Assembly (NCBI RefSeq): GCF_024713945.1
Contig: NC_134677.1
Span: forward strand, 8,082,001-8,146,000
Length of the DNA: 64,000 nt
Direction: 5' to 3'
DNA from: Dermatophagoides farinae
Lineage: Eukaryota > Arthropoda > Arachnida > Sarcoptiformes > Pyroglyphidae
Below, piece after piece: positions 1-64,000 of this stretch; the stretch's first letter is position 1, and each line of letters opens with the position of its first letter. The notes beneath the pieces were generated by a model. That model was not told the DNA's origin. It ran no database searches and saw nothing but the letters and a program-made list of their open reading frames with translations. The translations under genes and the position numbers were made by a program.

Positions 1-27
1 CATGAAAATTCTGTATATTGTATATAG

Positions 28-3000
28 ATGTACATTACTGGTGCCGTAGAAATATTGCTCAATTATATTTCACCAGAGATTGCATTGTTTGGCGATTTTG
101 AAGCCGACAAAAGTATTCTATACCATAATATTCGTGTATATGGAACGATATTCTTGATAATCATTGGCATTCTGGTATTTATTGGCGTACGATTTGTATC
201 GAAATTTGCACCAGTCGCTTTATTCTGTGTACTTGTTTCAATTCTGAGCGTATATCTTGGTATATTTGTCAATTATAATGGTAATCGATTATATATTATT
301 TATTTAATGGAATAAAATTCAAAAATTGATTGATAATCATCATATTTTATTTTTTTTTTGTTTTTCAACTAAATAATAGGAATTGATAAATATCAAATAT
401 GTACGATTGGTGGCCGAATATTATCATCGAAAAATAACATAACTTGTACTGAGGATGGTTTACGTGAAGTGTTTTGCAATCTAAATGGAACCAGCGATAA
501 TAAATGTGATGATTTTTTCCTGAAAAATCAACATACTATTAAATTGGAACGTGCAATTCCTGGACTTAGTTCTGGTGTGTTTTGGGATAATTTTATGCCA
601 AAATTTCGTGAAAAAGATGATCTAGTCAGTAATGATAATGGAAAATATCGTGAAAATAAATCATGGATGGCACAATTTAATTATGTTTTCGTTGATATTA
701 GTACATCTTTTGCTATATTGGTATCAATTTATTTTCCATCCTGTACTGGTATTCTGGCTGGCAGTAATCGTAGTGGTGATCTTGCCGATGCACAGAAAGC
801 CATACCATTGGGCACTATTGCCGCACAGCTCACAACTAGTTTTGTTTATTTGTCCGTTATATTTCTATTTGGCGCTTCATACAATCCATTATTTATTCGT
901 GATAAATTCGGAGAATCATTGGGCAAAGAATTGGCTGTAAGTTTTTTTTTGTTTGTTTGTTCGTTTATTGCAATATAAATAATATATACTCATTTATATT
1001 ATGATTATGATTCTCATAGGTGACATTAATTTCATGGCCACATCCAACAATAATTTTAGCCGGTGCACTATTGTCCACTTTTGGTGCCGCATTACAATCA
1101 TTGGTTGGTGCACCACGATTATTACAAGCAATAGCCAAGGATCAGATTATACCATTTTTGGATCCATTACAATATGTTAATAAACATGGTGAACCAGTCA
1201 TTGCCATTGCCGTTTCATTGGCTATTGCTGAGGGAGCCATTCGTATGTGTTTTTTTTTTGTTTATATTGCAAATTATCAATTTTTTCTAATTTTCAATTT
1301 TGTTTGTTTTTTTTCGTTTCATTTCAATCACATAAAGTCATTGGAAATCTTGATTTTATTGCTCCAGTATTGACAATGTTCTTCCTAATGTGTTACATGT
1401 TTCTTAATTTAGCATGTACAGTACAATCAATATTACGTACACCATCATGGCGTCCACGTTTTAAATATTATCATTGGTCCATTTCATTAGCTGGAATATT
1501 TTTATGTTTATTAGTAATGTTTTTATCATCATGGATCTATACATTATGTGCAATGGCATTGGCTGCATTTATTTATAAATATATTGAATATCGTGGAGCG
1601 GAAAAAGAATGGGGCGATGGTATTCGTGGTTTAGCTTTGAGTGCTGCACGTTATTCATTATTAAGACTAGAAGAAGGTTTGTTTAGTTGTTTTGATTTGA
1701 TTTGATTTGATTTGATATTATTTTACAATATCAAATTTCACTTTTGATGTTTGTGTGTTTATTTTTTTTTCATTCATTTATACAGGTCCTCCACACACTA
1801 AAAATTGGCGTCCACAATTACTTTGCCTAGTGAAATTGAATCCAGATACATTAGAATTGAAGAATTCAAAAATATTAACCTTTGCATCACAACTAAAAGC
1901 AGGCAAAGGTTTGACCATTATAACTAGTGTATTAAATGGAAATTATGAAACCGAATCTGGTATTGCTCAATCGGCTAAACAATCTTTACGGCATTCGATG
2001 GACAAAGAAAAAGTAAAAGGATTCGCTGAAGTTATAATCACTAAAGATGTGACACAAGGATTGAGTCATATAATACAGACAGCTGGTCTTGGTGGTTTGA
2101 AACATAATACCGTACTAATGGCATGGCCACATAAATGGCGTCATTCAACATCTAGAGATAAACATAATCGATTCTTGTCCGTTGTTCGTCATGCAACATC
2201 AGCGAATGCTGCATTGATTGTTGCCAAAGGTTTAAACATGTGGCCTGAGAATAATGATCGTTTAGGTGGAAACATTGACATTTGGTGGATAGTCCATGAT
2301 GGTGGATTGGTAAATGACAAAAAATTTTTTTTTTTTTTTTGCTTCATTGATTTGTTTTCAATAATTTTTATATTTTTTTTTATCAATTTTACAACAACAA
2401 CAACAACAACAACAACAAATTATAATAGCTCATACTATTGGCCTATGTACTTTCACAGCATCGTACTTGGAAATCGTGCAAGTTACGAGTGTTTACCGTA
2501 GCACAATTAGAAGATAATTCCGTACAAATGAAAAAAGATTTGGAAAAATTTCTTTACCATTTAAGGATAGAAGCGACCGTTGAAGTTATCGAAATGAGCG
2601 ATACAGGTTTGTTGTGTTTGTTACAAATTTCCAATTCTAACTTTGAAACTTTAATGCTACACATTTGCATTAAGTTCAATTCATTATCAATGAATGAATG
2701 AATATTTTTGGATGTTTATTCTTGTTGTAATTTTTTTTTGTTGTTTATATTCTTTATTTGTTTGTTGCACGTTTGCTCGACATTATTGTTGGTCGTCATT
2801 TCTATTGTTATTCATCGCATACAAAATCACAGATGTTAGCGCCTATACATATGAAAGAACTGTATTAATGGAACAACGAACACAAGTTTTGCAAGCATAT
2901 GGTAATGAATTATCTGTTATCAATTCTAATGAAACAATCAAGCCCGATGAATTGAATGTTCGACGAATGTAAGTGTGTGTATGCTGTTGTTTGTTGGCTG

Positions 3001-3427
3001 GCAGCAGCAGCAGCAGCAGCAGCATATAAATTAAATGTGTGCAACACCACCATTCATTTGATTTGGAAAACAAAAAAAAAAAAAAAAAAAAAAACAAAAC
3101 AAAACAAAAAAAAAATATCATAAAACTTACTCACGATTTCTTTCTATTTATTTTTCGTTTCTTTTTCTTTTTTTTTTGCCTCCATCTCTCATATATATAT
3201 TTATATTCCATTAAATTAGGCATACTGCCGTCAAATTAAACGAACATATAATCAACAAAAGTCATGCATCTAAATTGGTCATAATAAATATGCCTGGTAT
3301 ACCGAGAAAAATGACACCAGGCAGTGAAACAAATTATATGGAATTTATTGAAGTACTAACTGAAGGTCTTGAACGTGTCATTTTGGCTAGAGGTGCTGGC
3401 CGTGAAGTGATTACGATTTTTTCCTAA
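28..3427 (+). CDS. kcc: K-Cl cotransporter (SLC12A4-7 family, kazachoc-like), 5' end outside window
   Basis: Electroneutral K+/Cl- symporter of the plasma membrane. Eight exons are read with intact phases: 28-280, 380-936, 1020-1242, 1338-1676, 1786-2309, 2429-2606, 2833-2968 and 3220-3427. They give 805 residues; the N-terminus and first membrane helices lie left of the window. Seen: the four-cysteine extracellular loop typical of KCCs, the stretch around [12 protein letters not shown], the block [19 protein letters not shown]-like (here [19 protein letters not shown]), [20 protein letters not shown] and a terminal GREVITIFS. Two C-terminal threonine contexts that WNK/SPAK kinases phosphorylate in vertebrate KCCs are kept (SAYTYERT and MHTAVKLNE), so volume-sensitive control by phosphorylation is likely. 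Identity is very secure; subtype within KCC1-4 is not meaningful for an arthropod. Confidence 0.96.
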
Positions 3428-3641
3428 AAAAAAAAAAAAAAAATAACGAAAGAACAAAACAAACAAGCAAAAAAAAAACACTGCATCAAGCAAAACTTTT
3501 GATCCATGATCCATTATATTCTTAATTATTATTATTTATAAATTATACATCATCATTATCATCTTGTCATGAACTGTCATCGTCTTTTTTTTTGTTGTTG
3601 TGAGTGTAGTGCTTCTTTTTTTTTCTCCTTCTTATTATACG

Positions 3642-3647
3642 AATAAA
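3642..3647 (+). terminator. Poly(A) signal AATAAA for the KCC gene
   Basis: A canonical AATAAA lies 215 bp after the KCC stop codon in GAATAAAAGT. It is the first exact hexamer seen downstream on this strand. Confidence 0.5.
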
Positions 3648-4367
3648 AGTAACTTGAATCATCTTGTTTGTGCAACGATGAAAATCAATCAAGAAAAAAC
3701 AAACTGAACAGGAAACAATAGCAGCAGTATCAACGTCAATTCAAACAACAACAACAACAACAACCGACAACAGCAACATCTCACCATTTATAAAACAATT
3801 TTACAAATGTTAAATAGTAGCAATAAAATTACCAAAAAAAAAAAAAAAAAAAAATTCCATGAATCACACACACACACACACAAACTTTCACCATGATACG
3901 AATGAAAACTTTTTTTTTCTTTGTTTTGTTCCATGACAAACACACGATGACAGCAACAGCAGCAGCAGCAATTCTTTTTCCGCCCGTTTAATAAAATTGA
4001 TTCGTTGAACACATTGCCAGCAAAAAAAAAAAAGATTCGTCCATGTCGTCGTGTTTTGTTTTTTTTTTCGATTAAAGTTGATTGTCGTTCATTTTGTTGT
4101 CGATTATTGGCTCATTATAATAACAACAACGACGGCAACAATAACCAAACTTTTTTTTTGTCTTGTCACCGCCAGTCCCGAAACACACACAGACACACAC
4201 ACACACCCAATGCATAACCATTATTTTCAATGGCACCAAACTGGAAAAAAAAGAGTGAAAGAAAAAAAAATCCGATATATTCGTGTAGATTTTTTCAATT
4301 TTGTTTCAATTTATTAATTAAAAACCACATTGATTCATAAACGAACATGCAAACTCTTCATTCCATG

Positions 4368-4398
<31 letters not shown>

Positions 4399-7010
4399 AA
4401 TTGAAATGAAATTGTCTTTCTGATTCAAACCGGCTGAAATGAAATAACAAAAAAAAAAAACAAAAAAACAAACAAAATCTAGAGAGAAATACTGCAATGA
4501 AAAATCATCACAATTTTTCTTCTTCTTCTTATTCTTCTTGTTTATTGATTCATTATCGATTGATTATCAATCTTGTTAATAATAATAATAATTATTTATA
4601 ATATTATTCAACACTGTGATGCATCAAATTTGTTTACACATTGATTAATTTTTTTTGTTTTGTTTTTAATTCAAAATTATTATTAATATTTAATAGATTT
4701 TCTCTTTCATATTATGTGCAATATACTCTCAATTATTAATGTTCATAATAATTAATGAAATAATGTTCTCATTAACACACACACACATAAATTAAACGAC
4801 GCTGTTTTTTTCTTCATTTATAACTAAATAATACATACGTAGTACAATCACGTATACGTAATCTTTTTGTTTTTCATTTCATTATTATTCTGCATTTTAT
4901 AGAATTTTCTAACAAACCAATAACGAATAAGAATGTATACATAATAAGAATATATATATATTAATTGTACTCATTGTATGTATTCTTATCGATGATGATT
5001 ACAATAACAAATGGCAATGATCAAATTCATTATACACACACACACACACACAAACAAACAAACAAAAAAAAACGAATCCATTTAAATTCATTATTATCAT
5101 CATCATCAGTTTTTTTTCTCCATGATTCTTTAAATTCTTTAAATTCTTTATTCTTTATTATTAGCTATAATCAAATATCACAGACACACACACACACACA
5201 TACAGAATTCTTACAACTTCCAACATTTGTCACATTTCACATTCATTATTACATTAAATCAACATAATAATCATATATATATATAGATGTAATGTGTTTT
5301 TTTTCTGAATTTTATTCAATAAAAAAAAAATCATTTCCAAGATAATGGATGTAGCTGCTAATGTGTCATATTCACATTTTTTTTTCTTTGAGTGTAGGTG
5401 GTGATTCCATTGATTAAGGAGTAAAATAGAAATGTATGTACGAAAAAAAAACTGGTTTCATCTTCTTTTCTACCGCGTTTCGTGTTATTAAACCAGGATT
5501 TTTGTGTCAGATTTTTTTTTTTCTTTCTTTCTTTCTGTTGCTCATCTCTGGTTAATCTTTGAACAATAAATTTTTTTTTTTTTTTTTTTGAAATGTCGGA
5601 CATCATCTCTGGGTGTGTGTGTTTGTATCACACTACCGAAAGCATCCACATTCACGGAGTGAAAGAGCAAGAGAAACCAAATTGCTGATTGTTGCTGAGT
5701 GTTGAGTTGTTGTTGTTGTTGTTTTTGTAATGGTCAAAACAAAACAAAAAAAAAAAATCATTCTATGATGTCTATGTGTTTTGTTTTTCTCTTGTTTTCG
5801 GTCTTTATTTTTCTTTAAATCAATGTTTTTGACCATTTTAGAAAATCAAATCAAATCAAATAAATAACAAACATCATCATCATCATAATCATCATCAATA
5901 ATAATTCCTACTATATATACTATAGTTCCACTACATCATCAGTTGATGATTGTCAACATTTTTCTCTTTACACATGATTATGATTCATTCATGTTTATGA
6001 TATTGGAAATTTTTAAATGTTAATGATGATAATTTTTCATGATGAAATGATTATCCATCAAATGATGGCGAAGGTCAGATTCATGATACACACACACACA
6101 CACGAGCACACGCACACACACACACACATAACTTGTTATTGAATTTTTCCTATCCATCCATTGATTATATGTATGAATGAATGATCATCATAATAACTGG
6201 ATTATGTCAAAAATTTTTCCATGTTTACATTGTTCCGTCTTTTTTGTAATTTTTTTTTATTTGTGTGTAAAAGGCCTTTTATGGTTTCTGTCATTGATGA
6301 TTTTTTTCTTTATGGATCATCGTCATAATCATTATCATTATCATTGTTCATTCACAAAATAATAACTTTTTCTTTGATTTTGTCTAAATTGTCAAATGTT
6401 TTTTTAGACAATTGGCCATTTTATTTATTTATATTAATTTATGATGATTTTTGATGATTTTAGAAAAAAAAATTTGTCCATATGAAGACTGATGAGTGGA
6501 TAGAATATATATTTGTAATAGTAAAACAAGACACAGTGATATTGAAGAAAACAGAGATATATAAAAAAAAACTCGAAGAACAAGTGTATGATCATGGACC
6601 AAACAACAACAACATTGTTGTTTGAGAACATGGACAACATGATCATCATCATCATTATAATATCGTCGTCTTCGTCTCCTTCGATAGTGGTGGTGGTGGT
6701 GGTGGTGGTAGTTGTCAGACAAATAAATATAAAACTAGGTCAGTAGTGTCTAGGATGATGATGATGATGATGATGATGAGAGTATTTGAATATGAAATTG
6801 AATGTGGAATAAAATGAAAGTCTTGAAATTTTTTTAAGGGAGAAAAATTCAAAGAGACAGATTCGGTTGTTGTCTCTGTCTCGGTTTCGCTCTCTCACAC
6901 TTTTTCATTTTGAAAAAAATTTGATCACAAAAGAAAGAAAGAAAGAAAAATTTTATTTTTGTTGAAAACAAAATCTTAAGTAAAAAGATGAGATGATGAC
7001 TGACTGCTAG

Positions 7011-7045
<35 letters not shown>

Positions 7046-7543
7046 ATAATTTTGACTGACACCTCGACAAACAAACATACAGGCACCTGGCGCGATATTA
7101 ACATCAATTTTTTTTCTAGATTCGGGATATTTTTTTTTCTTTTACTTTTTTTTGTGTGCAGATCTGCATGTGTATGTGTGTCTCGGTGTCTGTTTACCAT
7201 GATATTGATTTCATATGTGCATTCAAAAAAAAAAAAAAATTCAATTCGATTAAAAATTTGATTAGATTGTGTACATATGGTCATCAATCCAATACAATCA
7301 CATCATGTTGTTGTTGTTGTTGTTATTTTTCATAAACCATCAACGTGTTACGCTGTGTGTATATATATCGCCATGACAAAATCAACAATATAATGATGAT
7401 GACCATCATTGATTAAAGTAAACAGAAAAGAAAAGTTTTTTCAAATTATTGAAAAACGTATTTGACAAAAAAAAGTGGTTTCCACACACACACAAATTCA
7501 TCAGCCAAAACAAACAAAACAGAAAAAATTAAATTTTTCAAAA
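3648..7543. other. Gene-free, microsatellite-rich intergenic stretch
   Basis: About 3.9 kb of A/T runs, (CA)n (for example 4369-4396, 5035-5052, 6090-6130), (CAT)n, (GTT)n and (GAT)n. Open frames here translate to homopolymeric His, Ser, Thr or Phe runs and have no domain signature, so I call none. A TATATATA run at 7361-7368 could serve as a weak TATA element for the chitin-binding gene that starts at 7544. Confidence 0.6.
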
Positions 7544-9950
7544 ATGCGATACAAATTGGCATTCATTCATTGTAAGTATCTGATTCTGTTTCTCTATTTT
7601 TTTTTTTTTTATTAATTCAAATGTAACGATTATGGATGGATTTTATTTTTTGTTCAAATAAAAAAAAAATTTCGTTGTACATTTATAGATATGTTCATGA
7701 TATTCATGACATTAAAAAATGAATGTCTTTGTGATGATGATTGTCATAATTGTTTTGCCATAAGTCAATATTATAATCATCATAATGGTAATCATTATCA
7801 ATCATATCCAATATCGGTGATAAATAATCCTGATCAACGGCAATATGAATCATCCGTTAATTATCAATATATGCATCCATCACAAAATGATGGTGGTACA
7901 TTAAACTATGGCCATCATCATCATCATCATCAAAATTATCAACAACAGCTACAATCACAACAACAACAGCAGCAACAACAACAAATCCATTCTTCTTTAT
8001 TATCGAAGCCATTGCCGCCACCACCGCAACCACCACCACCACAATATCGTCCAATAATAATGGCTTATCATCCTCGGTAAGTATTTTCGATTTGTACCGT
8101 AGCAAAATCCGTGAATTAAAGATTTTTTTTTTTGATAGTGTAAACAATAGACATTATCCATTTTTCACACGAAATTCCGATCATCTATTGGATGATTCAC
8201 CATCATCCAGATCGAATAATGATAATGAATCCATAATTGATGATAATACAACAGATGAACAACAGCAACAACAAAATCAACAACAACAACAATCATTTGT
8301 ACGTGTACCACAGAAATCTGTACGCCAAAGAATATCCAATCAATATTGGCCACCATTAGTGAATCATACATTTGGAAATTCTATCGGAAATTTTGCGACG
8401 ACTACGACGACATCTACGACTACAACCACAACGACGACGACGACTACCACAACTACTACAACTACAACACCGGCACCACCACCATTTTCATTAGATGATT
8501 ATGAAGAAGAATTTCATCACGAAATGATGTATACATCATCATCAACAACAACAGCTAAACCAAATTACCGGCCAAGACCGGTTTCAATTAGAACGAATCC
8601 TCGATTGCCATCATCATCATTATCAGCCAATGCCAACAACAATAATGCACAGGAATTTTCATCATCATCATCATCATCAGATCATCAATCAAATTCTAAT
8701 AATCGAGTATTGAGCAGGATAGAGAATCCAATTGTCAGCAATAATATCGAGAATAATAATAATAGCACTATAGTGGACAAAAATAATAAATTTGATAATA
8801 CAAATTTCGAAAACAACAACGGACGATTCGGTTCAGGTCAATTTAAATCAAGACGAACCGGAGGTGGTGGCGGTGGTGGTGGTCCACAAGGAAGACAAAG
8901 AAAGCGACAAAGAACTACAACGACGACAACAACAACAACAACTGAACCGCCATATTATGATGATGGAGATTATTATGGTAATCAATAATTTAGAGTTTGA
9001 AATTGTTCCAAAAATATTAAATTTCATTTTCTTTTTCAATAGATTATGATCATGATGATTATGATGTATATGATGATTATGATTATCTAGCTACAACAAC
9101 AACCACAACAACTACGACTACACGAAGACCACGTGATAGACATTATCGTGGTCGAGGTGGACATCATCATCGTCGACGTGGTGGTGGTGGTGGAAGAAGA
9201 AGATATCATCATCATCGTCATAATGATGATGATGATGATGAATTATTGCCAGCAAAACCAACAGAACCATCAACAACAACAACGACGACTACATTATCAC
9301 CAAATTATAAACCACGGCCAGATGGTCGTATAATTGATTATCATGCTGATCCAAATTTTCCTTATGAATTGAAAGGTGCCGATCTTACTGATTATCCATT
9401 CTATATTTCAATACCTGAAACTGATTTCAATTGTAAAGGTCGCCATGATGGTTATTATGCAAATATTGATTTAAAATGTCAAGTTTATCATCATTGTGCT
9501 ATTGGTCATCAACGTTATGATTTTCTTTGTCCAAATTATACATTATTCGATCAGACAACATTTACTTGTCGTTTTGTTAACACTGTTGATTGTGATGCAT
9601 CAGAGAATCATTATAAACGTAATAATGAATTATATGTTGAAAGTACAACAAATGGTCCGCAAAATAATTTCTATAATTCTTATCATCATCAACCACCACC
9701 ATCATCGCCACAATCAGAATCATTACAGTCACCTCCACGATCATCATCTTCAAACAATGATCATCTACAGACATCAGATTCTTCATCATCATCGCAATCA
9801 CAATCACAGAATAATGATGATGATAATGACAATTATAGACCAAATCAATTACCATTGATACGATTGAATAAACGGCCACCACTACCACTGCCACCACCAT
9901 CACCACCACAACAACAACAACAACAAAAAAAACCACAACAGATCAAGTGA
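7544..9950 (+). CDS. Secreted chitin-binding protein with one CBM14 (peritrophin-A) domain, CPAP1-like
   Basis: Predicted extracellular protein that binds chitin in cuticle or gut lining. Four exons join in phase (7544-7571, 7689-8076, 8139-8977, 9043-9950) to give 720 residues. The first exon is only 28 bp and splices into a hydrophobic signal segment (MRYKLAFIH plus YMFMIFM). Most of the chain is low complexity: His, Gln, Pro, Ser, Asn, two long Thr runs and an Arg/Gly/His patch. Near the C-terminus (about 9430-9600) is one six-cysteine CBM14 domain: CKGRHDGYYA, CQVYHHCAIGHQ, FLCPNYTLFD and FTCRFVNTVDC. A single CBM14 domain in a long low-complexity protein fits the CPAP1 cuticle family of arthropods; the Thr-rich parts may carry O-glycans. 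The class is secure, the particular CPAP1 member is not. Confidence 0.87.
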
Positions 9951-10103
9951 TATGATTATTGATTTTTTTTTTTACTTTTACTGAATTTTGTTTGTTTGTT
10001 TATCTCATCATCATTCAAGTGAAACAGTTTTGTACAGTTTTAATTTTATTTTTTTGACTTCTGATCGCTTTTTCTCTCATAATTTTTGTGTAAATAATAG
10101 ATG

Positions 10104-10109
10104 AATAAA
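10104..10109 (+). terminator. Poly(A) signal AATAAA for the chitin-binding protein gene
   Basis: AATAAA in ATGAATAAATG, 154 bp past the stop, followed at once by a (TG)n run that could act as the GU-rich downstream element. Confidence 0.55.
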
Positions 10110-10597
10110 TGTGAGTGTGTGTGTGTGTGTGTGTGTTATTTATTTATTTAATTTAATTTAATTTAATGGACACGGGTATGCCACGAATTGGAACGAAATT
10201 TTGGAATTTCATGATGATGAAACCAGAAAGATTCGAAATAATCAATGGTGAAAGAAATTGAAAATCAAAAAAAAATTTCTGAAATGAAGCAAAAAAAGCA
10301 GTGCTGCCATCTATTTGTGATGAAAACTATTTTTTTTTAAAACAAATTTTTATTTTTACCATTCAAAAAGCTCAAATATCAATCAATTCACAATATTTTT
10401 TTTTTGAAAAAAACTTGTTCATGGAAAACACAGAGATAAACAGAAATCGAATATTTAAAGGAAAATAAAATGGAATTTTTCATCTTTTTTTTCTTATTAT
10501 TAATAAAAAAAAATCATCATCGGGAATCAATCAATGATCAAAACTGTTGGATCAAAATTTTTTTGAATGAAACAATTAAATAGAAAAAAAATCAAAT
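10110..10597. other. Short convergent intergenic spacer
   Basis: The space between the 3' ends of the chitin-binding gene and the thymosin gene. It holds (TG)n, (TTTAA)n and A/T runs. At 10303-10312, read on the minus strand, AGATGGCAGC fits the core AGRKGGCRSY of the CTCF motif. No gene is seen. Confidence 0.5.
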
Positions 10598-11066
10598 TCA
10601 GGCCATGGCCTTTTTTTCGGCTTCAATCTCTTCTTTTGTTGGCAATGGATTCTTTTCTTCGGTTTTGGCATGATGAAGTTTTTCCGCTTCGAATGTTTCA
10701 ATACTTTTGAGCAACTGTTGTTGGCCTTTTTCCTGTTCAATTTCTATTTGAAAACAAAATGAAAAAAAAGATAAAATAAAATGAAAATGAAAAGTTTGAT
10801 GACATTTTTAGATATTTCAAATATTTTTTTTTTTCATACGAAAAACGACAGGATGTACATTTTTCTGTTTTTTTTAAATAAATTGATTTAATTTGATTGA
10901 TTGATTCAATTTATCAAACAACAAAAATTCAAATCAACATACCAGTTTTGGATGGTAGTACCACTTTTTCCTGTGTTTCAGTATGTTTAAGCTTATGTTC
11001 ACCGACAAGCTCATTTTTAAGACCATCGGCAATACGTGGAAGATCTTCTTTCGTTGGGCTAGACAT
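10598..11066 (-). CDS. Beta-thymosin protein with two WH2/thymosin repeats (ciboulot-like)
   Basis: Small cytoplasmic actin-monomer binder. Exon 1 is 11066-10943 and exon 2 is 10743-10598, joined in phase 1 across a 199-bp intron, giving 89 residues. Two repeats are visible: the first ends in LKHTETQEKVVLPSKTE and the second reads SIETFEAEKLHHAKTEEKN followed by PLPTKEEIEAEKK, matching the LKKTET and LPTKE hallmarks of thymosin beta. Drosophila Ciboulot has three repeats, this protein has two. A pyrimidine tract ending in ATATATAG just upstream of the ATG (about 11110-11135 read on the minus strand) suggests a 5' untranslated exon further upstream. With Spire next door, two actin-monomer regulators are adjacent, possibly by chance. 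Confidence 0.92.
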
Positions 11067-13451
11067 TTTGATTTTTTGGTTGTTTGTTGATGGTGGTTTT
11101 TTTAAAAAGAAAACTATATATGGAACAAAACAAAAAAAAAGGAAAATTAGTCAAATGCAAGCAAAATGATGATGATCAGAGCAGAAATATTTTGTCACAT
11201 TCGAATTCAAAACGATAAGAAAAAAAAAATGTTCACACGATGACTCATTCATACAGCGAATTGAAATGAATGATAATTATATGAATTGAAATTGATGTTG
11301 TCAACGGATGGAAATGAATCAATGAAATAGTTATGAAAAAAAAATACAGATAAAATACCTCTGGGAATGGATTGAAGAATAAATCAATCAGAAAAATGGA
11401 ACAAAAGTCAAAATTAAATAATAAAAGATAAATTGAAAGCAACAAAAGTTTATGACAATTTTTAAAAATCAATCAATGATGTTTTCGTTATGACAATCAA
11501 ATGTTGAATGCGTTGTTTGTCAAAATTATAAAGCAATGACTATCACGATGATGATGATGATGGTCAGAAAGGGAGTGAAGAAAAAAATGCCGCAGTTTGG
11601 AAATTTCAACATTGGGTTGTAAAAAAAAATGACAAATAAACTAGCGGCAAAATGAAAAACCAAAAAACAAAATGTCTGCAATACATTGAATATTATGATT
11701 GTTAATATATGCACATGCTTTGTAGCTTGCTTGGAAAGGCTACTATTGGTGTTGGTGGTGTTGTAAAAGCTTTGTCATCGAACGACGACCACACCTAATC
11801 ATGAAAAAAAAAAAATTTTTTTTGTAGCCACCAGCTCCATCAATATAACATTGATTCATTAGAAGAGCTCTGGTTTGTGTGTGTGTGTGTGTGTGTGTGG
11901 TATGGATGTTGTAATAGTGGTGGACATGGAATGGCTTTGAAAATATGAAAGAAATGCACTGCAATGTGTGTGTGAGATATCTGGAAAAAAATACTCGCGC
12001 CAATCATAAAAAATCTGATGATTATTTTTGTTTTCTACTTCGATAATAGTGTGTGTGTGTGTGTGTGTTGGTGTGTAAAAAACTGGTATCGTCAACATAT
12101 TGTTATAGCATATGTATATCCAGATAAAATTTTTTTTTTTTTTTTGACAGAGATAAAAAGAAAACCATTTACCGCCCCCGCGTTATTTATTTTTTTTTTC
12201 GTATATTCTTGATATTCACAACAACACACTATCGCATACCGGATTTGTATATTCAAAACACCGACACACGCAAAGACTCTTTCAAATGAAAAAAAAAAAA
12301 AAATAAATAAATAAAGCAAACAAAGCCAGAAATAGACGGAAAAAAAACCAGCCATGACCAGAAAAAAAATGATGATGATGATGATCCCCAGTAATGTTGT
12401 TGTTGTTGTTGTCAATTCACATATCAGTCAAATCATTTTATGGATCCTTTTTTTTGTTTAAATAATAATAATATTTGTTGTACATGTATGAACGACGTAA
12501 TGAATCCAATCCAATCCAATCAAAAAAAAAAAAAAAAAAACGAAAGAACAACAAGTGGTTGTTATCATTTTACATACACACAAACAGACACATATTGAGT
12601 CAATGTATGATTTGTTGATTACTATTACTCTGATGATGATAATAATCAGTCTGATGATTCGTCAAGATATTGGCTATAGAGAAAATGAGAAAAAAAAAGT
12701 GATCATTTGGAGAAAAATTACCTGGCTGTGTCAAATGATTTTTTTTTTTTTGATTATCAATAGAGCAAAAAAAATGATGATGATAATGACGATAATGAAG
12801 ATAATGATTTTTTTTGTGGAAATTTCTCACTTTTCGGAAGAACAAAAATCAAATACAGTCATTTTTTTCATTTCAAAAAAAAATTTGTTGTCGTTTTTTT
12901 TAATATTCAATCAATGGTCAAGTTTTTTCCACATTTTTTATTGTTTTAATATTTAAATAGATGAATCGATTTCATAATGAGAAGAAAAACAAACACAAAA
13001 CAATCAATTTGATAAAAAAAATAGAGGTAGTGTAATCAATAATAATAATAAGAATCAACCAAACAAATCAATCAATCGATCGATCGATCGAAATTTATAA
13101 ATTGAAATATATAAATCTTAACACATATTTTGTTGTTGTTGATATTTATTAGAATAAATAACGTCTGTGTGTGTGTGTGGTGGGTGGGTGTGCGTCTTGT
13201 TTGTTTTTGTGTTTTGTTTTTGATTGAGTGTTTTTAAAACAAAAACAAAAAAAATATACTTGTCTGCTATAAATCTCTTTCTAATCCCAATTGAACAATC
13301 ATAAAAAATGAGAAAAAGTGAAAATCTAAATCATCTATCCATTGTGTATGTGTGTTTGTTTGTCAATAATAATAATGTTGCCATTTGAATAGTTATAGTT
13401 TCACATAATCATCATTATTATTATATCACAGTGATTCTTTATCGGTTGTTT
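11067..13451. other. Intergenic stretch with simple repeats
   Basis: About 2.4 kb between thymosin and the 3' end of spire. It holds (TG)n at about 11873-11900 and 12049-12070, A/T runs and (GAT)n. A small GC-rich patch, GCCCCCGCG-like, sits near 12174-12184 and could mark a distant 5' exon, but nothing shows it. The reverse complement of AATAAA at 13145-13150 could end spire transcripts. Open frames here look spurious. Confidence 0.5.
13145..13150 (-). terminator. Possible poly(A) signal for spire
   Basis: AATAAA on the minus strand, about 300 bp beyond the spire stop codon. It is chosen only by position. Confidence 0.35.
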
Positions 13452-16400
13452 TTATTTTTGAAAATTTGCGCCATTAAAATTAGTATGTCCAATGTCAATT
13501 AGATGGCGTACCAATATTTTACAATCACGACAAACTTTGACTAGAGGTCCACGATGATGATGATAATGATGATGTTGATCTTCATAATCATCACCATAAT
13601 CATTATCATCATCATCATCGTGGTCATGATCATGATCGTCATGATCATCATCATCATCATTATGTAATCGGCCAGTATTGGTTAACATACGCATTATTTT
13701 CATCATACGATTACGTGATGAATTTAATTTTAATGGTAATGATTTGGATTCATTTTCATTTTCATTATCGGCAGTTTTTTTCCGCCGATTCTGTTTTCGC
13801 TGCTGCTCTCGGTCATTGTTAGCGAATCTGAATATATCAAGTACATGTTTTTCATTAGGTGGTGATGGTGTCGGTGATAGCATATAGATTGGAACACGAT
13901 CAAACTGTTCGATAGGAATATGCATTTTAGTGGCACATCTAAAAACAGAACAAACGAATTAGATTATCGACAAATGCTAAACAAAAAAATAATCGAATCA
14001 TTACCTATCACAAATGGCACGATTACACAGTTTACAGATGGTAGCCCATGGACCCCAGAATGTAAATCTTGTTTTCAGACAAGTGAAACAAATTTTTCCA
14101 TTTTCAAGATCTTTTTTCAATGATTTTGTTACACCAAGTGATTCGATTTCAGCTTTCGTCAGTACTGAACGTATATGTTGTACTTCTTTCAATGTTAATG
14201 ATAAACATTCTAGTGATTTACCGAAATCATTTTTCTCCCAAATAGCTGCCACATGATTACGATGATCTTCATTAAAATCTAAATCTTCAATCACATCTTC
14301 AGCTTGTCGTTGTTGTTGTTGTTGCTGTTTTTGTTGATATTTTTCCAACACCGTTAGATCACATACACTGATAGAATGACGTCGTTCTTTTGAAAAAAAT
14401 TGACTTGAAACTATGAAAAAAAAAGAAATGATGAAAAAAAACTAAACATTCTAAACTAAACTTACGTTTTTTAAGACGTTGAAATGTTTTATTTGATGTA
14501 TCCATAATCAAATCGTTGGTTATTGAATCATCATTTTCATTTTGATTCAAATCATTTCCAGTAAGATCACTATCATCATCATCATCATCATCATCATCAT
14601 AATGTGGTGCAATTTCCGAAGGAAAATATGCCGACATTGGCCTTGTTGATGTTGATCGTGAATTTGGAATTTCCACAATAATCTGTTCATCATTTTCATC
14701 ATTTTTTTCATCCAAAAATAAATCCAATTGTATATTTGCTTTCAATAATTTTTTACGTCTAGTAACTGAACCATGTTTTGTTGTATTCGTTGAATCGTTT
14801 ACTGTTTCTGCTGTTGTCATTCGATCATTCGATTCCATAATATTTTCATTTTCATTCACTGTAATAGAAAAAAAAATGAACAATCAAAATAACGAAACAA
14901 ATTCTAGTCGCTAACCTGAACATCGAGAAGGAGTTACATGAGCCGAAAATGAATATGTTTTAATCGATGGTTTCGGTGTTGGCCTCAATCGATGTTCTTG
15001 GCGAATAGAGTCCATAAGTTTTTCATATAATGTAACCTGTCTAGGTGGTGCCGGTTTCAGTACACGATTCGATACCGGTACTAATGGTGGCCGTGATCGT
15101 ATAAAATCCAATATCAATTCATGTGCATCTTTTTTTACACGTGGTGGTAAATCACCATTGACCATTACTTTATTCAATTTATAACGTCGTGCGCGTATAT
15201 CATCCAATAACATTTCATATGGTGTTAATTCATATTCAGTATTATGTATTGAATCATGATCAACTTTTTTCAATTTTACACCATGTCTTAGTTCACGTAT
15301 TACCTGTATCCAAAGACGTGCCCAATCATGAAATTGTAGCTTTTCCAATGTTGTTTCACAATCATCATCATTATTATTATTATTATTATTGTTATTATTG
15401 GATACATTTGATCCGATAGTCAATATAGATGATTTTCGCAACTCCTAAAATAAATCCATCCATGAATGAAATGGTTAGAAGCAATCATGTGATGATGATT
15501 ACGATGATGATGATGATGATGATGATGGTTTATAAAAATTAATAGGAAGAAAGAAAAAAAAAGAAACAACAATTATAATCAATCAATTGCTTGTCAGTAT
15601 CAAAATCAAAATCAAAATTAAAAAAATCATTTATTAAATTGATTACTTTAGTTCCTTTGGCAATTTGATCCAAAAATGTTGATAATTCAAGAGTTTCAGC
15701 TAATAATGCTCGACAAACAGCTTTATAATGATTATCAGCCGATTCACGACAAGATAGACGAGAAACGCACATCTTTTTTATTATGAATGGACCACATTCA
15801 CATCAAACGAATGAACATTATTTGATTTTATGAGAAAAAAAAATTTAGGGTAATAAGATTAGAACAACAAAAAAAAATGAATCAGTCAATCAATCAATCA
15901 ATTAGGAATATTAACCTGCATAACATGATCAAAATTTAGTAGATATCTACTTGTTGTTGTTGTCGTTGTTTTTCCATATCCAGGCGATAAAGAATGTTGT
16001 TGTCGAAATGATGTCGATGTCGATATTGTTGATGATGGTGATGAACCATGTGAATGTATTTCACTACTACTATATTCATGACAATCACGTTCAATACCTT
16101 CATCAGCATTAGCACATTCATCATCATCATCATCATCATCATCATCTTCTTCATCTTCCTCTTCATCGTCGTCGTCGTTATCGTTATAGTGGTCATCATC
16201 TTGATGAACATCGTTGTCTTCATCTTCTTCATCATCAACAACATTATTTTCTTCATCATCATCATCATCTAAACATATTGATCCAATCGAGCTCATTTGA
16301 TCATTATTACGAACATCATTATTTTTCTTAGCTGATGATGATGATGATGATGATGATGATTGAAGAACGACATCATCACCACCGCTGACAGCTGTTCTTG

Positions 16401-19400
16401 TTATTGTTGACGATGATGGTGATTTTTTATCATTGAATTTTCTCCGTATTTGTCTTATCGATGATGATGATGATGATGATGATTCCTGTTGTTGTTGTTT
16501 TTGTTTTTGTCTTTGTCTTTGTTGCTGTTGTCGTTGTAATCTTCGTGAATTTGTTGCCAATTCATGTGCCGTAGTCAAACGTTCAATAAGAAGCTCTAAT
16601 GGTTTACTTAATGTACGTTCTTCATCATCACATAGGCCATAATCAAGTGCATGAAATAAAACAATACCCAATGATGTAAGTAACTAAATTGTGTCAAAAA
16701 AAAAAAATATTGAAATTCGAGATTAATTTTTTTGTTTTGTTTCGAAATTAATATATGAAAATCATCATAAATCAAACACAATAATTAATACTGCTTACCT
16801 TATGAGAACTTTTAGCCAGTGTACGACCATTGGTTCCTGATATAAATCGATGATGATGAAATTAATGACAGCATGAAAACAAAAACAAAAAAAAATGAAA
16901 CAAATTATGTTAATTAGTTCAATATGATCATGAAAATTTAGAAAGATGAGAAAAAAAATTTTTCTATTTCCACAATCAATCAATCATTCATCGATATAGA
17001 GTGTGGTGGCAAAAAAACAAACGAAGCTAATTATAGTTTGTTTTTTTGTTTTTGTTTTTTGTTTCATTCATTCATTCACAATATATTTAAATTCAAAAAC
17101 ACAACACACACAACGATATTTGATGTTCCATGTAGGTATTTATTAAAATTTTTGATTTTTTTTTTTGAATTTAAAAATGTTAATGTTTTTTTTTTCTTCT
17201 TCTTCTTTGGTTTTTTCGTTGCACCCAAATCAATAATACCAGACTATCATCATCATCATTATTGTTACTATAAATCTGCCAACAACAACAACAACAACAA
17301 CAACCCGAACAACCAGAACAATTCAGATCATATCATATCATTTTAGAATGTCAATTCAAATCAACAACAACAACAACAACAACAACGAAAAGAAAGAACA
17401 AAAAAAAATCGATTTAAGATTCACCATAATCATAATTAGGCTTGAAATTATGCACATATATATATGCTGTTGTAGTTGAACTAAATTTTTTTTTTCTTAT
17501 TCTTTCATGATTCGTTTGGAAAAACATAAGTTCTTTCTTCTTTTATCTGCTATTTTTGTTGTTCGTCAAAAAGACTTGATTATCATCATCATCATCGACA
17601 TCAATCTGGTATGATGATGATGATGATGATGATTATAATAATTTTGCAATCAATTTAAATCAATTGTCTGTCGAACATCGTTTTTTTTTCTACATTTTCT
17701 ACTATTCTTCTTTAGGTCATCATCATCATCATCATTGCATAATAATTTTGACTGATGTTCACAATTCAAAATATCTATCTATCTATCCATCTCTACCTTG
17801 TTTTCGTTTGCTTATTTCTGGTCAATGGTTCAATGTTGTGTTTGACCAACAAACATACAGGCAAGTCCGTGCTTTATACACAAATAATAATAATAATAGA
17901 CCTTAATATCTAATGATGATGATGATGATGATGATGATAATAATGGAAAGATAAGAAAAAAAAGGGTTCGATAAGAAATGAATGAAAAAAAACCATACAG
18001 CTAGGTGGAGCTAGCAGTAACTTGTAGTAGTTAGTTGTTATTAGTTTAAAAAAAAATCAGCTAAAGAGACAATGAGATAGAGAGAGACTGAACAGATAAA
18101 TCGGTCGGTTAATGAATGAAATTCATATGTGAAGTAAAAAAAAATTTTTTTTTTCTTCAACTTTCGTTTCCACTAGCTAGTGTATACTATACACTATAGG
18201 TCAAATCGTTTTTTTTTCGTGGATTCTTTGTTGTTGTTGTTGTTGCTGTTTTTTTTTTGGATGAATGCATTTTTTTTTTGTTTCAACCTGATTATAAATG
18301 TAACAGGTTGTTATGAACAAAAAAAAAAAAAAAAGTTACTGTTACACAGGTCAGTCAATCAGTCAGTTAGTTAGTTTTGGCCTTCAAATTATTGATGATA
18401 ATGATAATGATAAAATAAACGGGTCGACTAAAAAATAAATTGGGGGTTGGTTGAAGGATAATAAAACACCTTTTTTTTTCCTTCTCATTTCATGATAATG
18501 ATAATTCACCTGTTGTTGGAGCGATAGAGAGAGAGAGAGAGAGAGAGAGAGAAACGTGATGCATCGATTTTTTTTTCTCAAATAATAATATGGATGTTAT
18601 CAAAAGAAAAAAAATCGATAACGGATCAATTACTGAATTTATTATGATGATTAGGACAAAAAAAAATTTTTTTCTGGATCAAATCAAATTCCATAAAACA
18701 ACGGCAACAGTATGGCTATCTATATCTATCTGATTAATCTCTATACATCTATCCATCAGAAACAAAAACAAAAACAAAAAAAGAAAAGAAAATAAACCTC
18801 AACTGTTAAAATATTAATCTAAAAATAAATAACAATTAAATTTTCCACCACCATCACCACCACCACCAACACCACCACCAACACCACTACCATCAAAATT
18901 TTTAGATATAAAGAATCATCATCATCATCATATATATATCGATACATTATCATTATCAATGAATGGATGAAATGGTCGTGGATTTTTTATTTTTTTTTGT
19001 TCAATGGATGATGATAATAATAGCGTTATATTAGGCTATTGTTGTATAGATTGTGGTTGAATACAATATGTGTGTGTGTGTGTGTGTGGTTTCAACAACA
19101 ACAACAATAAAAAAAAATAGGAACAATAAAGCCAATAATAATAATGATGATGATGATGATGATGGGTGTGCGTTTTTATTATTATCTTTTTATTTCTGCC
19201 ATTTTTTTTCATTGAACCGTTCGATACATAAAAACTGGATGCGAATCATCCGTATCACATAGATCCAACTCGAGTGTTTTCTTTTCTTTTCTTGATTTCG
19301 TTTGACTTTATTCTCATTGGCCATACACAAACAAACAAACAAACCAAACAGACAAAGATATTCGATTTTGGTAATTAATTATTGATGATAATTTGAAAGA

Positions 19401-21044
19401 AAATTATGTAAATGGAAAAAAATTATTTGTTAGTTAATTATAAATCAGTAGATTGTGGTCAGGAATTATGATTGATGAATTTTTTTTGGTTTTTTTGGTT
19501 TTTTTTTCTTCATTTCTGTCTGTTTGTGTACTACAACAAATTAAGATTCATTAAATGGCCTAGATGGATGGATAAGTTATGTGCGCGCTGTCTATATAAA
19601 TTTTGAACCAGAAATGAAATGAAATGAAATGAAAACATGACGTATGACACTCAATAAATCAATGATGAAGAGTGTTTATTTCAATTTTCAGTTTTTTTTC
19701 TACTGTATTTATATCTCGGGCATCCGATTTTTGTGTGTGTATGAATGTGTAAATGGCCAGATTTGATATTCTTCACCACTACCGGCAACCAAAAAAAAAA
19801 AAAAAAAAAAAACACAAACCACCTGAAGGATTTTTCTGATCATTTAAAAAAAAAAAATTATTAATTTGAATAAATGAGAACAGTGAAAAAAAAATCCGAA
19901 AAAAGAAATGAATGAATATAAAAATAGAAATGTCGTGTTGTTGTTGTTGTTTTTTTTTTCAATTTCATTAGTTTGTTATAGCCAGTTTAATGATCATGTG
20001 CGTGTGAATGTGTGTAATGTCATCATGTCATCATTGTGAGAGAGAGAAAAAAAAGATGAACAAACGACAACGATAATGACGACAAATTAAATGAGTTTTT
20101 ATCATCATCATCTGAAGATGATCGACACAACCATTTGGGTTAGAAAGAAAAAAAAATGATTTGTGCATGAATGAATTTTGAATTTGTCAATGCTCTCAAA
20201 TTGAACCAGATAGATGGAAAACAAAAAGAGAGAGAGAAATGAGAAAATTCCATGTACAATGTATCAGATTCTCTTTTTGTTGTTGCTGTTGCTGTTGTTT
20301 CAAATGTCTCAATTAATATCGATCATTTTTTTTCTCTCGATTCAAGTGGATCGATCGATAATGATGATGATGATGATGATGATGGTGATTGTTTTGAGAA
20401 CAGAGAAAAAAAAATACATGCAAAACATTCATTATTGCTGATTAATTTCTGTTATATGAATTTAAAGAAGTAATCAAAGAGTGGAAATAAAAAAAAGGTC
20501 ATTCAGTTTGTTGTTGTTGTTGTCGCTCTAGCTCCACTTTTCTATTCGTTCGTGTTTGATGTGATCAATATCCCATGACAAAATTCAGTTGCTGTTGTTG
20601 TTGTTGTTGTTGTCGATTCATTCATTCCTTCCATTACGAATCATAATTGACATTCGATGTAAACACAACAACACATCAATTAAAATGTTTTGACCGTACA
20701 CCGATGATGATGATGATGATTATGTGATGAAAAACTATGACAACAACGACAACGGCAACGAATTGAATGAGAATAAGTGTGGAAAAAATCAATTCATTCG
20801 ATGTGAACAATGGAATCACAGAGTTCAAGTTTTTTTTCTGGGTAATCAATTTCGTTTTTTTTTTGGAGAGCGAGAGAGAGAGATAGAAAGATAAAAGTCG
20901 ATTAAAATTCGATTCAATTCAAGAGTTAATCAATGATCATCATCATCAAATTCTAATTCATTTACTAGATTACACAATGTAACGACGACGATGAAAAAAA
21001 AAAAAATTTACACACTGACAGTGAAGCGGAAAATGAAATTGCAG

Positions 21045-21086
<42 letters not shown>

Positions 21087-22753
21087 CTGATGATGATCAT
21101 GATGATGACAATTGAAAATCTTAAACTTTTGTCAACAAAGGTCAATCTTGTAGTGGTTACTACTACTGCTGCTGATGCTGATCAATTAATTTTTTGAACA
21201 AAAAAAAAATTCAAAATCTGTTGTTTCAATACACTTTTCTTCTTACTTTATCTAACGGTCTTAATTATTTTCATCAATCTCGATTTTCATATATATAAAT
21301 AATTATTACACACACACACACACACATTTTTTTTCTCCTTGCCCATTGGCCGTGTTTATTTATTTATTTTTTTTCTGTGGTCGGCTGGTTGTAATTTTTT
21401 TTCCTCATTTCTGGCCATCCACCACCACCACCCTCGTTGATTGAAAAAAAGATGAAAAAAAAAAATTTTTGATCGCCCGAGTAAATTAAATTGAAAAAAA
21501 AAAACAACAACAGCAGCAGCAGCAGCCACAAAAAAAAACGACAAGCAAAGAAAATATGAAAAAATCATAAATGAAGTAAATATTGATGAAAAAAAATATA
21601 ACCAAAAAAAAAAAAAAAAAAAAAAACATCAGACACCATAATTATTGGTCATCATTGATTGTAAATGAATGGACGATCTACGATCATCATCATCATCATC
21701 ATGGTTATAAATAAGAGATATGTGTGTGGGTAATTTTCTTTTGTAGATCAACCAATTTTTTTTTCTGATTGAATATTGTGAAGAAAAAGAAAATGAAAAA
21801 AAGAAAACGAACGAACGAATGAATGAAAAAAACAAAAACCCAATTTATATCAATCATCAATGTGGATGATCAAAAAAAAGTTATTATTATTATTTATGGA
21901 AATTAAAATCAATCAATGAATGAATGAATGAATTTCGATCCATCACATCATCGTCATCATCATTTATTTTTATTTCAAATGTATGCAAAACCAAACACAA
22001 TGATATAGTGATATTCGTAATGAAAATTTAAAGAAAAAAATTTAAAAAAATTCCCAAAAAAAACATGATGATGATGATGATGATCTACTAATTTCATCTC
22101 TCTCTCTCTCTCTCCATTCAACAACAAGCTCATTATTCATTCATTCATTCATTCATTCATCATCTTTGTGCAATATTTTACAATCCTTTTTGGCTTTTAT
22201 TTCACAAACAATCTTTACATCTATCTATCTCTCTCTCTCTCTTGTTAATCTAATCTCATCTCTTAATAATTCGTAAAAAAAATGAAAGAATTAGACAAGA
22301 AAAAAAAAGTATTAATCTCATCATCATCGTAACAAATTTTTTTTCTCCATCATCATCATCATCATCGTCGTTGTTGTTGTTGTTGTTCATCAGCCAAAAA
22401 AAAAAAAAATAAACTGAATGCCTGAATGAAACTGTACAATGAAATGAATCCATGAAAATGTTAAATGAAAAATAGAAAATGACCATTGAAGCCAATAATA
22501 ATAATGATGATAATCATACACACACACACTCGCTCACTGACAAACAAACTGTTTTATCTGTCGTGACTTTTTTTTTGAATCAAAAGTTTTTTTTCAAAAA
22601 AAAAAAAAAAAAAAAAACACCACACACACATATTTTGGAGTTAGGTTTTTTTTGTGTGTGTAGTTAGTGATTTAAAACCAATTTTTTTTTAATAAATGAA
22701 TGAATGAATGAATTTATTCATGCCATTAGGATTTTGTAGTTTTTTTTTCAATC

Positions 22754-22796
<43 letters not shown>

Positions 22797-23227
22797 AAAC
22801 GACGACGACAACAACGACAACAACAAGTGGCAAGTGTTTGTGTCACTGTGAAAATATACAATAAGCAAATCACTATCATCATCGACTATGTGAAATGATA
22901 TCAATCGATCCATTTGTGTGTGTGTGTGTGTGTGTATTTGGAACAAAAATGGATTTTTTTTTCTTTTTTTTTGAAAATCACGACCAATGTATATCGATGA
23001 ATGATGAATAATATTTTTTTTTCTTATTCGATTTGCAATATATATAAAAAAAATTGGCCAATTGTCTATTCACAACAAGTGAAAAAAAATCATGATTTCA
23101 GTAAGAAAGAAACAGAGAGACAGAGACGAAATGATTAAATTTGGATTCGATTATTATCATTATTATTAAATATCGATCAATTCAAAACGATATATTAGAT
23201 TTGATCAATTACACAATACAAATTAAG

Positions 23228-23258
<31 letters not shown>

Positions 23259-24941
23259 ATGAAGGTCAATAGATTTTTCATTTTCGACCAAATAATCATC
23301 ATTATCATTAGTTTTTTTTTGGGACCAGATTGCAAACATAACACACACACACACACACACATGGCTAGTAGTGAGTGTGTGTGTAAATATCATACATCGT
23401 GATCATAGATGTTCATCCATTTCATTTCATTTCATCCGTATATCCAAAACTATTGACCAAAACAAAACAAAAAAAAAGCACATACACACACACACACACA
23501 CACAAAGAGAGATCAGCAGATGATCAACCGAATGAATTGATGCCATGAGAAACGGAAACGAATGGTTGAAGTAAACATGAACAAAAAAAAATTAACAAAA
23601 CAAAACAGCAACAACAATCTGACTGTAGAAACGTGGAAGATATAAATATAGAAATATTGTAAAAAAAAGAGGAAAAAATGCCGGACGTAATCGATCTATT
23701 GACTATTGATTAGTATTGAGTGTGTATATCTGAATCGAATTGAAAATTTTTTTTATTGTTTCGATTTACCGCCATCACTATCATCATCATCATCATCTAT
23801 TAATGATAATAACGACGATGACAATAGCATCATCATCATCATCATAATAGGTTAATCGTTCTTCTTCTTCTTTCTTCAAAATGAAAATGAAAAAAAAAAT
23901 ACCGAATTTGATTGAAAGAATGAGATATATATTTGTATGGAAAAAAAAGGATTTTTCTTTGCAATGTAACAAAGAAAAAAAAATTACTTATTATTGTAAA
24001 TGATTGAAATGTTTTGAACAATAATTGTCAAAATAGCCGTGTTTTCATTTCATTTTTTTTCTGTATACAAAAAAAAAAATTGAAATTTTTTTCCCTTTAC
24101 TTGTGTTTCAGATGATAATCGAATATATGCACAACAACAACAACAACAAAAATGCAATTAGCCAAAAAAAAAAAAAAGAAAACAAAAACAAATTGATCAT
24201 TATCATTATCCAATGGAATAGATTGATTGATTTGATTTGATAAACTGACTATATCTACATGTGTGTGTGTAGTAAATTTGATTTTTTTTTTTTTTTGGAT
24301 AAAAATAGCCAATGTGTATATATCCATCCGTATATAAAGAATGATTCGAATGATGTGTGTAATCATCATCAATGGATCATCAAGCACGTAAATATAATCA
24401 AAAAAAAAAAAAAAAAAAAAACAGAGAAAAAACATCGATAATGATTGTCTGAACTAGCTGAAATTTTTTTTTTTTTGAATGAATCAATCAATTTATAGTT
24501 TAATTTAATTTCTGTTGTTGTTGTTGTTGTTGTTGTTGTTCATTATCATTCACATAATCATTATAATCATCAGAGATGAGGAAAAAAAAAGCAAAATTTT
24601 TGTTTTGTTGCCATTGTCGTTGTTTTTGTCATTGAAGATTGATTTTCATCATCATCATCATCATCATTTCTAAAATGGAGAAAACAAATTATTTTACCCG
24701 ATGATTAAGATGATAATCAAACAAAACAAAACAAAACAAAACAAAACAAACAAACAATCTTCTCTGACCTCGCTTTGACATTATTATTTCACATTTCACC
24801 TGATTGTTGCTTGCAAAAAAAAAATTTTTTTTTTTTTTTTTTATTAGTCAAAATTTGAAATAATTAGTTCTCATGAAAATTGTTTTTGTTTTTCATATTT
24901 TTTTGTTTTTGCTGTTCATCAACAAAAAAATTTTATTACAA

Positions 24942-24978
<37 letters not shown>

Positions 24979-26174
24979 TGTCAACCACATTCAGTGATGA
25001 CAAACAACGAAACAATCATTATAATGGACATCACACACACACACAAAGAAAGTTTCCACCCAGGTAATAAAATTTTCAATTCATTTAAAATTCATAGCAA
25101 ATGGCAAATTGTTCTTATTATGATGATGATTCCAAATACTCCAACACAACAAGAGCCTTGGCGCTTTTCTGACATAGCAAACAAGAATACAGGATGTTGA
25201 AGAACAAAAAAAAAAATGCAAACAACAAGACGAATACAAACGATAGATAACCAAATGTAAAATAAAATAAGTCTATAAATCATGTCATTTGTTGTTGTTG
25301 TTTTTGTTGTTGTTGTTGTTGTTGTTTGCAAATTACCATCATAAACATCACGGTAATCATTTTGATCATCATCATCATCATCATCATTATAATTACCATT
25401 TAGGTTTGACAGGTTTTTTTTTATTTTGAAAAAAAACTAAATATTTATACAACAAAAACAACTATGGAGACTACCAATTATTATTATTATTATGAGATAT
25501 TTATCATTGATATGTCACACATATTTAAGTATTTTGAACGAGAAAAAAATTCATATTCTCTCTCTCTCTCTCTCTCTCTGTCTGTTTGTCTCTCGGCAGA
25601 GAAATTAAAAGTTATGAAATTAGGAAAAAAAACACACACACACACACAAAGACATACCATTGAAAGTTTTTGGATCAAGTGTTTTACGATGTATGAAACC
25701 ATCTTTATGTATATGAACATGTGATGGATCAGTAATTAGGTAGCAATCATGATGATGATTATGATGATGATGATTATGATGACTAGTTTTACTACTATTC
25801 ACTGGTGGTTGATAATATTGACGAAAACATTTGACAATTTGATAACATAATGCCCATGCTTGTTCTTCATTTATGGCTGTTTGAAATGATTGTAGAATAT
25901 TGGCAAGATTCAAACATTGATCATCATCTAATGTACATTTGACTAGTTGTTGTTGTTGTTCATCATTATTATTATTATTATTATTATCGTTGTGGCTGTT
26001 GATGATCATTTTATTATTATTCATTAATGATGATTGTGTCGTATCATCATCATGATGATAATAATTTGGATGATGATGATGATGGCCATGATGGCCATGA
26101 TGATGATGATGATGATTTGTATTCATCATTCGATTCATATTTTTTTCATGAATCGATAATGTTGGTGGAATCAT
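13452..26174 (-). CDS. spir: Spire, actin nucleator (KIND, WH2 repeats, Spir-box, FYVE-like zinc finger)
   Basis: Nucleates linear actin filaments and recruits formins, usually on vesicles. Eight exons join in phase: 26174-25658, 16836-16799, 16683-15916, 15772-15647, 15444-14916, 14858-14466, 14410-14005 and 13938-13452 (1087 residues). Seen in order: His/Asn/Gln-rich start; KIND domain ([17 protein letters not shown], then [13 protein letters not shown] and [12 protein letters not shown]); a Ser/Asp/Glu-rich insert; MCVSRLS...[19 protein letters not shown]2 cluster ([57 protein letters not shown]); Spir-box ([18 protein letters not shown]); and a cysteine-rich finger (CFTC, CKLC, CDRC, later CRDC). 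The start at 26174 has a good context (ACAATG). The second exon is only 38 bp and follows an 8.8-kb intron inside the KIND domain. Identity is very secure. Confidence 0.95.
16837..25657 (-). other. Giant intron of spire, almost entirely simple sequence
   Basis: The intron is 8.8 kb, while nearly all others in the window are 50-200 bp. It has a good donor (GTATGT) and acceptor (ATATCAG). Contents include (CAG)12 at about 21046-21082, (TG)15 at 24944-24973, (AAAAC)n at about 24721-24750, (GTT)n at about 24511-24541, (GA)n at 18529-18552, several (GAT/CAT) runs and many A/T runs of 8-24. I saw no domain-bearing open frame on either strand and no nested gene that I can support. Confidence 0.8.
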
Positions 26175-27424
26175 TGTTTTTTTTTTGTAGAATTTAATCA
26201 ATTTTTTTCCTGTTGCAATAATTTCAACATTGTCTTTTTCATCATTTAAATTGTGGAATCACACACACACACACACACACACAAACACATTTTATAATGA
26301 AAATAAACAAACAAACAAACAGGATGGAAAGATCAAATGATTATGGATGACAAATGTGATTAGATTATGGTTCCATCCATCATCGATTACTGTGTTCCAA
26401 TGTAATCCAAGTATATAAGAAACTTAATGGATTAAAATATTTGTCAATTCCATATTTTAATCGTTGTCGTTGTTGTTGTTGTTTTCGTTATTTTCAAGCA
26501 CAAATAAACGAAAAAAAACGTCCTGACAACAAACACACAAACACAAAAAAAAAATATATTCTGGTCAAGGTAATGAACAGCACCCACTACCAATGAGTCC
26601 CTATGAGATGAGTAGTAGAATTTTTTTCGATTTTTATGGTTATAACCATAATATAATAATAATAATGTGCTATATATAAATGTGAAAAGGAATTTTCCAT
26701 TCACACGCGCGCAGCTGCAAATCTTTTGGATTCTTGACTGACGGATTGGATGACGTTGACATTTTTTTTTCCAACTAGAATTTTTTTTTCCGAATGAAAC
26801 AAAAAACCACAACAACAAAACAAATTCAAGTGGTCGAAGAAACAAAAATCATTGATGGATCAAACACGTACACACACACACACATACACACATGAATAAC
26901 GAATGTGAATGGAATGAAATGAAATGAAAAAAAATCCCCACAAACAAACACACACACACACACAGACATTAAACATAACACGTCAATCAATTTTCACATC
27001 AAAACTTGATTATCATTATTATTTTCATATTTTTTTTATGCAAAAAAAAATGTAATTTAAAGAGAAACAGAGAGAGAGAGAGAGAGAGACGTACAAGTGT
27101 TTGTTGAATGATTTTTCTGGAACAACCGCAACAACAAACATGTGTGTGTGTTGCATGCATATATTTTTTATACGATGATGATGATGCAAATGATTACATC
27201 AGGGGTAATTTCAATTCATCTTTTTTTCTGGTGATGTGTGTGTGTGTGTGTGTGAATCACTTTGTGGAGCTTGATTATTTTCGATTTTGTTGTTCGATGA
27301 CGACGAAGACGACGTGTATGTTGATTGATTTGAAGTTGAAATGGTAAAATAAAAAAATAAAAAAATCGAATCATAAAAATTGATGATATTAATGAGCAAA
27401 CAGCCGTATACACAGGCAAATCAA

Positions 27425-27458
<34 letters not shown>

Positions 27459-29750
27459 ACGTTGATATGACTCTTTCAACACTTTTTTTTTATTATTATT
27501 ATCAAATTGAAATGGTCGTTGTTTTCGTTGTTATTATTGGATTGGATTGGATGATGATGATGATCAAAATATAAATGGTGAAGAAAATATGTAGTGAATG
27601 GTGAACATCAAATCAAGGAAACACACAGACACACACACACACACACACACACATAGCGCCAAATAAAGGCATGATGATAATGTCCAAACAAGAGAGAGAG
27701 AGAGAGAGACATGGTCAACAAATTTTTCATTTTTTTTTCTGTCTAAAAGTAAAATACGTGATATGGATAATGAAACAAAAGAAAAAACAAAACAAAAATG
27801 AACATAAGAACAAAATAGAATAAATCAATCGATCGATCGGATTGGAATGGATTGATCGGTGGTTCAAATCAATAATTATCATCATCATTATGAATTATGA
27901 ACAAAAATTACCAATTAAAATGTAACAGCCATATTCATTCAATACTAAATTATATATGATTGATAAAAAAACATTGAAATAAAACATCTGCCACACGGAC
28001 AAAATTGTTGGACATTGTAACAACACACACAGGCAGACAGAATGAAATGGCGCCTTCATTTTTTGTTTCCATTTTCATCTTGTTTGTCTGTTTGGTAGTA
28101 ATCAATTGAAATCATACGGTGAATGAATGTGTACAGATGTGTTTGTTGTTTTAAGGCCGGTTTTTTTTCTGCCATACTGAATTCACATGCATTTATTAAC
28201 AGCAGCAGCAGCAACAGCCTGTTGAATATTAACATTGAAATGAATTATTGAAAGAATATTATCATCTTCATCGTTGTTAAACACCGATATTGCATGTTTG
28301 AACATGGCTGATGACGATGATGATCATCAATGAAAAGTGAATGGAATGGACACACAGATATTGATGAAAGTACAGACGAACACAGATATTGCTCTCTCTC
28401 ACTCTATCTCTTTTTGATTTTGATTAAGATGATGATGATCATCATCATCATTATTATCGAATAAAAAGAGAAACAAGAACTAAATGAATGATGATGATGA
28501 TGATGATGATACAAGAAAAGAGCAGCACAAGCAATAAAAACCTGTGTGGACCTCGAAATATTCATTTCTTTCTTTCTCTTTTTGATTTAATTTTTTTTTT
28601 CTCAAATCATCTAATGTGAACAATATTATCAAATTGAATTCAATATATTTTTTTTCTGGTTTAACAATTTATTAATTCAATTCAATTCAACATAATATCC
28701 GGTATTTCTATCGGGTTTTATTTCCAGTATAATCCGATTTTTTTTAGAGAGAGAAAGACTGGCTGATGATTTTTGTTTGTTGTAAGCCAATTTCATTTTT
28801 TTTTCTAGATTATTATCAAACTTTGTTGATTGATTGATTGATTGATTTTTTTTTTGATCGTTTTTGTTTATGGAATTGAAATTTGATGCTGATGATGATC
28901 ATCATCATTGGGCTAAATAAATAAATAAACAAATAGGATCATATTCATATCGATGAGAAAGTGGTGGTGGTGGTGGTGGAAATAAAAAAAAAACATTTTG
29001 TGATCAATTGAAAAATATTTTTTTTTGCGATTGAAGCCGATTATTCAAGGATTATTTGCTTGTTTGTTTTGTTTTGTTTTGTTTTTTCGTAAAACAAGGA
29101 AACAACACAAAGAAGAAGAAGAAGAAGTAAAAAAAAAATCAAAGCTAATCAAATCATGACAATCGAATCAAATTGAATCAAATGTTTTTTTTCTGAAGAA
29201 AAAAAAACAAGACAAAACAATCATTTTTTTTTGGCAACAGAAAAAGCAATACTTACATGCTCATGAATTTCAAATTGAATTATAAATCGATCCACATAAA
29301 GAATAATGATTTTCAATCAAATGAATGAGTGAATGAATGGAAAAAAAATTTGAAAATTGTGCAATCCACAACAACAACAAACAAACAACAAACAATCTCA
29401 AGGATTGAAATTTTTTATCAATACAATTTATGCATAATCAACAAATATGTATATACCATATGGCCAAAATATGTTTGCCACTTATTATCATCATTTTTAT
29501 TATTATTATTATTATTACTTGAATCCTAGTAAAAAATCAATTCAATCGATCGATTGATCGATTTGTGATTGAATCATTTTTTTTTTTGAATCGTTTTGTT
29601 TACACTACATAAAAATGTGACGAAAGACAAAAGTGAAATGAATGTTGTCGACAATGATAAAAAATGTAACGAAAACAAACAAACAAACAACATTTGAATT
29701 ATGAAAATATGAATAAATAAGTTTTTTTTTTTTTGGAATTTGGATACATC
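26175..29750. other. Intergenic stretch upstream of spire
   Basis: About 3.6 kb of microsatellites: (CA)n at about 26261-26282 and 27424-27450, (GA)n at 27069-27089 and 27691-27709, plus (GAT)n. A patch near 26700-26760 (CACGCGCGCAGCTGC and following non-repetitive bases) is unusually GC-rich and could lie near the spire promoter. GGCGCTA appears on the minus strand near 27653-27659. No gene is supported. Confidence 0.5.
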
Positions 29751-30367
29751 TCATTCTTTATAATATCCACCATATTTATCCATTGATTCGTATTTATTAT
29801 TATCACCAGAATTGCCATCATCACCACCACCAGTAGCGCCACCAGAACTGCCACCACCCATTCCAAAACCACCATCTTGACCACGTGCAACAAGTGTTTG
29901 AATTTGTTCACGAACTGGTCGAACTTCTTGTGTAACCTGTCGAAATGGTGTAATAATTTCTCTTACTTCTTGAATGATTGGTTTACGAATATTCTGTATA
30001 AGAACATCCGGTTCATCGATAGTATTATGTTTGAATATCTGTCCAGCATGGCTAAAATGTTTTTGTATTGGATTAATTCTTGTTGAATGTGAATTAAAAC
30101 GCAATGTTAATGGTAATGGTTCAGAATTAATATCGACCACTGGTGTTCGGCCCATTTGTCGGGAACCAGACACTGGAAATGTTTGAACCGAATGTTTTGA
30201 ATGAATGGCAGCATCGATACCATTCATTGAATAACCGCCATTATTATTGCCACCATAGGATGCATAGGAAATACCGATGAATAGAAAAATTGATGCCTGA
30301 ATGTGAAATGAAAATTAGGTAAGAAGATTGATAAATTGAAAAAAAAACTTACAACGTATTTTATCAT
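29751..30367 (-). CDS. Secreted glycine-rich structural protein, paralogue of the 32293-32905 gene
   Basis: Two exons (30367-30353 and 30296-29751) give 186 residues. The first encodes only MIKYV; the join makes a signal peptide (MIKYVASIFLFIGISYA). After a short Gly/Asn stretch comes a conserved core of about 110 residues containing TPVVDINSEPLPLTLRFNSH, QKHFSHAGQ, DEPDVLIQN, KPIIQEVREII and QEVRPVREQIQTLVARGQDG, then a Gly/Ser/Asp-rich tail ending in YGGYYKE. The sister gene has the same core and the same exon layout but a different tail. Signal peptide, Gly-rich ends and Tyr-rich tail suggest a cuticle or other extracellular matrix protein. I do not recognise the family by name and infer the role only from composition. 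Confidence 0.85.
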
Positions 30368-30488
30368 GTTTTCAACACAAAAAAAAACAACTGAACACTG
30401 GAAAAAATTTGAAATTTTCACTGAAAAAAAATTTGAATTTTTCTGTTTGAGATTCTATTCGTGTTCAATATGCACACGATGACCAAGT

Positions 30489-30498
30489 ATTTATATAC
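30489..30498 (-). promoter_or_regulatory. TATA box of the minus-strand secreted protein gene
   Basis: TATATAAATA on the minus strand, about 122-131 bp upstream of the start codon at 30367, which would leave a 5' leader of roughly 100 bp. The sister gene has a TATA box at a similar distance. Confidence 0.6.
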
Positions 30499-30667
30499 CA
30501 AGTTTTTCTAACACATTACACACACACACACACACTTGTAATAAAGAGATATTTGTTTTCCCATTTGTGGCAATTACAAATGCATAAAAAAATGGACTTT
30601 TGAACAAACAAACAAACAAAAAAGAAAAATTAATGGCCAGATTGGTTTTAATTGTTCATTATTTTTT

Positions 30668-30703
<36 letters not shown>

Positions 30704-32190
30704 CGGTGTACTCGGCATTACTTCATCCAATTATCCCTGTGTGTGTGTGTGTAGCGGTACTTTGATATATGACAATTGTAAGAAAAGAAACGAAAAAAAA
30801 ACATCAATTTACCCAAAAAAAGCCTAAGGGCTATATATCTCTATATATATTGGAATAAAAATCGATGAATATTTTAATTCAGATCAAGTGTGTGTGTGTA
30901 ATTGAAATAAATGATGGTAATGATCTCGATACATTTACTATGTTTGTTTGTTTTTTTTTGTTGTCATTTTTTTCTTTTTGGATCATTCACTCAAATAATT
31001 TGAATGAATGGTGAAAAACGTAATCATTTTTTTTTCATTTGATATGAAAAAAATGATTACGAAATATTTGTGTGTGTGTGTACACATGTGTTTCACTGTG
31101 TGTGTGTGTTTGAAAAAAAAATTATTTAACAATTAAAGTAAACAATTAAAAACAACAACAGCAATCATCATCAAAAAAAACACGGTCCGAAGATTTGTTT
31201 TTTTTCGTTGCTGTTTTGCACATTTGCATTTGAAATAAATGTTCACCACACACATACACAAGGTGACAATTGAAAACTGTCCATAAAATGATGATTTAAA
31301 TAAGATTTTGTCAGTTTGGTGTGTTGCAAAAACAATTTACTGTTTTTTGTTTATCCGTTTTGTTTCTGGTTGATAATTGTTTCTGTTTTTTTTTTGTTTT
31401 TTTTTCTGCTGAAAAAATGATAATTATCATTTCTTGGTGATAATTGCCATTTCAGGTTATGATAAATGATATGATGCATTGATCCGGATTTTTTTCAGTG
31501 TGTGTGTGTATGGGACATATGTGGTGTTCCAAATAAAGAACAAGAAAACAATACTAATAATTGACCAAATAGTCAAATGTCATTTGGAATTATGATGCTA
31601 CACAAAAACAAAGATTTTGTAACACAAAACAAAACAAAACAAAAAAATGCAAATCACTTATGATTGACCTATATCGGTTAATTAATACATACCGCCATCA
31701 AATGAACATAGAAATCACCTATATATATATTATCTATCATTATATGTGTGTGTGTTTGTTTGAAGATAAAAACAAATACAAAAAAACTTTTTTTTTCGGA
31801 TAATCAACCTAATAGACAGATATATTGATTTGAAATCATTATACCGTTGTATAATGTTGGGTTTAATTGTTTTTGTGCCAATGAGTGTGGAGGAGGTGGC
31901 TGTGGATGAGGAATACGGAACCAGAAACAAAACAAAAAAACAGAAAAAACAGAAAAAAATGGTGTGTATGTTATTTGTTGTTGTCAAATTTAAATCACCT
32001 CGTGTAAAATAGTAGTTGAAAACAAGTAGAAAAAAAATTAGATAATTCAATCATAATTAAAGAGGAAACAAACAAACAAACAAAAAAAAAATCCAATAGA
32101 CCAAATAGAAAATTATCCCGTCTATTTTTTTTCGGGTAAAAAATTTTCGTTTCTGGTATTTCGACAAAAAAACAGAACACCAAACATCGA
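30499..32190. other. Region between two divergent paralogues
   Basis: About 1.7 kb with long (TG)n runs (30669-30700, 30739-30754, 31070-31082), A/T runs and a TTTTTCATTTGATATGAAAAA inverted repeat near 31028-31048. It probably contains shared control sequence for the divergent pair. A 60-codon open frame at 31830-32012 is not convincing. Confidence 0.5.
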
Positions 32191-32200
32191 GTATATAAAC
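32191..32200 (+). promoter_or_regulatory. TATA box of the plus-strand secreted protein gene
   Basis: GTATATAAAC about 95-100 bp upstream of the start codon at 32293, leaving room for a leader of about 65 bp. Confidence 0.65.
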
Positions 32201-32292
32201 ATTGGACAGATCGATAGTGAAAATCATATCCACAGTGTTTTATCATCATCATCATCATTGTTTTCGATTTTTTAAAAAAGAAATTTTCAATA

Positions 32293-32905
32293 ATGTTTTC
32301 GGTAAAGTTTTTTTCTTCTGAAATTTTTTTTTATTTGTTTGTTTGTTGTTGTTGTTGTTTTTTTCTAGATTTCATTTTTTGCATTTTCCATCATTGGTTT
32401 GGTTTCAGCATCATATGGTGGCGGCGGTGGTGGTGGTGGTGGTGGTGGCCATTATGATCATTCTGTAGATGCTGCAGTAAAATCTAAACATTCAGTCAGC
32501 CTATATCCAGTACATAGTAGCCATGATCCGGGTAAAACACCGGTAGTAGATATCAATTCCGGTCCATTGCCATTAACATTACGTTTTAATTCACATTCAT
32601 CAAATATCAACGCTATACAGAAACATTTTAGTCATCCGGGACAAGTACAAAAACAGAATGCCATCGATGAACCGGATTTATTGATCCAAAACATTAAGAA
32701 ACCAGTTATTCAAGAGGTACGAGAAGTGATTGCACCATATCGCCATCGTACACAAGAAGTGAGACCAGTTCGTGAACGTATTGAAACATTGATCGCTAAA
32801 GGCCAAGATGGTATGATTGGTGGTGGTGGCGGTGGTGGCGGTAGTCATGGCTATGAACAAGCCAAACAAGTTTCATATCCACAGGAAGGATATTCAAAAA
32901 AATAA
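32293..32905 (+). CDS. Secreted glycine-rich structural protein, paralogue of the 29751-30367 gene
   Basis: Exon 1 (32293-32301) encodes just MFS, and exon 2 (32369-32905) completes a signal peptide (MFSISFFAFSIIGLVSA). Mature chain: an 11-Gly run, HYDHSVDAAVKSKHSV, then the core shared with the divergent sister: TPVVDINSGPLPLTLRFNSH, IQKHFSHPGQ, DEPDLLIQNIKKPVIQEVRE, RTQEVRPVRERIETLIAKGQ. A second Gly run and a short Lys-ending tail follow. 181 residues. An extracellular cuticle or matrix role is inferred from signal, Gly-rich ends and lack of membrane spans. A possible AATAAA is at 33092-33097. Confidence 0.86.
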
Positions 32906-33363
32906 TCAAAAAAAAAAAAGAAAAAATTTTTAATCTTCAAGGCAAAAAAAAATTCAATGATGACCGGTTAAGTTTGTGTGTGTGTGTGTTACGCTTAACA
33001 TTTTAATAATTAATCACTTATTTAATAATCAATTTAATCAATCATAAAATGATAATTTCTTTTGAGAAAAAATTACATTTTATCTCAACTTAATAAAAAA
33101 CACAAATGAAAAAAAAATTTGAATCGTGAAATTTCAAATTTTCAACCATTTTGACATTTATGGTTCTTTAGTGTGGAAATAGAACCATAGCGCTTGCTCA
33201 CGATGTTTCGATTTACGCGGCAAAATGATGTGTGTGTGTGTGTGTGTGTGTCTGTGTTTTTGTTTGACAGTTAGCGCCGCACGTTTATTGTTTTGATTTT
33301 TTTTATTCTTTGAATACGAAATATGATCGTTGAAAAAATTCGTTTTTAAAAAATAACCTGAAA
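32906..33363. other. Intergenic spacer with possible promoter of the 33364 gene
   Basis: The poly(A) signal of the upstream gene lies at 33092-33097. A (TG)n run lies at 33231-33251. On the minus strand, near 33272-33280, GCGGCGCTAACTG resembles the CTCF-like element found at the Dscam cassettes, about 85 bp before the next start codon. Confidence 0.45.
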
Positions 33364-34287
33364 ATGGATTCTTCTCAAGATGATTTTGTTTTACCACCGA
33401 TTAATGATCAAAAATGTGAAGAATTATTTGATAAACTATTCGATAAAAATAACAATGATAATGATGAACATTTAAATGTGAAAAAACCGATTCGAACATA
33501 TCAAAAAGTGAAACCGAAATTCGTTCGATTCCTTGATGACGTTGACGATAATGATGATGATGACGATGATAATGACGATGATGATTTTCACAGCGAAGAT
33601 GATCCAGAATCTTTAGACGAAAATCATGAACCATTATTCAATGACAATGAAAATGGTAAAAAAAAGAAACGAAAAACCGTACGGAAAAAGAAATTAGCCT
33701 ATCCAAATGTTTCGAAAGATGCCGTTCTTGAAGCATTCCAGAAAGCTATCGAATCCAAAGAATTACCAGATTTTGATGAAATTGAAAAATTTCCATTAGA
33801 AATTCGAACCATTGCCGAACAAAAAGAACAAAAGAAAAGGCAACGAAAATCAATACGACAACCAATCAAGAAGCCGAAAGTCCAAAAGAAATCGATTTCT
33901 AAGGTTGATCAAAATCAAGAGAATGTTATTGCCAACGAAAACATTCATCCACGTCGAAGTACTCGTTCAAGAAAATCAAATATTTTGATTGAACGAAATG
34001 TCAACAAAACAGAATGTATACCAACCAATGAAGAAAAAAATTGTAAAAAAGATTTGTTCAATCTAGATGAATCCTGCATATCTCCTATTTCTCATCACAA
34101 AAATAGCCGAAAATCTGAAAAATTAATCGACAAAAATGATTTAACCCAAAGAAAAACTACAGCAATCAAAAGTAGTACACCATTTAATTCGACAAGAAGT
34201 CGTACATTAGGGAAAAGACGAGTGGCTTCAAAATATCGATTCTCTCCAAATTCAAAAATTGATTTACCATCATCATCATCATCATAG
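33364..34287 (+). CDS. Unrecognised acidic and lysine-rich protein, probably nuclear
   Basis: A single-exon frame of 307 residues with a good start context (GAAAATGG). I do not recognise the family. Seen: a start motif DDFVLPPINDQKCEELFDKLF; KPKFVRFLDDVDD, where K-F-V-R-F fits the RVxF docking pattern for protein phosphatase 1; a long Asp/Asn/Glu tract; a KKKKRKTVRKKK basic cluster that could be a nuclear localisation signal; a short ordered-looking segment (SKDAVLEAFQKAIESKELPDFDEIEKFP); then a Lys/Arg/Ser-rich disordered half ending in SKYRFSPNSKIDLP. Candidate cyclin-dependent kinase sites (SP) occur near the end. A chromatin or cell-cycle scaffold is possible but only guessed. Likely AATAAA at 34407-34412 or 34431-34436. 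Confidence 0.75.
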   Translation: MDSSQDDFVLPPINDQKCEELFDKLFDKNNNDNDEHLNVKKPIRTYQKVKPKFVRFLDDVDDNDDDDDDNDDDDFHSEDDPESLDENHEPLFNDNENGKKKKRKTVRKKKLAYPNVSKDAVLEAFQKAIESKELPDFDEIEKFPLEIRTIAEQKEQKKRQRKSIRQPIKKPKVQKKSISKVDQNQENVIANENIHPRRSTRSRKSNILIERNVNKTECIPTNEEKNCKKDLFNLDESCISPISHHKNSRKSEKLIDKNDLTQRKTTAIKSSTPFNSTRSRTLGKRRVASKYRFSPNSKIDLPSSSSS

Positions 34288-34629
34288 TTTTTTAAATCGT
34301 CATTTTTTTATAATGATTATTTTTATCTTACGTATTATTATCTCATCATTTTTTTATTTATCTCGATTTCATACACCAAGCTCTTTGACTAAAAAAAATT
34401 TCTGTAAATAAATTATAAATTTAAAAAATTAATAAAAATCAGTCCAATTTGAATTGATTTTGTAGACAATTTTGGAACGTACTCTATGAATGGTAATATG
34501 TTTGACAAAGGCCGAATATTTGGTGTCCCATTTTTTTTTTTGTTTTTGCATGCTTGCCATTGCAACGATTTTTTTAAAATTTAATTTAAAAATTGTTACA
34601 ATTTTGAAAATAATTCCGATTTTATCATC
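34288..34629. other. Short spacer before RPB2
   Basis: Holds two AATAAA hexamers (34407-34412, 34431-34436) for the upstream gene and must contain the RPB2 promoter. No TATA box is obvious. Confidence 0.5.
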
Positions 34630-38291
<3,662 letters not shown>

Positions 38292-38295
38292 AATT

Positions 38296-38301
38296 TTTAT
38301 T
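38296..38301 (-). terminator. Poly(A) signal for BCAS2, just past the RPB2 stop
   Basis: AATAAA on the minus strand begins 90 bp past the BCAS2 stop and lies only 4-10 bp from the RPB2 stop codon, so the two convergent messages probably overlap. Confidence 0.5.
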
Positions 38302-38390
38302 GAATTTAATTTTACATTTCTAATGATGAATTGAACAATGATCAATCAATATTATTACAATGATTATTTTGTTTGTAATATTACAATCAA

Positions 38391-39117
38391 TTATTCTTTT
38401 TGTTGAAAATTTTGCTTTTGCTGTTGTTGTAATTTAATCAGGTCCGTTTCGAGTTGTAAACAAGCTCGTTCAATTTCATAATTTTTACCGACCAATGAAA
38501 CCCAATTTTCTTCAAGAATCTTAATCTGCTCTCCAGCTTGTGTTTGGCTATTTTTACGTAATAGATTTATATCCTGAATTTGTTTTCGAATCTTTTCCAG
38601 GTGAGCCTTTGATCGTGCCAACAATTGTGTCATAATTGAATTGTACATTTTCGATGTTTCGGTTCCATATTCTGTTAATAGTTCGAGATTTTGTATTCGA
38701 ATAGCTTGATGTTCAAGTTGTGTAAATGAATTTTCCAAACATTCTTGCCATGCCCATATATCGTTCAATTTGCCGGTTGATGGTGATGGTAATTCATAAC
38801 GTTTCATGTTCAATTGTTCCATCGATTGGCCATTGTTTAAACGTTCGAATTCTTTGCGTAAAATGTCAGTCTAAATTTAAATAATAAAAATATATTCATT
38901 ATTTAAAGGCATAAGATGAACAATCATTTTGGGATTAAAATACCTCAAATTTATTCACATCCAATGTCGGCAGATTCGGTAATGATTCCAAATAATTTTT
39001 TGTTGGACGATATCGTTTTGTTTCATCTTCAACCATTTGAGCAACCGCTAAACGAACTTCAGAATTATTAAATTCATTATCAATATAAGGTAAAGCATCA
39101 ACAAGATCCGAATACAT
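38391..39117 (-). CDS. BCAS2: Pre-mRNA splicing factor SPF27 (BCAS2), NTC/Prp19 complex subunit
   Basis: Core member of the Prp19-CDC5L complex, which activates the spliceosome. Two exons (39117-38944, 38870-38391) join in phase 0 and give 217 residues, near the 225 of the human protein. Start region MYSDLVDALPYID, then VAQMVEDETKRYRPTKNYLE, YELPSPSTGK, WQECLENSFTQLEHQAIRI and ENWVSLVGKNYEIERACLQL are all family hallmarks; the C-terminal half is predicted coiled coil and ends in a Gln-rich tail. It is divergent from the phosphatidylserine synthase gene (483 bp between start codons) and convergent with RPB2. Confidence 0.95.
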
Positions 39118-39600
39118 CTTGTTTGTTTTATTTGTTAAAAAAAATTTAATTTAATTTAATTTAATTTTCAAAACATTTCAACTTCGTTGACAAATGAATA
39201 AAAATCTACTCAATTAACGTGTTATTCGAAGCTATTAACACCTTAATTGAATTGTTGCGTTGAAATAGAAGAATCGAACCACCAAAAGAAAAAAAAATTC
39301 ACATGTGAATGGCTAAAATAAATTATCATTTGACCTAATCATGCCACTTGTTGTTGTTGTTGTTGGCTGTGTAGACCAAGTATAGCGGTTTAAATTTATT
39401 TTTTTCGTAATTTTTTTTTCTTTACTTTGTAAAATTCAATCTAATTTCAAATGTTTGCCATCTTTTTTTTGACATCATCATCATCATTATCATCACCCGT
39501 TATTCATCAAATGTTGTGATTAGAATTTTTTTAAAAACCAAAAGAGCTTGTGTTTTTTTTTGTAAACCGATTAAATTTTTTCGAATTTTGAACATCACTA
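39118..39600. promoter_or_regulatory. Divergent promoter region between BCAS2 and phosphatidylserine synthase
   Basis: A 483-bp space between two start codons on opposite strands. It holds (TTTAA)n next to the BCAS2 start, (GTT)5 at about 39351-39364 and no clear TATA box. A shared promoter is inferred from arrangement only. Confidence 0.5.
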
Positions 39601-41438
39601 ATGAGCCAAACAAAGTCATCACCAAGTATATTGTTTTCATTAAATTCTAATACAAATATTAGATATGAAGAATTTGACGAAGAAACGAAAACTGATTCGA
39701 ATGATGGGTCAAAAAAACTGATTACAGCACACGATTGGCAATCGTACAATACTCAGGATGTTTTCGATGATGGAACACAAACTTTTTTTTGGTAATTTTT
39801 CGTTTTATCCACTTATTGATGTTAATTTTTTTTCATTGTAACAGGAGAGCTCATACATTGACCGTATTATTTTTTATGCTTACCGGTCTGGTTTATGTGG
39901 CCCTTGTTGAAAAACCTTCATTGGATACAAATTATAATGTCAAACGGTATGATTCTATGATAGTAATCAAATAAAGTTTTTATTTATTCAAAAAAAAAAC
40001 AACCTTTCAGTGGTTTAGTAGCTGTTGTTTTGGTGTTCATATTTTTTGGTATAACACAAATACCAGACGGTCCATTTATACGTCCACATCCTGGTAGGTC
40101 GAATATTCCGAAAAAATTGTTTTGTTAATCTTTTCATGATTTTCAGCTTTATGGAGATTGGTTCTATGTTTGACAATTATCTATGAGCTCTCACTTATTT
40201 ATATTTTATTTCAAGTAAGTATATCAGATTAAACATTATCATGAATTAATTTTTTTTTTGATTTACAGACACCTGACGATGCCCGTAAATTATTGACACA
40301 TATTGATCCATCACTTGGAAAACCGTTAATGGAAAAAGATTATGGTGGTAATTGTAGAATATATGATAAAGACAAACCAGATGATCCTTTTCATAATGTA
40401 AAAGATAAGCTTGATATTTTCGTTCCAACACATTTTTTTCGGATGGTGGCTCAAAACTTTGATGATAAGAGATTGGTGGCTATGTACAGTCATTAGCATA
40501 ATGTTTGAATTATTAGAATATACTTTAGAACATCAGCTACCAAATTTCAGTGAATGCTGGTGGGATCATGTATGTCTAATATAAATAATCATTGGAAAAT
40601 ATATCTAACACATTTTCATTTCAGTGGATTCTTGATGCATTGATTTGTAATGGATCCGGAATCTATTTAGGAATGTTATCGCTCAAATACTTATACATGA
40701 AACCATATGATTGGCGTGGTCTATGGAATATTCCTACATATCGTGGAAAATTGAAACGAATTGTTGCTCAATTTGGGCCACACAGTTGGCTTCAATTTGA
40801 TTGGCGTCCATTTTCAAGTTTTGATCGTTGGATTGCCACATTATTGCTCATCATTACGGTAAATGAATGATAATTATAATGGTTAGAAAATAAGTTTTCA
40901 AAACAATTCCTTTTTCAGATGTTGGTAGCCGAGTTGAATACTTTTTATTTAAAATATGTTCTATGGTTAGAACCTCCACATGCCTTAAATCTCATGCGAT
41001 TAATATTGTTGGTATTTTCCGGTGCTGTCGCATTACGAGAAACGTTTCAATATCTAGATGATCCGTAAGTTCAAACATTTTTTTTCTAATTGTAACACAA
41101 TAGAATAACACACATTTGTTCATCATTTGTGCAGAGATTGCACTAAATTTGGTCGTCAATCTTGGGTGTTGATTGCAATCATAATAACCGAACTGTTGAT
41201 AATACTCAAATTTGATTTTGAAGTAATTACGAAGCCATTACCTAAACATGTTCTATATTCATGGATTGGTGCTATAATTATTCTAACTGTTTGGACTTTC
41301 TGGAGATTTTTATTAAAAAACACTATACAATTTATGTATCAAAATAGGAAACCTAATGTTGTAATCAAATCGAATAATGTTAATGTTATTGATTCTACGA
41401 CTAAACGAAAAAATCCAAGAATCAAAAAATCGCAATAA
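39601..41438 (+). CDS. PTDSS1: Phosphatidylserine synthase (PTDSS1-like) with an apparent one-base frameshift
   Basis: ER membrane enzyme that swaps the head group of phosphatidylcholine or ethanolamine for serine. Eight exons: 39601-39791, 39845-39946, 40011-40093, 40147-40214, 40269-40569, 40625-40858, 40919-41064 and 41135-41438; about 475 residues, as in animals. Seen: [102 protein letters not shown]. In exon 5 the frame breaks after FVPTHFF: a run of seven T at 40433-40439 is one longer than needed for [16 protein letters not shown], which continues in another frame, and the exon is 301 rather than 300 bp. A sequencing or assembly error in the T run is the simplest reading, since everything else is conserved. 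Confidence 0.93.
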
Positions 41439-41439
41439 A
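41434..41439 (+). terminator. AATAAA overlapping the phosphatidylserine synthase stop codon
   Basis: CAATAAAA contains both the stop TAA (41436-41438) and an exact AATAAA, so the 3' untranslated region may be extremely short. Confidence 0.4.
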
Positions 41440-41445
41440 AATGTC

Positions 41446-41451
41446 TTTATT
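41446..41451 (-). terminator. Poly(A) signal for RpS13
   Basis: AATAAA on the minus strand, 65-70 bp past the RpS13 stop codon and 8 bp from the stop of the convergent neighbour. Confidence 0.55.
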
Positions 41452-41515
41452 TTTTTTGTTGTAGTTGTAGTTGTTGTTGTCAAAAGATAAATGAAAAAAA
41501 AATTATTTCTTCAAT

Positions 41516-42112
41516 CTATGCAACCAATGCTGAAGCGGTCGATGATTCGTATCGCCAATTTGGTGCAAGCACACTTTTGGTTTTATAATAACGAGCCAAA
41601 CGATGAATACGGCTTTCCACCAAAATCAATCGAAATTTGGCATCTTTATCTTTCCTGTTTCGTTCCAAATGTTTACGAATGGCAACAGCTTTTTTGATCA
41701 AATAATATAAATCTTCGGGCAATGATGGTGCTAGGCCTCGTTTCTTAAGAATACGCAAAATTTTGTTACCAGTCACCCAACGAACCTGAGCAACACCATA
41801 CCAATCTCTAAGCATAACACCAATTTGTGATGGTCGCATGCCTTTCTTTGCCAATTTCGAGATATGATCAACTACATCATCAGTCGTCAATTTGAGCCAC
41901 TAAAATAACAATCAAAATATGAATAAAATCGATTCAAAATCAAAGAAATATATTCAACTTACGCTTGGTACACTGCGACGATATGGTAAAGCTGATTGGG
42001 ATATACCCTTGCTTTGAAATTTATGGAAAAAATAGACATTTTTCAATTAGTAAAACATTTTAAAATTATCTTAGATCAAAATAACATACCCAGGTGCATG
42101 CATACGACCCAT
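41516..42112 (-). CDS. RpS13: Small ribosomal subunit protein S13 (uS15)
   Basis: Cytosolic 40S ribosomal protein. Three exons (42112-42090, 42011-41963, 41899-41516) join to give exactly 151 residues, the invariant length in animals. Sequence matches throughout: [99 protein letters not shown]. Splitting the first residues over tiny exons is usual for ribosomal protein genes. Upstream, on its strand, a pyrimidine stretch (about 42195-42240: CTCGTTCTCGCTCTCTTTC) could provide the 5' TOP start typical of translation genes. Confidence 0.98.
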
Positions 42113-42829
42113 TTTGTTGGAATTTCAGGGAAAATAATCGCAGAAATATCAAAAAAATACACGTGAAACAGTGGACAAAAAGATAGAGCGGAAGCATTGA
42201 ACAACTGCAGAAAGAAAGAGAGCGAGAACGAGAAAAAAAAAAAGCATGCCACAACATCGCGTAAATTTTGAGCCAATCATAAATGATAGGATAAAAAAAA
42301 TTAAATCATTTTATTGAAAAAATTATTTTGACAATAGATGGCGCTTAATGTAATTTACTAATAGGTGTGTGTGTGTGTGTGTGTGTGGTTGGAGAGAAAA
42401 ATAGCCAATCATATTTGGCCACAACATCAGCAACATATATAACAAACTGATGAATGAGCTTATTACAGCTGTATTTTGATGTATATACTGTATTATGGCA
42501 GCGGCAATGTTATGAGCCAATATCATCGAAAAAAAATTTGATAATCAACTAAACATTATTGATTATTGATTATATTTGCCAGATTTGCCATAAATATATG
42601 ATATATTATCGCCATCAAAATCATAATTAAATTAAAACAACGTCATCATCATCATCATCATCATCATTTTGGATTGTTGTTTGGATTAATTGGATTGGAT
42701 CGAATTATATTATTTTGTTTTGCTTATAAACGATATAATATTATAGTTCTATAATTTATTTTCACTGTTTGATTATTGATAGATCATTGGTGATTGATTG
42801 GATAATAAAAAAAAAACGACGACAACAGG
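42113..42829. promoter_or_regulatory. Divergent spacer between RpS13 and HERP, with a CTCF-like site
   Basis: A 717-bp spacer. At 42328-42346 TTGACAATAGATGGCGCTT fits the CTCF core AGRKGGCRSY exactly (AGATGGCGCT). A (TG)n run follows at 42365-42388, and (CAT)n lies at 42643-42668. A pyrimidine tract near 42195-42240 on the minus strand probably marks the RpS13 start. Confidence 0.5.
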
Positions 42830-44165
42830 ATGATTGAAGACGACGTATGTCTGGTTATCAAAGCTTCTAATCAAAAATATGAAGATGTCAAAATTGATTG
42901 TCAACTTTCATGGTCAATTTTGGATCTGAAAAAACATCTTAGCGTCCATTATCCATCCAAACCGGTAATTTTAATAAATTTTGATATATTAAATATTCAA
43001 ATCAATAAATTGAAATTTCATTTTTTTTTTTGTTAAATAGAAAATAACCGATCAAAGAATCATCTATTCCGGTCATTTACTAAAGGATAACCAATTGTTG
43101 ACAAACATTGTTAAACTGTCGGATTCATCATGTTCGAATGGTGATGATCGTTCTCAAAATACATTCATTTTTCATCTGGTCTGTCCACAAAAACATTTGT
43201 CTACGAATGATAAGGTAAATATGACCAATGAAACAAATGGATCATCATCATCATCATCATCGAATAGTTGGTCATTGGATGCTATTCCAACAGCAAGTAC
43301 TAGCTCATCATCAACAACAGCAGCCACAACAATGCCAACGCCAACCACAGCATGGAATCAATTTAATCAATTGAACATTCAAATGGGACCAGATAATATG
43401 TTGATGCAACAATCGTATCAGATGTTGATGAATCAATATTATCAATATATGAGCTATTATTTTCTTTCAACACCGCCAATTGATTTAGTATCATATGCTG
43501 CATTCACTAATGCATATATGCAATCATTTCAGCCTGTAATTGATCAACAACGTTCCAATTCCATCAACAATGAAACATCGAATAGCAATGTGGCCAATAA
43601 CATCAACAACAATTTGGATAATGATAATCGAATTAATCGACCACAACAACAACAACAACGACAACAACCGCAAGTAGCGGCAATAGATAATAATGATGAT
43701 CTTATCATGAATCGTGATTGGACAGATTGGATGTATTCATTTTCAAAAGCTGTCATCATGTTAAGCATCATTTATTTCTATTCATCATTGAATCGTTTGG
43801 TTTTGTTTATGTCAATCTTTTTGATTATCTATTTTTATAAAAATCTTCTAAATGGTTTACATCCGGCTGCTGCTAATCATAATGGCAGAAGAAATAATAA
43901 TGATGTTCGAATTAATCATGATCGAAATAATAATAATCAACATCCAGTCAATAATGATCGAATCAATAATCAAGCAGATTTAATTGATGAATCACAAAAT
44001 GATGAAAACATTAACAACAACAACAACAATAATAATAATCAGCAACAACAACAACAACAACAACAAGATGATGATAGCCGATATTATTCTGGTCTTAGAT
44101 TTATATGGATGTTTATCACTTCATTGTTTACATCATTGATACCGGATCCAGTGCCCATTAATTAG
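42830..44165 (+). CDS. Herp: HERP (HERPUD1/2-like) ER-associated degradation protein
   Basis: ER membrane adaptor of the HRD1 ubiquitin ligase complex, induced by ER stress in animals. Two exons (42830-42964, 43041-44165) give 419 residues. An N-terminal ubiquitin-like domain is seen: VCLVIKASNQKYEDVKIDC, WSILDLKKHLSVHYPSKP, then TDQRIIYSGHLLKDNQLL and HLVCP. The middle is Ser/Thr, then Asn/Gln rich. A membrane hairpin follows (FSKAVIMLSIIYFYSSLNRL and VLFMSIFLIIYFYKNLLNG), and the tail WMFITSLFTSLIPDPVP matches the conserved HERP C-terminus. A long poly-Asn/poly-Gln stretch (about 44010-44070) sits between hairpin and tail. AATAAA at 44463-44468. Confidence 0.92.
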
Positions 44166-44462
44166 AATTTGAAATGAATTTTCGCAAAGGAAAAGAAGAA
44201 AAAAATTTATAAATCTGTTTTTTTTTTGTTATTATTCTTCATGTGTTTGTAAACGAAAAAAAAAATTTCTTTTTTTTTCTCATCTCTAATCACACATCAA
44301 ACACACACACACACACAACAATATATACAATTTAAACATAAACATGATCTTCAAATTGTAAAATCAAAAACAAAAGAAAAAAAAACAATTATAATAGATC
44401 CCATACTACTATTACTACTAGTCTCTATCTTTCTCTCTCTTTTTCTCGGTTAATATGAAAAA

Positions 44463-44468
44463 AATAAA
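44463..44468 (+). terminator. Poly(A) signal for HERP
   Basis: AATAAA about 300 bp after the HERP stop codon, the first exact hexamer on this strand. Confidence 0.5.
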
Positions 44469-44842
44469 TGTTTTGACAAAATCGCAAAAAAATAACCGAA
44501 AAATTACTGTCCAATGAAGTGCTGCAACAAAATCATCATTTTTTTAATTCGAATTCTTTCAAGTTCATTCATTTGAAGCCACATTATGGACTACTATAGA
44601 GCCATCTATTGTAGAAGAGAATAAACTAAAAAAAATTTGAATTTTTTTTTTTTTTGGATAATTTTTTTTTCGGCAGAAAAATCGAGAAAATTATTCCGAA
44701 TTCATTTTGTTGTTTATTTCGACAATTTATGTTTGGTCATTTACCATTATCATACGAATCGAATGTAGTAAGTTAGGCTAAAAATGCATTCGGCCATCAT
44801 TCAAACATCGACTAGACTTCTGATCAAAGGTATCTGTATTTT
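44469..44842. other. Spacer before the Dscam array
   Basis: No gene seen. On the minus strand, AATAGATGGCTC at 44599-44610 is a partial CTCF-like site pointing opposite to the cassette elements. The first cassette element follows at 44843. Confidence 0.45.
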
Positions 44843-44861
44843 TGGCCAAAATATGGCGCTC
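44843..44861 (+). promoter_or_regulatory. Cassette element 1 (CTCF-like)
   Basis: TGGCCAAAATATGGCGCTC, 120 bp before the start of cassette 1. Its first six bases and the GGCGCT core match the CTCF consensus at the same spacing. It precedes the first cassette, where no Ig exon lies upstream. Confidence 0.6.
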
Positions 44862-44981
44862 CAATCTTGATTTGATTTAAATTCCAATTTCTTTCTCGTG
44901 TGGCCATGGATTCTAAATTTATTTATCCATCGGTCTATTTCATTCCTGAGCGGTGAGAATGTTGTTTTTTATGTTTGAAAA

Positions 44982-45403
44982 ATGATTATCCAGTCAATTT
45001 GTTTGTTAATTTTAACAAAATCTGTTCATTCTGGTGGTATGTTTTTTTTTCATTGAATCAGATTAATTATTGTTGATGGATTCATGATATTTGAATTTTT
45101 CAATTTCAGTGGCTCCCAAAGTGACAAGATTTCATAATGAAATTATTCAACCAAAAGATTCATCTTTTGTTCTGAATTGTGCTGCATATATTGGATCTCA
45201 CCCGTTACGATTTCAATGGCTGAAGAATGGTTTAACCATTAATAAACAATCGATGCAATTAGATCGAATTCAAATTAAAACTGAGCACAGTTATTCTATT
45301 CTCACGATTTCGGAAATCGAATTGAACGATTCGGGCAATTATTCTTGTACGGTTATCAATGATGATGGATTCGATGCACAATGGTCATTACTTCAAGTTC
45401 AAG
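44982..45403 (+). CDS. sDscam: sDscam cassette 1 (signal peptide + variable Ig1)
   Basis: Leader exon 44982-45036 (MIIQSICLLILTKSVHSG; donor GTATGT, with GTGGTA 3 bp earlier as an alternative) and Ig exon 45110-45403, both ending in phase 1. The Ig domain starts VAPKVTRF, with NCAAYIG, FQWLKNG and the F-strand NDSGNYSC. It belongs to subclass A, which has an N-glycosylation sequon next to the second Ig cysteine. Confidence 0.85.
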
Positions 45404-45442
45404 GTTTGAAATTAACTAAAAAAAATTCTCTGTTCTTAATTT

Positions 45443-45461
45443 CCACCAAAACGTGGCGCTA
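45443..45461 (+). promoter_or_regulatory. Cassette element 2 (CTCF-like)
   Basis: CCACCAAAACGTGGCGCTA, 96 bp before the cassette 2 start. Confidence 0.6.
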
Positions 45462-45556
45462 ATTCTGTTTCGAAATCTTGGTTTTGAAATTTTCCTTTTG
45501 ATTACGATCAAAATACTGGCTTTACATTTGTTCTGATCACACGAAATTCATTCAAA

Positions 45557-45977
45557 ATGTTGAGTTTGGTTTTCAAATTTATTGTTTTGTTTATCTGGAT
45601 TTTATTGCAGATTTCATCTGTTCACAGTGATGGTAAGTCTATTTGTCAATCATTTTCATCTTGAATTAATTCAATTTTTTTCAATTCTAGAATCTCCGGT
45701 TCTCGTTAATTTTATTCACAAACTCGACATGAACAAACCAAAGGTTCAGATCTTGTGTTGACTTGTAATGTTGCCAAAGGCAGTAAACCATTTCGGTTCC
45801 AATGGTTCAAAAATGGTGTTGAATTATCCAATACTGGACGATCGACAATCGAAACTAAAGATATTTTTTCCCTCTACACATTAAGAAATATTGACTCAAG
45901 TGATGGTGGGAATTATTCCTGTGTTGTCACCAATAAATTCGGTTTCGATAAACTTTGGATTCAACTAACCGTCACAG
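45557..45977 (+). pseudogene. sDscam: sDscam cassette 2, frameshifted variable Ig1
   Basis: Leader exon 45557-45632 is intact (MLSLVFKFIVLFIWILLQIS then SVHSD; donor GTAAGT). Ig exon 45691-45977 is 287 bp, while its duplicate in cassette 4 is 288 bp; one base is missing early in the exon (after ESPVLVNF), so the frame meets a stop before the first Ig cysteine. The rest still reads cleanly in the other frame (TCNVAKGSKPFRFQWFKNG, GGNYSCVVTNKFGFDKLW). Either a recently dead cassette or an assembly indel. Confidence 0.75.
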
Positions 45978-46007
45978 GTTTGAATAATTTTTTTCAATGT
46001 TTTTTGT

Positions 46008-46026
46008 GGGCCAAAAGGTAGCGCTA
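46008..46026 (+). promoter_or_regulatory. Cassette element 3 (CTCF-like, core variant)
   Basis: GGGCCAAAAGGTAGCGCTA, 105 bp before the cassette 3 start; core AGCGCT. Confidence 0.5.
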
Positions 46027-46130
46027 ATATTGCCATTATCCACTGGTTTTTAAAATTTTTTCGATTGAAATGGTTTGATTGAACTATTGCTTTTCTTGTT
46101 GTTGAACATGAGTTGTTGTTGTTGAACGTC

Positions 46131-46537
46131 ATGGCTATTATGATTTTATTATTGGTGATTTTTCCAATTTTCCATTTTCATTCAGTCGATGCTGGTAATT
46201 TAGTGAGACTTGTCTGGAATTGTTTCTCTTTAATAACTATTTTTGATTTTAGCAAAGCCCAATTTGAATAAATTTCCTACATCCGAAGTCAAACTTTGGG
46301 CTGATGCATCGTACATATTACCGTGTTCCATTTTATCTGGATCAAAACCAATATTCTTCGAATGGTACAAAGATGATCATAAGAAGCTATCGTCGACCGA
46401 GTACAAAATCGATAATTATGATACAATGACATCACTTGTATTCAAAAGTTTGAATCCAAACGATACAGGCAGCTATACCTGTAATGCCAGAAATGTTCAT
46501 GGATCCGACTCGATTACAACAAAACTTGTCATACAAG
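46131..46537 (+). CDS. sDscam: sDscam cassette 3 (signal peptide + variable Ig1, subclass B)
   Basis: Leader 46131-46194 (MAIMILLLVIFPIFHF, HSVDA) and Ig exon 46253-46537. The domain begins AKPNLNKFPTSEVKL, with ILPCSILSGSKPIFFEWYKD and TGSYTCNARNVHGSDS. It lacks the GNYSC sequon. Nearly the same as cassette 5. Confidence 0.85.
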
Positions 46538-46599
46538 GTTTGCTTTTAATTTAATCATCATGGTGTACAATTAGGGTCAAGATTTGAAACTAATAATTT

Positions 46600-46618
46600 C
46601 CACCAAAATGTGGCGCTA
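46600..46618 (+). promoter_or_regulatory. Cassette element 4 (CTCF-like)
   Basis: CCACCAAAATGTGGCGCTA, 98 bp before the cassette 4 start; two differences from element 2 at most, as expected from the block duplication. Confidence 0.6.
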
Positions 46619-46716
46619 AATATTGAAATTTTGATTTTGATTTTCCTGTCGAAAATGTTTTTTTCGATTGTTTTATTCACATTCAATGTTCGATCACACG
46701 AAATTTGCTTGTGAAA

Positions 46717-47125
46717 ATGTTGAATTTGATTTTCAAGTTTTTCGCTTTAATCATTTTGATTTCATCTGCTAACAGCGATGGTAAGTCTATTTGTTCATGT
46801 GTTTTAAGCCTCAATTAATTCATTTTTTCGATTCTAGAATCTCCGGTTCTCGTTAAACTTTATCCACAAAATAAACATGAACAAACCAAAGGTTCAGACC
46901 TTGTGTTGAATTGTAATGTTGCCAAAGGCAGTAAACCATTACGGTTCCAATGGTTGAAGAATGGTGTTGAATTATACAATACTGGACGATCGACAATTGA
47001 AAACAAAGATATTTTCTCTTTTTTTACACTGAGAAATATCGATTCCAATGATGTGGGAAATTATTCTTGTGTTGTTACCAATAAATTCGGATTCGACAAA
47101 TTGTGGATTCAACTAACCGTCACAG
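46717..47125 (+). CDS. sDscam: sDscam cassette 4 (signal peptide + variable Ig1, subclass A)
   Basis: Leader 46717-46780 (MLNLIFKFFALIILISSANS) and Ig exon 46838-47125 (288 bp). ESPVLVKLYPQNKHEQ, LNCNVAKGSKPLRFQWLKNG, VGNYSCVVTNKFGFDKLW. Intact duplicate of the broken cassette 2. Confidence 0.86.
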
Positions 47126-47154
47126 GTTTGAACAATTTATTCAATGTTTGTTAT

Positions 47155-47173
47155 CGGCCAATATATGGCGCTA
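47155..47173 (+). promoter_or_regulatory. Cassette element 5 (CTCF-like)
   Basis: CGGCCAATATATGGCGCTA, 112 bp before the cassette 5 start. Confidence 0.6.
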
Positions 47174-47285
47174 ATTCTTCCATTTTGAGGGTCATGGAAT
47201 TTTTTTTTATTTTTGCATAAAATAATTCTGTCCATGAAATGTATATTTGAGTTTAAGAGTATGAACACACATTGTTCTTGACATT

Positions 47286-47694
47286 ATGGCTATGATAATT
47301 TTAATAACGTTGATTTTTTCAACTTTTTATTTCCATTCAATTGATGCCGGTAATTCATTTGAATTTATCCAGTGACAATTTCTAAATGGTCATTTTTTGA
47401 TGATTTTAGCAAAGCCCAATTTGAGTAAATTTCCTGCATCAGAAATCAAACTTTGGGCAAATGCATCGTACATATTACCGTGTTCCATTTTATCCGGATC
47501 GACACCAATTTTCTTTGAATGGTACAAGGATGATCATCAAAAATTATCGTCGACCGAGTACAAAATCGATAATTATGATACACTGTCATCGATTGTATTC
47601 AAACGTCTTGATTCAAATGATACCGGAACTTATACTTGTAATGCCAGAAATGTTTATGGTTCTGATTCGATTACAACCAAGCTTATCATACAAG
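47286..47694 (+). CDS. sDscam: sDscam cassette 5 (signal peptide + variable Ig1, subclass B)
   Basis: Leader 47286-47349 (MAMIILITLIFSTFYF, HSIDA) and Ig exon 47410-47694. AKPNLSKFPASEIKLWAN, ILPCSILSGSTPIFFEWYKD, TGTYTCNARNVYGSDS. Duplicate of cassette 3. Confidence 0.86.
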
Positions 47695-47729
47695 GTTTGA
47701 TTTTCTATTTATTATAATCGTGATTTACT

Positions 47730-47748
47730 TGACCAATAGGTGGCCCTT
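47730..47748 (+). promoter_or_regulatory. Cassette element 6 (weakest copy)
   Basis: TGACCAATAGGTGGCCCTT, 102 bp before the cassette 6 start; the core is GGCCCT, so this copy may bind poorly. Confidence 0.4.
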
Positions 47749-47850
47749 TTAATGCATTATTTTTTTCTGGTTATCTTCGATTCTCTCCAAGGCTTGAGTT
47801 GATTATCATTTTGTTTTTGTCGTATTGTGAGATGTTTGAAAACATTCACA

Positions 47851-48264
47851 ATGTTTAAATCGTTGCTATTTTTCTGTATTTCATTTACGGTTATTTTTGC
47901 ATCAAAAGGTTGGACAATTTTTTCCGGTTTTACGTTTCTGATGAAAATCACTTGTTTTTCCCTTTAGATGCACCTCAAACTTCTAAATCATTTCCAACAG
48001 AATTGAGTCAATCTGAAGGATCAGTATTGACAATTCCTTGTTCGGTTATCAGTGGTTCAATGCCATTATCGTTCAAATGGTTTAAAAATGAACAAGAATT
48101 ACTTCGACATACGAATCCGGATTTATCATATCAGATTAAAACGGATAATTTTCTATCATTTTTAACCATTTCACAATTGAAAGCTTCTGATTATGGAAAT
48201 TATTCCTGTGTTGTCAGCAATCCATTCGGCTTCGATATTCAATGGACATGGCTCCAGGTGAAAG
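47851..48264 (+). CDS. sDscam: sDscam cassette 6 (signal peptide + variable Ig1, subclass A)
   Basis: Leader 47851-47908 (MFKSLLFFCISFTVIFASK; donor GTTGGA is weak) and Ig exon 47968-48264 (297 bp). DAPQTSKSFPTELSQSEG, TIPCSVISGSMPLSFKWFKN, YGNYSCVVSNPFGFDIQW. Confidence 0.83.
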
Positions 48265-48292
48265 GTAGTTTGTCTGTTTTTGATCATGTTTT

Positions 48293-48311
48293 CGGCCAAA
48301 ACGCGGCGCTA
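48293..48311 (+). promoter_or_regulatory. Cassette element 7 (CTCF-like)
   Basis: CGGCCAAAACGCGGCGCTA, 116 bp before the cassette 7 start. Confidence 0.6.
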
Positions 48312-48426
48312 TTGATTCAGTTTTGAATCATTAATTTTTTTTAATATCTAAATTAACCATCGATTGAGTGTTTTCACTGTCTCTCTGTCTGTTCATCACA
48401 AATAATCATAAGGCATTTTTTTCAAA

Positions 48427-48853
48427 ATGTTTTGTCAGTTTTTTAAGTGGTGTATTCAAATCATCATTTTGTTAATATTCGAAACGATATTTATTGAAGC
48501 AAATGGTAAGTTTAAATTGATTTAATTCATTTGACTTGAATTGATTTTTCTCATTTATATTTATCACCTAGAATCACCATTATTGTTGAAACAACTTGAT
48601 CGATTTAATTCAGTGAAAGGATCAAACATAGTGTTCAATTGTAATGTAGCAAAAGGAACGAAACCTTTCCGATTCCAATGGCATAGAAATAATGTCGAAC
48701 TACGAGATCATAAACGATCTAGAATTGAATCGAAAGATATCTATTCATTTCTAACATTGTACGACATTAATGTCGAAGACATTGGCAATTATTCATGCAT
48801 TGTAACCAATCAATTTGGTTTCGATAAACTTTTCTTTCATCTAGATGTAACAG
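48427..48853 (+). CDS. sDscam: sDscam cassette 7 (signal peptide + variable Ig1, subclass A)
   Basis: Leader 48427-48505 (begins MFCQFFKWCIQIIILLIFET and ends IFIEAN) and Ig exon 48572-48853. ESPLLLKQLDRF, FNCNVAKGTKPFRFQWHRN, IGNYSCIVTNQFGFDKLF. Related to cassettes 2 and 4. Confidence 0.84.
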
Positions 48854-48902
48854 GTTTGCATTACATTGAATTGAATCATCATAAAATTTTGATTTGATTA
48901 TT

Positions 48903-48921
48903 TGGCCGAAATATGGCGCTA
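48903..48921 (+). promoter_or_regulatory. Cassette element 8 (CTCF-like)
   Basis: TGGCCGAAATATGGCGCTA, 130 bp before the cassette 8 start. Confidence 0.6.
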
Positions 48922-49050
48922 ATTCTGCAGTGTTTTTTGATTGTTTTTGAAAAATTGAAACATTTCTTTGATCAACATTTTTCTTGCATGCACACACTGT
49001 GTGTGTGTTGATATTTGTGACTTGATATTGTCCATTCTCAATTGATTGTA

Positions 49051-49476
49051 ATGATGGCCATAAGAATTTGTTTGTTTTGTTTTCTATTTTTACCATTTTT
49101 CATATCTATTGATTCGGGTAATTTAAATGATTTTTGTCTGTTGAATTTCATTGGTTGATATTCAAAAAATTTTTTTTCCCGCTAGCTAAACCATCGGTAA
49201 TGAAATTGCCATCGGAAATTCAACTTAGAGAAAATTTTTCATATATACTTCAATGTCTTGCCATATCGGAATCGAAACCAATATTCTTTGAATGGCTAAA
49301 AGATAATCATCCACTCGTAGCCACTGGCCATTCGTCGGAATATAAAATTGACCATTTTGAAACATGGTCAACATTAACATTTAAACGTTTGACCATAAAC
49401 GATATGGCAACTTATACATGTCGTGTAAAAAACGTTGAAGGCATTGATACTACTAGCACTAAGCTCATTATACAAG
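49051..49476 (+). CDS. sDscam: sDscam cassette 8 (signal peptide + variable Ig1, subclass B)
   Basis: Leader 49051-49117 (starts MMAIRICLFCFLFLPFFISI; the second Met, 49054, is an equal choice) and Ig exon 49186-49476. AKPSVMKLPSEIQLREN, LQCLAISESKPIFFEWLKD, MATYTCRVKNVEGID. Confidence 0.83.
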
Positions 49477-49567
49477 GTTTGTATGCTTTGATAATGGCGG
49501 TGGTTGATTTTTAAAAAAAATCTTCCAACCATCAAGTGTTGAAATATTTCATCATCGTATTCAACAC

Positions 49568-49586
49568 AAACCAATAGTTGGCGCTT
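49568..49586 (+). promoter_or_regulatory. Cassette element 9 (CTCF-like)
   Basis: AAACCAATAGTTGGCGCTT, 108 bp before the cassette 9 start. Confidence 0.55.
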
Positions 49587-49694
49587 TTGATGTGTTCAAT
49601 TTGAATTTTTCTATCCTAACTTGATTTCAGTTTATTTTTTTTCTCTTTCTCTCTCACTCGTCATATTGAGATTCCAATCAAGAATTGTGCCAAA

Positions 49695-50064
49695 ATGAAT
49701 TGTGTTTTGACATTTTTTATTTTGTGTTTTTCAATTTATATCACCACTATTGGTGCATCATCATCAAATGGTCCACCAATCATTTCCAAAATAGTTTCAA
49801 CACATATGAGCCAACCACAAGGCTCAGTGTTGAATTTAATGTGTCCAATTTTCGCTGGTTCCCGCCCGATTACATTCAAATGGTTCCGAGATAACATTGA
49901 AATTGAACGTGAAAATCATCATCATCATGTATCAATCGAAAATAAACCTTCGTTTTCTGTGTTAATGATACAGGAATTAAAACCGAATGATTCAGGAAAT
50001 TATTCCTGTGTAGTCAGCAATCCATTCGGTATCGATGTTCAATGGACATTGCTTCAAGTTAAAG
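49695..50064 (+). CDS. sDscam: sDscam cassette 9, single-exon form (subclass A)
   Basis: Leader and Ig are fused in one exon with no intron between them: MNCVLTFFILCFSIYITTIG then SSSNGPPIISKIVS. LMCPIFAGSRPITFKWFRDN and SGNYSCVVSNPFGIDVQW. It ends in phase 1 like the others. Confidence 0.84.
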
Positions 50065-50087
50065 GTATCATTTTTTTTTTGTTATTC

Positions 50088-50106
50088 GGATATACGGATG
50101 GCGCTC
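50088..50106 (+). promoter_or_regulatory. Cassette element 10 (core only)
   Basis: GGATATACGGATGGCGCTC, 124 bp before the cassette 10 start; the GGCGCT core is exact but the CCA half is lost. Confidence 0.5.
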
Positions 50107-50229
50107 GTAATGCCAGATTTTTGAAATTTTTATTCAGATGTTGATTTTTTTCCTCATTGTTGAATCGTGTGATTCAGTTGTAGAGAAAAGTGATTGCATT
50201 CATTCGTTCCATCGAATAATTGAAAAACA

Positions 50230-50663
50230 ATGGCATCATTTTCAAATTTTATTATCATCAGTGTCGTTATTTTGTTTTTATTATCACCGAATTCGATTGA
50301 AACAAGTAAATTTGTCTTTCTTTGTTAAATTACTTCTTCTGAGTATTTTTCAATTTAATTTCGATCATTAAAATCAGGCTATTCATTACCAAAATTACTT
50401 GATCTACCAAAACGTATTGAATTGCAGGAAAATTTTGATCATACATTGGCTTGTAATCTTGTTTCAGGCATAAAGCCAGTCATGTTTTATTGGTCAAAAA
50501 ATGGTCATAAAATTTCCGAACCAACAATTTCAAATGGATCAAAGTAGCCATTCTTCAATGATGATATTGAAAGAGATAAAACGTAATGATTCTGGAAGGT
50601 ATACGTGTACGGCACAGAATCAATATGGTATGGATTCAACTTCGACCGAATTATTTGTTCAAG
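50230..50663 (+). pseudogene. sDscam: sDscam cassette 10, frameshifted variable Ig1 (subclass B)
   Basis: Leader 50230-50305 (MASFSNFIIISVVILFLLSP, NSIET) is intact. Ig exon 50378-50663 is 286 bp, not a multiple of three. The first half reads SLPKLLDLPKRIELQ, ACNLVSGIKPVMFYWSKNG, then stops soon after KISEPT; the second half (QSSHSSMMILKEIKRNDSGR, YTCTAQNQYGMDS) is in another frame. A non-functional cassette or an assembly indel; the change is not in a homopolymer. Confidence 0.75.
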
Positions 50664-50785
50664 GTTTGCGATTGGTTATTTATTTATTTTTTTTTTTAGT
50701 TACATTTGAAACATTCTCCAACGAAACGGAAATTGCACATTTCACTGATGAATGTGTGTCTCTTCATCATTATTGATGAGCTTAT

Positions 50786-50804
50786 AGGCTCATTGATGGC
50801 GCTC
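50786..50804 (+). promoter_or_regulatory. Cassette element 11 (core only)
   Basis: AGGCTCATTGATGGCGCTC, 109 bp before the cassette 11 start. Confidence 0.5.
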
Positions 50805-50913
50805 AATTTCTTTGGTTACAAAAAGAAAAAGAAGCCAAATCAATGATTCTAGATTTGTGTATTTGTATTCATTCATTGTCCATTCGTTGATTGTGATTCG
50901 TTGTGTTTGAACC

Positions 50914-51289
50914 ATGGCTTCAGTTTTCGTCAATTTTTTTCCGATTATTTTTGTATTCATTTTTACTTTGGTTTTCGCTAATCAAGATCGGCCTGAACTT
51001 TTAAAATCACAATCAAATTATCTAATTCAACCAGCTGGTTCATTGCTTGTGCTCATTTGTAATTCCATTAAAGGATCAAAACCATTAATATTCAGATGGT
51101 TAAAAGATGGCCATGATATTGAGAAAGATTCACATCGTTTTGATATGGATCGTTATTCGATTGAAAAAAAGAGTTCATTCACTCAACTAACCGTTAATGA
51201 TGTTTCCATTTCGGATTCGGGAAACTATTCATGTGTAGTGACCAATGCATTTGGCCTAGATTCACAATGGTCACAATTTGATGTTAAAG
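50914..51289 (+). CDS. sDscam: sDscam cassette 11, single-exon form (subclass A)
   Basis: One exon: MASVFVNFFPIIFVFIFTLV then FANQDRPELLKS. LICNSIKGSKPLIFRWLKDG and SGNYSCVVTNAFGLDSQW. Leader intron absent. Confidence 0.84.
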
Positions 51290-51494
51290 GTTTGCAATTA
51301 TAATACAATGATGATGATTACATTACTTGTCACACTCTATCGATTCTAATGATTTTTTCTCAATTTTATTTCAATCATTAATTGCGTGGTTGATCAAATA
51401 ACATTGTTTTCGGAAATGAGAGAACCGGAAACAATTTTTTTTTGTTTGACCCAAAAACACAAGAGATTATGATTGTAGCCGTTTCATTCTTTTT

Positions 51495-51513
51495 CCACCA
51501 AAAGGTTGCGCTT
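51495..51513 (+). promoter_or_regulatory. Cassette element 12 (CTCF-like, core variant)
   Basis: CCACCAAAAGGTTGCGCTT, 130 bp before the cassette 12 start; core TGCGCT. Confidence 0.5.
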
Positions 51514-51643
51514 ATATCATCACAATTTGTTTGATTGATAAATTTTTTTTTGTTCGGAAAAAATCAATGGCAATTCCTTTGCACATTTCACATCAATCGG
51601 TTTATTTGTCTCTTCTGATGATTTTTGTGTTTGTGTTTTAAAA

Positions 51644-52067
51644 ATGTTTTGGCCATTCATTTTGGTTGTTTTTGATTTGCTTTTAGCAAATCAAAACTTT
51701 GTGATCGCTAATGGTAAGCTTTTCAGTTATTTTAAATTGATTTTGTGTGACTTTTCCAATTTTTCCCCGTAAAAAATAGATGCTCCTCGTTTGGTTGAAT
51801 TTAAAAATTTATACTCACAACCCATGAATTCTCGATTTGTTTTAATGTGTAACAAAATGAATGGAATATCGCCATTGAAATTTTTTTGGACGAAAAATGG
51901 CCACTCTATTTCACAATCGTCGGATTCACGTATCAAAATTGATGTTGATGATGATTTTTCAATGATTAATATCAAAAATATTAAAATTGATGATGCAGGA
52001 AATTACTCCTGTACGGTACAGAATCGTTTCGGTATCGATTCACAATGGTCGATGCTTCAAGTTAAAG
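51644..52067 (+). CDS. sDscam: sDscam cassette 12 (signal peptide + variable Ig1, subclass A)
   Basis: Leader 51644-51713 (MFWPFILVVFDLLLANQ, then NFVIAN) and Ig exon 51780-52067. DAPRLVEFKNLYSQ, LMCNKMNGISPLKFFWTKNG, AGNYSCTVQNRFGIDSQW. The longest spacer of the array (355 bp from the previous exon to the leader start) precedes it. Confidence 0.83.
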
Positions 52068-52096
52068 GTGACTACTACAAGAAATAGTCATAAATT

Positions 52097-52115
52097 TGAA
52101 CAAAACGTGTCGCTA
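52097..52115 (+). promoter_or_regulatory. Cassette element 13 (CTCF-like, core variant)
   Basis: TGAACAAAACGTGTCGCTA, 108 bp before the cassette 13 start; core GTCGCT. Confidence 0.45.
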
Positions 52116-52223
52116 GATTTGTTGTTGAAAAGAATTACTTTTTTACTGTGTTTCATTCGTTATTTCATTGCAAAAAAAAATCTATTGTGAAACATCGGAG
52201 GTGTTTTTACCAATTTTTCGATA

Positions 52224-52635
52224 ATGTTTCGAATATTTATTTTGTTCAGCTTTTTCATCTCTCGTGGACTTGCTCAAGGTAATGTTCATTTTCGATTAAT
52301 GAATTTGCGAAACTTGAAATTAATTTTTTTCCAATTTTAAAATTTTGTAGATCCACCTAAAATCAATAAAAATGTCATCGTTGATGCTGAACCGATTGCT
52401 CATACTTTTCATCTGATTAGCTGTACTGTAATATCTGGTTCTGAACCCGTATTTTTCACCTGGCTTAAAGATGAACAACCACTTCGTGAAACCAGCAATT
52501 TGAAAATTGAAATTAATCAACAATTTTCGTTATTAAAAATTCAAACAACCAACAAAAATGATTCTGGCCGTTATGCATGCCAAGTCCGTAATGCTTACGG
52601 AACTGATAGCATGATTTTTCGACTGAATGTAAAAG
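52224..52635 (+). CDS. sDscam: sDscam cassette 13 (signal peptide + variable Ig1, subclass B)
   Basis: Leader 52224-52278 (MFRIFILFSFFISRGLAQ) and Ig exon 52351-52635. DPPKINKNVIVDAEP, ISCTVISGSEPVFFTWLKD, SGRYACQVRNAYGTDS. Confidence 0.84.
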
Positions 52636-52669
52636 GTTCATTTTTTCTGTTTCATTGAGTTTTTATTCG

Positions 52670-52688
52670 TGGTTAAAAGTTGGCGCTA
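52670..52688 (+). promoter_or_regulatory. Cassette element 14 (CTCF-like)
   Basis: TGGTTAAAAGTTGGCGCTA, 97 bp before the cassette 14 start. Confidence 0.55.
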
Positions 52689-52785
52689 TCTGCTTGAATT
52701 TGTCGATTTTTTCACACTAATTTTTTTCGTGTTTGTCATCATTGTGTTTCATTCGTTTGAATCCATTCCAGTAGTGTTGTTCAAA

Positions 52786-53179
52786 ATGTTGTTTTCAGCT
52801 ATTTTCTTGTGTTTTACCTTAAATTTCGTCATCGCAGGTTTGTTGATATTTATTTTTTCAAAAAAAAAAAAATTTCTAAACTTTTTTTCTCTCTCATTAG
52901 ATGAGCCCAAATTGGTTCCACTACAAAAACGCTTAGAACTTGTGGATAAATCCACTTTTACTGTAGTCTGCAGTTTAGCATCTGGTTCTTCGGTGTTTTT
53001 TGAATGGATGAAAGATGGCCATAAATTATCGACAAACGGAAATATTCGTATCGATAATACTATTCTTTATTCTTTGCTATCCATAAAAAATTTAGCCATC
53101 ACTGATTCGGGGATTTATGAATGTATCGCTAAAAATCCTCATGGAAGTACATCGACATCCACACAACTTGTTATAAAAG
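52786..53179 (+). CDS. sDscam: sDscam cassette 14 (signal peptide + variable Ig1, subclass B)
   Basis: Leader 52786-52837 (MLFSAIFLCFTLNFVIA) and Ig exon 52901-53179 (279 bp, the shortest). DEPKLVPLQKRLELV, VVCSLASGSSVFFEWMKDG, SGIYECIAKNPHGS. Confidence 0.84.
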
Positions 53180-53224
53180 GTTTGACGGAGAAAAAATCAT
53201 ATCGATGAAACTATGTTGAGTTCA

Positions 53225-53243
53225 TGGTTAAAAGTCGGCGCTA
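53225..53243 (+). promoter_or_regulatory. Cassette element 15 (CTCF-like)
   Basis: TGGTTAAAAGTCGGCGCTA, 104 bp before the cassette 15 start; one base from element 14. Confidence 0.55.
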
Positions 53244-53347
53244 ATGTTGCTTATTTTAAATTTATTTGGCTATTCCAATTTCTACATTTTCGGTAGTAAA
53301 TTTTCAGTCTTTGAAATCTTTCAATCATAACACATGTTTATCGTTGA

Positions 53348-53696
53348 ATGACGAAAATGTTTTTCTTGAAATTTTTCACATTTTTCTCCATAATTTCAAT
53401 CGCCATTTCTGGTCCACCGAAATTGATGTCATTTAATGGTGACCTACATGAATTGATTGAAAATATGACCTATCCATTAACGTGTGTGTTGATAAGTGGT
53501 TCGAAACCAATTTTTTTCGATTGGTATCGAAATGGCGAAAAAGTTATGGAACGATTAAATCTAAAAATTGATAATCAAGATCGAATCTCACAGCTTTCTC
53601 TATCAAATGTTCAAACAAGTGATAGTGGGAAATATGAATGTCATGCGAAAAATCAATATGGTCAAGATTCGATTGCCACCAATATTTTGGTTAAAG
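53348..53696 (+). CDS. sDscam: sDscam cassette 15, single-exon form (subclass B)
   Basis: One exon: MTKMFFLKFFTFFSIISIAI then SGPPKLMSFNGD. LTCVLISGSKPIFFDWYRNG and SGKYECHAKNQYGQDS. Confidence 0.84.
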
Positions 53697-53724
53697 GTTT
53701 GGTTTGATTTGATCATTTGTTCCT

Positions 53725-53743
53725 CACTCAAATCGTGGCGCTA
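53725..53743 (+). promoter_or_regulatory. Cassette element 16 (CTCF-like)
   Basis: CACTCAAATCGTGGCGCTA, 99 bp before the cassette 16 start. No further copy lies between cassette 16 and the constant exons. Confidence 0.55.
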
Positions 53744-53842
53744 TTTGTTGAAAATTTTTTTTTATGGATTTTTCATCTTTTATAACCTAACAATGATGAC
53801 AAATACATTCTTGACCATTGAAATATTTCACTGTTGACAAAC

Positions 53843-54179
53843 ATGTTTTCATTGCGAAACATTTGGGTTTTTTTACTAATTTCAATTTCTCACCAGAATC
53901 CTGTTGTATTGAATACATGGAGTTCTTTTCAAACACAAGTACAAGGCTCTCGTTTATTTTTGAATTGTCTGCCTATTCTCGGTGATTCACCGTTTTCATT
54001 TAATTGGATGAAAAATGGCCGTGAAATCCCCGAAAACGACCATGTGCAGATCCGAAAAGATAATCTCTTGTCTATTTTATTGATTGAAAATCTAATATCT
54101 GATGATTCGGGAAATTATACTTGTTCAGTCCATAATCAAGGCGGTTTTGATAGCCAAAGTTCATATCTGAGTGTTCAAG
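53843..54179 (+). CDS. sDscam: sDscam cassette 16, single-exon form (subclass A)
   Basis: One exon, the last before the constant region: MFSLRNIWVFLLISISHQNP, VVLNTWSS. LNCLPILGDSPFSFNWMKNG and SGNYTCSVHNQGGFDSQ. Start taken at the ATG 53843. Its donor (GTGTCT) is 104 bp from the constant acceptor. Confidence 0.83.
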
Positions 54180-54283
54180 GTGTCTAATGATCAAGAACAG
54201 TGCCACGATTGCTTTTCGAATGTTTTGTTGTCGAGATTAACTAACATTTTTCAAATTATCAATTTGAATTTATTTTTTTCCAG

Positions 54284-56444
54284 TTCCACCTAGCTGGATC
54301 AAAGAGCCGAAAGACGTGAATCTACGTATGGGTGAAGAATATTCCGTGGAATGTTTGGCCGATGGTCTACCGAAACCGAAAATCAATTGGATTACACCGT
54401 CAGGTAAAACGATCGAAAATGAAATTCTGGATCTGAGTAAATTGATCAAAAATGAAAAAAATGGTCGACAAACATTGACTTTCGAATGTGTGGCTGATAA
54501 TGGCATCGGTGAGGCATTACGGAAAAGTATCACCATCTCTTATAATGGTAAGCGAATTCGTCCAAAGATTTTCAGTGATTTTAATTGATGATTTGAAGTA
54601 CCGGCGAGATTTGATGAAAAATACAGTTCATTACAAGCGAAAAAAGGCGATATAATTGTCATGAAATGCAACGCTACCGGTGATCGACCGATCACAATAC
54701 GTTGGACAAAAGATGGAATTAAATTGGACCGGTTGAGTCATCATTATGAAATGACGGATTTCTCCACCAGTCAAGGTGTCATTTCTGAACTATCAATTCG
54801 ACCGGTGCAGAAAAGTGATGGCGCAATATATAAATGCGACGCTGAAAATGAGCATGGTCGTGATGATCGAACCATAAAATTATCAGTGGTAGAAGAACCA
54901 AGTTCACCGGTTAACGTTAAAATCAATGAAGTATGGTCACGTTCAGCCAGTGTTTCATGGCGTCATCCTCAGAATGGTAATTCACCTGTCATCCGATATC
55001 TTATACATTATTGGCGTCGACAAAGTGCTCCGCATCGATTGCATGAAGTAAATGTTAGCAGTTCGCAGACATCGTATTTGATCAAAAATCTCAATCCTGG
55101 ATTGTCCTATGAGTTGTCCGTTATTGCCGAAAACGAGGTTGGACGTAGTCAACCATCGGAAACGGTGCCATTTTTTACTGGTGAAGAGGAACCAAGTGCA
55201 CCACCGAATGATATAAATGTCGAACCAAAAGGACCGACTACAATTCGGATTACATGGCGTGCACCACCAAAAGAATTCTGGAATGGCCTGATCAAAGGTT
55301 ATTATGTTGGTTTCCGAAAAGCCGACGATACAAATACAGCTTATACATTGAAATCCATTGATTCCAAATACACAGAAGCCAATCAAATCGAAAGTGAAGT
55401 TTATGAATATTTTCTACGCGACCTATCACGTGGTACGGAGTATGAAATCGTTATCAAAGCCTATAATATGGCCGGTAGTGGACCACAATCTCATGTATTG
55501 CTGGCACGTACACTTGATGGTGATCTACCACCTGCGCAACACCTAATTGCAACGGAAACCACGACAAATTCAATTTCCTTAAGATGGCATCAACGAGATA
55601 ATCGGAATTCGATTACCTCAATCATTAGCTATACGTTACAATATCAAAAGGAAGGTGAACCAAAATGGCATGAAATACCATTTAGTTCGTTGGCAACATC
55701 AGCTCCATCGATCGAACAATCATCGATGCCAATCTATACGCATACATTGGTCAATCTGGAAAGTGGCACTAATTATCGAATATTTGTGACGGCTGTTAAT
55801 CGTTTCGGTTTCTCTGATCCAAGTAATATTGTCAACACTAAAACCATTGGAGGTTTGTTTCGTTTTTTTTCTGTTATTCAAATTTCACCCAAATTCTGAT
55901 TTTTTGATTTCAACAGAACGATTGAATTTCCAAGGAAAATTGATGAACCACTACTATGAAAGTCCATATTATATGCAACCAGAATTCACTATTCCAATAC
56001 TGACTGCATTCGTAATCGTAGTCATCATTATGGTCATTGCATATGTCTGTGTCCGTCGTGCGAAACATCGAGCAGCTGCCAGTAGTCGTAAGTTATTGTT
56101 CATCGGTTATTTCAATCAACAGATTGACATTTTTAATCTTTTATCCTCAATTTCACTAGTTATCCTAGAGAGTGCAAGCAAACAATTTACCGGATATAAT
56201 ACGGCGCCAAGATATGCTGATTTTGATAAAGTCAGTGGCAAACCACTAATAATGACCGAACAAGGCAATATATTTCCGACTGCATATGCTACAATGCCAC
56301 TGGATGAAAATATGCAGGTTTGTCTCAAATTTCGATTTAAAGATTTTTCACTGAGAAAAATAATGTCGATCTATTTCTAATTAAAATTAGCCATGGACAG
56401 GAGAAATGAAAAAAGATTCGCATATTTATGATCATCCGCAATAA
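54284..56444 (+). CDS. sDscam: sDscam constant region (Ig2, Ig3, FNIII x3, membrane helix, short tail)
   Basis: Cell-surface recognition protein body, 633 residues after any cassette. Exons 54284-54547 (Ig2: VPPSWIKEPKD, VECLADGLPKPKINW, FECVADNG), 54599-55852 (Ig3: MKCNATGDRPITIRWTKDG, YKCDAENEHG; then three FNIII domains opening EEPSSPVNV, EEPSAPPND and DLPPAQHLI), 55917-56087 (membrane helix FTIPILTAFVIVVIIMVIAY followed by RRAKHR), about 56160-56317 and 56391-56444 (tail with GYNTAPRYADFD, and end SHIYDHPQ). Introns are 51-73 bp. The acceptor of the fourth exon is ambiguous: AG at 56159 or 56168 would differ by three residues. The Ig3-FN1-3 block in one exon and the three-FNIII architecture match chelicerate sDscam, not full-length Dscam with six FNIII. 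The tail is short, with tyrosines but no catalytic domain. Confidence 0.92.
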
Positions 56445-58176
56445 CCAATGGCTGTCAAACAAATTCCACTTTTTTCTGTTTATTATGTCTCAAAATAGTT
56501 GTCGATTCAATTGGATTTCATCTTGTGCCACGCCGAAAGACACACAAACACACATCGAATACTCAAACTTTCTCAAATAGAACAAATACTCAAATCCACA
56601 CCCAAAAAACAAAATATTCTTGAACTATATACAATATTTTCTTTGGTCTAACTCTATCTTCTGTCTGTAATTCTGGATTCTCTTTCTTATTGACTGATTC
56701 TCTAATCTAGTTTTTTTTTGTTTCTGTTTCAAATAGTCAATACAATTGATCTCATTCGAATGCATAACACACATCTTGGCCTAATTCCATATTTCAAACA
56801 TACAATTCAATCAGATAGTCGTGATTTTTTTTTGTTTTAATTATAAAATGAAATTTAATTTAATTAAAATGATTAAAATGATAATTTTCAATGTTTTCCT
56901 AATTTTTAGTTATAATTTTCCAATTGAATTATTATGATCCAGTGGTAGACATAAATTCGATTCGAACGACAAAACAATGAACCTGAAAAGCCAGAGAAAC
57001 CATACAATGAACCCCAAAAATACATGCACAATGTCCTTGTTTTCAGATAGATTTTCTGCTTTATTTAGTGCGCGTACCTATCCTGTTGTTTGGATGAATT
57101 TTGTTCAAGTTCGTGACCGACCAACAACAACACATGGTGTGTGTGTGGGTATATAGCTTTGGGCTGAATACTTATTTCCATTCTGGTTACAGACAACCCA
57201 ATGAAAGAAAATCACTGAATGACAAACACACACACGGGACAACTTTCCAATGTCGCAAGTGATTTAACGATCAATACCTTCAATACGCAGGAACAATAAT
57301 AGTTTATACGATGAAATTGCAAAAATTAATCGATTTAAATTGAATTTCGATGATAATCGTTAGCCATTTGAAATGGACAATAATATTCAATTTTTTGTGT
57401 TAAAAAAAATCCATACGAATTATTCCCTTCTGATAATACTTGGCTTTTAAAAGTTTTGCCTTTTAAATTTTGTGTAAATCAACTAGCATCGTACAAATTG
57501 GTCAAATTAAAAATGGGTTGGTCCGAAATGTTATAAACAAAAACGTTCGACATGCGTATCATTGATGAGCATGACTCACAAATTCATTACTAGAGGACGC
57601 TATCGTACGGACTGTGTGTAAAAAAAAAAATTTCAAAAAAATCTGCAATCATAAACTTGTTCGAATTAAAAAAAAAAATTAATCAATATTTTTGATCATG
57701 AATCAGTAAGAAATTTTTTTTATTTATAAAATGAAACAAAATGTGAATTTCACAAAATTTCACATAATAATCAACTACTATGGCTTTACGAATGAGGCTG
57801 AATGAATCTTTCATGTTAAATGGACATACATGCAAATGTGTAATTTCAATTGTGATGTGAAAATAATTAATTTATTACGAGTCATTGTTTTTTATTTTGT
57901 ATAAATTATATGACGATTAGTGTTTTGAAAAAATAAATGATGATTCGCCAAGATTATGTTGTTCATATAGTGGATGCTGTTGATGTGATATGATTGTGAT
58001 CAAAGGCACTAATTATTTTATTGTAATTTAGTGGAGGGGGTTGAACTAAAAAAAAAATCGATTCGAATGAATTCCAAATATCAATTCTGTTGTTGACCAT
58101 CGTTTTGTTTAAATTGATCGTCGAATTTTTTTCATCACTGGTGACGATGATGATCCTGAATTTTTTCTATTAATTT

Positions 58177-58232
<56 letters not shown>

Positions 58233-58689
58233 ATGGATAAAATGAGTAGAAAAAAAATTCAAATTATAAACTTTTGGCAAAAAAAAGTAAATGAAATTGT
58301 CCAAATAGATCAACAGAGAAAGAGGCAGAAAATGTTAATAAATGAAAAAAAAGTTAATTTTCGCATATTTGTTCATCTTCAACATTTAATCATCATTCGA
58401 AATGAAAATTAAAAAAAAATTAGATTAAAATGAATGGATGTTTGCTTGTTTTGTTCTGTTTTTTTTTGAAAAAATTTATAAAGCAAAAAAGTGAATTTAA
58501 AGATGAAAAAAAAACAAAACAAAAGATAACTATTTATAAATGATGATGATGATACGTCATAGTAATAGTAATAATGTATAATTTTGTTGTTGGTAGTTGT
58601 TCCTTTGAGAAAAATAAAAAGATACATATTTACAAAAGGCACCAGAAATGAATATATGAATAGTTGGAAAAGAAATGACAGAATTATCA
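56445..58689. other. 3' side of sDscam, convergent with the phosphatase gene
   Basis: 2.2 kb of mostly non-repetitive AT-rich sequence that may be 3' untranslated region. AATAAA at 57932-57937 is a candidate end for sDscam. TAGAGGACGCTATC at 57591-57604 is one base from the CTCF-like core. (GA)24 lies at 58181-58228. I saw no extra cytoplasmic-tail exon. Confidence 0.5.
58181..58228 (+). repeat. (GA)24 microsatellite
   Basis: Forty-eight uninterrupted bases of GA dinucleotides, the longest perfect one noticed here; it is close to the end of the phosphatase gene. Confidence 0.95.
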
Positions 58690-60568
58690 TCATAATTTAT
58701 CGACGATAGAGAAATTTTCATCATTCTGTTTTTTAAAATAGATAGCCAGCCCAATACAGATGGCCACACCGAAACAGAATGAAAATGTTTTGAAATATTT
58801 ATTAATTTTTTGATAAAACATTAACCTTTCTTCCATTTCTTTTTGTTTTCGTTTTATACGTTGTATTGTTTCCATTGTTTTACGTCGTTTTTCTTCACGT
58901 TCTTTTTTCCTTTGCCGTATTAGTAGCCCATCATCATGTGTTTCATCATCATCAATATCATTGTGATTTTTATCATTAGTATTATCGATTTTACTGCTTA
59001 ACTCATTATTTGGAAGCGTTGAGTTAGTAGTTCTTACAGCGTTCTGATTATCATCATCATCAACATCATTATCATCAACAACTTCTTCATTTATCAATTC
59101 TTCATAATCATCATCATCTTGATCATCAGATGAATCATTAATAACATTGTTATCCGAGAGGATTGTATCATGATTAAAAACAATGTTAGTATCGTCAATA
59201 TTGGCTGAATAGTCTTCATTATCATCGACAATACCAAATGATCGTTTGATTTTGACATTTGATGATGTATTAGTTTTGATATTATTCGTTGGCTGTTGTT
59301 TTTGTTGCTGTTGTTGTGGAATAGGATGCTTCATTTCGTCGTTGTTGATCATTTGTTTTGAGCCTTCAATTATGGCCATAAATGAGAAACGTAATTGATC
59401 AGATGTTTGAATAAGACCCATACGATATGTACGAATATCTAATAATACATCAATTATGTTGATTGAATCTCGACATTTATTTTTCTCTATCTATAAACAA
59501 ATAAAACAAAAAAAAGAGAATAAGATTTTTCTAGTTTTCAAATAAATATTACCATGACAAGACATGAATCGACCAAAACAAACGTTCCTGATCTTCCGAT
59601 ACCAGCACTGCAATGAATTACAGGTGGTCCATGTTGTTCATCGATATTATCCAAACACCCTGATTGCCTAACGGCAGATAAAAATTCTAAAAATGAATCA
59701 CAACTTCGTGGTAGATCAAAATCTGGCCATGATGTATAATGAAAATGTAAAATCTCTTTTGAAGTTTCAGTCTATAAAATCATTCATTATGAAATGATGA
59801 ATGAGAAAAATTGTAATGACATGAATAATTATTTGATTTGATTTCAAGAAAAAAAACACTTACCAGTAAATCACTTAGGATAAATGTTCTTAGAATATAA
59901 AAATTAAATTTTTCCACCGATTTGACTTTAACTTTTAGGCCAACATCATCGAAAAATAGCTCATCAACATCATTCCGGTTTTGGCCATCGGGCCAATATT
60001 TATGGCATTTAATATTACCGCATTCAATTAGATTATTAAGCATTAATATGGCTCTAGATTTTTGTTCCCAAACCATTAACCAAAAATGACCAGATGTATT
60101 TGGTAAGGGACCCTATTTCAGTAATTCAATTAAAGAAAAAAATGAAATTGGTTTTATTTCATTCATTCATTTGATTTTACTTGCCTGTGTAAGTATATAT
60201 CTACGATTAGCTAATGGTACGGCTACATGGCTTGCGTTTATATAATTGAAATTATATCTTTCCAATTTGACACGAGTCTTATCATCTAAAGAAAAAAAAT
60301 TGATATCATTATTATTCAATCAATCGATTGATTAATTAATTAATTAATTAACACATACATGGTACAACATCAGTATAACGATTCAATGGTTTATTCTCAA
60401 TTTTTCTTGATTCTTTACTTGAAAATATTTGCGACATTGAATTCATATTCTAAATAAAGTGTAAAGGAAAAAAATTTTTTTTTTATCAATCATTATGGTC
60501 ATTATACAAACCTTGAAAATTTTTCGCCATTTTTCATTATTTTCGTAATCATGAAATTCGGCTTCCAT
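58690..60568 (-). CDS. Ptp61F: Tail-anchored protein tyrosine phosphatase (PTPN1/PTPN2, Ptp61F-like)
   Basis: Non-receptor tyrosine phosphatase, in animals anchored to ER or nuclear membranes and damping JAK/STAT and insulin signalling. Six exons: 60568-60512, 60449-60359, 60285-60185, 60112-59864, 59771-59553, 59490-58690 (505 residues). Seen: [45 protein letters not shown], the WPD loop ([13 protein letters not shown], about residue 181), the catalytic P-loop [14 protein letters not shown] (Cys about 220) and the Q-loop [11 protein letters not shown]. After the domain come about 130 acidic, Asn/Asp-rich residues, a charged coiled coil ([17 protein letters not shown]) and a C-terminal membrane anchor ([19 protein letters not shown]). 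The third intron has a GC donor (CAG|GCAAGT). All catalytic residues are present. Confidence 0.95.
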
Positions 60569-62246
60569 GTTGTTGTTGTTGGATTTTTGATGAATAATTT
60601 CAAATTATTGTTGTTGAATGAATTTTTTTTCTATATGATTGATGAAAAAAATAATATCCGAGATGATATGTTCAATGAGATCAAGAAAGAAAACGAAAAT
60701 AAATAATAAATGCAAATAAAAATGTCAACATAATCCAGTGATGATGACAATGTTGTTGTTGTTGATCATCATCAAGATATTTTCACATTCAATCAAAAAT
60801 TGACCGGTTGAATTGATTTTTTTTTTTTTTGGAATTTCAACGAATCGAAGAATTTTTCACATTTGTTGTTCTTTTACTGTCACACAAATGAAACAAAAAA
60901 AAAATTTTATGTAAATTAGAGCAAACAAAAGAATAAAAAAAAAATCAAAATGGTGTTCTCTATCTCTCGCCCCCACTACCAAAGTCGTGGTGTTGTTGTC
61001 ATTTTTCCACTTCTTCTTTTTTTTTCTTCTTCGTTTTTATATGTTAACAAAATAACAAAATTATTATTATTATCGTGATTCTTGTTGTTGTTTTCTCAAC
61101 AATTTTTTTTTCTTAAAAGAGTCGACTCTTTAAAACTGTGGTGGCCCATCATCATACATTCACATTTCACATTCGATTCAATATATATGGATTCAAAAGC
61201 CGAAATTGAAGAAAATGATGATGATGATGATAAAGAACGCAGGAATATTTTTATTGTAAAGAAAAGAAAAACAGCCGTATAGAAATAGAAACGATGATGA
61301 TGATGATGATTATAAATATTAAAAAGCAACAACGGTTTTTTAAGCAATAGTTATTGCAATTGCAATCTTTGTGTGTGTTTGTGTATCTGTCAGGAGTAGA
61401 ATCATCAATTGCAAAAAAATGCAGAAAGCATATAATAAAACGACATTAAAATACAACACAAAAAAAAAAATATTCGAAACAAGAGAGAGTGAGAGTGATG
61501 AACGAAACAATCGAGAAATGTACGCTGCTAGTGACGCGATATATCGATTGTATTCGGGACGGAAAATCTTTTTTTCCATTTATTCAAAATATGAATAACA
61601 AAAAAAAAAAAAAATTCGGTTATCGATGATTGATCGAAAATAAACACACAAATATTGTAGACCATCAAATGATGGTGGCGTTAATCGAATGAAACAACAA
61701 ATATTAAATGATTGATTGATTGATTGATGCAATCAAGATGCAACACTATCAGATAACAGCAAAAAAAAAAATGATGACACTTTAATATTGCAATCTTCTT
61801 AACAAGTTACAACTATAGTTATTAATCTCGTCTGTCTAAGAAAAATCGATTTATTTGTTTTACGTTTTTTTTTTTGGTTGAAATACATTTGTTATGAAAT
61901 AAAAAAAAAATTAAAATTAATAACAGGTTAACAAAATAGATGGCGCTATCGCTTTCATTATTTATTGACATTCATTTTCAATTCGAATTCTTTCTTTGAT
62001 CCTATAAAATATATTCCAATGATGATCATTTTTTTTTGCTCAACAAAAAAAAATGATGAATAAATTCGTATGAAAAATAATGAATTCAAAAAAAAAAGTT
62101 AACAACAATGACAAAAATGACACACACACACACACACACACCACACCATCATAATCACAATCATCATCACCGATAACAATGTATCATGTGAACCATATGA
62201 TGTTACAAATTTTTGCTTGAATTGAAACTTTCAATGTATATGTCAA
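60569..62246. other. Upstream region of the phosphatase gene
   Basis: Simple repeats plus a GC-richer patch at about 60957-60990 (CTCGCCCCCACTACC) that could be near the phosphatase promoter. At 61930-61948 AACAAAATAGATGGCGCTA has a perfect CTCF-like core. A 16-bp palindrome lies at 61116-61131. No gene is supported. Confidence 0.45.
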
Positions 62247-62412
62247 TCAACTATAACTGCAGCTAAAATCTGAATCATCATCGTCATCATCAGATTCAAT
62301 TTGCTAGATAAAAAAAAATGAAACACACACACATCTCTATTTAAACGTTCACTTAACTTTTACTTACTTTGATGAAGACTATGAAAAAGAAGACAAGCAT
62401 AAAATGTTTCAT
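62247..62412 (-). CDS. Candidate small secreted acidic peptide
   Basis: A two-exon frame too short for ordinary gene finders: exon 62412-62368 encodes MKHFMLVFFFIVFIK, a good signal peptide core, and exon 62303-62247 encodes [18 protein letters not shown] followed by a stop. The join is in phase 0 with a consensus donor (GTAAGT) and a T-rich acceptor ending ATCTAG; the intron is 64 bp, the size usual in this genome. The mature part would be about 18 residues, acidic and with one cysteine. I know no family for it. No neighbour or poly(A) signal backs it, so transcript evidence would decide. Confidence 0.4.
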
Positions 62413-64000
62413 TTTCGTTTCAATTCATCATCAAACGAACAAAGAATAAAAAAAAAAACTAGAAAAAAATGGAATGAATGAATTCTGTAAAGAGAAAAAA
62501 AAAACATACGATGTTTTCATACGCTGATGTTGATGATGATGATGATGACAAACGCCTCTTTTTTTCACTCAAAAACGAATGAGCCAAGCAAACAAGAATG
62601 AAAATGAATTGAATGCTCAATTGGTCCAACATAAAAGACTGACGACACCATCAAATTAGGTATGTATGTGTGTGTGTGTGTCGAACGTTTTTTCGTTTTC
62701 AATCTTGTTTTCCGAGATTCAAATTCTAATTACAAATCATCATTTTAGAAGAATAGGTGTATGTGTGTGTGTGTGTGTGTGCGTGTATGTTGTATTTTTA
62801 TCGATTCTCATTCAGAATGAATTGGACACATGTCTATGGATTTTTTGTTGTGTGTGTGTGTCTGTGCTATTGTCGCTTGATTGAGTTCGATTAGTAACAA
62901 CAAAAATTATCGTTTTTTTTTTGGTCCAGAAAAAACGACATTCTACGTCGTCGTCATCATCGTTGTTCCAACATATTTTCTCAATAATAATAATCAATCA
63001 ATCAATCAATCGTTATCAATAAGTCACGTGGACAATAATAATAAATTCTTTTCTATTTCTTTGGACATTATTCATTAAAATTGCCATTGTCAATTTTACA
63101 GATGGTCATACATAGGTCAGCTATTTACACGTAAAATATCGCGTGTATGTTTGTGTGTTTCATGATTAAATGACGACGACGACGATGATGATGATGATGA
63201 TGATTGGGTTAACTTTAACAATTTGACACAATATGTTTAATTCACTTATAACACTGATTATTATTTTAATCGACTACTATTGCTAACCTGAAAAAAACAT
63301 ACTGAATATTTGATTCATAATCATCATCATCATCATCAACTTGAATTAATAATAATAATAACAATATAATAGAATCATAGAACCCCTAAAGGCAATCAAA
63401 TATCGAATTATATTGAATTCAATTGATGATGTTTCACACGAATCGCGTGAATTCATCATCAACAACAACAACAACAGAACGAACGAATGAACAAATTCAT
63501 TGGATCCAAAGTTTTCTTTTTCTATCCAGAAAAAATGGCTCTCTCTCTCCCTCTCTCTCTAATGGCTGATGGCTTTTTATTTCAACGATTCTTCTTGCTT
63601 TATTTTGGTCATGTTTCAACGAAAGAAAGAGAGAGAGACAGACAATAAATAATAACGATTATTATTATTGTTATACTCGACAACAGCAACAACAACACTA
63701 CCCATCACACACTCACACACACCCCATAGCGAAGATAGAATTCCGAATCGAATATGAAAATATTCTTTTTTTTTCATTTCATTTCATTGTGATGATTACA
63801 TTCCATTTAGTTTGAATGGTTTTTTTTTTTTTTTGGTTGGCTTCCATTTCAATGACTGTGTTGTGGCTAATTGAATTCGATATGGTTTTTCTATGTTTCT
63901 CTCATTGTGGTTGTTGTTGTTGTTGTTGTTGTTTTGGAACTCTATCTATTTATCTATTCAATCCAATTCAATACATTCATCGTGATCCATTAGTCCAAAA
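62413..64000. other. Right-end intergenic stretch
   Basis: (TG)n at about 62764-62782, (GAT)n at 63184-63204, (GTT)n at 63909-63931, (CT)n near 63540-63560 and A/T runs. I see no coding exon. Confidence 0.5.

Follow-up and report, generated by a model that had tools for sequence, protein, structure and literature searches.

Each of the 16 cassettes of the sDscam gene in the window (the whole stretch of 64,000 nucleotides analysed here) is preceded by one 19-bp element on the coding (+) strand, and on the evidence of its sequence this is a selected, directional promoter element. The comparisons show one element per cassette, narrow spacing, fixed direction, conservation, co-duplication with the cassettes and absence at a non-arrayed gene. 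The assignment as a selected, directional element follows from leave-one-out scoring, the contrast in identity between element and spacer, the other arrays and that non-arrayed gene. We regard it as somewhat probable that this selected, directional site is bound by CTCF at each promoter and serves a promoter choice like that of the protocadherins.

The gene combines tandem 5' cassettes, each a leader and an Ig domain, with a common Ig-FNIII part to which they are predicted to be spliced, which is the arrangement of an sDscam. Its main parts are as follows.

44584..44774, + strand: degenerate promoter and leader of U1, once the first cassette, 83-89% identical to the inverted copy, where U1 is intact
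44982..54181, + strand: tandem array of 16 cassettes, each with a predicted start codon, a leader and a single Ig domain
54598..55860, + strand: part of the constant region (one Ig and three FNIII domains by Pfam), 3' of the cassettes

The best solved relative of the constant region is PDB 7y8s, named Dscam (E 3.7e-78). The Ig-exon alignment took in 14 of the 16 cassettes, with C2 and C10, whose frames are broken, omitted; 13 Ig domains share 27-47% identity with the C1 domain, and certain cassette pairs are far closer. The sequence-only reading had stated that no Ig exon lies upstream of C1. There is indeed no intact cassette there, but a decayed Ig-exon end with its splice donor abuts the C1 element, and positions 44772-44855 match the last part of an intact cassette of the inverted copy at 94% identity. 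Spacing is therefore what ties the element to the leader that follows. The elements span 44843..53743.

44843..44861, + strand: element C1, TGGCCAAAATATGGCGCTC, 139 bp to ATG 44982; leave-one-out 25.8 bits; directly 3' of the decayed Ig-exon end
45443..45461, + strand: element C2, CCACCAAAACGTGGCGCTA, 114 bp to ATG 45557
46008..46026, + strand: element C3, GGGCCAAAAGGTAGCGCTA, 123 bp to ATG 46131
46600..46618, + strand: element C4, CCACCAAAATGTGGCGCTA, 117 bp to ATG 46717
47155..47173, + strand: element C5, CGGCCAATATATGGCGCTA, 131 bp to ATG 47286
47730..47748, + strand: element C6, TGACCAATAGGTGGCCCTT, 121 bp to ATG 47851
48293..48311, + strand: element C7, CGGCCAAAACGCGGCGCTA, 134 bp to ATG 48427
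48903..48921, + strand: element C8, TGGCCGAAATATGGCGCTA, 148 bp to ATG 49051
49568..49586, + strand: element C9, AAACCAATAGTTGGCGCTT, 127 bp to ATG 49695
50088..50106, + strand: element C10, GGATATACGGATGGCGCTC, the weakest, 142 bp to ATG 50230; leave-one-out 5.5 bits, p ~0.048
50786..50804, + strand: element C11, AGGCTCATTGATGGCGCTC, 128 bp to ATG 50914
51495..51513, + strand: element C12, CCACCAAAAGGTTGCGCTT, 149 bp to ATG 51644
52097..52115, + strand: element C13, TGAACAAAACGTGTCGCTA, 127 bp to ATG 52224
52670..52688, + strand: element C14, TGGTTAAAAGTTGGCGCTA, 116 bp to ATG 52786
53225..53243, + strand: element C15, TGGTTAAAAGTCGGCGCTA, 123 bp to ATG 53348
53725..53743, + strand: element C16, CACTCAAATCGTGGCGCTA, 118 bp to ATG 53843

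From the 5' end of the element to the predicted leader ATG the distance is 114-149 bp (sd 10.8), so that the narrow range first reported stands and its lower end, given as 112 bp, is revised. Also as first reported, the GGCGCT core is exact in 12 of 16 elements, with a single core-base change in C3, C6, C12 and C13, and no element precedes the constant exons. The bases C15, C17 and T18 (numbered within the element) are invariant in 16/16. The CCA half is weak in elements C10, C11, C14 and C15, position 10 is G in 8/16 and position 11 is A in 5/16. A weak 3' extension is seen as T at +23 (13/16).

To compare the elements with chance, leave-one-out scoring was used, in which the best site was sought at ATG-180..-70 and set against 2,186 control windows. 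The best site was the element in 16/16 cassettes, which bears out the earlier count of one per cassette on the coding strand, and 15 of them scored above all control windows, C10 being the exception. The consensus of the sequence-only reading, at up to 3 mismatches, gave 9 matches in the window vs 0 in 100 dinucleotide shuffles. Information per column is 1.13 bits in the element vs 0.17 and 0.20 in its flanks, and no other block of the spacers is strongly conserved. Across this compact genome, 29 of 72 matches to the element pattern lie within sDscam arrays or their copies, and a reversed-pattern control gave 9, in agreement with the expectation that the element is rare elsewhere.

Other arrays, located via the element pattern and the constant region (a further array is possible), carry the element as well, as the earlier reading required. 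In array 2 it is found at 16/16 cassettes with the window-trained matrix (one start codon was placed by homology), including three cassettes unpaired with those of the window (p 0.005-0.011) and one with a stop codon; two cassette remnants lack an intact element by eye. The 14 cassette pairs between window and array 2 are 58-100% identical in the element and 58-96% in the flanks, a comparison that is uninformative because the copies are too alike. In the inverted copy, an Ig-frame scan showed 12 Ig cassettes, of which 10 have the element, and a C5-type element precedes a C12-type cassette across a rearrangement; rearranged copies keep one element per leader. An 18.5-bit element-like match lies on the minus strand at genome coordinate C1:8218389, and no cassette was found behind it. 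A scan of a non-arrayed sDscam-like gene found no element. Two Dscam-like loci, L044 and L045, are seemingly long multi-Ig genes, with no cassettes in the stretches examined.

CTCF as the binder of the cassette elements is plausible, but not proven, from sequence comparison. With a vertebrate CTCF matrix, the top-scoring site within 60 bp coincides with the element, in strand and register, for 14 of the 16 in the window, in line with the CTCF alignment first proposed; C14 and C16 are outscored by minus-strand matches. By the same matrix, 10/16 window promoters reach p <0.01 and six lie at p 0.05-0.17, and two of the three unpaired array 2 cassettes do not stand out (p 0.05-0.18). In the inverted copy, the array matrix misses the two extra cassettes (0.7 and 4.2 bits, p 0.24 and 0.08), which have coding-strand sites by the CTCF matrix at 135 and 139 bp upstream of the ATG (p 0.0014 and 0.0027), and this raises the probability of CTCF slightly. 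Position 10 is a near-invariant G in the vertebrate CTCF matrix; since only half of the window elements have it, the element is not classed as a proven CTCF site.

A CTCF orthologue, sought on the advice of the sequence-only reading, is present, with fingers at genome coordinates C6:654212-655424 that show 71% identity over query residues 39-138 (about fingers 2-5). By eye, the contact residues -1/2/3/6 of fingers 3, 4 and 5 are the same as in human; finger 6 is unlike human at positions 2, 3 and 6, and the piece covering ZF7-9 has ZNF568 as top match, with CTCF fourth by E-value.

The genome also contains dispersed CTCF-type sites.

Dispersed over the genome, both strands: CTCF-type sites of the form CCANNAGATGGCGCYA, also the CCAATAGATGGCGC form

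These share with the cassette elements the register, the CCA half, T12 and the GGCGC core, and differ from them in being scattered, equally on both strands, with G10-A11 favoured and T or C at position 18. CCANNAGATGGCG occurs 90 times genome-wide vs 2 in the control, 45 times on each strand and never within the arrays. Among the 32 CCANNANNTGGCGC sites outside the arrays, 19 have G at position 10 and 19 have A at position 11. At position 18, T is found in 44 and C in 43 of 87 dispersed sites.

The main rival to CTCF is some other factor, either a zinc-finger protein of another kind or a specialised activator, with a CTCF-like site private to the arrays and still coordinating or activating the tandem promoters; we judge this possible, with a clearly lower probability than CTCF. 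Elements with C or T at position 10 are found almost exclusively in the arrays: YCANNAHRTGGCGCYA, with non-G at this position, occurs 16 times, of which 11 are in sDscam arrays or copies, so this form is nearly private to sDscam. The strict columns also differ, as the cassette elements hold C15, C17 and T18 while the 82 dispersed one-mismatch sites among 100 matches listed of 822 vary most at 17 (21) and 4 (20) and seldom at 10 (2). The CTCF motif is not known to include a 3' extension such as T at +23. However, CCA, a six-base gap and GGCGCT sit in the register of CTCF, and the extra cassettes of the inverted copy, which lack the array form, have their CTCF-matrix sites in the same place and direction. 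Across 30 elements, distinct though related, a weak CCA half also tends to go with G10 (8/10 vs 6/20, Fisher p 0.019); for the window elements by themselves the association does not reach significance (p 0.28).

The remaining explanations are very unlikely. A functionless remnant of an ancestral promoter, duplicated along with the cassettes, would suit tandem duplicates whose broken members (C2, C10 and the array 2 cassette with a stop codon) retain the element, but pairwise identity averages 66% within the element vs 31% at other spacer offsets (maximum 37%), and the array 2 remnants have lost the intact element while rearranged copies hold one per leader. A role at the pre-mRNA level, in selecting or splicing the cassettes, is equally improbable: every element does have an Ig exon on one side (only a remnant in the case of C1) and the next leader on the other, but its spacing is fixed to the downstream ATG and not to the splice donor, which is 16-208 bp away in a rough donor scan of 15/16 cassettes, and 53744-57000 contains no AGCGCC and no minus-strand match of at least 9 bits. 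The YY1 (AANATGGCGGC), E2F (TTTSGCGC) and CArG-box (CC(A/T)6GG) motifs are suggested by ATGGC in 5/16 elements, the GGCGC core and CCAAAATATGG in C1, respectively, and are just as doubtful, as ATGGC is absent from 11/16, TTT precedes the core in 0/16 and C1 has 7 bases in its A/T stretch instead of 6. Shared descent alone, RNA docking and these three motifs were set aside on this evidence.

In mammalian clustered protocadherins, according to the parts of PMC7811963 and PMC4978886 consulted, the promoter element (CSE) contains a CGCT box, sits at a roughly constant distance before the start codon, is bound by CTCF and faces one way. The features from these parts that the mite locus resembles are a directional element at each variable-exon promoter (just one in the beta and gamma clusters), a CGCT core, tandem cassettes spliced to common exons, and a few members without the element. 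In the mite, a directional element at a roughly constant distance is found at all promoters of the window and of array 2, and at those of the inverted copy when its two CTCF-matrix sites are added to its 10/12. The gene family and lineage are unrelated, and the distance is ~200 bp in the protocadherins vs 114-149 bp here. Position 10 is relaxed in the sDscam elements, for which CTCF binding and a role in promoter choice are putative.

The flanks of the array contain three further matches.

42328..42346, + strand: CTCF-type match TTGACAATAGATGGCGCTT, ~2.5 kb upstream of the array, 2 mismatches; role putative
44597..44615, - strand: CTCF-type match facing away from the array, inside the decayed U1 promoter; matched in the inverted copy, within its U1 promoter, at genome coordinate C1:8215896
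61930..61948, + strand: CTCF-type match AACAAAATAGATGGCGCTA, downstream of the gene; role putative

The protocadherin-like design suggested by the sequence-only reading holds for one directional element per promoter. Unlike in the protocadherins, no reverse-oriented enhancer partner with 2 or fewer mismatches was found in the 28 kb downstream, comprising 54-64 kb of the window and the next 18 kb; the single minus-strand match there, at 3 mismatches, is at genome coordinate C1:8161436. Elements of the inverted copy face the array from ~74 kb. CpG observed/expected is 1.04, with no depletion and no sign of a methylation switch, and a DNMT1-like gene with a BAH domain is present in the genome.

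As a mechanism, each cassette would have its own promoter with one directional protein-binding site, which selection would keep while the rest of the spacer drifts. The binder would be the CTCF of the animal, with CCA, a six-base gap and GGCGCT read by its fingers 3-7. By analogy with the protocadherins, CTCF with cohesin would mark one tandem promoter for contact with a shared enhancer and would also screen it from its neighbours, and each cell might then express one or a few of the first Ig domains, joined by splicing to the constant exons that all cassettes share.

The literature search found no paper describing a CTCF-like element at sDscam cassettes and no account of sDscam promoter choice. 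Promoters of variable cassettes in chelicerate sDscams, the gene class of the present locus, are treated in PMC4835542 and PMC5775551, whose text, as far as consulted, names predicted promoter elements and no such motif. Within the same limits, promoter activity was found before the two cassettes of scorpion sDscam-beta6 in fly S2 cells (Yue et al. 2016, PMC4835542), and Cao et al. 2018 (PMC5775551) suggested that sDscams may be regulated differently from Pcdh because their loci are dispersed. That paper also presents, in the part consulted, vertebrate clustered protocadherins and chelicerate sDscams as generating recognition-protein diversity via tandem alternative promoters.

In summary, a directional element at every sDscam promoter makes promoter choice directly testable. 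We propose tentatively, at somewhat lower confidence than CTCF binding, that a chelicerate neural-recognition gene may have arrived independently at the solution of the vertebrate protocadherins, in which an oriented CTCF site at each tandem promoter leads to per-cell choice of the first exon. The arrays would use a site variant of their own, perhaps of lower affinity, that could make the choice tunable and that moves with duplicating or rearranging cassettes. If CTCF binds these elements, the same chromatin solution would have been reached separately by two lineages.

The sDscam gene in the window consists of 16 tandem cassettes (C1-C16, each a leader and an Ig exon; 44982-54181), followed by a constant region whose tested part holds one Ig and three FNIII domains and has PDB 7y8s, named Dscam, as the closest solved chain (E 3.7e-78). 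sDscam is chelicerate-restricted according to the available part of a survey (PMC5775551). A 19-bp CTCF-like element was found on the coding strand in 16/16 cassettes, 114-149 bp upstream of start codons inferred from signal-peptide-like leaders, in agreement with the sequence-only reading, which had claimed one coding-strand element per cassette. Its consensus from column counts is roughly N-G-R-C-C-A-A-A-A-N-R-T-G-G-C-G-C-T-A, with C15, C17 and T18 invariant (16/16) and G16 present in 15/16. After alignment on the element, the information per column was 1.13 bits inside versus 0.17 before and 0.20 after it, and the mean pairwise identity of 19-mers was 0.655 at the element compared with 0.307 at 170 other offsets (sd 0.030, maximum 0.372). 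A leave-one-out matrix selected the element as the best site at ATG-180..-70 in all 16 cassettes. The scores exceeded all 2,186 control windows in 15 of them (the exception was cassette C10, 5.5 bits, p ~0.048), a slightly strict comparison because these windows also take in a small number of CTCF-type sites and the final two elements of a second cassette array (array 2).

Outside the 19-mer, at 23-25 bp from the element start, a weakly conserved T (13/16) is followed by G/T and C/T, and this stretch may belong to a longer site. In cassettes 2 and 10, the Ig exons (window 45692-45980 and 50378-50664) appear by eye to be frameshifted in the assembly, possibly through assembly error; both cassettes nevertheless keep leader and element. 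A long open frame without a Pfam match (window 43041-44162) directly precedes the array and shares its strand.

The genome (62.4 Mb in 22 contigs) was searched with the constant region, giving 24 matches with E-values of at most 1e-12, the window gene among them. The sDscam features used here are as follows (C1 to C4 before a colon are contigs):
C1:8205646-8216000, minus strand, inverted copy of the window gene
C1:8207507, minus strand, constant-region match of the copy, 98% identical to the window gene
C1:3962636-3973600, array 2, with 15 open Ig frames plus an Ig interrupted by an in-frame stop
C1:3974251-3975474, constant-region match, gene 50-55% identical to that of the window
C3:515616, constant-region match at 40%

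The matrix trained on the window elements (array matrix) found a site in 16/16 cassettes of array 2, at 113-168 bp and with scores from 30.2 down to 9.2 bits (p <=0.011); the cassette at 3963197 has lost its start codon, so its position was set by homology. The window array has common ancestry with array 2 and with the inverted copy, and the last three cassettes of array 2 (10.1, 11.2 and 9.2 bits) are the most independent test of the matrix because they are unpaired with window cassettes. Two more cassette remnants in array 2, recognized by eye, had no intact element. The non-arrayed gene on contig C3 (one leader-Ig unit, ATG 511860), a single case, lacks the element: the top score was -2.3 bits (p 0.52), and no score exceeded -1.4 bits in the 600 bp range scanned.

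A 2.45-kb stretch (C1:3962256-3964706) carries four sDscam cassettes with their elements and has 97-99% identical copies on contigs C2, C3 and C4. One element is missing from the C4 copy together with the sequence around it, repeats in opposite orientation flank the copies on C2 and C3, and directly upstream of the stretch in array 2 is a DDE_Tnp_4 transposase frame. A mobile element seems to have carried sDscam cassettes.

The inverted copy is a duplicate of the whole gene that faces the original (window 44584-57743), with 94-97% identity in the main aligned blocks. An Ig-frame scan gave 12 cassettes in the copy versus 16 in the window, and the element stands 116-154 bp upstream of the leader in 10/12. 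One C12-type cassette is preceded by a C5-type element, so a rearrangement left one element per leader. About 2.6 kb ahead of the first cassette of the copy is an element-like site of 18.5 bits (C1:8218389, minus), with no cassette seen behind it.

Across the genome, the consensus of the sequence-only reading had 72 matches at <=3 mismatches versus 9 for the reversed pattern, 29 of the 72 falling in sDscam arrays or copies. As the matches are rare and the list shows no cluster outside the arrays except a minisatellite on contig C3, the element is not an ordinary promoter motif in this genome; that reading had named its presence at most ordinary promoters as the refuting case. The pattern CCANNAGATGGCG gave 90 matches versus 2 when reversed. 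The 90 are distributed across contigs C1-C10 in equal numbers on the two strands and provide a ready catalogue of putative CTCF sites in this animal.

A CTCF orthologue, which the sequence-only reading had proposed to look for, is encoded and is collinear across the finger array. Among solved chains, its ZF2-5 piece matched CTCF first (E 5.9e-65), and its ZF7-9 piece matched ZNF568 first and CTCF fourth. By eye, the contact residues at -1, 2, 3 and 6 are the same as in human CTCF in ZF3 (T,G,E,R), ZF4 (E,S,K,R) and ZF5 (D,Y,K,R), compared with Q,N,S,A versus human Q,G,T,M in ZF6 and R,T,D,I versus R,S,D,V in ZF7. The CTCF-type motif is strongly enriched in this genome: CCANNAGRTGGCGCYA had 822 matches at <=2 mismatches versus 144 for the control, and CCANNANNTGGCGC had 47 versus 3, with 15/47 in arrays or copies. 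With a vertebrate CTCF matrix, the cassette elements scored -1.4 to 15.8 (maximum possible 35.9); 14/16 were the best local site, in register, 10/16 promoters reached p <0.01, and 10 of the top 19 sites in the 64 kb were elements.

It is possible, though rather unlikely, that another factor private to the arrays binds the element. The likeness to CTCF held in register but not at position 10 of the element, which is G in only 8 of 16 cassette elements (C 4, T 4). The 32 CCANNANNTGGCGC sites outside arrays have G 19, T 7, A 4 and C 2 at this position, and among the 100 matches listed of the 822 for CCANNAGRTGGCGCYA, 2/82 non-array one-mismatch sites depart there. The pattern with non-G at position 10 occurs 16 times in the genome, 11 of them in arrays or copies. 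This mismatch lowers the CTCF claim rather than excluding it, because choosing sites by pattern biases the sample and related cassettes do not count as independent.

The first two cassettes of the inverted copy, U1 (ATG 8215822) and U2 (ATG 8215216), speak for CTCF. The window has no intact counterparts, only decayed pieces at 44584-44646, 44662-44774 and 44772-44855. The array matrix scored U1 at 0.7 bits (p 0.24) and U2 at 4.2 bits (p 0.08), but with the vertebrate matrix both have a coding-strand site, CTTACACAAGAGGGAGCCA 135 bp (p 0.0014) and GATACGCCAGGTGGCGTTC 139 bp (p 0.0027) upstream of the ATG. The range searched had been set beforehand, but the case came to light late and consists of two cassettes. 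Both sites have CTCF features in common with the other elements but lack the CCAAAA of the array, which argues for CTCF. U1 has a further CTCF-type match on the opposite strand, whose decayed counterpart is the window site 44597.

In titles, abstracts and passages of open-licence PMC papers on sDscam, cassette promoters, protocadherin (Pcdh) elements and arthropod or mite CTCF, no description of such an element was found; the sDscam survey (PMC5775551) was the one paper containing both sDscam and CTCF, the latter once, within a reference title. The genome has a DNMT1-like methyltransferase gene that includes a BAH domain (C2:6134924-6136254) and a second methylase gene, but with a CpG o/e of 1.04 the window shows no CpG depletion and thus no sign of germline methylation.

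In mammals, Pcdh enhancers carry reverse CTCF sites, and a forward one that includes a CGCT box is found in the majority of Pcdh promoters, its distance to the downstream start codon being nearly constant (PMC7811963); for mouse and frog, a distance of about 200 bp is given (PMC4978886). For the enhancer half of this design, the 28 kb downstream held no minus-strand CTCF-type match at <=2 mismatches and one at 3 mismatches; the window's minus-strand matches at <=2 mismatches are 44597, upstream of the array, and 52681, which overlaps the C14 element. In scorpion sDscam-beta6, fragments ahead of both cassettes had promoter activity in an S2-cell reporter assay, where ~300 bp was enough (Yue et al., PMC4835542). 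The promoter half of the Pcdh design is matched, at the level of sequence, by the sDscam cassette elements, and we lean towards the element being a putative CTCF site that would serve a Pcdh-like promoter choice.
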